The translations under genes and the position numbers were made by a program. Source: Dysgonomonas sp. Marseille-P4677 (GTDB lineage: Bacteria > Bacteroidota > Bacteroidia > Bacteroidales > Dysgonomonadaceae). Taken from it: DNA of 42,682 bases. Each line of letters begins with the position of its first letter. Positions within the stretch are counted from its first letter, which is position 1. Positions 1 through 42,682 of this stretch are shown here, piece after piece. The notes under the pieces are model-generated. The model did no database searches. It worked only from the letters and a program-made list of their open reading frames with translations, and was not told the origin of the DNA. The stretch spans positions 1 through 42,682 of the forward strand of contig NZ_JAEPKU010000022.1 of assembly GCF_016652235.1 (NCBI RefSeq). Direction: 5' to 3'.

Positions 1-27
1 ACAATATACAAAAATAAAAATAAAAAT

Positions 28-39
28 GTGTGCGCACAC
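28..39. promoter_or_regulatory. Upstream palindromic operator of the hexuronate operon
   Basis: A perfect 12-bp palindrome, GTGTGCGCACAC, lies just upstream of the -33 region of the lacI-type gene. It shares the core TGTGTGCG with a second dyad at 85-96. A pair of GC-rich palindromes around a promoter in an AT-rich region, directly before a LacI-family gene, is what an autoregulatory LacI operator pair looks like. That the neighbouring regulator binds here is inference. Confidence 0.65.
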
Positions 40-42
40 GCA

Positions 43-72
43 TTGTAAAATCCATAAAAAAGATTACTTTTG
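43..72 (+). promoter_or_regulatory. Bacteroidetes-type promoter of the lacI/hexuronate operon
   Basis: A -7 box matching TAnnTTTG exactly (TACTTTTG, 65-72) is preceded by TTG at 43-45 with a 19-nt spacer, the usual Bacteroidetes -33/-7 layout. The predicted start point is near 77-79, giving a leader of about 55 nt that carries the second operator. It is the only convincing promoter I see before the ten co-directional genes, which have short gaps except the 100 nt before kdgA. Confidence 0.65.
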
Positions 73-84
73 CAAAAGTATGTG

Positions 85-96
85 TGTGCGAGCACA
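85..96. promoter_or_regulatory. Downstream operator of the hexuronate operon
   Basis: The dyad TGTGC-GA-GCACA has five-base perfect arms and a 2-nt centre, and lies just after the predicted transcription start. Its left half extends to TGTGTGCG as in the upstream site at 28-39. The centres of the two sites are about 57 bp apart, on either side of the promoter, which suits repression by looping or by blocking the polymerase. Regulator identity is inferred from adjacency. Confidence 0.6.
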
Positions 97-133
97 ACAC
101 TACATAACTATTTATTAAATAAATAGAGATTTC

Positions 134-1213
134 ATGAAAAAAGACAACACAAATATTCGTATAGTTGATATAGCCAAACTAGCCGGTGTATCGACAGGAA
201 CTGTAGATCGCGTTTTACATAAACGTGGAAGAGTATCGGAAGAAAAACGGGCCAAAGTAGAACAAATACTAAAAGAGATCAATTATGAACCTAACTTAGT
301 AGCCCGATTTTTAGCATCAAAGCGCAGCTACAAATTCGCTGTAATAGCACCGACATATAGCGAAGGAGATTATTGGGAACTAGTTTGCAATGGCATAGAC
401 AGAGCCGAGTCTGAAATGAAAAAATTCAATATCAGTGTTGAGTACATACATTTCAATCAGTACGACAGAGAGTCGTTTCGTGAAGCAGTAAACCTATTAA
501 AAGGAAAAGAATATGACGGTGTATTACTAGCAACTCTCTTTGGAGAACTAGTAATTAATTTATCCAAAGAATTGGATGAAAAAGAAATACCTTACATATA
601 TATAGACTCCGACATTATCGGACAAAATGACCTCGCTTATTTTGGTGGAGATTCTTTAGGTAGCGGTAATATTGCAGCTAAATTATTACTAAAAGAAATT
701 GGAATAAATGCCAATATCTTTATAGCACACATACGTTTCAAATATAAAGAGATTTCTGTGCAGATGAAAACCCGTGAGTTAGGCTTTATCGATTGCTTGA
801 AAAAAAGCGGCTATAAGGGAAAAATACATCATATTGAAATAAATCCGGACGATTATTCTCAAACCAAAAAGTCGTTGGAAGATATTTTATCAAAATCAGA
901 TTCTCTTGTTGGAGGAATAGTGCTTAACTCCCGTATTTATGAGCTCGTATCATTATTAAACAAAATCGACAAATCTCTTTCTGAAAGAACCCGCCTTATA
1001 GGGCATGATGCTATAGAACGCAATGTAAATGCACTCAAGAATGGGCAGGTTTCATTTATCTTATCTCAGCGTCCCGAATTACAAGGATATGACGCAATTA
1101 AAGCACTAGCTAATTATTTTTTGTTTAAGCAATTACCGCAGAAAACTAACTTTATGCCCATCGACATTCTAATAAAAGAAAACATCGATTATTACAATAA
1201 TTATAAATTATAG
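134..1213 (+). CDS. LacI-family transcriptional regulator of hexuronate catabolism
   Basis: A 359-aa regulator. Residues 8-60 form the LacI-type helix-turn-helix and hinge (VDIAKLAGVSTGTVDRVLHK). The rest is a periplasmic-binding-protein-like effector domain starting around KFAVIAPTYSEG. It is the first gene of the hexuronate operon and ends 2 nt before the SDR gene, so it is almost certainly co-transcribed with the enzymes. Two palindromic operators flank its promoter, suggesting negative autoregulation relieved by a pathway metabolite. The inducer cannot be read from sequence; a hexuronate or KDG-type intermediate is the natural guess. Family assignment is firm and the regulon is inferred from context. 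Confidence 0.9.
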   Translation: MKKDNTNIRIVDIAKLAGVSTGTVDRVLHKRGRVSEEKRAKVEQILKEINYEPNLVARFLASKRSYKFAVIAPTYSEGDYWELVCNGIDRAESEMKKFNISVEYIHFNQYDRESFREAVNLLKGKEYDGVLLATLFGELVINLSKELDEKEIPYIYIDSDIIGQNDLAYFGGDSLGSGNIAAKLLLKEIGINANIFIAHIRFKYKEISVQMKTRELGFIDCLKKSGYKGKIHHIEINPDDYSQTKKSLEDILSKSDSLVGGIVLNSRIYELVSLLNKIDKSLSERTRLIGHDAIERNVNALKNGQVSFILSQRPELQGYDAIKALANYFLFKQLPQKTNFMPIDILIKENIDYYNNYKL

Positions 1214-1215
1214 AC

Positions 1216-2031
1216 ATGAAAAACAATTTGTTCAACATCGAAGGAAAAGTAGTACTCATTACCGGAGGATATGGGATATTAGGTTCTCAAATGTCAGAAT
1301 ATCTGGCTTCGGAAGGAGCTAAAGTCGTCATACTCGGACGCTCTAAAGAAAAGGGTGAAGCCTTGGCTAATAAAATAAAGGCAAAAGGATATGAAGCTAT
1401 ATTCCTAGTATCCGATGCCTTGAACGAAAAAGATCTAGAACAAAATAGAGAGGATATTCTCAAAAAATACGGAAAAATAGATGTACTGATTAATGCAGCC
1501 GGAGGAAATATGCCGGGAGCAACGATCCCGCCTGACAAAACAATCTTTGATGTTAAAATAGATGCATTTAAAGAAGTAATCGACCTCAACCTTTTCGGTA
1601 CGGTTACACCAACTCTTGTTTTTTCTAAAGCGATGGTAGATAACGGGAAAGGAAATATAATAAATATAGCATCCATGACTTCATTCCGTCCCCTTACACG
1701 AGTTATGGGATATGGTGTGGCAAAGTCGGCTGTGGCTAATTTTACAGAATATATGGCAGGTGAACTAGCTACAAAATTCGGAGAAAATTTTAGAGTAAAC
1801 GCCATAGCTCCGGGATTCTTTATCACAGAGCAAAACCGAGGATTAATGCTAAACTCTGATGGCTCTTATACGGAACGCGCAAAATCAGTAATTGCACATA
1901 CACCATTCCGCCGTTTTGGAGAATCGGAAGAACTATTGGGTGCAATACATTATTTGGTAAGCGATGCTTCAAGTTTCGTAAATGGTTCTATATTGGTTGT
2001 AGACGGAGGGTTTAATTCTTTTTCAATATAA
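1216..2031 (+). CDS. uxuB: SDR-family D-mannonate oxidoreductase (fructuronate reductase)
   Basis: A 271-aa short-chain dehydrogenase/reductase. The nucleotide-binding glycine motif TGGYGILG is at 16-23, NAAG at 93-96, and the catalytic Ser153, Tyr166 and Lys170 are all present. The expected role is NAD(P)H-dependent interconversion of D-fructuronate and D-mannonate in the cytosol. Bacteroidetes and many Firmicutes use an SDR enzyme here in place of the larger E. coli UxuB family. It sits 26 nt before uxuA, the next enzyme of the path, and no other fructuronate reductase is present. The SDR fold is certain; the substrate rests on neighbours, and the symbol denotes function, not homology to E. 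coli UxuB. Confidence 0.8.
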   Translation: MKNNLFNIEGKVVLITGGYGILGSQMSEYLASEGAKVVILGRSKEKGEALANKIKAKGYEAIFLVSDALNEKDLEQNREDILKKYGKIDVLINAAGGNMPGATIPPDKTIFDVKIDAFKEVIDLNLFGTVTPTLVFSKAMVDNGKGNIINIASMTSFRPLTRVMGYGVAKSAVANFTEYMAGELATKFGENFRVNAIAPGFFITEQNRGLMLNSDGSYTERAKSVIAHTPFRRFGESEELLGAIHYLVSDASSFVNGSILVVDGGFNSFSI

Positions 2032-2057
2032 ATTTCTAAAATCTAAATAAAAAACAT

Positions 2058-3230
2058 ATGATACTTAGTGAACAAACTTGGCGTTGGTACGGACCCAACG
2101 ACCCTGTATCATTAGCAGATATAAAACAAGCAGGAGCAACTGGAATTGTTACCGCATTGCACCACATCAAAAATGGAGAAGTGTGGACAGTAGAAGAAAT
2201 TCAAAAACGTAAAGATATTATAGAAAGTGTAGGTCTGACATGGTCTGTTGTGGAAAGTATTCCTGTACATGAGCATATTAAAACTCAGGAAGGCCACTAT
2301 AGAGAGTACATAGCAAACTATAAAGAGAGCATTCGCAATCTGGCTAAATGCGGCATTATGATCGTCACTTATAATTTTATGCCTGTATTGGATTGGACTC
2401 GTACCGATCTAGCTTATACTATGCCGGATGGCTCCAAGGCTTTACGTTTCGAACGTGCTGCATTTATGGCCTTCGAACTTTTTATCCTAAAACGCCCAGG
2501 TGCTGAAAAAAGTTATTCAGTAGAAGACATAGCAAAAGCAAAAGCTCGCTATGAAAATATGACCAAAGAAGATAAAGACTTACTTGTCCGAAATATGATA
2601 GCAGGATTACCCGGAGCAGAAGAAAGTTTCACTCTTGAAGAATTACAATTACAATTAGATAGATATAAAGATATTGATGAAGAAACTTTACGGAAAAACT
2701 TAATTGAGTTTGTACGTGAAATAGCTCCTGTAGCAGATGAAGTCGGCGTCAGACTGGCTATCCATCCCGACGATCCACCCTATCCTATTTTAGGATTACC
2801 ACGTATATTAAGCACTCAGGCCGATTTTGAGAAGTTGGTAGCTGCTGTTCCAAATGTATCAAATGGGCTATGCTTCTGTACAGGATCATTTGGTGTACGC
2901 GCCGACAATAACCTACCGGAGATGATAAAGAATCTGGGAGACAGAGTAAATTTTGTACATCTTCGTTCTACACAACGCGATGCTGAAGGTAACTTTTATG
3001 AAGCAAACCACTTGGAGGGGGATGTAGATATGTATAATGTAATGAAAGGATTGCTTGAAATTCAACAAAAACGTAATGTATCTATCCCATTCCGACCCGA
3101 TCATGGACATCAAATGATAGATGATCTTAATAAAAAAACAAATCCGGGTTATTCCTGCATTGGACGTCTTAGAGGCTTGGCCGAATTACGGGGTTTGGAA
3201 ATGGGAATCGCTAAAACCTTATATAAATAA
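2058..3230 (+). CDS. uxuA: Mannonate dehydratase
   Basis: A 390-aa protein that is full length for UxuA (E. coli enzyme about 394 aa). The N-terminal [37 protein letters not shown] block is characteristic of this TIM-barrel dehydratase, and conserved His/Cys/Asp-rich segments follow ([28 protein letters not shown]). It removes water from D-mannonate to give 2-keto-3-deoxy-D-gluconate in the cytosol and uses a divalent metal. It ends only 4 nt before the uronate isomerase start, consistent with one transcript. Assignment is firm. Confidence 0.95.
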
Positions 3231-3234
3231 TATT

Positions 3235-4641
3235 ATGAAGCAATTTCTAGACGATAATTTTGTACTACAGAACGAAACTGCAGAGTATCTGTATCATCAG
3301 CATGCAAAACATCTGCCTATTATAGATTATCACTGCCACCTAGATCCAAAACAGATAGCAGAAGATTATCAGTTCGATAATCTTGGAGAAATATGGCTTA
3401 GTGGTGACCATTATAAATGGCGTGCTATGCGTACAAACGGTATCGCAGAACAATATTGTACCGGCAAAAACACCAGCGACTGGAAAAAATTTGAAAAATG
3501 GGCAGAAACGGTACCATACACTATGCGTAACCCACTTTATCATTGGACACATCTGGAATTAAAAACAGCATTTGGAATCACTAAACTTCTCAAGCCCGAA
3601 ACAGCGAAAGAAATTTTTGACGAATGTACAGAAAAACTTCGAACTCCTGCTTTTTCAGCACGTGGACTGATGAAACATTATAATGTAGAAACAGTGTGCA
3701 CAACTGACGATCCTATAGATTCTCTTGAATATCATCTGGCTTTGAAAAATGAAGGATTTTCTATAAAAGTTCTCCCAACATGGCGTCCCGATAAGGCGAT
3801 GGCTGTAGAATGTGCTGCTACATACAGAACATATATTGAGAAGCTATCGGAAGTATCCGGTATAGCAATTAGTCGTTTTTCTGACCTTATTGCTGCTCTT
3901 CGTAATCGTCACGATTATTTCGCCAGTATCGGATGTAAGCTATCCGACCATGGTATAGAAGAGTTTTACGCAGAAGATTATAGCCAAAACGAAATTGATG
4001 CCATTTTCAACAAAGTGTATGGAGGAAAAGAACTTACACATGAAGAAAGAATCAAATTCAAATCGGCAATGCTCGTCGAAGGAGCAATCATGGATTGGGA
4101 AAAAGGATGGACACAACAATTTCATTATGGTGTAATACGGAACAACAATACACGCCTATTTAATCAAGTAGGTGCAGATACTGGATTCGATTCGATAGGA
4201 GATTTTACGGTAGCTAAAGCCATGTCGAAATTTCTCAACAGATTGGATATGAACAATCAACTAACCAAAACAATCATCTATAACCTCAATCCTCGAGACA
4301 ATGATATGTTGGCAACCATGATAGGAAACTTTCAGGATGGTTCGGTAGCCGGAAAAATACAATTCGGTTCAGGTTGGTGGTTTTTAGATCAGAAAATAGG
4401 AATGGAAGCACAAATAAATTCATTATCCAATCTTGGACTATTAAGTCGTTTTGTTGGGATGTTGACAGACTCACGCAGTTTTTTGTCTTATCCTCGACAT
4501 GAATATTTCCGCCGTATATTATGTAATCTGATTGGAACAGATATAGAACAAGGGTTACTACCTTCGTCGGAACTGCCATTTTTAAGTAAATTGGTAGAGA
4601 ATGTATCCTACTATAATGCTAAAGAATTTTTTAAATTTTAA
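3235..4641 (+). CDS. uxaC: Uronate isomerase
   Basis: A 468-aa protein, matching the roughly 470 aa of E. coli UxaC. It is an amidohydrolase-fold isomerase converting D-glucuronate to D-fructuronate, and galacturonate to tagaturonate. The N-terminal metal motif is HCH (His33, His35) in IIDYHCHLDP. The ATG at 3235 was chosen because it gives the family N-terminus (MKQFLDDNFVLQNETAEYLYH) just after the uxuA stop. An upstream in-frame start at 3121 would add 38 residues inside uxuA with no family match. No tagaturonate reductase (UxaB) or altronate dehydratase (UxaA) is in the window, so glucuronate is the likely substrate here. Confidence 0.95.
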   Translation: MKQFLDDNFVLQNETAEYLYHQHAKHLPIIDYHCHLDPKQIAEDYQFDNLGEIWLSGDHYKWRAMRTNGIAEQYCTGKNTSDWKKFEKWAETVPYTMRNPLYHWTHLELKTAFGITKLLKPETAKEIFDECTEKLRTPAFSARGLMKHYNVETVCTTDDPIDSLEYHLALKNEGFSIKVLPTWRPDKAMAVECAATYRTYIEKLSEVSGIAISRFSDLIAALRNRHDYFASIGCKLSDHGIEEFYAEDYSQNEIDAIFNKVYGGKELTHEERIKFKSAMLVEGAIMDWEKGWTQQFHYGVIRNNNTRLFNQVGADTGFDSIGDFTVAKAMSKFLNRLDMNNQLTKTIIYNLNPRDNDMLATMIGNFQDGSVAGKIQFGSGWWFLDQKIGMEAQINSLSNLGLLSRFVGMLTDSRSFLSYPRHEYFRRILCNLIGTDIEQGLLPSSELPFLSKLVENVSYYNAKEFFKF

Positions 4642-4679
4642 AAGTAGACGAATAGACAATTATTTAAATAATAGAAAAA

Positions 4680-5522
4680 ATGAAAACTGTTATCGAAGAA
4701 CGTTGGGGTACGCACCCCAACGATGTAAAAACCTACGACACAGCACAATTACGCAAGGAATTTTTGGTGGAAAAATTATTTGAGGCCGACAGTGTCTTAA
4801 TGACTTATACACATAATGACCGCCTAATAATAGGTGGAGCATTGCCTGTAAATGAAATCCTGAAACTCGAGACTGTAGACCTTATCCGATCTGAATATTT
4901 TTGTGAGAGACGAGAATTAGGTATCATTTGTATCGAAGGAGAAGGTATTGTTTCTGTAGACGGAAAAGATTATAATATGGGATTCAAGGATGCCGTATAT
5001 GTTGGTCGTGGCTCTAAGGAGGTTATATTCAAGAGTAAAGATGCAGCAAAACCTGCAAAATATTATTTTGCATCATCTCCTGCTCATAAAGAATATCCAA
5101 CGACCCAAATTACGTCTACTATGCGCCGCACAAGAGATCTTGGAGTACCAGCAACTTCAAATGAAAGGCTATTAAACCAGATTATATTGAGCGAGATAGT
5201 ACCATGTTGCCAACTACAGATGGGGATGACCGAAATCAAAGAAGGTAGCGTATGGAATACAATGCCTCCACATACACATTCGCGTAGGATGGAAGCATAT
5301 TTCTATTTTAAAGTTCCGGAACAACAGGCTGTATGTCATTTTATGGGACAACCACAAGAAACCCGCCATATCTTTATGGGTAACGAACAAGCTGTGATAT
5401 CCCCATCATGGTCGATTCACTCGGCAGCCGGAACAAGCAACTATACTTTTATTTGGGCTATGTGCGGTGAGAACCTCGATTATGATGATATGGATACTTT
5501 CTCTGCTGATAAATTACGTTAA
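4680..5522 (+). CDS. kduI: 5-keto-4-deoxyuronate isomerase
   Basis: A 280-aa cupin-fold isomerase, close to the E. coli KduI length of 278 aa. It isomerises 4-deoxy-L-threo-5-hexosulose uronate, formed from unsaturated uronates released by polysaccharide lyases, to 2,5-diketo-3-deoxygluconate. The zinc ligands His198, His200, Glu205 and His247 are visible in PPHTHSRRMEAYFYF and SIHSAAG. It shows that the operon serves lyase-derived uronates as well as free glucuronate. Its partner dehydrogenase is the SDR at 7770-8573. No lyase gene is in the window. Confidence 0.95.
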   Translation: MKTVIEERWGTHPNDVKTYDTAQLRKEFLVEKLFEADSVLMTYTHNDRLIIGGALPVNEILKLETVDLIRSEYFCERRELGIICIEGEGIVSVDGKDYNMGFKDAVYVGRGSKEVIFKSKDAAKPAKYYFASSPAHKEYPTTQITSTMRRTRDLGVPATSNERLLNQIILSEIVPCCQLQMGMTEIKEGSVWNTMPPHTHSRRMEAYFYFKVPEQQAVCHFMGQPQETRHIFMGNEQAVISPSWSIHSAAGTSNYTFIWAMCGENLDYDDMDTFSADKLR

Positions 5523-5536
5523 ATCAAATATTGACT

Positions 5537-6688
5537 ATGAAAAAAACATTTAGTTTATTATTTACCATTTTACTTCTTGTGTCTTGTACTCAAGAGAAAA
5601 AGATGGAAATAACAATAGAAAACCCAAGCGACTTTGACCGAATGTCCGAATTGGTGGAGATACCATTAGACAAAGTCAAAGAGAAGGTTATTGTTACAGA
5701 CAGTTTAGTTTACGAAGTACTCAACAGCGAAGGTGAAGTAATTCCATCTCAAGTAACTTACGACAGAAAACTTATTTTTCAGCCAGTGTTGAAAGCCAAC
5801 GAAACCAAAACTTTTACAATCAAAACAGGAGAGGCTCAAACATTCGAGTCGAAAACATATGCGCGTTTCATTACTGAACGCAAAGATGATTTTGCTTGGG
5901 AAAATGACCGAGTGGCATTCCGAGCATACGGTCCGGCGCTGATCGAAACAGACGGCCCTAGCAATGGTATTGATGCATGGTTTAAACGTACGAATAATTT
6001 GATAATAGACAAGTGGTACAAAGCTGATCTTTCAGGAGAAGCATCTTATCATGACGATCATGGCGAAGGATTGGACGACTATAAAGTAGGCCGCACTTTA
6101 GGGGCAGGAGCTATGGCTCCATATGTAAACGAAAAACTATGGCTCAATGATAATTTTGTACAAGAAGAGATCCTAGAAAACGGACCTTTACGTTCTACAT
6201 TTAAACTTTTTTACAAAAATCTGGATGTAGATGGAAAATCTATTGCCGAAAACCGTACTATTTCTATCGACGCAGGTTCTCAATTATCGAAAGTTATACA
6301 GGCTTATACAATAAAAGAACCTATGACGGTAGCAGCAGGAATCGTGAAGCGCCAAAATGGAGATTCTATCATCTCTGCTGATAATTATATTATCTATTCC
6401 GAACCTCAGAGTGATAAAGTAGATAATATATACATGGCACTTGTTTTACCTGAAGGTATCGAAAAATCAATTGTTGATACTTATGATATTATACATACTA
6501 AGACAAATAAAAAGGAAACACACTCCCATGTATTGGCAGTAACAACTCAACAGCCAAATATACCCGTCGCTTACTATGCAGGTTATGGTTGGTCTAAATT
6601 TGGATTTACCGCCATTGCCGATTTTGAAAAATATATAAAGGATTTTTCTGCAAGTATTAAAAATCCACTTGTTATCACATATAAATAA
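5537..6688 (+). CDS. DUF4861-family lipoprotein of unknown function
   Basis: About 383 aa. A short hydrophobic signal ends in a lipobox (LLLVSC, Cys17), so the mature protein is expected to be a lipid-anchored envelope protein. The body resembles the DUF4861 family seen in Bacteroidetes uronate and pectin loci (recognised from memory, not searched). It is rich in beta-type segments, with a conserved-looking stretch around HDDHGEGLDDYKVGRTLGAGAMAPYV. No known catalytic motif is recognised. The ATG at 5537 was chosen over the TTG six bases upstream. It lies 14 nt after kduI and 13 nt before kdgK, so an exported protein is embedded among cytosolic enzymes. It might process or bind unsaturated uronates or oligosaccharides in the periplasm, but that is inference. 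Confidence 0.75.
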   Translation: MKKTFSLLFTILLLVSCTQEKKMEITIENPSDFDRMSELVEIPLDKVKEKVIVTDSLVYEVLNSEGEVIPSQVTYDRKLIFQPVLKANETKTFTIKTGEAQTFESKTYARFITERKDDFAWENDRVAFRAYGPALIETDGPSNGIDAWFKRTNNLIIDKWYKADLSGEASYHDDHGEGLDDYKVGRTLGAGAMAPYVNEKLWLNDNFVQEEILENGPLRSTFKLFYKNLDVDGKSIAENRTISIDAGSQLSKVIQAYTIKEPMTVAAGIVKRQNGDSIISADNYIIYSEPQSDKVDNIYMALVLPEGIEKSIVDTYDIIHTKTNKKETHSHVLAVTTQQPNIPVAYYAGYGWSKFGFTAIADFEKYIKDFSASIKNPLVITYK

Positions 6689-6701
6689 TAAAACTCATAC
6701 T

Positions 6702-7739
6702 ATGAAGAAAGTAGTAACATTCGGTGAAATTATGTTGCGTTTGACAACGCCCGGATATCAAAGATTTATACAATCAAATAGCTTGAATGCTACATTTGGC
6801 GGAGGTGAAGCTAATGTTGCTGTATCATTGTCCAACTACGGAATACCAACAGAATTTGTTACCCGTCTGCCTAAGAACGATATCGCCGAATGGTGTATCT
6901 CTGACCTTCGGAAATATAATGTAGGTGTAAATAATATCTTAAGAGGTGGCGACCGGGTAGGTATTTACTTCCTTGAATCTGGGGCTGTAGCTCGCGCGTC
7001 AAAAGTGATATACGATAGGACTGAGTCTGCTATTGCGCAAATTAAACCTGGCATGATTGATTGGAAAGAAATATTTAAAGATGCGCAATGGTTTCACTGG
7101 ACTGGTATTACGCCCGCTATATCGCAAGGTGCAGCAGATGCCTGTCTTGAAGCAATCAAGATAGCCAACGAAATGGGTGTGACCGTTTCTACAGACCTAA
7201 ACTATAGGAAAAACCTTTGGAAGTACGGAAAGACAGCTTCGGAAGTTATGCCGGCTTTAACCGAAGGTTGTGACATAATACTTGGGAATGAGGAAGATGC
7301 AGAAAAAGTATTCGGAATCAAACCCGAAGGCTTTGATGTAGCACATACAGGTGGTGAAGTAGACGCAAGTGAATTTGAATCGGTTTGTACTCAACTAATG
7401 AAGCGCTTCCCTCGTGCAAAAAAAGTAATCATTACCCTACGTGGGTCTATCAATGCCAACCACAATACTTGGGGTGGATGCCTATACTCAGATAAGCTTT
7501 ATCAATCGAAGCGCTACGATATTACTCACATAGTAGATCGTGTAGGAGGCGGAGATTCATTTATGGGTGGTCTCATCTACGGCCTTATCTCTTATCCAAC
7601 AGATGATCAGAAAGCTTTGGAATTTGCTGTAGCTGCATCATGCCTGAAACATACCATCTATGGTGATTTTAATCTCGTTAGTGTTTCGGAAGTTGAAAAC
7701 CTGATGAAAGGAGATGGCTCTGGTCGTGTATCGCGTTAA
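6702..7739 (+). CDS. kdgK: 2-keto-3-deoxygluconate kinase (PfkB family)
   Basis: A 345-aa PfkB-family carbohydrate kinase. The substrate-binding GGGEANVAVSLSNYG segment is near residue 33, and the C-terminal anion-hole/catalytic motif GGGDSF carries Asp285. In this operon it phosphorylates KDG to KDPG with ATP, joining the glucuronate branch (UxaC, SDR, UxuA) and the unsaturated-uronate branch (KduI, SDR). The ATG at 6702 was preferred because it gives the canonical MKKVVTFGEIMLRLTTPG start. An earlier in-frame start at 6669 would overlap the preceding gene and add 11 non-conserved residues. Other PfkB sugar kinases are possible by family alone, but the context fits KDG kinase. Confidence 0.9.
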   Translation: MKKVVTFGEIMLRLTTPGYQRFIQSNSLNATFGGGEANVAVSLSNYGIPTEFVTRLPKNDIAEWCISDLRKYNVGVNNILRGGDRVGIYFLESGAVARASKVIYDRTESAIAQIKPGMIDWKEIFKDAQWFHWTGITPAISQGAADACLEAIKIANEMGVTVSTDLNYRKNLWKYGKTASEVMPALTEGCDIILGNEEDAEKVFGIKPEGFDVAHTGGEVDASEFESVCTQLMKRFPRAKKVIITLRGSINANHNTWGGCLYSDKLYQSKRYDITHIVDRVGGGDSFMGGLIYGLISYPTDDQKALEFAVAASCLKHTIYGDFNLVSVSEVENLMKGDGSGRVSR

Positions 7740-7769
7740 TTAAAAGAAGAAATTAGAATAAATAATATT

Positions 7770-8573
7770 ATGCAAAATCAATTTTCTTTAAAAGGTAAAA
7801 TAGCTTTAGTTACAGGAGCTTCTTACGGCATAGGCTTTGCGATTGCTTCTGCTCTGGCAAATGCCGGTGCTACAATTGTGTTTAACGACCTAAAACAAGA
7901 GTTTGTCGATAAAGGTTTAGCTGCATACAAAGAAGCCGGTATTGACGCAAAAGGTTATGTTTGTGATGTAACAAGTGAAGATCAGGTTAATGCTTTGGTA
8001 GCTCAGATAGAGAAGGAAGTAGGGGCAATTGATATTCTTGTAAATAATGCAGGAATTATTAAGCGTATACCTATGCATGAAATGTCTGCTACTGAATTCC
8101 GCCAAGTAATAGATGTAGACCTGAACGCTCCGTTTATCGTGTCTAAAGCAGTTCTTCCCGGCATGATGAGAAAAAGAGCCGGTAAGATTATAAATATTTG
8201 CTCCATGATGAGTGAGCTTGGTCGCGAGACTGTTTCTGCATATGCTGCTGCAAAAGGTGGACTGAAAATGCTTACTCGCAACATTGCATCAGAATACGGA
8301 GAATATAATATTCAATGTAATGGTATTGGTCCGGGCTATATTGCGACTCCGCAAACAGCACCTCTTCGCGAGAAACAAGCTAATGGTTCACGTCATCCGT
8401 TCGATTCGTTTATTATAGCAAAAACTCCTGCTGCACGCTGGGGGAACGCAGAAGACCTTGCTGGCCCTGCAGTTTTTCTTGCTTCTAACGCATCCGATTT
8501 TGTTAACGGACATGTGCTTTATGTGGACGGTGGTATTCTTGCATACATCGGAAAACAACCAGGCAACAATTAA
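7770..8573 (+). CDS. kduD: SDR 2,5-diketo-3-deoxygluconate reductase (KduD/DhuD-like)
   Basis: A 267-aa short-chain dehydrogenase with TGASYGIG at 15-22, NNAG at 92-95 and catalytic Ser145, Tyr158 and Lys162. Such proteins are often labelled gluconate 5-dehydrogenase, and the ICSMMSELGRETVSAYAAAKGG and GPGYIATPQTAPLRE segments are typical of that subgroup. Streptococcal members of this subgroup (DhuD) have been shown to reduce the KduI/DhuI product to KDG. Since kduI and kdgK are in the same operon and no gluconate genes are present, the DhuD-type role is the better call. The family is certain; the substrate is inferred. Confidence 0.85.
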   Translation: MQNQFSLKGKIALVTGASYGIGFAIASALANAGATIVFNDLKQEFVDKGLAAYKEAGIDAKGYVCDVTSEDQVNALVAQIEKEVGAIDILVNNAGIIKRIPMHEMSATEFRQVIDVDLNAPFIVSKAVLPGMMRKRAGKIINICSMMSELGRETVSAYAAAKGGLKMLTRNIASEYGEYNIQCNGIGPGYIATPQTAPLREKQANGSRHPFDSFIIAKTPAARWGNAEDLAGPAVFLASNASDFVNGHVLYVDGGILAYIGKQPGNN

Positions 8574-8589
8574 TAATAATATTAAACGG

Positions 8590-8649
8590 CAAGTAGGTAT
8601 GGCTCATAACCATTGTTTCGATTGATTTTTTCGTATACATATCTACTTG
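8590..8649 (+). other. Intercistronic hairpin between kduD and kdgA
   Basis: The 100-nt gap between the two genes contains a long inverted repeat. CAAGTAGGTATG (8590-8601) pairs with CATATCTACTTG (8638-8649), 12 bp with a single G-U pair and a loop of about 36 nt. No T-run follows, so it is not a classic intrinsic terminator. It could be an mRNA processing or stability element adjusting expression of the last two genes. This is the longest gap in the operon, and the rest of it is AT-rich without a clear -7 box. Confidence 0.45.
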
Positions 8650-8673
8650 TCTGTCTAGAAAAAATAAATATAA

Positions 8674-9348
8674 ATGGCACGATTCTCAAGAATTAAAGCT
8701 TGCCAAGTAATGGCAGACACCGGAATGGTACCGGTTTTTTACCATAACGATCTCGAAACTTCGAAACAAGTACTCAAAGCTTGTTATTTGGGGGGAGTAA
8801 GAGCCTTTGAGTTTACAAACAGAGGTGACTTCGCCCATGAAATATTCGGTGAGCTAAACAAATGGGCAGAAAAAGAATGTCCCGATATGATACTCGGCAT
8901 AGGTTCGGTTGTTGATGCAGGTACAGCTTCTTTATTTTTACAGCTTGGAGCAAACTTTGTTGTGGGTCCTCTACTCAATCCTGATATATTTAAAGTATGC
9001 AATCGCCGTCAGGTTGCTTATATACCTGGTTGTGGATCTGTATCAGAAATAGGATATGCACAAGAGTTAGGAGCTGAGGTTGTCAAAGTATTTCCGGCCG
9101 GAAATGTCGGAGGTCCATCTTTTGTCAAAAATGTAAAAGCTCCTATGCCATGGTCAAGCATTATGGTTACAGGCGGGGTGGAACCTACAGAAGAAAATCT
9201 CACCAAATGGATTGACGCAGGTGTTACTTGTGTCGGAATGGGATCAAATCTATTTCCTAAAGATATAATTGCAGCTAAAGAATGGGACAAAATAACGCAA
9301 CTATGTAAAGATGCTTTAGCCATAATCACCAAAGCCAGAAAAAAATAA
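8674..9348 (+). CDS. kdgA: KDPG / KHG aldolase
   Basis: A 224-aa class I aldolase of the Eda family. The Schiff-base lysine is Lys138 in EVVKVFPAG, Glu46 matches the conserved general-base position (FEFTNRG), and the phosphate-binding segment is around [11 protein letters not shown]. It cleaves KDPG to pyruvate and glyceraldehyde-3-phosphate, the last step for both uronate branches of the operon. It follows a 100-nt gap containing a hairpin and is 17 nt before the permease gene. The length and residues agree with Bacteroidetes members annotated eda/kdgA. Confidence 0.93.
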
Positions 9349-9365
9349 ATCCTACCTAAAATATC

Positions 9366-10796
9366 ATGAACACATTGAATAAGATTAATGAACATATGAC
9401 AACGTATAGATGGACAATCTGTGCTTTATTATTTTTTGCCACTACAATCAACTATCTGGATCGTCAGGTGCTTTCTCTTTTACAGCCAATGCTGGAAGAA
9501 GAATTTCATTGGACAGACAGTGATTATGGTACAATTACATCTGTTTTCTCATTGGGCTATGCTTTTTGTATGCTATTTGCCGGTCGTTTTATCGATAAGA
9601 TGGGAACAAAGAAAGGATATGCGATTGCTATCGCTGTCTGGTCTGCTGCTGCTTGTTTACATGCCGTTTGCGGTCTTATTACAGAACAAATAACAGGTTT
9701 ACCTGATGCCGATGCTTTGAGAAATGCAACAGGGCCGATTGTTGGTACTATTGCCACAACCAGTATCATTACCTTTGTTATTGCCCGTTTACTACTGGCT
9801 TTAGGTGAAGCCGGAAACTTTCCTGCTGCGATAAAGGCTACAGCCGAATATTTTCCAAAACGAGATAGGGCTTTTGCAACAGGTATATTTAACTCAGGTG
9901 CAAATGTAGGTGCAATCCTAGCTCCTCTAACCGTTCCTTTTATGGCTGATGCATGGGGTTGGGAAATGGCATTTATTGTAGTTGGAGCTGTAGGTTTTAT
10001 CTGGTTAATTTTTTGGTTGATGTTATATAAAGATCCAAAAAACAATCCGGATATGAACGATGCAGAACGTGCATATATCAATCAGGATTATGCAGAAGAA
10101 AAAGCAGAAGAATCTAAAGCTAAAGAACCCAAAGTACCATTCAAGCAATGCTTCAAGTACAAACAAACATGGGCTTTTGCATTCGGTAAATTTATGACAG
10201 ATGGTGTATGGTGGTTTTTCTTGTTCTGGACTCCGGCATATCTGAAAGCTGAATATGGTATGCAAGCAACTGAGATTGCATTGCCTATTGGTATCCTTTA
10301 TACAATCACCGTATTCGGGTCTGTATTTGGAGGAAAATTCCCTACTTATTTTATTAATAAAGGAATGAACCCTTATGCCGGACGTATGAAAGCAATGTTT
10401 ATTATAGCCTTGTTCCCTTTGTTCATATTATTGGCACAGCCATTAGGCCATCTGGAAGTATTAGGTGGATATGGATATTGGATACCGATCGTACTGATTG
10501 GTATTGGAGGAGCTGCACATCAGGCATGGTCGGCAAATATATTCTCCACAATCGGCGATATGTTTCCTAAAAGAGCGATTGCAACCATTACAGGGATCGG
10601 AGGAATGGCTGGAGGTATCGGCTCTTTCTTTATACAAAAGGGAAGTGGTATGCTCTTTGATTACAGCTTTTTAGAATGGGGTAGTAAAACTCAAGGATAT
10701 ACAATTGTATTCTCTTTTTGTGCTGTTGCATACCTCATAGGATGGATAGTTATGAAATTCTTAGTTCCTAAATTTAAACCTATTACAGATTTATAA
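9366..10796 (+). CDS. exuT: Hexuronate permease, MFS anion:cation symporter family
   Basis: A 476-aa inner-membrane transporter with about twelve hydrophobic segments and the ACS-family start (RWTICALLFFATTINYLDRQVLSLL). A central cytoplasmic loop rich in Lys/Glu (YAEEKAEESKAKEPK) separates the two halves. Placement at the end of the uronate operon indicates proton-coupled uptake of glucuronate, and perhaps galacturonate or unsaturated uronates, from periplasm to cytosol. The first ATG at 9366 gives an extra 11 residues before MTTYRWTICALL; the second Met is a possible alternative start. The exact substrate is inferred. Confidence 0.88.
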   Translation: MNTLNKINEHMTTYRWTICALLFFATTINYLDRQVLSLLQPMLEEEFHWTDSDYGTITSVFSLGYAFCMLFAGRFIDKMGTKKGYAIAIAVWSAAACLHAVCGLITEQITGLPDADALRNATGPIVGTIATTSIITFVIARLLLALGEAGNFPAAIKATAEYFPKRDRAFATGIFNSGANVGAILAPLTVPFMADAWGWEMAFIVVGAVGFIWLIFWLMLYKDPKNNPDMNDAERAYINQDYAEEKAEESKAKEPKVPFKQCFKYKQTWAFAFGKFMTDGVWWFFLFWTPAYLKAEYGMQATEIALPIGILYTITVFGSVFGGKFPTYFINKGMNPYAGRMKAMFIIALFPLFILLAQPLGHLEVLGGYGYWIPIVLIGIGGAAHQAWSANIFSTIGDMFPKRAIATITGIGGMAGGIGSFFIQKGSGMLFDYSFLEWGSKTQGYTIVFSFCAVAYLIGWIVMKFLVPKFKPITDL

Positions 10797-10816
10797 TATT
10801 GGGTATAAATAAAAAC

Positions 10817-10854
10817 AAAGAAACGGAAGAATACATGTATTCTTCCGTTTCTTT
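10817..10854. terminator. Bidirectional terminator between exuT and xylE
   Basis: A perfect 38-bp palindrome (arms begin AAAGAAACGGAAGAATA) fills the 75-bp gap between the convergent exuT and xylE genes. Its A/T-rich ends supply a T-rich tail in either direction, so it can end both the hexuronate and the xylose transcripts. Confidence 0.85.
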
Positions 10855-10871
10855 ATATTGTCAATATTTTC

Positions 10872-12428
10872 TTACTTCTTCCAAAGTTTTTCCATATCCT
10901 CCAGTGTTTTACCCTTTGTTTCAGGTAAACGTTTCCAAACAAACAAAGCTGCAAGAACAGCTAATGCACTGTAAACCCAGTAAGAGAATCCATGATTAAA
11001 CATACTTACCAAAGTCTCGTTCTTATCCATAATAGGGAATGTCCACGAAACAAGGAAATTAGAAACCCATTGAGCTGCGACAGCAATAGACATTACACTT
11101 GAGCGAACCGAATTAGGAAATATTTCGGCTAACATTACCCAGCAAACAGGCCCCCACGACATGGCAAAACCAGCTGTATAAGTCAACATGAATACAAGTT
11201 TTAAACCTCCTGGTAATCCTTGAGAGAAAGATGTTCCTAATCCTAACATAGATACTGCCATAACCAAGGCTCCTGTTATCAAGAGAGGCTTACGGCCAAA
11301 TTTATCTACTGTCATAATAGCCAATACTGTAAATGACAGATTGATAACTCCTACAATAATAGTTTGCAACAATGCCGAATCTGTACCCGAACCCATACTC
11401 TTAAATATTTCGGGTGCATAATATAAAACAACATTGATACCGACAAACTGCTGGAATGCAGAAAGTAAAACACCTGTCATTATAATAAGGAATCCATAAG
11501 ATTTGATAGGAACATATAGCGCTATAAGGAAACTGACAATCATAGATATTTCCAATGCACTCGGAATACCTGCCAAAGAAAGAGAAATAATTCCTATAAC
11601 AAATAAAATCAGCCATGTCATCATAAATCTATAATATGGCTTTAGAGAGACTGTCTCCTCATTATCAAAACTATTCTTTATTTCTGTTATCTCCTGCTTA
11701 GCCAAAAGACCTCCTACCAGCTTGGTTAGAATACCTTCAGCTTCTTCGATACGCCCTCTCATGACTAACCATCTTGGAGTTTCAGGTGCAATAAATAGTA
11801 ACACAAAAAAGATTAAAGATGGAATTGCCAATGAAGCAAACATATAACGCCAACCGGTTGTATGCAACCACTCTGTATCACCTTGTTTTGCAATAAAGTA
11901 GTTAACGAAATAGACAACAAGCATACCAAAAATAATGGCAAACTGATTAAGCCCAACTAGGCTACCTCTCTTATTCGGCGGCGCAATTTCGGCGATATAC
12001 ATAGGTGATACCATAGAAGCGATTCCCACTCCTACTCCTCCTAATATACGATATATTACAAAGTGATATACAAAAGTATGGTCTCCACTACTAGGCATGT
12101 GATAACCTATTTCAGGCCAAGCTGAGCCAATTGCAGCTAACAGAAATAAAATCGCTGCTGCAAACAGGGCTTTTTTACGTCCGAATCTCTGACTTACCCA
12201 TCCTGCTATGGCAGCGCCGAAAATACATCCGATAAGCGCACTGCTGATAACAAATCCTTCCATTGCATTTGCTTCATTGATCGGTAATCCCATCGGATCG
12301 ATAAAGAAATGACGTAGCGATTCTACTGTGCCCGATATGACAGCAGTGTCGTATCCAAACAACAAACCTCCAAGAGTCGCAATAAGGGTGAGTTTTAAGG
12401 TATATGATTTACTTACTTCGTTATTCAT
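10872..12428 (-). CDS. xylE: D-xylose:H+ symporter, sugar porter family
   Basis: A 518-aa MFS sugar transporter with twelve predicted membrane segments. Sugar-porter signatures are visible: GGLLFGYDTAVISG near the N-terminus, QRFGRKKA after TM2, PETPRWLV after TM6, DKFGRKPL in the second half, and PETKGKTLE near the C-terminus. It is somewhat longer than E. coli XylE (491 aa). It is the last gene of the xylR-xylB-xylA-xylE set and imports xylose for XylA. A hairpin lies between xylA and xylE, so its expression may be lower or separately set. A related pentose or hexose substrate cannot be excluded, but context favours xylose. Confidence 0.9.
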   Translation of the reverse strand: MNNEVSKSYTLKLTLIATLGGLLFGYDTAVISGTVESLRHFFIDPMGLPINEANAMEGFVISSALIGCIFGAAIAGWVSQRFGRKKALFAAAILFLLAAIGSAWPEIGYHMPSSGDHTFVYHFVIYRILGGVGVGIASMVSPMYIAEIAPPNKRGSLVGLNQFAIIFGMLVVYFVNYFIAKQGDTEWLHTTGWRYMFASLAIPSLIFFVLLFIAPETPRWLVMRGRIEEAEGILTKLVGGLLAKQEITEIKNSFDNEETVSLKPYYRFMMTWLILFVIGIISLSLAGIPSALEISMIVSFLIALYVPIKSYGFLIIMTGVLLSAFQQFVGINVVLYYAPEIFKSMGSGTDSALLQTIIVGVINLSFTVLAIMTVDKFGRKPLLITGALVMAVSMLGLGTSFSQGLPGGLKLVFMLTYTAGFAMSWGPVCWVMLAEIFPNSVRSSVMSIAVAAQWVSNFLVSWTFPIMDKNETLVSMFNHGFSYWVYSALAVLAALFVWKRLPETKGKTLEDMEKLWKK

Positions 12429-12505
12429 TGGTAAAAGGTTCTTAAGGTCATAGACCTATTTTTAATTTACGTAGGCATTAATTTTTACTGTTAGTAATAG
12501 AAAAA

Positions 12506-12536
12506 GGGTACAGGATTATATTTTAATCCTGCACCC
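12506..12536 (-). terminator. Terminator-like hairpin downstream of xylA
   Basis: GGGTACAGGATTA and TAATCCTGCACCC form 13-bp arms with one G-U pair around a 5-nt loop. On the - strand the hairpin is followed by a T-run (rc of 12501-12505 and beyond), the form of an intrinsic terminator. It sits between xylA and xylE, so it may partly terminate the operon and lower transporter expression. Confidence 0.7.
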
Positions 12537-12544
12537 AATTAATA

Positions 12545-13873
12545 TTAAATATACATATTTACAATAGCTTCATACAATTCTTGCTTACCGCTTATTTGTT
12601 TCGGTTCGCCTACTTTATGCGCAATTGTACGTAAATCCTCAAGAGTTAACTTACCTTCTTCAAATGCTTTACCATTACCATTATCGAAAGAAGCATAACG
12701 AGCCTGACGCAATTTATTATAATCGGAATGTTGCAAAATATCAGCAGCGATAAGAAGCCCGCGAGCAAATACATCCATACCCGAAATATGAGCAATAAAT
12801 AAGTCATCCATATCTGTAGAATTACGACGGATTTTGGCATCGAAGTTTACACCACCATTGCCTAGGCCTCCGGCTGGAAGCAATACTAACCATGCCTGAG
12901 CCAAATCGTATAAGTCGATAGGGAACTGATCTGTATCCCATCCATTCTGATAATCTCCGCGATTAGCATCGATACTACCTAACAGACCTGCATCTACAGC
13001 AGCTTGCAATTCATGTTCAAATGTGTGTCCGGCTAATGTAGCATGATTTACTTCGATATTAACTTTAAAGTCCTTATCTAAGCCATAATGACGAAGGAAA
13101 CCAATAACAGTCTCTGTATCGAAATCATATTGATGTTTGGTTGGTTCCATTGGTTTTGGCTCGATAAGGAATGTTCCTGTAAAACCTTGTTTGCGAGCAT
13201 AGTCACGAGATATACTCAGGAAGCGTGCAAGATGTTCTTTCTCACGTTTCATGTCTGTATTCAACAGACTCATATAACCTTCACGTCCTCCCCAGAATAC
13301 ATAGTTTGCTCCACCAAGAGCAATAGTTGCATCAATAGCATTCTTAACCTGAGTACCTGCACAAGCTACTACATCAAAATCAGGATTTGTAGAAGCTCCG
13401 TTCATATATCGTTCATGGCTAAATACATTTGCTGTACCCCAAAGTAATTTAATACCTGAAGCTGCTTGTTTTTCTTTAGCATAATCAACTATGGCTTGCA
13501 AATTCTTCTCATATTCAGTCCACGAGCTACCTGCATCCACTAAGTCTACATCGTGAAAACAATAATAAGGAATACCCATTTTGGTCATAAACTCAAAAGC
13601 TGCATCCATCTTATATTTAGCGCTACTGATTGCATCATTTCCTATATTCCATGGGTGATGAATTGTAGCTCCGCCAAAAGGGTCTGCCCCATTTGCACAT
13701 AACGAATGCCAATAAGCCATTGCAAAGCGCATCCACTCTTTCATCGGTTTACCCATTACTACTCTATTTTCATCATAAAAACGGTAAGCAAGCGGGTTTT
13801 TACTGTCTTTTCCTTCAAATTTTATTTTTCCTATTCCCGGAAAAAATTCTTTTGTACCTTTCAAAATTTCCAT
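12545..13873 (-). CDS. xylA: Xylose isomerase
   Basis: A 442-aa enzyme, the same size class as E. coli XylA (440 aa). It converts D-xylose to D-xylulose in the cytosol using divalent metals. The catalytic His-Asp pair is His107 and Asp110 in [13 protein letters not shown], and metal-ligand regions follow in [35 protein letters not shown] and [17 protein letters not shown]. It lies 34 nt downstream of xylB, so the two are co-transcribed and provide consecutive steps. Assignment is firm. Confidence 0.97.
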
Positions 13874-13907
13874 TGTTCTGTTATTTATTTAAAATGATTT
13901 ATGAGTA

Positions 13908-15398
13908 TTAGTTTTTCAATACAAGATTTTTCCACCTTTGGTATGCTTCTCGACTAAGAGCTTTATTTTCAGAATCAGGCTCTATTACATAAAGTTTTTC
14001 GAGAGAAGCAAATGCCTCCTGAGAAGTAGCATAAAGTCCGATTCCGATTCCCGCAGCCTTAGCTGCTCCGGCAGCTCCATCTGTATTATACAATTCTATT
14101 GTGGCTCCACTTACATTAGCTAATGTCTGGGCAAAAACAGGACTGAGAAACATATTCGCATACCCTGCTTTAATAGTATGAATATTCATGCCCATTTCAC
14201 GCATTATTTCCATTCCGTATTCATACGAAAAAACAATACCTTCCTGTGCTGCTCTAAGTATATCTTTTTTATCATGAATATTGAAGTTTATACCATGAAT
14301 AGAACAGTTTACATCTTGATTTTCAAGTACTCGTTCGGCTCCATTGCCGAAAGGTATAATACTTATTCCTTTTGCTCCTATAGGTGATTGCGCAGCCAAA
14401 TCATTCATCTCTGCATATGAAAGACCTTCTAAAGCCAAATTACGCTTGAGCCATGAGTTCAATATTCCGGTTCCATTAATACACAGAAGAACTCCCAGAC
14501 GTATCTGCTCGAAGGTATAATTGACATGAGCAAAAGTATTTACACGCGATAATTTATCATAATTCAATTGGTCCAGCACTCCATATACAACCCCTGATGT
14601 ACCTGCTGTAGAAGCTATTTCTCCAGGTTCAAATACATTCAAAGACAAAGCATTATTTGGCTGGTCACCAGCACGATAAGAAACAGGTGTTCCTTCCTTT
14701 AGGCCTAATTCTTTTGCAGCTTCAGCAGATACATTACCTTGTACTCCGAATATTGGTTTTATTTCGGGGAAAAAACTTTTTGGTATTCCATAATAGTTCA
14801 ATACATCCTCCGATAAAGTGTTAGTCTTAAAATTCCAGAAAATCCCCTCCGACATTCCCTCCACTGTTACAACAATATCGCCTGTCAGCTTCATACCAAT
14901 ATAATCGCCGGGAAGCATTAGTTTATCTATCTTTTCAAATATATGAGGCTCATTTTCTTTAACCCAAGCCAATTTTGATGCTGTAAAATTGCCCGGCGAG
15001 TTTAATAGATGAGAGAGACACTTCTCTTCCCCAATAGTTTTGAATGCGGCCTCTCCATATGGTACGGCACGACTGTCACACCAGATTATAGATGGCCGAA
15101 GTACATTCTTTTCTTTATCAACCAATACCAATCCGTGCATTTGCCATGTGATACCAATAGCTTGAATTTCGTCTCCTGTCGCTCCTGCTTTTTGCATCAC
15201 CGAAGCGTGTGCTAATTTCAGATTAGTCCACCAGTCGGCAGGATCTTGTTCTGCCCAACCCGATTTAACAGCCGTAATCTTCATTTCTTCTTTCGGAAAG
15301 AAATCTGAAGCTACTATTTTACCTGTATCTGCTTTTACCAAACAGGCTTTCACGGACGAACTACCGATATCGTATCCCAATAAATACATGTTTTTCAA
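13908..15398 (-). CDS. xylB: Xylulokinase
   Basis: A 496-aa FGGY-family kinase that phosphorylates D-xylulose to xylulose-5-phosphate. The N-terminal ATPase-fold phosphate loop is YDIGSSSVKA, the WQMHG substrate segment is at 85-89, and the catalytic base is Asp245 in YRAGDQPNNA. A second in-frame ATG three codons later (MYLLGYDIG) is an equally plausible start, and no ribosome-binding site decides it. It is 49 nt downstream of the regulator xylR and 34 nt upstream of xylA. The FGGY family also includes gluconate and ribulose kinases; neighbours settle the role. Confidence 0.94.
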   Translation of the reverse strand: MKNMYLLGYDIGSSSVKACLVKADTGKIVASDFFPKEEMKITAVKSGWAEQDPADWWTNLKLAHASVMQKAGATGDEIQAIGITWQMHGLVLVDKEKNVLRPSIIWCDSRAVPYGEAAFKTIGEEKCLSHLLNSPGNFTASKLAWVKENEPHIFEKIDKLMLPGDYIGMKLTGDIVVTVEGMSEGIFWNFKTNTLSEDVLNYYGIPKSFFPEIKPIFGVQGNVSAEAAKELGLKEGTPVSYRAGDQPNNALSLNVFEPGEIASTAGTSGVVYGVLDQLNYDKLSRVNTFAHVNYTFEQIRLGVLLCINGTGILNSWLKRNLALEGLSYAEMNDLAAQSPIGAKGISIIPFGNGAERVLENQDVNCSIHGINFNIHDKKDILRAAQEGIVFSYEYGMEIMREMGMNIHTIKAGYANMFLSPVFAQTLANVSGATIELYNTDGAAGAAKAAGIGIGLYATSQEAFASLEKLYVIEPDSENKALSREAYQRWKNLVLKN

Positions 15399-15447
15399 TT
15401 ATAAGTTATAAATTATAAGTTTCTTAATCCTATCTAAAGCAAGAAAA

Positions 15448-16164
15448 TCAAATACTGGTTTTTCTTTTATTATATTCTTTCTTATCAAATTTGTAGTAAC
15501 GAGCAGCCCTGTGTGAAACATCTTTTTGCTTCTCTTCCAGAGCTACAACATATGGCATGGCAGCAACTTTCTTATGAAAATTGCGAATATCAATACTCTT
15601 ATCGTATATAGCTTCATATAATTTATGAAGTTGGCTGATCGTAAATTTTTGAGGTAGTAATTCGAATACAATTGCCGGATCAAACTCAATCCAATGGCGT
15701 ATTTCTGTCAGCGATTCCTTTACGATCTGATTATGATCGAATGGCATTTCGGGAAGTTTACTTATTGGGCACCATTCGGTCAACTTATATTTTGATATAT
15801 TATTTAGCTTCCGATCCACCTTACACAAAGACAAGTAAGCGACAGTTATCAGACGATTGATATTAGGCTGATAAGCAACATCGAGCCATTTTACATCGTC
15901 AGGATTCTTCGTTCTGTTAGGAGAGGCAAAACAACGGAATTGCTTTAGAGACATACGTTTAATCCCTGTAAGTTCGAAAAGCACCCTGTGAGCTGCATCA
16001 TCAACATCTTCCTCATTATATATAAGGCTACCAGGCAACTTTAAATCTTTTGGAATATTAGAATCTGCACTTCGTTGAACCAGAAGAATATTGAGTTGAT
16101 CGTCTTCGAAGCCAAAGACAACACAGTCAACTGAAACATATGTATGAATAAAATTGGTTTTCAT
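15448..16164 (-). CDS. xylR: NUDIX-type xylose operon regulator (NrtR family)
   Basis: A 238-aa protein with an N-terminal NUDIX-like domain and a C-terminal winged-helix region (KFTISQLHKLYEAIYDKSIDIRNFHKKVAAM), the NrtR architecture. Bacteroides species have a NUDIX regulator next to xylB-xylA-xylE, and this layout is the same. The Nudix box (residues 46-68) is degraded: the leading Gly is Ser46, and two of the three expected Glu in the REUxEE core are Val61 and Leu65. It therefore probably senses a sugar effector rather than hydrolysing nucleotides. The start at 16164 gives the family N-terminus MKTNFIHTYVSVDCV; an upstream in-frame start at 16218 would add 18 unlikely residues. Confidence 0.88.
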   Translation of the reverse strand: MKTNFIHTYVSVDCVVFGFEDDQLNILLVQRSADSNIPKDLKLPGSLIYNEEDVDDAAHRVLFELTGIKRMSLKQFRCFASPNRTKNPDDVKWLDVAYQPNINRLITVAYLSLCKVDRKLNNISKYKLTEWCPISKLPEMPFDHNQIVKESLTEIRHWIEFDPAIVFELLPQKFTISQLHKLYEAIYDKSIDIRNFHKKVAAMPYVVALEEKQKDVSHRAARYYKFDKKEYNKRKTSI

Positions 16165-16254
16165 GGCATTCCTATCATTTATATGACATACGAATGTACC
16201 AATAAAAATACAAATCAAAGAATAAATTCTATATTATTTTTATATAAATATCTA

Positions 16255-16287
16255 TAACACAGATATTTGAATATCATATTTAACACA
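16255..16287 (-). repeat. Repeated TAACACA element upstream of xylR
   Basis: The 254-nt gap between the xylR start and the patatin stop contains TAACACA twice, at 16255-16261 and 16281-16287, 26 bp apart (TGTGTTA on the transcribed strand). Both copies lie between the candidate promoter and the xylR start, where a NrtR-family autoregulator could bind. The remainder of the gap is very AT-rich with no other feature seen. Function is a guess. Confidence 0.3.
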
Positions 16288-16297
16288 ATAAGGAATA

Positions 16298-16326
16298 CAA
16301 ACATATTGTACTTTATACATTAACAA
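16298..16326 (-). promoter_or_regulatory. Candidate promoter of the xyl operon
   Basis: On the - strand, TATGTTTG (16305 to 16298) matches TAnnTTTG exactly, with TTG (16326 to 16324) 18 nt upstream as the -33 element. It is about 134 nt before the xylR start. The 49-nt xylR-xylB gap has no comparable element, so this promoter probably drives xylR, xylB and xylA. Confidence 0.5.
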
Positions 16327-16418
16327 TCCTTTATTATAGAAGGGATTTGGAAGACATGGAAAGAATTAAAATATTTGTTAAAAAAAACAATAAGGTGGTA
16401 TGGATAAAAGTGATCCAA

Positions 16419-17261
16419 TTATATATTTATATCAAAAATATATTTACCACATTCGTATCCTTGTTCATACAGGTCGGTAAGTTTATCGATATCTTTTTCT
16501 ATGCGATCAACAACTATTGGTTGTTCCGGGCGAATAACAAAAATTTCACCTTTTTCTTCCAACTCATCCACCAAATCGAGTTGGTTATTGTAAACACTAT
16601 TGCGATTTCCTAAAGCTTCCCGCATAGCAGGATATTTACGATAAATAAATGATGGAACTTTTATATCCTTGCCTTCTTTACGATAGCCTTTGTTTCGGGT
16701 AAGAATCACCACGTTTTTTTTATATCCTTGCTCTCTCGCTCTAATTACAGGTATAGAGTCACAAATACCGCCATCCAGCATAGGTATATTATCTACGTAA
16801 GTTATCGGACATAGGATAGGCAAACTACTCGAAGCTTTTGCTATATCAATCACTCGTTCTTTACTTTTTTTCTCTTCGTAATATTCAGCCTTACCTGTCA
16901 AGCAATTCGACGTAACCATTTCGAAGCGCGAAGGTGAAGCAAAGTAGGTATTATAATCGTAAGGGATAATATTGTCTGGAAACTCATGAAATAACAGATC
17001 AAAATCCATAATATTCCTTTTTTTGATATAATGCTTAAAACCTATATATCTATATTTACCCAATAGATCTATATTACTATATTTCGCTCGTCCACGCTGC
17101 TTGGAAATAAAAGATAGACCGTTGCATGCTCCGGCAGATACCCCAATGGCATAAGGAAAAGAGATTCCATTATCCATAAAATAATCTAATACTCCACAAG
17201 TAAAAACTCCGCGCATTCCTCCGCCTTCAAGCACCAGCCCTATGTTAGTTGTGTCTATCAT
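16419..17261 (-). CDS. Patatin-like phospholipase
   Basis: A 280-aa cytosolic-looking patatin-domain lipase of the YjjU-like type. The oxyanion-hole glycines are in GGGMRG at residues 13-18, the nucleophile Ser42 is in GVSAG, and the catalytic Asp163 is in the DGG motif. The family hydrolyses acyl esters of phospholipids; substrate and physiological role are unknown. It has no signal peptide. Neighbours on the same strand (xylR downstream, a DUF3836-like gene upstream behind a terminator) give no functional link, so it is likely a single-gene unit. Confidence 0.88.
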   Translation of the reverse strand: MIDTTNIGLVLEGGGMRGVFTCGVLDYFMDNGISFPYAIGVSAGACNGLSFISKQRGRAKYSNIDLLGKYRYIGFKHYIKKRNIMDFDLLFHEFPDNIIPYDYNTYFASPSRFEMVTSNCLTGKAEYYEEKKSKERVIDIAKASSSLPILCPITYVDNIPMLDGGICDSIPVIRAREQGYKKNVVILTRNKGYRKEGKDIKVPSFIYRKYPAMREALGNRNSVYNNQLDLVDELEEKGEIFVIRPEQPIVVDRIEKDIDKLTDLYEQGYECGKYIFDINI

Positions 17262-17340
17262 GTGTTAATCTTTTAATATAAATATAAATTTAAAAAAAAT
17301 ATTGTAAACAAGCTCACTACAAATTATAATAAAAAGAAAA

Positions 17341-17375
17341 GGCTTCACTGTTATATTTCTATAAACAGCAAAGCC
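17341..17375 (-). terminator. Terminator downstream of the DUF3836-like gene
   Basis: GGCTTCACTGTT (17341-17352) and AACAGCAAAGCC (17364-17375) form a hairpin with two mismatches. On the - strand it is followed by a T-rich tail (rc of 17327-17340). It lies just after the stop of the small secreted protein gene. Confidence 0.75.
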
Positions 17376-17397
17376 TTTAATAAAAAAAGAGTGTGTT

Positions 17398-17844
17398 CTA
17401 TTTTATAGCAACCAAACCATCTTTTGCATTATCCACTTGCACCTTCTTAACAGCAAGAAGTGAACCATCGGCATTATAAATATGAAGAATATGTTGCGAT
17501 TTTGACGACCACGATGCTAATGTCGGATTCCATGCCGTATGGATAAGATTAGTTACTTGTCCTTTTTCGTTATACTCATATTCATATTTTTGCAAGCCGG
17601 TCCAACCTATACTGCGATCCCAAACATAACATACTTTTTCTTGTAGCTCTCCAGCTGTATTATATGTATAAATTGTTCTTCCAACAGGATTAGATGTAGC
17701 TTTGTCTAAAGAGATACATTCTTTCTTTAAGCCAAATTCTGAAGTTTCCTGATTACATAGAATTGTATTTTGAGGTTCATTTGCATAGAGACCAGACACT
17801 GATAATAATATTGTCAAAACTGAGGTTAAAACGATTGCTTTCAT
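17398..17844 (-). CDS. DUF3836-like secreted protein
   Basis: A 148-aa protein with a clear N-terminal signal peptide (about residues 1-21, ending SGLYA/N) and no lipobox. The mature part holds repeated aromatic beta-strand units (RTIYTYNTAGELQEKVCYVWD, KYEYEYNEKGQVTNLIHTAWN, HILHIYNADGSLL), which resemble RHS/YD-type hairpins and the DUF3836 proteins common in Bacteroidales (recognised from memory). It is probably exported to the periplasm; function unknown. It is a single gene with its own terminator. I see no good -7 box in the upstream 280 nt. Confidence 0.75.
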   Translation of the reverse strand: MKAIVLTSVLTILLSVSGLYANEPQNTILCNQETSEFGLKKECISLDKATSNPVGRTIYTYNTAGELQEKVCYVWDRSIGWTGLQKYEYEYNEKGQVTNLIHTAWNPTLASWSSKSQHILHIYNADGSLLAVKKVQVDNAKDGLVAIK

Positions 17845-18061
17845 GATTGTATTATTTAGTAGTTATTTCCTTTATTTTATTGCTTTTAATCCTTAAGGGC
17901 TTTCTACTAATATGACGAGTACAAGAATGAAAAAGTTACAGATTTCTCAACAAAAAAAACGAACTAAAAGATAACGCGATATAAATAAGCGATATAAATT
18001 TATATTTTTTTTTAGTACTATGCTATACAAAATAGCCATTTAACTATGAATCATATACAAG

Positions 18062-18099
18062 CAGCCCCTGAAATTTGATGAATCAAGTTTCAGGGGCTG
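18062..18099. terminator. Hairpin terminator downstream of proS
   Basis: CAGCCCCTGAAA (18062-18073) and TTTCAGGGGCTG (18088-18099) are perfect 12-bp arms around a 14-nt loop, 28 bp beyond the proS stop. The - strand side has no strong T-run, so termination would depend on the stable GC-rich stem. The rest of the gap up to 17845 shows nothing else I can support. Confidence 0.65.
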
Positions 18100-18126
18100 T
18101 TTATCTAGTTATATTAGTATATCACC

Positions 18127-19608
18127 TTAATAGGCTCTCGCAAATATTACACGTTGCGCTGATGGCTTTCCTGTAACCATACATTTGCCCGGAATTTTAT
18201 CTCCTTCGAGAGGAATACAACGAATAGTAGCCTTTGTTTCTGCTTTAACCTTTTCTTCTGTTTCCGGGGTTCCATCCCAATGAGCCAGAATAAATCCTCC
18301 CTCTTCTATCTTTTCTTTAAACTCATCATATGAATCGACTGTGATAGTCTGAGCTGCTCTGTAGTCAAACGCCTTTTGATAAATATTTGCCTGAATCTCA
18401 TCAAGCAGATTCTTTATATACATATCTAAACCATCGCACGAAACAGTTTCTTTTGTCAATGTGTCGCGACGAGCCACCTCTACTGTATTGTTTTCCATAT
18501 CACGTGCTCCCATCGCCAAACGAACAGGAACACCTTTTAATTCATATTCCGAAAATTTCCAACCCGGCTTTTTATTATCAGCATTGTCATACTTCACACT
18601 TATACCCAAAGCCTTCAATGACTTAACAATACCGTTTACTTTCTCGTTTATCAAAGCTAACTGCTCCTCTCCTTTATAAATAGGTATGATTACTACTTGG
18701 AATGGAGCAAGTTTAGGAGGAAGCACTAATCCATTATCATCGGAGTGTGCCATTATTAATGCACCTATCAAGCGTGTAGAAACACCCCACGATGTAGCCC
18801 AAACATAATCCATTTTACCTTCTTTATCAGCAAACTTAACATCGAATGCTTTGGCAAAGTTTTGTCCTAAGAAGTGAGATGTTCCGGATTGCAATGCTTT
18901 TCCATCCTGCATCATTGCTTCGATTGTATATGTGTCTACAGCGCCTGCAAAACGTTCTGATGCCGATTTCACACCTTTCACTACAGGCATAGCCATATAC
19001 TCTTCTGCAAACTGCGCATACACGTCTAACATCTTACGAGCCTCTTCCTCTGCTTCTTCTTTTGTTGCATGAGCTGTATGTCCTTCCTGCCAAAGAAACT
19101 CAGCAGTACGCAAAAACAAGCGTGTACGCATCTCCCAGCGCACTACATTAGCCCATTGATTTATTAGAAGAGGTAAATCTCTATAAGATTGAATCCAATT
19201 GCGGTATGTATTCCATATAATAGTTTCGGAAGTCGGACGCACAATCAGTTCTTCTTCGAGTTTCGCTTCAGGATCTACAATTATGCCTTTCCCTTCAGGA
19301 TCATTTTTTAAACGATAATGGGTCACTACTGCACATTCCTTTGCAAATCCTTCGACATGGTCGGCCTCTTTACTAAGAAATGATTTAGGTATGAAAAGAG
19401 GAAAATACGCATTTACATGCCCTGTTTCTTTGAACATATCGTCAAGTTGACGTTGCATTTTTTCCCAAATAGCATAACCATATGGTTTAATCACCATACA
19501 ACCACGTACAGCAGAGTTCTCTGCCATATCTGCTTTCAATACCAAATCAAGGTACCACTGACTATAATCTTTGCTTCTCGAAGTCAGTTCTTTTAGTTCT
19601 TTTGCCAT
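18127..19608 (-). CDS. proS: Prolyl-tRNA synthetase (archaeal/eukaryal type)
   Basis: A 493-aa class II aminoacyl-tRNA synthetase that charges tRNA-Pro. It belongs to the shorter ProS form without the INS editing domain: the start ([37 protein letters not shown]), motif 2 ([20 protein letters not shown]) and motif 3 ([12 protein letters not shown]) follow that type. An anticodon-binding domain ([14 protein letters not shown] onward) and the extra C-terminal domain of this type ([32 protein letters not shown], ending in Tyr) complete it. Bacteroidales normally carry this form. It has its own promoter and hairpin terminator. Confidence 0.97.
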
Positions 19609-19648
19609 ATTCTATATAGAAATTCTGATTTTTTCAAAAAAGTAACTG

Positions 19649-19656
19649 CAAAGTTA
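19649..19656 (-). promoter_or_regulatory. Candidate -7 element of proS
   Basis: On the - strand TAACTTTG (19656 to 19649) matches TAnnTTTG and places transcription start about 35 nt before the proS ATG. No clear -33 TTG is seen at the right distance. It lies in the 194-bp divergent gap with the yjjG-type gene, back to back with the element at 19697-19704. Confidence 0.45.
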
Positions 19657-19696
19657 GCAAAAGACCGTAATTAAATAACATATGAAGTGTATTTTG

Positions 19697-19704
19697 TATC
19701 TTTG
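19697..19704 (+). promoter_or_regulatory. Candidate -7 element of the yjjG-type gene
   Basis: TATCTTTG matches TAnnTTTG exactly on the + strand. It would give a leader of about 90 nt before the ATG at 19803. No convincing -33 element is visible. Confidence 0.4.
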
Positions 19705-19802
19705 TTTTTACTTCAGTTCCTTATGTAAGTATAATAACGACTGTATATACTATGATACGGAAAAATGAATATTAATTAACCGCTTACTATTATTAAAAAA
19801 TA

Positions 19803-20498
19803 ATGAAATATACCGATATACTTCTCGATCTGGATGATACGCTCATAGATACGGCTACCAATACAAAAGAAACAGTAAAAGAAATTTACAGAGATTATCT
19901 CTTCGGGAAATATTTTAAGTCCTTCGACGAATTTTTCACCTTCTATAATGAAAATGTAAGTAAATTATGGATTGGATATAACAATGGAGATATTACAAAA
20001 GAAAAAATTCAGGAAGACAGATTCACCGATACCCTAAAGCATATCGATGGTTTTAATAAAGAAAAAATAAGAGTTATAAATAAAGACTATATAGAGCGGA
20101 TAGTAAAAAAAGAAGCTTTGATAGAAGGAGCCTTAGACTTACTTGACTACCTGAAGCCGAAGTACAAGATACATATTCTTTCTAATGGTTTTACCGAAAT
20201 GCAATATCAGAAAATGGAAAGTGCCAGATTAGACCTCTCCTACTTCGATCATATTATACTATCCGATATTGTTGGTGTAAATAAACCTCATCCTGATATC
20301 TTCTCTTATAGTCTAGACAGAATTGGTGCAACCAGAAGTGAAGTAATAATGATTGGAGATAATCTTTCTACTGACATTTATGGAGCATATAATTCGGGAA
20401 TAAATCAGATATGGTATAACCCGGAAAATAAATTGCCCGAAAAAATCAAACCAACTTATATGGTGAAAAAATTATATGAGATAAAAAATATCTTATAA
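19803..20498 (+). CDS. yjjG: YjjG-type HAD phosphatase (noncanonical nucleotidase)
   Basis: A 231-aa HAD-superfamily hydrolase. Motif I is DLDDT (nucleophile Asp9, acid Asp11), motif II is ILSNGF, the motif III Lys is in GVNKPHPDIF, and motif IV is MIGDNLSTDIYGA. A helical cap lies between motifs I and II. The arrangement and length fit the YjjG subgroup, 5'-nucleotidases that remove noncanonical pyrimidine nucleotides. Substrate assignment is by family only. It is a monocistronic gene ending in a terminator shared with the convergent flavodoxin gene. Confidence 0.82.
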   Translation: MKYTDILLDLDDTLIDTATNTKETVKEIYRDYLFGKYFKSFDEFFTFYNENVSKLWIGYNNGDITKEKIQEDRFTDTLKHIDGFNKEKIRVINKDYIERIVKKEALIEGALDLLDYLKPKYKIHILSNGFTEMQYQKMESARLDLSYFDHIILSDIVGVNKPHPDIFSYSLDRIGATRSEVIMIGDNLSTDIYGAYNSGINQIWYNPENKLPEKIKPTYMVKKLYEIKNIL

Positions 20499-20553
20499 AG
20501 GTTTCTTATTCACCATATCTATATCCTATACATTTTTTTGATAAAAGACTATA

Positions 20554-20597
20554 AATAAAGAAAGGAGCTGCCCTTTCGAACAGCTCCTTTCTTTATT
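20554..20597. terminator. Bidirectional terminator between yjjG and flavodoxin
   Basis: A 17-bp perfect stem (AATAAAGAAAGGAGCTG at 20554-20570 with its complement at 20581-20597) and a 10-nt loop. T-rich flanks occur on both strands. It lies between convergent genes. Confidence 0.85.
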
Positions 20598-20611
20598 ATT
20601 TATCAATAATA

Positions 20612-21109
20612 TTAATTTAAGAATGTTTTCAAACTTTCGATCCATGAAGCGATACGCGCATCTGTTTCGTTATATTCATTATCCTCGTCCAATGCCAGGC
20701 CAACAAAACGGCCATCTATTACAGCATCAGACTCATCAAATGTGTACCCGTCTGTAGAAACAGAACCTACAATTTCAACTTTACCCTTTAATGCTTTGTA
20801 AATATAATACATAGCACCTGCAAAGCTTGTAGAAAAAGAGGCACTATCCCCGAGTGAAAACAAAGCTACTTTCTTACCTGTAAAATCCATTTTTTCAACT
20901 TTTGGCAGAAGTACTTCCCAATCATCTTGCAAGTCTCCCACACCAGTTGTAGAAGCTCCGAAGATTAGAAAATCATATGGTTTCAGGTCATCAACATTCA
21001 CATTCTCAGCATTGAAAAGAGAAGACCCTTCCAACAATGCCTGCATTTTTTCTGCTACCGCTTCTGTGGCTCCGGTAGATGAACCGTAAACTATTGCAAT
21101 TTTGCTCAT
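20612..21109 (-). CDS. fldA: Long-chain flavodoxin
   Basis: A 165-aa FMN-binding electron carrier. The phosphate-binding loop GSSTGATEAVAEK spans about residues 9-21. An FMN-stacking Trp lies in GVGDLQDDWE, and the second isoalloxazine loop is LGDSASFSTSFAGAM, with Phe/Ser where many flavodoxins have Tyr. The segment TDGYTFDESDAVIDGRFVGLALDEDNEY is the roughly 20-residue insertion that defines long-chain flavodoxins. It would carry low-potential electrons in the cytosol, replacing ferredoxin under iron limitation in many bacteria. It lies 34 nt downstream of the MATE gene, so the two may be co-transcribed. Confidence 0.93.
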   Translation of the reverse strand: MSKIAIVYGSSTGATEAVAEKMQALLEGSSLFNAENVNVDDLKPYDFLIFGASTTGVGDLQDDWEVLLPKVEKMDFTGKKVALFSLGDSASFSTSFAGAMYYIYKALKGKVEIVGSVSTDGYTFDESDAVIDGRFVGLALDEDNEYNETDARIASWIESLKTFLN

Positions 21110-21143
21110 AACAAATTAAAACATTTATTAAACTGATAAATAA

Positions 21144-22439
21144 TTATCTGACATCTTTCAAGATAGCGGGAGCCATAAGACTTTGTATCCCTCCTCTTAA
21201 TGCTAGATAAACAATAAACGCAATCCATAAGATATTGTTTGCAAATATATCAGAAAAAATAAAATACACGAAAAAAAAGCAACCGACAGCTATCAACATG
21301 GAATTTCTCATCTGATGAGAGGCTGTTGCTCCAACAAAAACACCATCCCATAGAAATGCAGAAAAACCAGCTATCGGTATAAGGCAAACCCAAAACTGAA
21401 ATTGTCGGCTCAGCTCTATTATATTCTGCTTATCTGTAAGAACACCTAATATTTGATCTAAGAAAAGCGCATAAACAAGTGTAAATATCCCAGCTATTAT
21501 TATTCCCCATAAAAATAGTTTCTTCACCAATATCTTGAGCTGTGATCGAAGATTTGCTCCGATAAATCGCCCGGTAAGAGCCTCTGCAGCATAAGCAAAT
21601 CCATCCATCATGTATGAAAATAGCACAAATAATTGCATTAACAGGGCATTTACAGCAAGTATATCTTTCCCGAGCCTGGCTGATGCCGACATAAAAAATG
21701 TAGTAACGGACACCAAAGCCATAGTACGGATAAAAATATCGCTATTTACTTTAAAAAACGGGATATACAACTGCAAATCCTTAAGCACTTTGAAATTTAT
21801 ATATTGCTTTAGTCTCCCATATCGCCAGTTCCAAATAAATAAAAAAGAGAAAAATCCGGTATATTGTGCGCATGCCGACGCCAAAGCGACTCCATCTAAT
21901 TTCATCCTGAAGCCATAAACGAAAGTAAAACTCAATATAATATTAACCACATTGATACCTATAGCCACAACCATAGGAACTTTTGCATTCTGCATACCCA
22001 CGTACCAACCATTGAAGGTATACAATCCGAGAACGGCCGGAGCCGCCCATACATATATAGAAAAATACTGATATGCATACATTTTGACAATGGGCCCAGC
22101 ATCGAGAAAATAAAAACCAACTAAAGCAATAAGATATTGTAAAAGAATGATAAGAACTCCTGCTCCCATAGCAACAGCCAACGAACGCAATAAGATATTT
22201 GTTTGCTCCTGAGTATTTTCTGCGCCAAAAGCCTGTGCCGTAAAACCGCTGGTTCCCATCCGCAAGAATGAGAAACTCCAATAAATAAAATTAAAGATCA
22301 TTGTGGACAGAGCGATAGCTCCAATATAATCTTCCGAATCGAGATGTCCTACAATATACATATCCACCAGCCCGAGCAATGGGACAGTAATATTCGATAT
22401 AATATTAGGTACCGCTAACCTTAGAATGTTTTTATTCAT
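21144..22439 (-). CDS. MATE family efflux transporter
   Basis: A 431-aa multidrug and toxin extrusion family protein of the DinF-like branch with about twelve membrane segments. The N-terminal block NILRLAVPNIISNITVPLLGLVDMYIVGHL and the second-half repeat are typical. It should export cationic compounds using a Na+ or H+ gradient, or act on an unknown substrate. The ATG at 22439 was chosen: a TTG 39 nt upstream lies inside the -33 promoter element, so it cannot be in the transcript. With this start the 5' leader is only a few nucleotides, close to leaderless. Confidence 0.9.
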   Translation of the reverse strand: MNKNILRLAVPNIISNITVPLLGLVDMYIVGHLDSEDYIGAIALSTMIFNFIYWSFSFLRMGTSGFTAQAFGAENTQEQTNILLRSLAVAMGAGVLIILLQYLIALVGFYFLDAGPIVKMYAYQYFSIYVWAAPAVLGLYTFNGWYVGMQNAKVPMVVAIGINVVNIILSFTFVYGFRMKLDGVALASACAQYTGFFSFLFIWNWRYGRLKQYINFKVLKDLQLYIPFFKVNSDIFIRTMALVSVTTFFMSASARLGKDILAVNALLMQLFVLFSYMMDGFAYAAEALTGRFIGANLRSQLKILVKKLFLWGIIIAGIFTLVYALFLDQILGVLTDKQNIIELSRQFQFWVCLIPIAGFSAFLWDGVFVGATASHQMRNSMLIAVGCFFFVYFIFSDIFANNILWIAFIVYLALRGGIQSLMAPAILKDVR

Positions 22440-22447
22440 GACAAGTA

Positions 22448-22479
22448 CAAAAGTACTATTGTTAGCGATAATGCACAAA
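22448..22479 (-). promoter_or_regulatory. Promoter of the MATE gene
   Basis: On the - strand, TTTG (22479 to 22476), a 20-nt spacer and TACTTTTG (22455 to 22448) match the Bacteroidetes consensus very well. The predicted start point, near 22443, is only about 4 nt before the ATG at 22439. Confidence 0.65.
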
Positions 22480-22568
22480 TGTTAAATAGTAAGATTCACT
22501 GGTTGGAAAAAATTGTATCTTTACATCTAATAAATGAAAAGTAATCTAAAGAACGAATTGAATATATC

Positions 22569-23231
22569 ATGGATGTAAAAATAGATGAAAGCTGGAAAGA
22601 ACAATTGAAGGACGAATTCAATAAAGATTATTTTGTAAAATTGACTCAATTTGTAAGAAGTGAATATCAGACAAAAAAGATATTTCCACCGGCAAAATTA
22701 ATTTTCAACGCTTTTGATCACACCCCTTTTGACAAAGTGAAGGTAGTCATTCTTGGACAAGACCCTTATCACAACGATGGACAAGCAAATGGACTATGCT
22801 TCTCCGTTCCGGATGGCATAATGCCGCCTCCTTCTTTAGTCAATATATTCAAAGAAATAAATAAAGATCTAGGTAGTCCTATTCCTAAATCAGGAGATCT
22901 AACCCGATGGGCAGATCAGGGTGTATTGCTACTTAACGCTACACTAACCGTACAAGCACATATGGCAGGTTCTCATCAAAGGAAAGGATGGGAGGCTTTT
23001 ACTGATGCGGCAATACATAAACTAGCCGAAGAAAGAGAAAACCTTGTATTTATATTGTGGGGAGCTTACGCCCAAAAGAAAGCTGCATTTATAGATACCA
23101 ACAAGCATCTTGTCTTAAAATCAGTTCATCCGTCTCCATTATCGGCCCATAACGGATTCTTCGGCAATAATCATTTTAGCTACACCAATAAGTACCTCGA
23201 ATCGAAAGGTATAACTCCCATAGAATGGTAA
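22569..23231 (+). CDS. ung: Uracil-DNA glycosylase
   Basis: A 220-aa family 1 UDG that removes uracil from DNA for base-excision repair. The catalytic water-activating loop GQDPYH is at 63-68 (Asp65), and the minor-groove intercalation loop HPSPLSAHNGFFG starts at His187. PPPSLVNIFKEI and LLLNATLTV are also conserved. Length is normal for the family. It has a weak -7-like element (TATCTTTA, 22516-22523) and ends in an intrinsic terminator before the convergent GH92 gene. Confidence 0.97.
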   Translation: MDVKIDESWKEQLKDEFNKDYFVKLTQFVRSEYQTKKIFPPAKLIFNAFDHTPFDKVKVVILGQDPYHNDGQANGLCFSVPDGIMPPPSLVNIFKEINKDLGSPIPKSGDLTRWADQGVLLLNATLTVQAHMAGSHQRKGWEAFTDAAIHKLAEERENLVFILWGAYAQKKAAFIDTNKHLVLKSVHPSPLSAHNGFFGNNHFSYTNKYLESKGITPIEW

Positions 23232-23279
23232 AAACAAAAAAGGCTGCGAGAATCACTTCTGGCAGCCTCACCCTTAATA

Positions 23280-23317
23280 AAAATCCCTATGATGTGTAAA
23301 TATGGGATTTTGTTTTT
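23280..23317 (+). terminator. Intrinsic terminator of ung
   Basis: AAAATCCC (23280-23287) pairs with GGGATTTT (23304-23311), followed by a run of seven T. A second small hairpin (AGGCTGC at 23241-23247 with GCAGCCT at 23262-23268) precedes it. Both lie between convergent ung and the GH92 gene. Confidence 0.75.
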
Positions 23318-25585
23318 TTATATACCACCGTTGACGCCCCATGTTTCGGATGGTTTGTCCCCCATCTCAAACTCTAGTACGCCACCAGTCTCAATATCTT
23401 TAAAATCAATATAGAACTTATCATAGTCCTTACCATTAAGTGTAACACTTTGGATATATTTATTGGCAACGCTATTATTCTTAGCCACAACTTTAAATAT
23501 CTTTCCATCCTTTACTCTGATTGAGGCTTCACTTACAATAGGGCTACCAAAAACATATTTTCCTCCCGCCGGTTCTACCTGATAGAAGCCTAAAGCTGAT
23601 AATACATACCAAGCCGACATTTGGCCGACATCCTCATTTCCTGAAAGCCCTGCCGGTTTGTCAAAATAAAGTTCCGACATTACTTGACGAACTTTATCTG
23701 CAGTTTTCCACGGTTGTCCTACATATGGATACATATACAATACATGATGACTTGGTTCGTTACCATGTGCGTATTGCCCTATAAGTCCACTAATATCAGG
23801 AGAAGCATGTTCGCCTAACGATCCTTCTACAATGAATAAAGAATCGAGTTTCTGTACGAAAGCCTCTTTACTTCCGAACAAGTCAACAAGGCCTTTTATA
23901 TCATGAGGTACTAACCATGTGTATTGCCATGCATTACCTTCCGTATAATCATTATCACGATGAACAGATTCGAAAGGATTGAATGGCGTTCTGAATTTAC
24001 CATCCGAAGACAAACCTCTCATAAACCCTGTCGATTTATCAAAATAATGTGTATATGCTTTACTTCTTTTCAAGAAATATTCATAATCTTCTGTCTTTCC
24101 CATCGATTGAGCTACCTGAGCAATAGCCCAATCAGCAATTGCGTATTCCATTGCTTTAGACAGCCCCTCGCTTTCACCTTTATCGAAAGGAATATAACCA
24201 TACTCTTTCATATACTTGAGGCCTCTTTCGTCAAGCATTGCTGATTTTTTCATTGCTTCGAAAGCTAGTTCTTTGTCGAAACCGGTATATCCCTTCAAAA
24301 TTGCATCGGCTACAACTGAAATACCCGGATTTCCAACCATACAATCGGTCTCACATCCCATAAGATGCCATACTGGTAATTTACCTTGTTGTTGATAAAT
24401 TGTAAGCATTGTATTTATAATGTCACTCATTTTCTCAGGATGAATAATAGTCATCAAAGGATGTGCAGCACGATAGGTATCCCATAGAGAGAAGGTTGTA
24501 TAATTCTTAAAAGTACCTTGCTTATGCATTTGAGCGTCGGATCCTCTGTAATCATTGTTTACATCACAAAATTCGGACGGCGCAATCATTGTATGATAAA
24601 GGGCTGTATAAAAATTTCTCTTGATAGTATTATCATCTGTAGAGATGATTATCTTATTCAATTCCTCATTCCATGCCTGATCTGCATCTGCTATTGTTTT
24701 TTCGAAATTCCATCCCGGCAATTCAGCCTGCATGTTCAACTTTGCATTTTCGATACTAACCGGAGACAAAGCTACTTTTACATATATTTCCTCTTTATCT
24801 TTAGTATCAAACAGAGCTTGTCCAAATACCCCTACAGCTTTAAGCTCAGTCCCTTCTTTTACTTCTTCACCTTCCGACAAAAGGAACTTCTTCATTGGTT
24901 TTGAAAACGAAGCAGTGAAGAATACACGTTGATCATTGGCCCAGCCTTTAGAAAAACGATAACCAGATATGGTCGAATCGTTTTCGTATACTAAATATGT
25001 ATCAACTGGCGCATCCCAGTTAAGAGCACTCTTCAGATCGATTACGATCTGTGCATTATCAGATTGAGGAAATGTGTATTTATGAAAACCGACTCTTTTT
25101 GTAGCAGTCAATTCTACATCTACATTGTATCTATCAAGATGCACTGCATAATAACCAGCTTTAGCAATTTCAGTTTTTCTGTTAAAAAGAGAATACATTC
25201 CCGAATTAGGATCGGAGATTTCACCTTTACCTAATTTCACATCACCTACTACAGGCATAAAGGCTATATCTAGTAAATCACCAATACCTGTGCCACTCAA
25301 ATGCATGTGCGTAAATCCCCAGATGGTAGAGTCTGAAATATGATAACCGGAACACCAATCCCATCCTCCAGTTATATTTGTTGGACCAAGCTGTACTAAT
25401 CCAAAAGGCACATTGGCCCCAAGAAAGACATGTCCATGATCTCCCGTTCCGATATAAGGATCGACATATTGTGTCAGATTAATACTCTGCAAATCTTTTG
25501 TGGATTCATTGCAAGAAGAAAGCAATGCGCAAGAAATAATTCCTAAGCAAATGGCTTTCGTCATTCGACTAATTTTAAAATTCAT
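23318..25585 (-). CDS. GH92 alpha-mannosidase lipoprotein
   Basis: A 755-aa glycoside hydrolase of family GH92, exo-acting calcium-dependent alpha-mannosidases of Bacteroidetes. A signal peptide ends in a lipobox (LLSSC, Cys25), so it is probably a periplasmic or outer-membrane lipoprotein. The N-terminal beta-domain holds VDPYIGTGDHGHVFLGANVPFGLVQLGP and GWDWCSGYH. The catalytic (alpha/alpha)6 barrel holds TFSLWDTYRAAHP, the HGNEPSHH segment (607-614) and the signature GNEDVGQMSAWY (649-660). It lies downstream of susC/susD and is the only degradative enzyme in the locus. Linkage specificity (alpha-1,2, 1,3, 1,4 or 1,6) cannot be read reliably. The target is probably N-glycan or mannan oligosaccharides. 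Confidence 0.95.
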   Translation of the reverse strand: MNFKISRMTKAICLGIISCALLSSCNESTKDLQSINLTQYVDPYIGTGDHGHVFLGANVPFGLVQLGPTNITGGWDWCSGYHISDSTIWGFTHMHLSGTGIGDLLDIAFMPVVGDVKLGKGEISDPNSGMYSLFNRKTEIAKAGYYAVHLDRYNVDVELTATKRVGFHKYTFPQSDNAQIVIDLKSALNWDAPVDTYLVYENDSTISGYRFSKGWANDQRVFFTASFSKPMKKFLLSEGEEVKEGTELKAVGVFGQALFDTKDKEEIYVKVALSPVSIENAKLNMQAELPGWNFEKTIADADQAWNEELNKIIISTDDNTIKRNFYTALYHTMIAPSEFCDVNNDYRGSDAQMHKQGTFKNYTTFSLWDTYRAAHPLMTIIHPEKMSDIINTMLTIYQQQGKLPVWHLMGCETDCMVGNPGISVVADAILKGYTGFDKELAFEAMKKSAMLDERGLKYMKEYGYIPFDKGESEGLSKAMEYAIADWAIAQVAQSMGKTEDYEYFLKRSKAYTHYFDKSTGFMRGLSSDGKFRTPFNPFESVHRDNDYTEGNAWQYTWLVPHDIKGLVDLFGSKEAFVQKLDSLFIVEGSLGEHASPDISGLIGQYAHGNEPSHHVLYMYPYVGQPWKTADKVRQVMSELYFDKPAGLSGNEDVGQMSAWYVLSALGFYQVEPAGGKYVFGSPIVSEASIRVKDGKIFKVVAKNNSVANKYIQSVTLNGKDYDKFYIDFKDIETGGVLEFEMGDKPSETWGVNGGI

Positions 25586-25634
25586 TATATGTTAGATTTA
25601 TGATTCCTTATCTTACGTAACCTCTACAATATGA

Positions 25635-25642
25635 CAAAAATA
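25635..25642 (-). promoter_or_regulatory. Candidate -7 element of the GH92 gene
   Basis: On the - strand TATTTTTG (25642 to 25635) matches TAnnTTTG, about 50 nt before the GH92 start. The nearest TTTG upstream is 27 nt away, too far for a good -33. It may give GH92 a basal promoter separate from susCD. Confidence 0.35.
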
Positions 25643-25704
25643 AGGAATAATATTATAGAAAAATGTTAACAAATATTATAATATCAAGAATATAGGTAAA
25701 GTAT

Positions 25705-25731
25705 GGGGTTACCTCTCACAGTGGTAACCCC
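25705..25731. terminator. Hairpin between susD and the GH92 gene
   Basis: GGGGTTACC (25705-25713) and GGTAACCCC (25723-25731) form a perfect 9-bp stem with a 9-nt loop, about 95 nt after the susD stop. Such hairpins after susD often reduce read-through so that susCD are expressed above downstream enzymes. There is no long T-run on the - strand. The rest of the 241-nt gap is AT-rich and holds only the -7-like element at 25635. Confidence 0.5.
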
Positions 25732-25826
25732 TACTTCCCTTTTTTCTAAGACCTAATACCATTAGAAAGATTTCAATTATAGAAATCGTAAAGGTATATT
25801 TAGATTAACTAAAACATTTCCAAATC

Positions 25827-27395
25827 TTAATTATAACCCGGATTCTGAACAAGTTGAGGATTACGTTGCAATTCATCGTGAGAAATTGGCCACAACAAAT
25901 CAGATTCTTTAAATGTTGCATCTGAACCATTTTTCGCACCTACAAGAGCGACATAATCAACCTGACCTGCTACAGTTGCAGAGATTACAGGGAACATACC
26001 TGTACGAGTACAATCATCCCATATTTTGAATTCTAATGGGAATTCGCGTAAACGTTCAGTCCAGCATTCTTTTACAAAATTATCTTTCGACATAGCCTGA
26101 AGCTCTGTTTTATATTGGTCTACTGTTTTTCCATTCATATCTGCACGAGCTTTAATTTGGGCTAAATATCCAGCGGCCTCTGCAGTAACACCCTCACTCT
26201 GAGCAATTGCCTCTGCACCAACCAATAAAGCTTCTGCTAAACGATAGAAGTTCCAATCTTTAGTAGATTTTCCTGAAGTAAGTAGGGCCTCTTCATCGTA
26301 ATAATACCAACAGCCAGCCACAGTCGAAGTCCATGTCTTGTTTGTTTCCGGATTAGTATAGTTCCAATGGAAGAACTGGTTCGGTTGAATTCGCAAGTCA
26401 TCAGTTTTGTAAACCTTCAAGAATCTGTCTGTAGGACCAAATACTCTCTCAAAGATAGAGTAAGTACCGAATATAGATACAGCTGAAGAACTGAACGCAT
26501 ATGTTGGCCACCAGCCTCCGTTGTTTATTGTCGCATCATATTCTTGCGCATAGATAACTTCGTCCAAATCATCTGTACTACGTAGCTTATTGAAAGCACT
26601 ACCCAAAGCTAAATTGTCATTCGTTGCTAATTTATGAGGAGATTCAATTACAATTTTAGCCATTTTTGCAGCATCTCCGTATTTATTCTGACGCAAATAC
26701 ACATTAGAAAGCAACATTGCAGCAGCATATTTTGTTATACGATGATTATTACTAGCAAATTTAGTAGCAGGAAGAGCATCTACTGCATCTTTCAAATCAG
26801 ATTCCATCAATTCATAGACAGAAGCTTTTGGTGTTCTTGCCAAATAAATATTTTCCATTGATTCATAAGGCTCGGTAGGCATAGGAACATCACCAAAAGT
26901 TTTCACTAAATAATAATAGTTAAAAGCTCGGAAGAATTTAGCTTCAGCTATCAACTTAGACGCAGACGACGAAGCCATACTGATACCTGGGATATATTTA
27001 ATAGCTCCATTGGCTACATTAATTGCTCTATAGCAATTATCCCAAATACTATTCATCGTGCTAGATACTGTACTTGTATTTTGTTGGCGGGTCAATTGAC
27101 GCGCATACAAACAAATAGTCTCCTGACCTTCATAACTATTAGTAAAGTAACCTGTCAACATAGGATCAATAGATGCATTAGGGCCGACATAGGCACTACC
27201 TGCATTGGAAATACGTCCTGGGGCACCATTTCTATATAAATAATTCACATTAGCCAAAGCTTGTGCCTCCGTTTTATAATAAGCCGCTGAAGTCATAGAT
27301 GATCTTGGCTCTTCTTCTAAAAAGTCATTACATGCTGTCATCACCAACAGACTTACACATGCAAGAATATATACTATTTTTTTCATTTCATTCAT
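25827..27395 (-). CDS. SusD-family glycan-binding lipoprotein
   Basis: A 522-aa SusD/RagB-type outer-membrane lipoprotein. The signal peptide ends at the lipobox with Cys22 (MTACNDFLEEEP). The N-terminal tetratricopeptide-like region (SIWDNCYRAINVANGAI, AEAKFFRAFNYYYLVKTFGDVPM) and the C-terminal RLREFPLEFKIWDD and NPGYN ending are standard. It caps the SusC transporter at the cell surface and binds the incoming oligosaccharide. It starts 13 nt after the susC stop and is co-transcribed with it. The ligand is unknown; the GH92 neighbour suggests mannose-containing glycans. A second ATG three codons in (MKKIVYI) is also possible. Confidence 0.96.
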   Translation of the reverse strand: MNEMKKIVYILACVSLLVMTACNDFLEEEPRSSMTSAAYYKTEAQALANVNYLYRNGAPGRISNAGSAYVGPNASIDPMLTGYFTNSYEGQETICLYARQLTRQQNTSTVSSTMNSIWDNCYRAINVANGAIKYIPGISMASSSASKLIAEAKFFRAFNYYYLVKTFGDVPMPTEPYESMENIYLARTPKASVYELMESDLKDAVDALPATKFASNNHRITKYAAAMLLSNVYLRQNKYGDAAKMAKIVIESPHKLATNDNLALGSAFNKLRSTDDLDEVIYAQEYDATINNGGWWPTYAFSSSAVSIFGTYSIFERVFGPTDRFLKVYKTDDLRIQPNQFFHWNYTNPETNKTWTSTVAGCWYYYDEEALLTSGKSTKDWNFYRLAEALLVGAEAIAQSEGVTAEAAGYLAQIKARADMNGKTVDQYKTELQAMSKDNFVKECWTERLREFPLEFKIWDDCTRTGMFPVISATVAGQVDYVALVGAKNGSDATFKESDLLWPISHDELQRNPQLVQNPGYN

Positions 27396-27408
27396 TTTTT
27401 TAGATTAA

Positions 27409-30400
27409 TCAAAATGTTAAATTAAGACCCAATGTGAATGTTTTTGCCCTTGGATATGAAAAGAATGTCATATTTTGACCGAATTTATTTCCATCTCCTT
27501 GAGAAGTACTTTCAGGATCGTATCCTTTAAAGTCACTTGAACAAATCAAAAATAGATTATTTGCACTTCCATAAACACGCAATGCAGAAACACCCAAGCT
27601 TTTACATATTTGCGGAGTAAATGTGTATCCTAATTGTACCATATTACAGCGAAGGTAAGAACCATCGACAACCCAAGATGAATCTACTGTAGTATCCTGA
27701 CCCGCATGACCAGAGTTACTCAAATAAATAGCCTGTTGCATAGTATTAGGATTTGATCCATTATATGCATCATAAAGAATACTACTTAAACCATTAGTGA
27801 TACCAAAACGGTCATATGTAGAGTGATAGAATTGTTGCATAGTCTCCACACCTAATACAAATTGCATATCTACTGTCAGGTCAAAGTTTTTATAAGAGAA
27901 GTTGTTAATAAAGCTACCTGTCAAATCAGGAGTACCCTTACCAAGAATCTCTTTTTCAGTAGAACGTTTAGCACGGCCTACCTGATTAAGTTTACATTCT
28001 CCTGCTTTATAATCTTCTTCTGTGTAAACACCATATCTTCTATAACCATAGAAACTATTCATATTTTCTCCTACGCGAATAATACTTTCATAACCTCCTA
28101 CCCAGCTATTAAGCAAGATATCTTCATTATTTTCGCCTAATGCAAGAACTTTATTCTTATTATAGTTTAGATTTAAAGTAGTACCCCAGTTAAAATCATT
28201 CGTTTTTATAGGTGTTGCATTAATCATTAGATCTAAACCTTGATTTCTTACCGATCCAATATTTTTAAAGATGGTGCTATAACCTGTAGAAGTAGGAATT
28301 GGACAATCCAACAATAAGTCTGTAGTCTTTTTATTATAGTAAGAAACGTCGAAATTCAATCGTTGTTTAAAGAGCCCCAAATCAAACCCTAAATCCCATT
28401 GAGCTGTTTTTTCCCATTTCAAATCAGGATTAGCCATTGAGCTGATATAAGAATATGGCGCACGTGCTCCATCAAGTAAGAAAGTTCCTGCCGAAACAGA
28501 AGCTAATGATTCATAAGGATTGATTTCAGAGTTACCGGTAAGACCATAGCTTGTATGTAACTTCAGATTACTTATAACTGAGTTATTTGCGAGGAATTTC
28601 TCGTTAGATACGATCCAAGCCAAACCTGCTGATGGGAAGAAAGCATATTTATTATTTTTCCCAAATTTAGAAGAACCGTCGTTACGACCTGTAACAGTTG
28701 CAGAATAACGATCTTTATATGTATATGCCAAACGTAGGAAATATGAATTCATTGAACGCTTGTTCCAGTCTGATTGAGGTGACGATGGAGTTGTACCAAC
28801 AGACATATTGTTATATTCGTAAAAATCGTCAGCAAATCCCTCTGTATACATATAATCATAGTCGTAAGTAGTTTGATTCCATGATAGACCAGCCATTGCA
28901 TTAATACGATGATCTTCCATTACCTTGTTATATGTCAGATAAGTCTCTTCTTGCCAATAAAGTTCGTTTGTATGGCTTCTGTATGCCCATCCATTTGGCA
29001 TAGATATATTGTTCAGACTTACTGAAGAATAACCTTTAGTTGATTGTTGTTTGCTATCAATACCTAGCTGAGTTTTCAGGTCCAGACCTTCCATCAAATG
29101 GAATGTTAGAGCAGCATTACCAAAGATTTTAGTATTATATTTTAATCTCTTTTGTAGGTCTAATATCATTACAGGGTTAGACATTCCTTCAAAACCAAAG
29201 GTTTCGTTCATTGTTGAAGACGCAGATGTTGTATAAGCTCCATTTGCATCTCTTACTGGTAACCAAGGCACCATCTCTATCATAGTACGACGAGCATCTT
29301 GTCCACCTCCTGTTTCTGGAGTATATTGACCCCATGTATGATTCACCAATAGATTTACAGCTGTAGACAACCATGGCAGAGGTTTTGCATCATATGTCAG
29401 TTTTGCATTCAAACGTTTTGCATAAGTATTATTTACTACACCCTGCTGATCTGTGTAATTTAAGAATGCTCCTACAGAAGAGTTCTTTCCTCCTTGCTGA
29501 ATATTAAACTGGTGGTTATGAGAAACAGCTGTACGCGTTGCTTCTTTTTGCCAGTCTGTATCATATAAAGGATTACCATTAGCGTCGAAATAATTTCTAT
29601 CAGTAAACCATTTTGAACGATCTAAAGACCAGCTATTTCCTTGATATTTATTCTCATTTTCCAAACCTATCATGAAAGCGTCGGTCCATTCTTGTGCATT
29701 CATAGTATCCATATAGCGAGCAACTGAACTAAGGCTGATTGATCCTTGATAACTTACCATAGTACCTTCACCTTTGTTTCCACGCTTAGTAGTAACCAAT
29801 ATCACACCATTGGCTCCTCTTGCTCCGTAAATAGCCGCAGCAGAAGCGTCTTTCAAGACCTCAATACTTTCTATATCATTCGGATTCAATAAATAGAAAT
29901 CTGACATAACTACACCATCTACAACATATAAAGGATCTGAAGATGAATTTATTGTAGACATACCACGTATAACAACTCTATTAGAATATGCTCCCGGTTG
30001 ACTAGAGTTTGAGAAAATATTAACCCCTGATGCTTTACCACGAAGATTTTCTACTGCACTAAAGTTTTGAGATTTTACCATGTCATCTCCTTTAGCAGTA
30101 GATATTGAACCTGTAACATCTGATTTTCTCATTGTACCATATCCAACAACAACAATCTCATCCAGAAGCGTAACATCCTCAGCTAAAGATATATTTATAT
30201 TACTTTGACCGTTCAATGCTATTTCCTGAGCCTGAAATCCTATAAACGAAAACACTAGAGTTGCATTAGAATCGGATACTTTGAGTGTATATGCTCCATC
30301 TATATCTGTTACAGTACCTACAGTAGTACCTTTAACTGTAACACTTACACCAATAAGCGGTTCTCCATTTGTATCAGTAACCTTTCCTTTTATCGTTTTC

Positions 30401-30810
30401 CCTTCTTGTTGAGGAGAACTTGAATTGGTGTTATAACTTTCATTCTTGTTAGACAGAATGATATGCGACCCCTCCATAGAGTAGCTAACATTTGTATCTT
30501 TAAATAAATCGTTTAATACCTGACTTACAGGCTTAGTGTTAGCATTTACTGATACTCTTTGATTTGTTTCCACCTTATCATTATAAATGAAAAGATAGTC
30601 GGTTTGCTTCTCTATCTCATTCAGCACTTTCTCCAATTGAGTATTCTTTTTATTAATTGTAACCCGTGCATTTTGAGAAAATGTATTCTCTGCGTAGATA
30701 GAGAGAATGCCGACGAATAAAAGTAACGTCGTGATTTTCATGATTCTAAAAAAATGTTTATTTTTCCCATTTTTAGGTAAAAAGTAGTCTTGAAAAACAT
30801 TATTTTCCAT
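27409..30810 (-). CDS. SusC-family TonB-dependent transporter with STN domain
   Basis: A 1133-aa outer-membrane transporter. The order is: short N-terminal extension, signal sequence (about 24-46), STN domain (about 70-121), CarboxypepD_reg-like domain (about 139-212), TonB-box-like LDEIVVVGYG, plug from about 226, then a beta-barrel ending in the typical aromatic terminus (KTFTLGLNLTF). The STN domain is the part that contacts a FecR-type anti-sigma factor, so import of the glycan signals to the ECF sigma factors encoded upstream. Translocation uses TonB energy. The start at 30810 includes the extension common in STN-bearing members; Met24 is an alternative. Susbstrate: probably mannose-containing oligosaccharides, by context. 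Confidence 0.96.
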   Translation of the reverse strand: MENNVFQDYFLPKNGKNKHFFRIMKITTLLLFVGILSIYAENTFSQNARVTINKKNTQLEKVLNEIEKQTDYLFIYNDKVETNQRVSVNANTKPVSQVLNDLFKDTNVSYSMEGSHIILSNKNESYNTNSSSPQQEGKTIKGKVTDTNGEPLIGVSVTVKGTTVGTVTDIDGAYTLKVSDSNATLVFSFIGFQAQEIALNGQSNINISLAEDVTLLDEIVVVGYGTMRKSDVTGSISTAKGDDMVKSQNFSAVENLRGKASGVNIFSNSSQPGAYSNRVVIRGMSTINSSSDPLYVVDGVVMSDFYLLNPNDIESIEVLKDASAAAIYGARGANGVILVTTKRGNKGEGTMVSYQGSISLSSVARYMDTMNAQEWTDAFMIGLENENKYQGNSWSLDRSKWFTDRNYFDANGNPLYDTDWQKEATRTAVSHNHQFNIQQGGKNSSVGAFLNYTDQQGVVNNTYAKRLNAKLTYDAKPLPWLSTAVNLLVNHTWGQYTPETGGGQDARRTMIEMVPWLPVRDANGAYTTSASSTMNETFGFEGMSNPVMILDLQKRLKYNTKIFGNAALTFHLMEGLDLKTQLGIDSKQQSTKGYSSVSLNNISMPNGWAYRSHTNELYWQEETYLTYNKVMEDHRINAMAGLSWNQTTYDYDYMYTEGFADDFYEYNNMSVGTTPSSPQSDWNKRSMNSYFLRLAYTYKDRYSATVTGRNDGSSKFGKNNKYAFFPSAGLAWIVSNEKFLANNSVISNLKLHTSYGLTGNSEINPYESLASVSAGTFLLDGARAPYSYISSMANPDLKWEKTAQWDLGFDLGLFKQRLNFDVSYYNKKTTDLLLDCPIPTSTGYSTIFKNIGSVRNQGLDLMINATPIKTNDFNWGTTLNLNYNKNKVLALGENNEDILLNSWVGGYESIIRVGENMNSFYGYRRYGVYTEEDYKAGECKLNQVGRAKRSTEKEILGKGTPDLTGSFINNFSYKNFDLTVDMQFVLGVETMQQFYHSTYDRFGITNGLSSILYDAYNGSNPNTMQQAIYLSNSGHAGQDTTVDSSWVVDGSYLRCNMVQLGYTFTPQICKSLGVSALRVYGSANNLFLICSSDFKGYDPESTSQGDGNKFGQNMTFFSYPRAKTFTLGLNLTF

Positions 30811-30905
30811 AGATTTACGATGTTTTAAGTTAATACGATCAAATAAATTGTATTGATTTTTTTTTCGAGCCAGTAGGTATTGCAGTACCTATTGGCTTTT
30901 TTTAC
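30810..30905 (+). ncRNA. Putative cis-antisense small RNA opposite the susC leader
   Basis: On the strand opposite susC there is a textbook intrinsic terminator at 30868-30905: 12-bp arms with one G-U pair around a 5-nt loop, then seven T. TAGATTTA (30810-30817) resembles the -7 consensus with one mismatch, and TTG lies at 30790-30792 with a short 17-nt spacer. Transcription from near 30823 would give an RNA of about 80 nt, complementary to the susC 5' leader. Small antisense RNAs in this position are known from Bacteroides glycan loci (DonS in B. fragilis). No expression evidence is available; this is inference from signals. Confidence 0.4.
30868..30905 (+). terminator. Plus-strand terminator in the fecR-susC gap
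   Basis: AGCCAGTAGGTA (30868-30879) pairs with TACCTATTGGCT (30886-30897) and is followed by a T-run to 30904. The orientation is opposite to all genes of this locus: on the - strand the stem is followed by A, not T. It therefore serves a + strand transcript rather than fecR. Confidence 0.65.
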
Positions 30906-30969
30906 AGTATACTCCGCTAGGAATAGCTCATAAGCATTTGGTTTTAATAAGGTTAAACATTAGTTGTAT

Positions 30970-31941
30970 CTACTTAATATAAATAATATGCCTCTCTGTA
31001 TCTCTATTATATACGAACTTCACATCTTTTTGTAATACGCGAAGGGCATAATCCACCCCATCGATAATTCTGAATTTGCCTGTATATATAAGATTACTTA
31101 TTTTAGGATTTTCTATAACAACCTTTACATCATATACTTTCTCAAACGACTTCATTATTTGATAAAAAGGCTCATTCTTAAAACTAATCAAACCTTCCTT
31201 CCATTGGTATGCACTAAAGTCATCAACAAATTCGGCCTGTAACTTTCCGTTACGGAGCAAAGCCTTATTGTTAGGAGTTAAAATTAGTATCTGGGAGGGA
31301 TCTTCTGTTACATTGACTTTTACTCTGCCTTCCATAAGCACAGTTTCGAACTGAAGATTATCGGAATACGCCAACACATCAAATTTTGTACCCAAGGCTT
31401 CTACTATTCCATCTTTAGTCTTAACACGAAACGGGGCATCCTTATCTTTTGCAACATCAAAGTATGCCTGACCATCTAAAATGACCAGACGTTCTTTATC
31501 ATTGAAAGAAACCGGATACTCAATTCTGGTTTTTGCGTTTAACCAAACATTAGTCCCATCAGATAAAGTAAGATTCAATCGTTGACCGGCTGGAACAGAA
31601 ATGACTTGATTTGCTATAAATCTATTGGGTTTATTTATTTGTGTGAAATAAAACCAACTACCCAATAAGGTTATAGTGACAATTGCTGCAATTTTAAGAA
31701 ACTGAAAAAGATAGGTAGATCGCCTTGAACTAATATTAAATGCAGTATTTACTCCGTTTTGTTCAACTACTGAAACCTCTGTATTCAGGAGTATTGCATC
31801 AAATAATCTCCGCTCTTCAAGGAAACGCTTTTCGTTCTCAGTAGAATCGGCCAGCCATTGTTTTATAGCCGTTTCCTCTTCTTCTGTAGCAAATCCTTCA
31901 AAAAATTTGTAAAGTAATTTAAAATCCATTTTTTCTACCAT
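30970..31941 (-). CDS. FecR-family anti-sigma factor
   Basis: A 323-aa inner-membrane regulator. The N-terminal cytosolic part (about 1-77) would hold the ECF sigma factor, a single membrane helix is at about 78-100, the periplasmic FecR domain is at about 109-205 (VISVPAGQRLNLTLSDGTNVWLNAKTRIEYP), and a C-terminal DUF4974-like domain is at about 250-320. It receives the signal from the STN domain of SusC and releases the sigma factor. It lies 53 nt downstream of the proximal sigma gene and 159 nt upstream of susC. A second ATG four codons in (MDFKLLYKFFEG) is a plausible alternative start. Confidence 0.94.
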   Translation of the reverse strand: MVEKMDFKLLYKFFEGFATEEEETAIKQWLADSTENEKRFLEERRLFDAILLNTEVSVVEQNGVNTAFNISSRRSTYLFQFLKIAAIVTITLLGSWFYFTQINKPNRFIANQVISVPAGQRLNLTLSDGTNVWLNAKTRIEYPVSFNDKERLVILDGQAYFDVAKDKDAPFRVKTKDGIVEALGTKFDVLAYSDNLQFETVLMEGRVKVNVTEDPSQILILTPNNKALLRNGKLQAEFVDDFSAYQWKEGLISFKNEPFYQIMKSFEKVYDVKVVIENPKISNLIYTGKFRIIDGVDYALRVLQKDVKFVYNRDTERHIIYIK

Positions 31942-31994
31942 CTATATAAACAACAGATAAAGCAGGAACGTCCCTAGTGAAAAATGAAAAAAAA

Positions 31995-32558
31995 TTATGC
32001 AGAAAGCAGAGTCATAATAAAAGTCATATAATCTTTTAATCTTTCACGCAAAAGTGATAACGCTTTAGTTATATGAAATTCAACACCTTTGGTAGTAATA
32101 TTTAATTCTGCTGCAATCTCTTTATGTGACCTATTCTCATATCTGCTCAACCTAAAAACTTCAAAAGTTCTTTCCGGCAGGGTAGACAATGTGTCGTTTA
32201 CTATTTTTTCTACCTCGAACGAAAACAGTTGTTCCGGATTACAGGCCTCAAGCGTCATAATACGCATCTGCGTTTCCCATACAACATTACTTTGTATATT
32301 ATTGTATGCTTTATACCTCACCTCATTATGCTGTATATGATTGAGGCACCTATTTTTAATTATAGTCAGCACATATGCAGGAATATTAGAATCAGGAGGA
32401 AGGTTTTCTCTATTTTCCCAATAGACCATAAATGCTTCCATAGTTATATCTTCTGCGACTACTAAATCCCGAACATAAGTATTAGCAAAACGGACAAAGC
32501 GCAAACGATAATTCGCAAATAAATCATTAAAAAAACGAACATCAGAAATTCCTGTCAT
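31995..32558 (-). CDS. ECF sigma-70 factor, copy 1 (proximal to fecR)
   Basis: A 187-aa ECF sigma factor of the Bacteroidetes PUL type. Region 2 covers about residues 10-75 (FVRFANTYVRDLVVAEDITMEAFMVYWENR). Region 4 covers about 125-180, with the helix-turn-helix SHKEIAAELNITTKGVEFHITKALSLL. It should direct RNA polymerase to susCD when released by the FecR protein encoded next to it. By hand alignment it differs from the copy at 32739-33302 at only 25 of 187 positions, and the region 4 recognition helix is identical. It is intact, so both copies may be active. Confidence 0.95.
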   Translation of the reverse strand: MTGISDVRFFNDLFANYRLRFVRFANTYVRDLVVAEDITMEAFMVYWENRENLPPDSNIPAYVLTIIKNRCLNHIQHNEVRYKAYNNIQSNVVWETQMRIMTLEACNPEQLFSFEVEKIVNDTLSTLPERTFEVFRLSRYENRSHKEIAAELNITTKGVEFHITKALSLLRERLKDYMTFIMTLLSA

Positions 32559-32660
32559 AGATTAGATGGTATCAAGCTTCCTAAACACATAAAACAAATT
32601 GATCCTATTAGAATCAACTGCCATTATTCAATAAACAAGCCCAAACTTATAGAACAATCT

Positions 32661-32720
32661 AAAAGTCCATTTTACCTACCACCTATATAAATAACAGATA
32701 GAAGCGAAGTATCCCTAGTG
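32661..32720 (-). pseudogene. Vestigial 5' end of a duplicated fecR
   Basis: The stretch just downstream of sigma copy 2 aligns with the fecR start region that follows sigma copy 1 (31919-31979). It contains the same CTATATAAA and CCCTAGTGAAAAA blocks and an ATG-GAC-TTT matching the fecR codons for Met5-Asp-Phe, but the next codon is TAG. It is a relic left by tandem duplication of the sigma gene together with the first codons of fecR. It cannot encode a protein. Confidence 0.7.
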
Positions 32721-32738
32721 AAAAACTAAGAAAAAAAA

Positions 32739-33302
32739 TCATGCTGAAAGGAATGTCACAATAAAAGTCATATAGTCCTTTAATCTTTCACGCAAAAGCG
32801 ACAATGCTTTAGTTATATGAAATTCAACACCTTTAGTAGTAATATTTAATTCTGCTGCAATCTCTTTATGTGACTTATTCTTATATCTACTCAGAGTAAA
32901 GACCTCAAGAGTTCTTTCCGGCAGGGTAGACAATGTGTCGTTTACTATTTTTTCTACCTCAAACGAAAACAGTTGTTCCGGATTACAGGCCTCAAGGGTC
33001 ATAATACGCATCTGCATTTCCCATGAAACATCACTTTGTATATTACTGTAAACCTTAGTGCGCACTTCATTATGTTGCAAATGATTGAGACACTTATTCT
33101 TGATTATTGTCAATATGTATGCAGGAACATTAGAGTCTGATGGAAGATTCTCCCTATTTTCCCAATACGCCATAAAAGATTCTGTTGTAATATCTTCTGC
33201 AATAACTAGATCTCGAACATAAGTATTTGCAAAACGAACAAAACGCAAACGATAGTTTACAAATAAATCATTAAAAAAACGAATATCTGAAATTTCTGCC
33301 AT
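32739..33302 (-). CDS. ECF sigma-70 factor, copy 2 (distal duplicate)
   Basis: A 187-aa ECF sigma factor nearly identical to copy 1. Residues 100-131 and 144-181 are unchanged, while differences gather in the first half and the linker (residues 82-95: YKAYNNIQSNVVWE versus TKVYSNIQSDVSWE). The start at 33302 was chosen because it equals the copy 1 start; a GTG 30 nt upstream is the only longer option. The recognition helix of region 4 is the same, so both may read the same promoters. Region 2 differences could change how FecR holds each one. It is followed by a dead fecR stub, not its own anti-sigma gene. Confidence 0.94.
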   Translation of the reverse strand: MAEISDIRFFNDLFVNYRLRFVRFANTYVRDLVIAEDITTESFMAYWENRENLPSDSNVPAYILTIIKNKCLNHLQHNEVRTKVYSNIQSDVSWEMQMRIMTLEACNPEQLFSFEVEKIVNDTLSTLPERTLEVFTLSRYKNKSHKEIAAELNITTKGVEFHITKALSLLRERLKDYMTFIVTFLSA

Positions 33303-33398
33303 AGATTCGACGATTTCGAGCTTCCTAAGCACATAAAATTTAATCGATTCTCTTTAGAATCAAATCCGCTAAACAATATATCACCACATAAAGTTCAA

Positions 33399-33480
33399 TG
33401 TAAAATATGGATATGCTGAGATTTTACACCGACAAGGCTATATGCGTATTATCACTATAACATGTAATGAGATAATTACA
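33399..33480. repeat. Two inverted repeats upstream of sigma copy 2
   Basis: TGTAAAAT (33399-33406) with ATTTTACA (33421-33428), and TGTAAT (33463-33468) with ATTACA (33475-33480), are both perfect dyads sharing the TGTAA start. They lie about 100-180 nt upstream of the sigma copy 2 start, where a regulator could bind. A -7-like TAGTTTTG on the - strand (33491 to 33484) lies just beyond. The 270-nt gap has no gene. Confidence 0.3.
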
Positions 33481-33524
33481 GCACAAAACTAGATTGCAAT
33501 GCCCTAATTAATAAATAAACAAAA

Positions 33525-33548
33525 GCCGTAAGATTTTGTTCTTACGGC
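33525..33548 (-). terminator. Terminator of the M23 peptidase gene
   Basis: GCCGTAAG (33525-33532) and CTTACGGC (33541-33548) form a perfect 8-bp GC-rich stem with an 8-nt loop. On the - strand it is followed by a T-rich tail. It is 25 nt after the peptidase stop. Confidence 0.8.
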
Positions 33549-33572
33549 CTGTTATTTTATTCTGATAAGATA

Positions 33573-34595
33573 TTAAGATACTCTCAACGATTTTCCTAAA
33601 CGCAATGTGGTTTTTGGTGTAATACTATTCAATGAACACAGTTTAGATACTGTTGTTTTATATTTACGTGCGATCGCACCTAATGTATCTCCTTGTTTTA
33701 CCCGATGGTAATTTACTTTTCCCGATGCGTATTTATTCTTGACATTTGCTTTGGACCTAGTAGCACTTGAAGCAAGATTATTCACGTTAACCCCTTTCGA
33801 ACTCCGACTGTAACTACTTGCTGTAACTGTATAAGTATCTTTATGGCATACTTTATTTTCGAAGTCAACAATATTTATTGGGTTAATTGGGTTTCCTAGG
33901 AAACGAAACTCCAAATGTAGATGCGAACCAGTAGAACGGCCTGTATTACCTCCTAATGCAATCGGATCACCTGATTTAACCACATCGTCCTCTTCCACTA
34001 AAAATTTAGATAGATGCCCATACACAGTTTCTAAACCATTGGGATGACGAATTGTTAGATAATAACCATATCCACGGCGTTCGTATTGCTTCACACGCAC
34101 TTTTCCGTCAAATGCAGCATAAATAGTATCTCCAACTTGCACTTTCAAGTCGATACCATAGTGCATTCTACGACGTCGGGGACCAAAATTAGATGTTACA
34201 TGTCCCATTGTTGGCATTGTAAAATTGGCCAGATTAACCTGAAATGTATCCGGAATATTCTCTATTGAACGATATGCATTTACATAACGATTATTCCATA
34301 TTCCTCCATAAAGATCTTCAGCAGGAATTTCATCTGCCGACAACACTCGCTCTTCTTGTATTTCTTTTAAAATAGATAGGTCTCTTTTTATTTTTATCCC
34401 ATCGGCATAGAGATCATTTCCTGCGGATCTGCTATGGCGTTGTTTGTATTTTAATTCGACTCTATCAGCATTAGTTTCTGAAGAATTAGTCTTTTTTTGA
34501 GCGAAGCCACTCATTGGTATAAAAAACATTGCTGCTAATGGCAATAGTTTTATTCTTTTAAAGGTTACGGTCAAAATATTTTTACTTTTTTGCAT
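33573..34595 (-). CDS. LysM-containing M23 (LytM) peptidoglycan endopeptidase
   Basis: A 340-aa exported protein. The N-terminal hydrophobic signal (about 15-32, ending SGFAQ) has a basic start. The M23 metallopeptidase domain is at about 128-245: HYGIDL supplies His145 and Asp149, YGHL supplies His194, and the HLHLEF motif starts at His225. A C-terminal LysM repeat at about 295-340 (YHRVKQGDTLGAIARKYKTTVSKLCSLN) binds peptidoglycan. All zinc ligands are present, so it should be an active cell-wall hydrolase in growth or division. It is 8 nt downstream of ndk and likely shares its transcript. Confidence 0.93.
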   Translation of the reverse strand: MQKSKNILTVTFKRIKLLPLAAMFFIPMSGFAQKKTNSSETNADRVELKYKQRHSRSAGNDLYADGIKIKRDLSILKEIQEERVLSADEIPAEDLYGGIWNNRYVNAYRSIENIPDTFQVNLANFTMPTMGHVTSNFGPRRRRMHYGIDLKVQVGDTIYAAFDGKVRVKQYERRGYGYYLTIRHPNGLETVYGHLSKFLVEEDDVVKSGDPIALGGNTGRSTGSHLHLEFRFLGNPINPINIVDFENKVCHKDTYTVTASSYSRSSKGVNVNNLASSATRSKANVKNKYASGKVNYHRVKQGDTLGAIARKYKTTVSKLCSLNSITPKTTLRLGKSLRVS

Positions 34596-34603
34596 AATAT
34601 AAA

Positions 34604-35065
34604 TTAGATCTCGTCACAAGCATATAAATGTGATAGCGTAGATAGTTTATAATCAAAAATCTCTTCATCTTTAAAAAATCTTTTCAACTCAACTCTCGCT
34701 GATTCTGATGAATCGGAAGCATGAACAATATTCTCTTGAGAACTTATAGATAAATCTCCTCTAATAGTACCTATCGCTGCTTCACGACCATTGGTTGCTC
34801 CAACCAGATTCCGGACTACAGTAGCAGCGTCAATCCCCTCCCAGCATTGGACAACAACAGGACAAACTTCCATTGAAGTTTTTACTCGTTGAAAATACGG
34901 TTTATCTTTCAGATGGGCATAATGCTCATTTAAAAGGGTATCAGTCAATTGAATCATTTTCATTCCGGCTAAACGTAATCCTTTCTTCTCGAAACGGGAA
35001 ATAACCTCACCCATCAATGTTCGTTGAACACATGAAGGCTTTAAAATAACAAGGGTTTTTTCCAT
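34604..35065 (-). CDS. ndk: Nucleoside diphosphate kinase
   Basis: A 153-aa NDPK that transfers the gamma phosphate between NTPs and NDPs through a phosphohistidine. The active-site His115 is in NIVHASDS, GTIRGDL is at about 99-105, and the N-terminal TLVILKPSCVQR is standard. The length fits the Bacteroidetes form. It has a strong promoter about 40 nt upstream and is followed after 8 nt by the M23 peptidase gene. Confidence 0.97.
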   Translation of the reverse strand: MEKTLVILKPSCVQRTLMGEVISRFEKKGLRLAGMKMIQLTDTLLNEHYAHLKDKPYFQRVKTSMEVCPVVVQCWEGIDAATVVRNLVGATNGREAAIGTIRGDLSISSQENIVHASDSSESARVELKRFFKDEEIFDYKLSTLSHLYACDEI

Positions 35066-35106
35066 ATTACGCTTAAAAAAGTTTCGATTTTCATTTTTAA
35101 AACCTT

Positions 35107-35138
35107 CAAATATAGAATTTATTTCAAGAGTTCACAAA
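35107..35138 (-). promoter_or_regulatory. Promoter of ndk
   Basis: On the - strand, TTTG (35138 to 35135), a 20-nt spacer and TATATTTG (35114 to 35107) match the Bacteroidetes -33/-7 consensus. The predicted start is near 35101, leaving a leader of about 36 nt. Confidence 0.65.
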
Positions 35139-35415
35139 TAGCCACCTGCGAATTAAGGACTATTTAACATGATATTAGATATGTTTAAAAACAGTTTTTC
35201 TTTAAAGAATCAACAAAAGCCCCCAACAAGAAGCCCATTCTATCAACATTACAGCTATTATCAAAGCAATTCAGGCCAAAGCAGAAATAAAAAGTAAAAA
35301 TACATAAAGGGATAAGGCTCAAACATAAAATATGCTAAATAAGGAAAACAACCTTAATAAGGTGTAAGATATATCATAAGAATAGCTGCCAATAACCAAA
35401 TTAGATTACGAACAT
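35139..35415. other. Intergenic stretch between ndk promoter and uraA terminator
   Basis: About 280 nt without a convincing gene. A 42-codon + strand reading frame (35169-35297) is present but has no recognisable domain, promoter or homologue. The base composition is AT-rich and irregular. I see no RNA gene, repeat or mobile-element end. Confidence 0.5.
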
Positions 35416-35472
35416 AAAAAATGAGTTAGAGATTGTAGCTGCTTTTATGCCGCAATCTCTAACTCATTTTTT
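35416..35472. terminator. Strong terminator of uraA
   Basis: A perfect 20-bp stem (35416-35435 with 35453-35472) around a 17-nt loop, with A/T runs at both ends so that it can work on either strand. It lies 17 nt beyond the uraA stop. Confidence 0.85.
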
Positions 35473-35489
35473 GTATTTTATACTACTAA

Positions 35490-36803
35490 TTAATCTTTAA
35501 ACATCTCATCGAAGTCTACGACTTGTTTTCCCGGCAGTATTTGATTAAGAATAACTCCTATAATAGAAGCCAATGCCATCCCTTCCAGTGAAAATACCTT
35601 ACCTATGTGAATAGCTGCACCACCGATACCGATTACTAAGATAACAGATGCAATAATAAGGTTGCGCTTACGGCTAAAATCAACTTTATTTTCAACCAAC
35701 ATACGCAAACCACTAGATGCAATAATACCGAATAATAATATTGACACCCCACCCATTACAGGAGTAGGAATGGTGGTTAACAAGGCGGCTATTTTACCAC
35801 AAAAGCCAAATAAAATAGCAAATATGGAAGCTCCAATAAACAGATAGATACTAAATGCACGTGTGATGGCTAGTACACCAATATTTTCACCGTATGTTGT
35901 CACCGGAGGTCCACCGATTGCTCCTGCTATCATTGTTGCAAGACCATCACCCAACATTGAACGATCTAGCCCAGGATCTTTTATCAGATCTTTATTTACA
36001 ACTTTACTTAGCACCAACTGATGCCCTATGTGTTCAGCTATAGGTACAATAGCAACAGGAACCATCATCAAAAGGACCCGCCATGTAAATGATGGCGTAT
36101 AATGCACGAATGGAATCTCGAATGGAGGTAATTGTACCCAGTTTGCATTTATAACAGGTTGCAAATCGACAATACCAAGTATTAGAGAAAAAACATAACC
36201 ACCAATAATACCGACTAGTACTGGAATAACGCTAAGGAACCCTCGTGTAAAAATTGCGGTTAAAATTGTTATAGTCAATGTTACTAGTCCTACTAATACA
36301 TAAGTAAGGTCATAATCTCCAGCAGGATTATTTGTTGACATATTTACTGCTGTAACCGAAAGCCCAAGCCCTATAACCATAATAACAGGACCAACTACAA
36401 CAGGAGGTAGTAGTTTCATCAACCAACCTGTACCAGCCTTTGCAATAATCAACGCAACAATAGAATAAGTAACCCCTACAAGGAAACTTCCCACAAGAAA
36501 GCTACCTACCCCCACACCCGAAGCAGGGTCTAACTCTAAAGCTTTTACTGCGATAATAGGGTTAATAAATGCAAATGACGACCCAAGATAAGATGGAACC
36601 TTACCTTTAGTAATCACAATAAAGACCAATGTACCTATACCACTTGAGATCAGAGCAACAGCCGGACTCATTCCGGTTAGAGCGGGCACCAGAACCGTTG
36701 CACCAAACATCGCAAACAAATGCTGTATACTCAGCAATAGCCATTGAGCCGGTTTCGGTTTCTCTTTAATTCCCAATACTACTTTTTTTTCAACCTCTTC
36801 CAT
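35490..36803 (-). CDS. uraA: Uracil permease (NCS2/NAT family)
   Basis: A 437-aa inner-membrane nucleobase symporter with about fourteen hydrophobic segments. The family substrate-site motifs are present: AEHIGH and the following GPPVTTYGENIGVLAIT, both typical of the uracil branch. QHLFAMFGATVLVP near residue 27 is also standard. It imports uracil with protons for pyrimidine salvage. Xanthine transporters share the fold, but the AEHIGH/GPPVTTYGEN pattern favours uracil. It stands alone between two terminators. Confidence 0.93.
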   Translation of the reverse strand: MEEVEKKVVLGIKEKPKPAQWLLLSIQHLFAMFGATVLVPALTGMSPAVALISSGIGTLVFIVITKGKVPSYLGSSFAFINPIIAVKALELDPASGVGVGSFLVGSFLVGVTYSIVALIIAKAGTGWLMKLLPPVVVGPVIMVIGLGLSVTAVNMSTNNPAGDYDLTYVLVGLVTLTITILTAIFTRGFLSVIPVLVGIIGGYVFSLILGIVDLQPVINANWVQLPPFEIPFVHYTPSFTWRVLLMMVPVAIVPIAEHIGHQLVLSKVVNKDLIKDPGLDRSMLGDGLATMIAGAIGGPPVTTYGENIGVLAITRAFSIYLFIGASIFAILFGFCGKIAALLTTIPTPVMGGVSILLFGIIASSGLRMLVENKVDFSRKRNLIIASVILVIGIGGAAIHIGKVFSLEGMALASIIGVILNQILPGKQVVDFDEMFKD

Positions 36804-36844
36804 TCTAAAATTTGTTTTTCACATTATCAACTAAGCATAAAAAA

Positions 36845-36866
36845 AGCCGAAAAATAAATATCGGCT
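36845..36866 (-). terminator. Terminator of the small membrane protein gene
   Basis: AGCCGA (36845-36850) and TCGGCT (36861-36866) form a short stem, followed on the - strand by seven T. It lies between the small membrane protein stop and the uraA start. Confidence 0.7.
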
Positions 36867-36880
36867 TCTGTATAAATATA

Positions 36881-37132
36881 TTAAAGATGTATATTCTTAG
36901 ACTTTCTTCTGATTAGAATGTACGCTCCACTACTTATCATAACTAAATACACTAAATAGTCTGCTCTCAAATAGCCGGAAATTTTCTTTTCTTTTTTACG
37001 TCTTTCTTTTTCTTCAGAGTTTTTTTCTCTGAATGCTGTTCGCATTCCTTCTCCGCTGGGCATTAGTTCCGTTGCTGCTACATGTACACCTGTATACACA
37101 ATTAAGAACATTATCAATATAAACCGCATCAT
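36881..37132 (-). CDS. Small two-helix membrane protein, unknown function
   Basis: An 83-aa protein from the ATG at 37132 (starting MMRFILIM). A hydrophobic N-terminal segment (about 3-20) could be a signal or anchor. A highly charged middle (REKNSEEKERRKKEKK, about 35-50) and a C-terminal membrane helix (about 59-75) ending in RRKSKN follow. No family is recognised. A TTG at 37186 could extend it by 18 residues, but that codon overlaps a -7-like element (TAACTTTG, 37191 to 37184 on the - strand), so the shorter form is preferred. It is transcribed alone between the relA region and uraA. Function unknown. Confidence 0.6.
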   Translation of the reverse strand: MMRFILIMFLIVYTGVHVAATELMPSGEGMRTAFREKNSEEKERRKKEKKISGYLRADYLVYLVMISSGAYILIRRKSKNIHL

Positions 37133-37368
37133 ATTCACGCTTGTTTGTATAGCCCTTGCATATGCTATTCTTCTAATCGGGGCCAAAGTTAATAATTATT
37201 ATGTATCTTTTGATAGAATAACCCAAGAGATTTATTTATTAACATTTAAGCCATATTGTAGCTAAGGCTGAACATCTTACAAGATAACCTAAGCACTTTA
37301 AATATCGTTAATATTCCGTTATATTAATCAGAGAAAAACTTTAAATTCAGAATATCCATAAACAAAAA

Positions 37369-37397
37369 AGCCTTCAAGATAAATTTTCTCAAAGGCT
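37369..37397 (-). terminator. Terminator of relA
   Basis: AGCCTT (37369-37374) and AAGGCT (37392-37397) form the base of a hairpin that extends inward with two mismatches. On the - strand it is followed by six T. It lies 9 nt beyond the relA stop. The 37187-37368 gap otherwise holds only the -7-like element of the small membrane protein. Confidence 0.7.
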
Positions 37398-37405
37398 CTT
37401 TTTAT

Positions 37406-39619
37406 CTAGTTTATTCTACTGACTTCTTTTATTCCTTTCACCGTTTTCAGTTTTTTCACTAGCCCATTCAGCATATCCGTATTATTCAGAACTACCGATA
37501 TATTTCCATGAAACAGCCCATCGTTAGAGTCGATGCTTATAGAACGCATATTGATCCCTGCTTCTTTTGCAATAATAGATGTCAAATTATTTATTATGCC
37601 AATATCATCATTACCAATTACACGCAAGGTTACTGTATAAGAAGAGCCCGATTTTCCCGACCATCTGGCCGGAATAACCCGATAACCAAAACGGGAAATC
37701 ATATCATGGGCATTAGGACAATTACTGCGATGTATTTTTATTCCTTGCGAAGACACAAATCCGAATATCTCATCTCCGTATATAGGATTACAACATTTAG
37801 CTAGCTTATAATCTACTCCGGTAAGATTCTTATCCAGAATAAGTTCTTCACGACTGGAGACCTCTTTTGTTATATCCAAATTTTGAGGAATATATTTCTC
37901 TGCACTTACAGCTTCATACCTTTCGTGTGTTTCAGAATCTTTCTTTTCCAGTTCTAAATACTGATCTATAACTGTATTTATGTCCAGATTTTCCTCCGCT
38001 ATTTTAATATAAAAATCGGTAATTGTCTTAAATCCCAGTTTTTTGATCAGACGCATCATAACGGATTCATTTATCTCGATTTTCCGATTTTTGACACGCC
38101 TCTTCACCATCTCTTTGGCTATCTCCACCTGTTTATTTGCTTCTTCCTTGAGGCTTTGACGTATTTTGTTTTTAGCCTTCGAAGTAGTTACAAAACCAAG
38201 CCAGTCTTGTTTTGGAGATTGATTAGGTGAAGTTACAACTTCAATCTGATCTCCATTTTTCAATTTATGACGAATAGAGACATTCTTTCCGTTTATCAAT
38301 CCTGATACACAAGTAGAACCTACACGAGAATGAATAGAAAATGCGAAATCAAGTACTGTGGCGCCATACGGTAGCTTATGCAAATCGCCCTTAGGCGTAA
38401 AAACATAAATTTCATCATCATAAAGATCCAGTTTGAAATTCTCAAGTTTTTCCCCCGAATCCATACTATTATTCTCAAGCATTTCGCGCAGTCCCGCAAG
38501 CCAGTCATCCATTTTTGATTGGCTCTTTACTCCTTTATACTTCCAATGCGCAGCTAATCCTCTCTCTGCTATCTCATCCATACGACGTGTACGAATCTGC
38601 ACCTCAACCCAACGGGATCCGGGCCCCATTACTGTGGTATGTAAAGATTCATACCCATTGCTTTTAGGGATAGACAGCCAGTCTTTCAATCGCTTTGGAT
38701 TAGGTGTATACATATCCGTAACAATAGAATATGCCTGCCAACATTCGGCCTTTTCTTTTTCTAATGGAGAGTTAAGAATTATACGAATTGCAAATAGGTC
38801 ATATATAGATTCAAAATCTATTTTTTGTTTCTTCAATTTATTATTTATCGATGAAATAGATTTCACACGTCCTTTGATGTCATACCTCAAATCTGTTTCT
38901 TTCAGTTTTTCATCAATCGGAGCAATAAACTCTGCGATATACTTATCACGCGATGCCTTACTTTCACTTATTTTAGCCAGAATATAATCATATGCCTCCC
39001 TGTCCGTATATTTGAGATAAAGATCTTCGAATTCTGTTTTTATATTGTACAATCCTAATTTGTGAGCCAAAGGGGTATAAAGGTATGAAACTTCGACAGC
39101 AAGCTTCATCCTATATTGCTCGTTGTATTTCTCGGCACATCTGATTTTGTGCAAACGACTGGCTATCTTAATCAGAATCACCCGCATATCTTCAGCCAAA
39201 GAAATCAAAAGTTTGATATAATTGTCCGATGCTATCGCAGACTCGTTCATCTCCAATGCATTCACTTTTATCAAGCCGGATACTATATCTGCTATATCCT
39301 GACCAAAGAGCTTTTGTACATCGGTTATAGATAGAGACTTATGGACGACCGGACGATAGAGGATCAATGCAATAATAGAAGCACTCTTCAAACCGAGTTC
39401 TTCCATCAATATAATACATGTACTAACTGTAAGGTCGGTAATACTACCTACTTTTTCATCTTTATAATAAACTCCTTCGCCCATTGCTTTCTTTACAACA
39501 GGTCTCAGTTTTTGTAAATCTTCGGCTGACAATGTAGTTTCCAACCCCTTCATCAGCCTCTTAAACTTCGAATAGGTCAATCCATTGGCATTATATACCG
39601 GGTAGTTGTTATTATCCAT
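37406..39619 (-). CDS. relA: RelA/SpoT-type (p)ppGpp synthetase with degenerate hydrolase domain
   Basis: A 737-aa long RSH protein. The order is: HD-like region (about 35-190), synthetase (about 245-365), TGS (about 403-463), helical and Cys-rich zinc-finger region (AKCCNPIYGDE, SNCPN), then ACT. The hydrolase motifs are lost: the HP and HD-ED positions are replaced (ILYRPVVHKS at about 86-95), and the usual LADRLHNMR is IASRLHKIR with Ser for Asp at 154. The synthetase motifs are intact (NGYESLHTT at 321-329, VEVQIRT at 338-344). It should make but not degrade (p)ppGpp, so a separate SpoT-type enzyme must exist elsewhere in the genome. It carries RLKD (310-313), the basic RxKD form. Confidence 0.93.
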   Translation of the reverse strand: MDNNNYPVYNANGLTYSKFKRLMKGLETTLSAEDLQKLRPVVKKAMGEGVYYKDEKVGSITDLTVSTCIILMEELGLKSASIIALILYRPVVHKSLSITDVQKLFGQDIADIVSGLIKVNALEMNESAIASDNYIKLLISLAEDMRVILIKIASRLHKIRCAEKYNEQYRMKLAVEVSYLYTPLAHKLGLYNIKTEFEDLYLKYTDREAYDYILAKISESKASRDKYIAEFIAPIDEKLKETDLRYDIKGRVKSISSINNKLKKQKIDFESIYDLFAIRIILNSPLEKEKAECWQAYSIVTDMYTPNPKRLKDWLSIPKSNGYESLHTTVMGPGSRWVEVQIRTRRMDEIAERGLAAHWKYKGVKSQSKMDDWLAGLREMLENNSMDSGEKLENFKLDLYDDEIYVFTPKGDLHKLPYGATVLDFAFSIHSRVGSTCVSGLINGKNVSIRHKLKNGDQIEVVTSPNQSPKQDWLGFVTTSKAKNKIRQSLKEEANKQVEIAKEMVKRRVKNRKIEINESVMMRLIKKLGFKTITDFYIKIAEENLDINTVIDQYLELEKKDSETHERYEAVSAEKYIPQNLDITKEVSSREELILDKNLTGVDYKLAKCCNPIYGDEIFGFVSSQGIKIHRSNCPNAHDMISRFGYRVIPARWSGKSGSSYTVTLRVIGNDDIGIINNLTSIIAKEAGINMRSISIDSNDGLFHGNISVVLNNTDMLNGLVKKLKTVKGIKEVSRIN

Positions 39620-39958
39620 CGCCTAAAAAATATAATTATGGGATAATACGGTTTCTGAAAATTACCTGTAAAATTAATTCTTTTCTGATAGTATTACATC
39701 CTTTTCACTATTGATGTTTCTATTTTTACTCATTTTAAATCTTCTGACTTATATAAGAGAATATAATTGTCGCGAAAAGAGTTCTTTATTTTCTCTAATA
39801 ATATTTATGAAAGAAAGTTAATTTAGAACAATATATTATCGAAAATCCGAGTAGAATGAACTATTTAGTCGGAATTAAAGAGTATTTTCACACCGGAATT
39901 CATCCTCAACAAAAAAAGAATCTACTTTAATCCAGAATAAGAAAAGATATATTATTAT
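39620..39958. other. Divergent intergenic region, relA and unknown membrane protein
   Basis: About 340 nt between divergent starts. I find no TAnnTTTG match on either strand that I trust; TACTTTAA (39932-39939) is a weak candidate for the + strand gene. No gene, tRNA or notable repeat is seen. Confidence 0.4.
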
Positions 39959-40561
39959 ATGAAACCTAACGATTACGCTAAATTAGAAAAAGATTACAGT
40001 TTCAAGATGAGCTACTTAAAAAATACTCAGTGGTGGAAAACAATATTAATGCTTCCTCCTGTATGCTTTCTTTTTGTTGGCTTAATAGGAATACTCTATT
40101 TATTTAATAATGATATGCTTGTTTCATGGTATATCATACCCTATCTGATTTTCTTCGTCATTGGTACTATCTGGCTAAAAACGATGAAGAAACATCTCCA
40201 GAAAACGATGATGGCTACCGAAGGTTCATTTCATATATGTCTGGCAAAACCAATCGGAGAAAAAGGAGGCTATGTATATACAGTTTTTGCAAATAATAGC
40301 CGTCGGCACGACAAATACAACATTATAAATTTAGCTAAAGAATTATCTTTAGATGATATACTGGACAAGCACAAAGAATCTTTCAAAAAGAAATCTATAT
40401 TGATACATAATGAAGATAATGATTCTGATTTCTTTATCAGAGCCTTCTTCAATAATGACTTAACAAAGCGAAATCCCGATTGGCGTGAAGACAACTTGTT
40501 CCCGGTATTATATATCAATGATAAGGACACATTTATCGTAAAGAAAAAAGACTTAATTTGA
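39959..40561 (+). CDS. Unrecognised protein with two N-terminal membrane helices
   Basis: A 200-aa protein. It has a short N-terminal segment, two membrane helices at about 27-49 and 55-74, then a soluble region of about 125 residues rich in Lys, Asp and Asn. The soluble region contains FHICLAKPIGEKGGYVYTVFANNSRRHDKYNI and ends with FPVLYINDKDTFIVKKKDLI. This domain may face the cytosol by the positive-inside rule (KTMKKHLQK after helix two). I do not recognise a family. It lies 53 nt before the glycosyltransferase gene, but that gene has its own -7 element, so a functional link is uncertain. Confidence 0.6.
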   Translation: MKPNDYAKLEKDYSFKMSYLKNTQWWKTILMLPPVCFLFVGLIGILYLFNNDMLVSWYIIPYLIFFVIGTIWLKTMKKHLQKTMMATEGSFHICLAKPIGEKGGYVYTVFANNSRRHDKYNIINLAKELSLDDILDKHKESFKKKSILIHNEDNDSDFFIRAFFNNDLTKRNPDWREDNLFPVLYINDKDTFIVKKKDLI

Positions 40562-40587
40562 AAATATATCATCTATAATTAAATAGT

Positions 40588-40595
40588 TATCTTTG
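40588..40595 (+). promoter_or_regulatory. Candidate -7 element of the glycosyltransferase gene
   Basis: TATCTTTG matches TAnnTTTG exactly and lies 19 nt before the ATG at 40615, giving a short leader. No -33 TTG is visible at the right distance. Confidence 0.45.
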
Positions 40596-40614
40596 CACAA
40601 AACAAACAAAACAC

Positions 40615-41712
40615 ATGAAAATTCTACTAATAGGCGAATATAGCCGGGCACACCTTACTCTTGCTGAGGGCCTACGCTCTTTAGGTCACGAAGTATTAAC
40701 CGCCTCGGATGGAGACGGATTTAAAAATTATCCGCGTGATATAGATCTGAGTCGTAAAAGCTCCGGTATAATAGATACATTTACAAGCCTGATGTCGGTG
40801 CTCGATAAATTCAAAAAATTTAAAGGCTACGATGTAGTACAACTCATAAATCCGTGCTTCACCACACAAAATGTACGTGTGAATAACCATCTATACAAAA
40901 AGCTTAGAAAAAACAATAAGAAAGTTTTTATGGGAGCTTTTGGAGATGACTCCTATTGGGTAGAAGCTTGCTTAGGAAACAAAATATTCGACTACTCGGA
41001 ATTTTTTGTTGATGGAAAACCAATAAATGTAGACTTCAACCAACGCTTTATCGACAAATGGATAGGCACGCCTCTTGAATCCTTCAATAGGAGCCTGGCC
41101 CAATCTGTAGACGGTATTGCTGCCTGCTTATATGAATACTACAAAGCTTACGAACCTTATTTTGCGAATAAGGTAAAATATATCCCTTTACCGATGAATA
41201 CTGCCGAGATTGAATTCCAACCAATACCAGAAGAACCTGAAAAGGTCAATTTCTTTATTGGTATCAACAAAGTAAGGGAGAAATTTAAAGGTACTGATGT
41301 TATGGAAAAAGCCTTGGAAAGGATTAAAGAAAAATATCCTGATAAAGCAATCGTTACAAGGGTGGAATCGGTTAGTTACGATGTATATCAACAATTGATG
41401 TCTCAAGCACATGTGGTGTTAGACCAATTATATTCCCATACCCCTGCCATGAATGCACTATTGGCTATGGCGCAAGGCAAAGTTGTAGTGGGTGGTGGTG
41501 AACCGTACATCTACGAGCTGTACGGAGACACATCCAATCAGCCGATAGTGAATGTACACCCTCACGAAGATGATGTATTTGATAAACTGGAATGGCTCAT
41601 ATTGAATAAAAAGGATATTCCTGAGATTTCAAGAAGAAGCCGCGAGTTTGTAGAAAAGAATCATGATTATGTGAGTGTTGCAAAAAAGTATCTGGATTTT
41701 TGGAATAAATAG
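40615..41712 (+). CDS. Glycosyltransferase (GT-B fold)
   Basis: A 365-aa protein with the GT-B layout. The N-terminal Rossmann-like domain begins MKILLIGEYSRAHLTLAEGLRSLGHEV. The second domain begins near FFIGINKVREKFKGTD and leads to HTPAMNALLAMAQGKVVVGGGEPYIYE, where family members hold the donor nucleotide sugar. The C-terminal part (SRRSREFVEKNHDYVSVAKKYLDFW) is also usual. It resembles GT1/GT4-type enzymes in Bacteroidetes; donor and acceptor are unknown. No other polysaccharide-synthesis genes are nearby, so it may act in surface glycan or protein glycosylation as a lone gene. Confidence 0.75.
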   Translation: MKILLIGEYSRAHLTLAEGLRSLGHEVLTASDGDGFKNYPRDIDLSRKSSGIIDTFTSLMSVLDKFKKFKGYDVVQLINPCFTTQNVRVNNHLYKKLRKNNKKVFMGAFGDDSYWVEACLGNKIFDYSEFFVDGKPINVDFNQRFIDKWIGTPLESFNRSLAQSVDGIAACLYEYYKAYEPYFANKVKYIPLPMNTAEIEFQPIPEEPEKVNFFIGINKVREKFKGTDVMEKALERIKEKYPDKAIVTRVESVSYDVYQQLMSQAHVVLDQLYSHTPAMNALLAMAQGKVVVGGGEPYIYELYGDTSNQPIVNVHPHEDDVFDKLEWLILNKKDIPEISRRSREFVEKNHDYVSVAKKYLDFWNK

Positions 41713-41717
41713 ATAAT

Positions 41718-41763
41718 AAAATAAGAAGAGGTAACTTCTAAAGAAACTACCTCTTCTTATTTT
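41718..41763. terminator. Bidirectional terminator between glycosyltransferase and mazG
   Basis: Perfect 16-bp arms (41718-41733 with 41748-41763) around a 14-nt loop, lying between convergent genes. T-rich sequence ends the stem on either strand. Confidence 0.85.
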
Positions 41764-41794
41764 ACGTTTACCACTCGCTAAACCAGAAGCTCAC

Positions 41795-42577
41795 TTATAA
41801 TCTCTTCTTAGCCTCATCCCACAAAGCATCCATTTCGCCCAAAGTCATATCCTTCAACTTCCTACCCTGACGTATAGCTTCCTGTTCAATATAATTGAAA
41901 CGCCGAATAAATTTCTGGTTGGTTCGTTCCAATGCATTATCTGGATTTACCTTATACAAACGGGCTGCATTGATCATACTAAAGAATAGGTCTCCAAATT
42001 CAGCTTCCATTTTGTCACCGTCCATATTTGATATTTCAGCTTTAAGCTCCAAAAATTCTTCGGATACTTTATCCCATACATCTTCTTTCTTTTCCCAATC
42101 AAATCCTGCATTACGGGCTTTATCCTGTATACGGTGAGCCTTTGCAATAGAAGGCAATGAAGAGGGTACCCCTTCTAATACTGTTTTATTTCCTCCTTTT
42201 TCTTTCAGTTTTATCTGCTCCCACGATTTTTCTACTTCACCTGCCGTTTTTGCAGCGTCGTCCCCAAATACATGAGGATGCCTGAAGATTAATTTATCGC
42301 ACAAAGTATTGCAGACATCAGCAACATCAAACGCGTCTTTTTCCTCTCCTATCTTAGAGTAAAAAATTACATGTAAAAGGACATCTCCAAGTTCTTTTTT
42401 TATTGCTTCATCACTATTTTGTATAATTGCTTCACATAGCTCATAAACCTCTTCAATCGTATTTGTACGAAGGCTTTCATTCGTCTGCTTTGCATCCCAA
42501 GGACATTTCACCCGAAGTTCGTCCATAATATCGAGTAAACGCCCGAAGGCCTGCAATTTCTGTTCTTTTGAATGCAT
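41795..42577 (-). CDS. mazG: Nucleoside triphosphate pyrophosphohydrolase MazG
   Basis: A 260-aa all-alpha NTP pyrophosphohydrolase with two MazG domains. The first holds the start CPWDAKQTNESLRTNTIEEVYELCEAI and the metal-binding Glu/Asp of EEVYE (42-46) and ELGDVL (62-67). The second holds EEFLELKAEI and EAEFGDLFFSM. It hydrolyses NTPs and dNTPs to NMP and pyrophosphate, limiting noncanonical nucleotides. In E. coli MazG also affects (p)ppGpp levels, which may matter given relA 2 kb away, although the two genes are not in one operon. Length matches the family. Confidence 0.95.
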   Translation of the reverse strand: MHSKEQKLQAFGRLLDIMDELRVKCPWDAKQTNESLRTNTIEEVYELCEAIIQNSDEAIKKELGDVLLHVIFYSKIGEEKDAFDVADVCNTLCDKLIFRHPHVFGDDAAKTAGEVEKSWEQIKLKEKGGNKTVLEGVPSSLPSIAKAHRIQDKARNAGFDWEKKEDVWDKVSEEFLELKAEISNMDGDKMEAEFGDLFFSMINAARLYKVNPDNALERTNQKFIRRFNYIEQEAIRQGRKLKDMTLGEMDALWDEAKKRL

Positions 42578-42597
42578 AATTAAATCTATTAAGAGAA

Positions 42598-42625
42598 AAA
42601 AGCAGATTCTTTCAAATCTGCTTTT
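42598..42625 (-). terminator. Terminator of the gene at the right edge
   Basis: AAAAGCAGATT (42598-42608) and AATCTGCTTTT (42615-42625) form a perfect 11-bp stem with a 6-nt loop. A T-rich tail follows on the - strand. It lies 22 nt after the stop of the partial gene and before the mazG start, so mazG probably has its own promoter. Confidence 0.75.
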
Positions 42626-42647
42626 CTATAGTTATTAGTTATATAAA

Positions 42648-42682
42648 TTATTTTTGCTTTTTAAAATTATCCCACCCTATAT
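42648..42682 (-). CDS. Partial gene, last codons only
   Basis: Reading leftward from the right edge on the - strand, an open frame gives IGWDNFKKQK followed by TAA at 42650-42648, 22 nt before a clear intrinsic terminator. The stop-terminator spacing supports a real gene end. Ten residues are too few to name the product. Confidence 0.45.
   Translation of the reverse strand, partial: IGWDNFKKQK

Follow-up and report, generated by a model that had tools for sequence, protein, structure and literature searches.

A PUL of Dysgonomonas sp. Marseille-P4677 carries two ECF sigma factor genes in tandem next to a single fecR anti-sigma gene. This arrangement raises the question of whether the second sigma gene just alters the dosage of the regulator or changes the feedback by which the PUL is controlled. 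The window analysed here is an entire contig of 42.7 kb (42,682 nucleotides; 36.5% G+C) from a genome of 4.73 Mb in 278 contigs. On its minus strand, the genes for a nucleoside diphosphate kinase (NDK) and an M23/LysM protein are followed by sigA, sigB, fecR, a susC gene that encodes an STN domain, susD and a GH92 gene (Table 1).

Table 1. Features of the duplicated sigma locus in the window
Feature	Position	Strand	Support
GH92 glycoside hydrolase gene	23318..25585	-	PF07971 (619 bits), TIGR01180
susD-like lipoprotein gene	25827..27395	-	PF07980, PF14322
susC-like TonB-dependent transducer gene with STN signalling domain, 1133 aa	27409..30810	-	PF07660 (STN), Plug, barrel, TIGR04056
fecR, sole anti-sigma gene at the locus, 323 aa	30970..31941	-	PF04773 and PF16344 above cut-off
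Original element copy, upstream of fecR	31952..31975	-	strict match
sigB, proximal ECF sigma gene adjoining fecR, 187 aa	31995..32558	-	TIGR02985, 167.6 bits
Leader and stub of fecR from the duplication	32643..32738	-	alignment to 31903-31994
Second element copy AGGGA-N15-TGTT, in the stub, upstream of sigB	32693..32716	-	strict match
sigA, distal ECF sigma gene, 187 aa	32739..33302	-	TIGR02985, 170.1 bits (cut-off 126.4)
Terminator-like hairpin 3' of the M23 gene, which it separates from sigA	33523..33550	-	terminator-like site scan

Both sigma copies exceed the cut-off of 126.4 bits and are ECF sigma factors of the Bacteroidetes group TIGR02985; sigA is 70% identical to its orthologue in the relative G002. 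With the adjacent FecR-domain anti-sigma gene (PF04773, PF16344) and the STN transducer (PF07660), the features of a FecI/FecR/FecA-type system are present. Moreover, neighbouring susC and susD genes are accompanied by a carbohydrate enzyme (TIGR04056, PF07980 and GH92). The locus is a FecI/FecR-type regulated PUL, for which the release of sigma from FecR upon a signal would be predicted. The GH92 gene product is presumably an alpha-mannosidase, an activity associated with the family, and the substrates of the PUL are probably alpha-mannosides. Searches of the window against Rfam at gathering scores and for tRNAs gave no matches. Between 30700 and 33700, a scan for sigma-70-type promoters found 12 sites compared with 14.0 expected, no excess over chance, and a search upstream of the genes for Bacteroides-type -33/-7 boxes gave weak, non-conserved matches only. 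The protein query P0001 matched one locus in the genome contig set, from Aneurinibacillus and with 23% identity, and nothing among the viral contigs.

Origin and age of the sigma gene pair

The sequence-only reading had described a recent tandem duplication of the sigma gene, with a unit that also takes in the leader and the start of fecR, and had counted 25 differences among 187 residues by hand. Alignment gave exactly this count (87% protein identity), with 78 of 561 bases different and both ORFs intact. The direct repeat (31903-32633 and 32643-33378) has 619 of 738 columns identical (84%), with 9 gaps. Starting about 75 bases 5' of the sigma start codon, it reaches as far as about codon 9 of fecR and thus includes the leader and the fecR start, as had been claimed, and there is one full fecR at the locus for the two sigma genes. 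The fecR start of the first copy was said to be a dead stub that reads Met-Asp-Phe-stop. Indeed, ATG GAC TTT TAG is found on the minus strand at 32670-32659; the stop comes after three codons, and the remainder leads directly into the sigB leader. The similarity of the stub to fecR covers roughly the first nine codons (MDF...), past the stop and in another frame. The alignment of the leader (31911-31994) with its counterpart (32650-32738) has a score of 49, compared with a mean of 11.2 (sd 2.0, maximum 23) for 2000 dinucleotide shuffles, and is thus far better than chance. The blocks CTATATAAA and CCCTAGTG (plus strand), to which the earlier reader had drawn attention, contain or adjoin both boxes of the promoter-like element described below.

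In each of G002, G003 and G019, the syntenic locus, whose NDK and M23 neighbours are kept at 83-87% amino-acid identity, contains a single sigma gene together with one fecR, susC and susD; the G019 locus has a run of N (assembly gap) between the M23 and sigma genes. A maximum-likelihood tree with 23 sequences, from which a wrong-frame row, a one-residue row and a duplicate had been left out before the final version, groups sigA and sigB as sisters with a support of 100. Because three syntenic relatives have a single sigma gene and the two copies are sisters, the tandem duplication arose in this lineage. Tree and synteny also rule out an ancient gene pair; two old, separate sigma lineages in related genomes had been named as the outcome that would refute a recent duplication. 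An assembly artefact is ruled out as well, since the identity of the copies is 84% and the contig continues for about 9 kb beyond them. The comparison set comprised one genome per species. Inspection by eye of six genomes of the genus revealed no other same-strand pair of close copies among the TIGR02985 matches listed. A close sigma pair in G003 and G019, considered as a parallel case, consists of two unrelated adjacent ECF genes.

The word 'recent' has to be given up. Low synonymous divergence, as expected of a recent duplication, was not observed: for sigA and sigB, dN is 0.071 and dS 0.591 (ratio 0.12), and by segment dS reaches 1.05 in codons 1-94 and falls to 0.09 in codons 95-131. The third positions of this genome and its relatives differ mostly by 0.4-0.6, which is near saturation at silent sites. 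Thus, the duplication is younger than the species split and yet not recent. That both sigma copies remained functional under purifying selection seems to be the best explanation for the pair. In codons 95-131, a block chosen after the alignment had been seen, third positions changed in 2 of 37 cases; codons 1-94 have 32 of 94 changed (Fisher p = 0.0007). Within the block, the third positions that distinguish sigA from each of nine relatives number 17-29 of 37. Since these codons are nearly identical at silent sites that vary freely among the relatives, partial gene conversion between the copies is the best reading. Among the tests for gene conversion, the window-variance test was significant (p = 0.00075) and the longest-run permutation was not (p = 0.14 and 0.19).

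Uneven divergence between the copies would also fit a different origin, in which divergent alleles were joined in tandem via recombination with a related strain instead of having diverged after a duplication. The locus is indeed a mosaic with discordant identities: the SusC barrel is 93% identical to that of G019 and FecR 69%, SusD is 87% identical to G019 and 47% to G002, and GH92 is 70% identical to G019 and 92% to G002. However, none of the homologues found in a search of 61 genomes is as close to sigA or sigB as these are to each other, and a donor is not known. We therefore consider a joining of alleles unlikely.

The two copies also differ in their branch lengths, which are 0.119 for sigB and 0.023 for sigA. 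In relative-rate counts, sigB was significantly faster with one of 11 outgroups (13 vs 3, p = 0.012) and near significance with two (10 vs 3), and there was no difference with G024 (7 vs 7); the rate difference depends mainly on G002. Together with the non-conservative differences T136R, K141E and T82Y (sigA to sigB), the longer branch could be taken to mean that the functions were split after the duplication and that sigB, with another mode of release or recognition, serves other promoters. This specialisation appears improbable, and more so than any other alternative considered here, because residues 144-181, which contain the recognition helix, do not differ between the copies and the faster rate depends so much on G002. 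The sequence-only reading had drawn another conclusion from the unchanged DNA-binding helix of region 4 and the differences in region 2 and the linker, namely an altered affinity for FecR or dosage rather than new promoters. The helix is identical, as stated, and the inference from it is weak. G002, G003, G019, G010 and G015 have the same helix, TTKGVEFHITKAL, and its identity thus tells nothing special about the copies. Moreover, the silent-site identity of codons 95-131 points to gene conversion, with which the argument from the unchanged helix falls. The copies also differ within region 4 at residues 132, 136, 141 and 143, with the region limits taken from a domain search. Binding of one of the two sigma factors of the FecR-type protein FpvR has been mapped to region 4 (PMC4256889).

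A two-box element upstream of fecR

A comparison of the gap between sigma gene and fecR across the relatives, comprising 26 of 28 sigma loci (G028 and G034, without a fecR match, were left out), revealed two short boxes, AGGGA and TGTT, which are 15 bases apart in poorly conserved surroundings. The strict pattern AGGG[AT]-N15-TG[TC][TC] precedes fecR in 20 of the 26 loci, compared with 0.05 expected from base shuffling. At other spacings between 10 and 20, the strict boxes occur once at 10 and four times at 18 (TGTTGTT loci) and otherwise not at all. The pairing at spacing 15 extends to 26/26 loci only with relaxed boxes that were picked after viewing the loci. The strict pattern and a wider one were fixed on this first set before later loci were scored, and a loosest pattern was drawn up afterwards. 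The later set of 22 loci yielded 18 scorable fecR genes, 16 from seven further genomes and two from G000; one of them, L131 (the fecR gene of locus L003), had already been examined earlier. Loci L122, L123, L136 and L137 gave no scorable fecR start; a row whose start lay off the locus was dropped, as was a duplicate row. At spacing 15, the strict pattern was found in 5 of the 18 genes (0.07 expected by chance), the wider pattern in 10 (0.27) and the loosest in 14 (0.74).

In the 12 loci with CTAGGG, the distance from the element to the aligned fecR start ranges from 36 to 80 bases and the box spacing is constant. This combination of a variable distance and a fixed spacing argues for a promoter rather than a translation signal. 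The strict element is absent from the 300 bases upstream of all 28 other sigma genes inspected (27 from relatives and sigA). Furthermore, only one of 14 loci has it within the 160 bases before susC, and read-through from fecR to susC is therefore assumed; transcription from the putative fecR promoter probably reads on into susCD. Of the further 16 sigma loci in this genome, only L004 carries the wider pattern just 3' of the sigma gene, and a shorter form occurs in L004 and L008. As most other sigma loci of the genome lack it, the element is a mark of this sigma/FecR subfamily and not of all sigma/FecR pairs. A search of 61 genomes with TAGGGAT-N14-TGTTAT gave 20 matches compared with 9 for a reversed control; nine of the 20 lie at sigma-fecR loci, one being the stub itself.

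With a G-rich, -35-like box and a TGTT box at a fixed spacing, the element resembles ECF promoters, and AGGGA-N15-TGTT is thus likely to be a sigma-dependent ECF promoter of fecR. For instance, EcfG promoters have the form GGAAC-N16-CGTT (PMC7083833), and an ECF-type motif of Flavobacterium psychrophilum contains a CGT box at -10 (PMC9723704). In B. thetaiotaomicron, whose ECF sigma factors are also the subject of PMC7366714, two promoters of the regulon of the ECF sigma factor SigW-1 carry TGTT near -10; the SigW-1 motif of that study was non-significant by its authors' own account (PMC12596196). AGGGA-N15-TGTT itself was not found in the literature searched, where the box letters were looked for only as 'TGTT'; the main ECF classification may list it.

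The element copy in front of sigB

The window contains two strict matches, one before fecR and one in the stub. The latter starts 158 bases upstream of the sigB start codon, and sigA has no element upstream. For AGGGA-N15-TGTT, 0.34 matches are expected in the window, and 6 of 100 whole-window shuffles give at least two; for CACTAGGGA-N15-TGTT with two mismatches allowed, 18 of 100 shuffles do so. Between the two copies, none of the 13 box positions (CACTAGGGA and TGTT) has changed, compared with 8 of the 15 spacer positions (Fisher p = 0.0025). For the nine unchanged core box positions alone, the chance is about 0.1 at a block identity of 78%, and the boxes could be common to both copies by gene conversion rather than by selection.

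These observations bear on the original proposal that two sigma factors under one anti-sigma factor give a leaky or graded PUL response. In its plainest form, sigA and sigB would be co-transcribed from the promoter before sigA, the stub element would be inert, and the higher ratio of sigma to FecR would make the PUL leakier. In agreement with this, both sigma ORFs are intact, and the scan of 30700-33700, which found three terminator-like sites compared with 1.1 expected, detected none between sigA and sigB on the minus strand. The retention of the nine box positions could be due to chance, as stated above. However, boxes and exact spacing were kept although the spacer and the fecR codons changed, and a dS of 0.59-1.05 would have left an inert element enough time to decay. 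We consider a pure dosage effect rather unlikely, if the most serious of the alternatives, and the capture of a promoter by sigB to be the likelier effect of the duplication.

In this account, a unit from about 75 bases 5' of the sigma gene to about the ninth fecR codon was duplicated in tandem. The fecR part of the first copy died as a coding sequence, with the promoter-like element in its leader surviving before sigB. We infer from the sequence that these sigma factors use the element and that FecR holds both of them. A promoter of its own upstream would provide sigA, which FecR would hold until the SusC-type transducer signals through FecR, whereupon active sigma may transcribe from both copies of the element. 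Transcription from the stub copy would yield more sigB as an amplification, and that from the fecR copy would yield FecR as the brake and probably the susCD operon as the output. The stub would then have been kept as a promoter for sigB. Most likely, a relay without sigma autoregulation would thereby have become one in which the second sigma factor is made by sigma activity, that is, by positive feedback. Taken as a whole, the duplication, the capture of the element before sigB and a sigma feedback held by one FecR have, in our estimate, a probability of slightly more than one half (about 0.53). A more far-reaching version, which we put forward tentatively and at less than even odds, holds that, through the captured promoter in the dead fecR stub, a relay whose feedback was purely negative became a self-amplifying and possibly all-or-none switch, in which sigA would be the detector and the faster-evolving sigB the amplifier, and that AGGGA-N15-TGTT is the sigma-dependent fecR promoter throughout this sigma/FecR subfamily of Bacteroidales PULs.

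Related systems and implications

Several components of the promoter capture are already known. In Pseudomonas aeruginosa, the membrane anti-sigma factor FpvR inhibits the two ECF sigma factors FpvI and PvdS in TonB-dependent cell-surface signalling (PMC4256889). However, FpvI and PvdS have low identity and separate targets, as described there, whereas the tandem copies studied here are 87% identical. An ECF paralogue driving another has been described for Sphingopyxis granuli, in which the constitutive one of the pair EcfG1/EcfG2 drives the second; the second paralogue also drives itself, with GGAAC-N16-CGTT before its unit (PMC7083833). The conserved element lies before sigB and not before sigA; if active as a promoter, it would correspond to the target promoter of such a hierarchy. 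In contrast to the single fecR here, S. granuli has two NepR genes (PMC7083833). Rhizobium etli also has two EcfG sigma factors, with a common NepR that is the only one found so far (PMC8103513). Unlike sigA and sigB, the EcfG pairs, as portrayed in these sources, belong to alphaproteobacterial stress systems with partner switching and are not tandem duplicates in a PUL.

The Fec (FecI/FecR/FecA) and Has (HasI/HasS/HasR) systems share with the present locus an ECF sigma factor, a FecR-type regulator and a transducer with a signalling domain; the sigma gene is not autoregulated there, and HasI raises the expression of the anti-sigma gene hasS (PMC9249621). The presence of the element before fecR and its absence before the sigma genes of the relatives are reminiscent of HasI and HasS. 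Unlike here, these systems have one sigma factor each and respond to iron or heme instead of glycans, and the text available from the same source describes no duplicated sigma gene (PMC9249621). In PUL24 of B. thetaiotaomicron, the genes for the sigma and anti-sigma factors (BT1877/BT1876) and SusC are consecutive, and deletion of the anti-sigma gene increases the transporter mRNA about 50-fold on glucose (PMC11501099). Moreover, a spontaneous duplication in PUL24 placed two genes under a ribosomal promoter, which is a precedent for promoter capture (PMC11501099). PUL24 differs from the present locus in its single sigma gene and in that the captured ribosomal promoter drives an enzyme gene rather than a sigma gene behind a sigma-linked element (PMC11501099). 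Thus, one anti-sigma factor for two ECF sigma factors, an ECF paralogue driving another and duplication-based promoter capture in a PUL are all known. No report of tandemly duplicated ECF genes within a PUL was found in the literature searched.

The element, which keeps its spacing in front of fecR in one subfamily and occurs in several families of the order, is a direct and testable promoter candidate. The duplicated locus can be regarded as a natural experiment, as it allows sigma/FecR circuits with and without the candidate sigma feedback to be compared across relatives. It also shows how one tandem duplication could rewire the feedback of a PUL and not just alter the dosage of its regulator.

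Sigma factor genes and their surroundings

A short hydrophobic tail (e.g. LFFILNK) extends past region 4 at the C-termini of 13 aligned sigma proteins, as judged by eye for the two sigma copies of the window and for the relatives. In the relative G003, the single sigma gene is separated from the M23 gene by 230 bases of uninterrupted GA repeat, (GA)115, and the corresponding site in the relative G019 contains a GA tract together with a stretch of N. A search of 13 genus genomes for a GA 20-mer found it in 11 of them. Counted as overlapping hits, it occurs 647 times in G003 and 112 times in G000, the genome to which the window belongs. Possibly, the GA tracts provide slippage-variable control of sigma expression.

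The locus L127 of a distant relative (G099) carries a tandem fecR pair after one sigma gene, the mirror image of the duplication in the window, where two sigma genes are accompanied by one fecR gene. There, the promoter-like strict element AGGG[AT]-N15-TG[TC][TC] is found with the second fecR gene but not with the first. About 5.7 kb lie between sigma and fecR in the genome G016, a separation that sets it apart from the other loci in a comparison of relatives' sigma loci.

Coordinates of the described features
Feature	Locus	Positions	Strand
(GA)115 tract	L068 (G003)	8892-9121	
GA tract and run of N	L069 (G019)	from 5725	
Sigma tail, sigB	window	31995-32030	minus
Sigma tail, sigA	window	32739-32775	minus
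One sigma, two fecR	L127 (G099, C18)	92146-94619	
Separated sigma and fecR	L077 (G016)	5411-12649	
susC leader hairpin	window	30867-30898	minus
Mosaic PUL	window	23318-30810	minus

The susC leader

A hairpin of the form GCCAAT...TGCxGCAACA...ATTGGC was spotted by eye in 14 susC leaders, that of the window and those at the equivalent site in 13 relative loci. In eight aligned sequences, 92.7% of the cells are paired, both-sided changes occur in 6 of the 12 pairs, and none of 500 shuffles reached the covariation score. An Rfam search of the window at the gathering score returned no family match. The sequence ACATCGTAAATCT, located immediately 5' of the susC ATG, is retained in 7 of the 14 leaders.

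Mosaic structure of the PUL

The PUL is a mosaic when compared with the syntenic loci L067, L068 and L069 of G002, G003 and G019, respectively. The SusC proteins of G003 and G019 share 97% identity in the STN domain and 53% in the barrel. Between G000 and G019, identity reaches 93% in the SusC barrel, 97% in the plug and 87% in SusD, and only 69% in FecR. The GH92 protein of the window is 92% identical to that of G002 and 70% to that of G019. From these sequence comparisons, it seems that the transporter part has been swapped while the signalling domain remains with the resident FecR and sigma factor.
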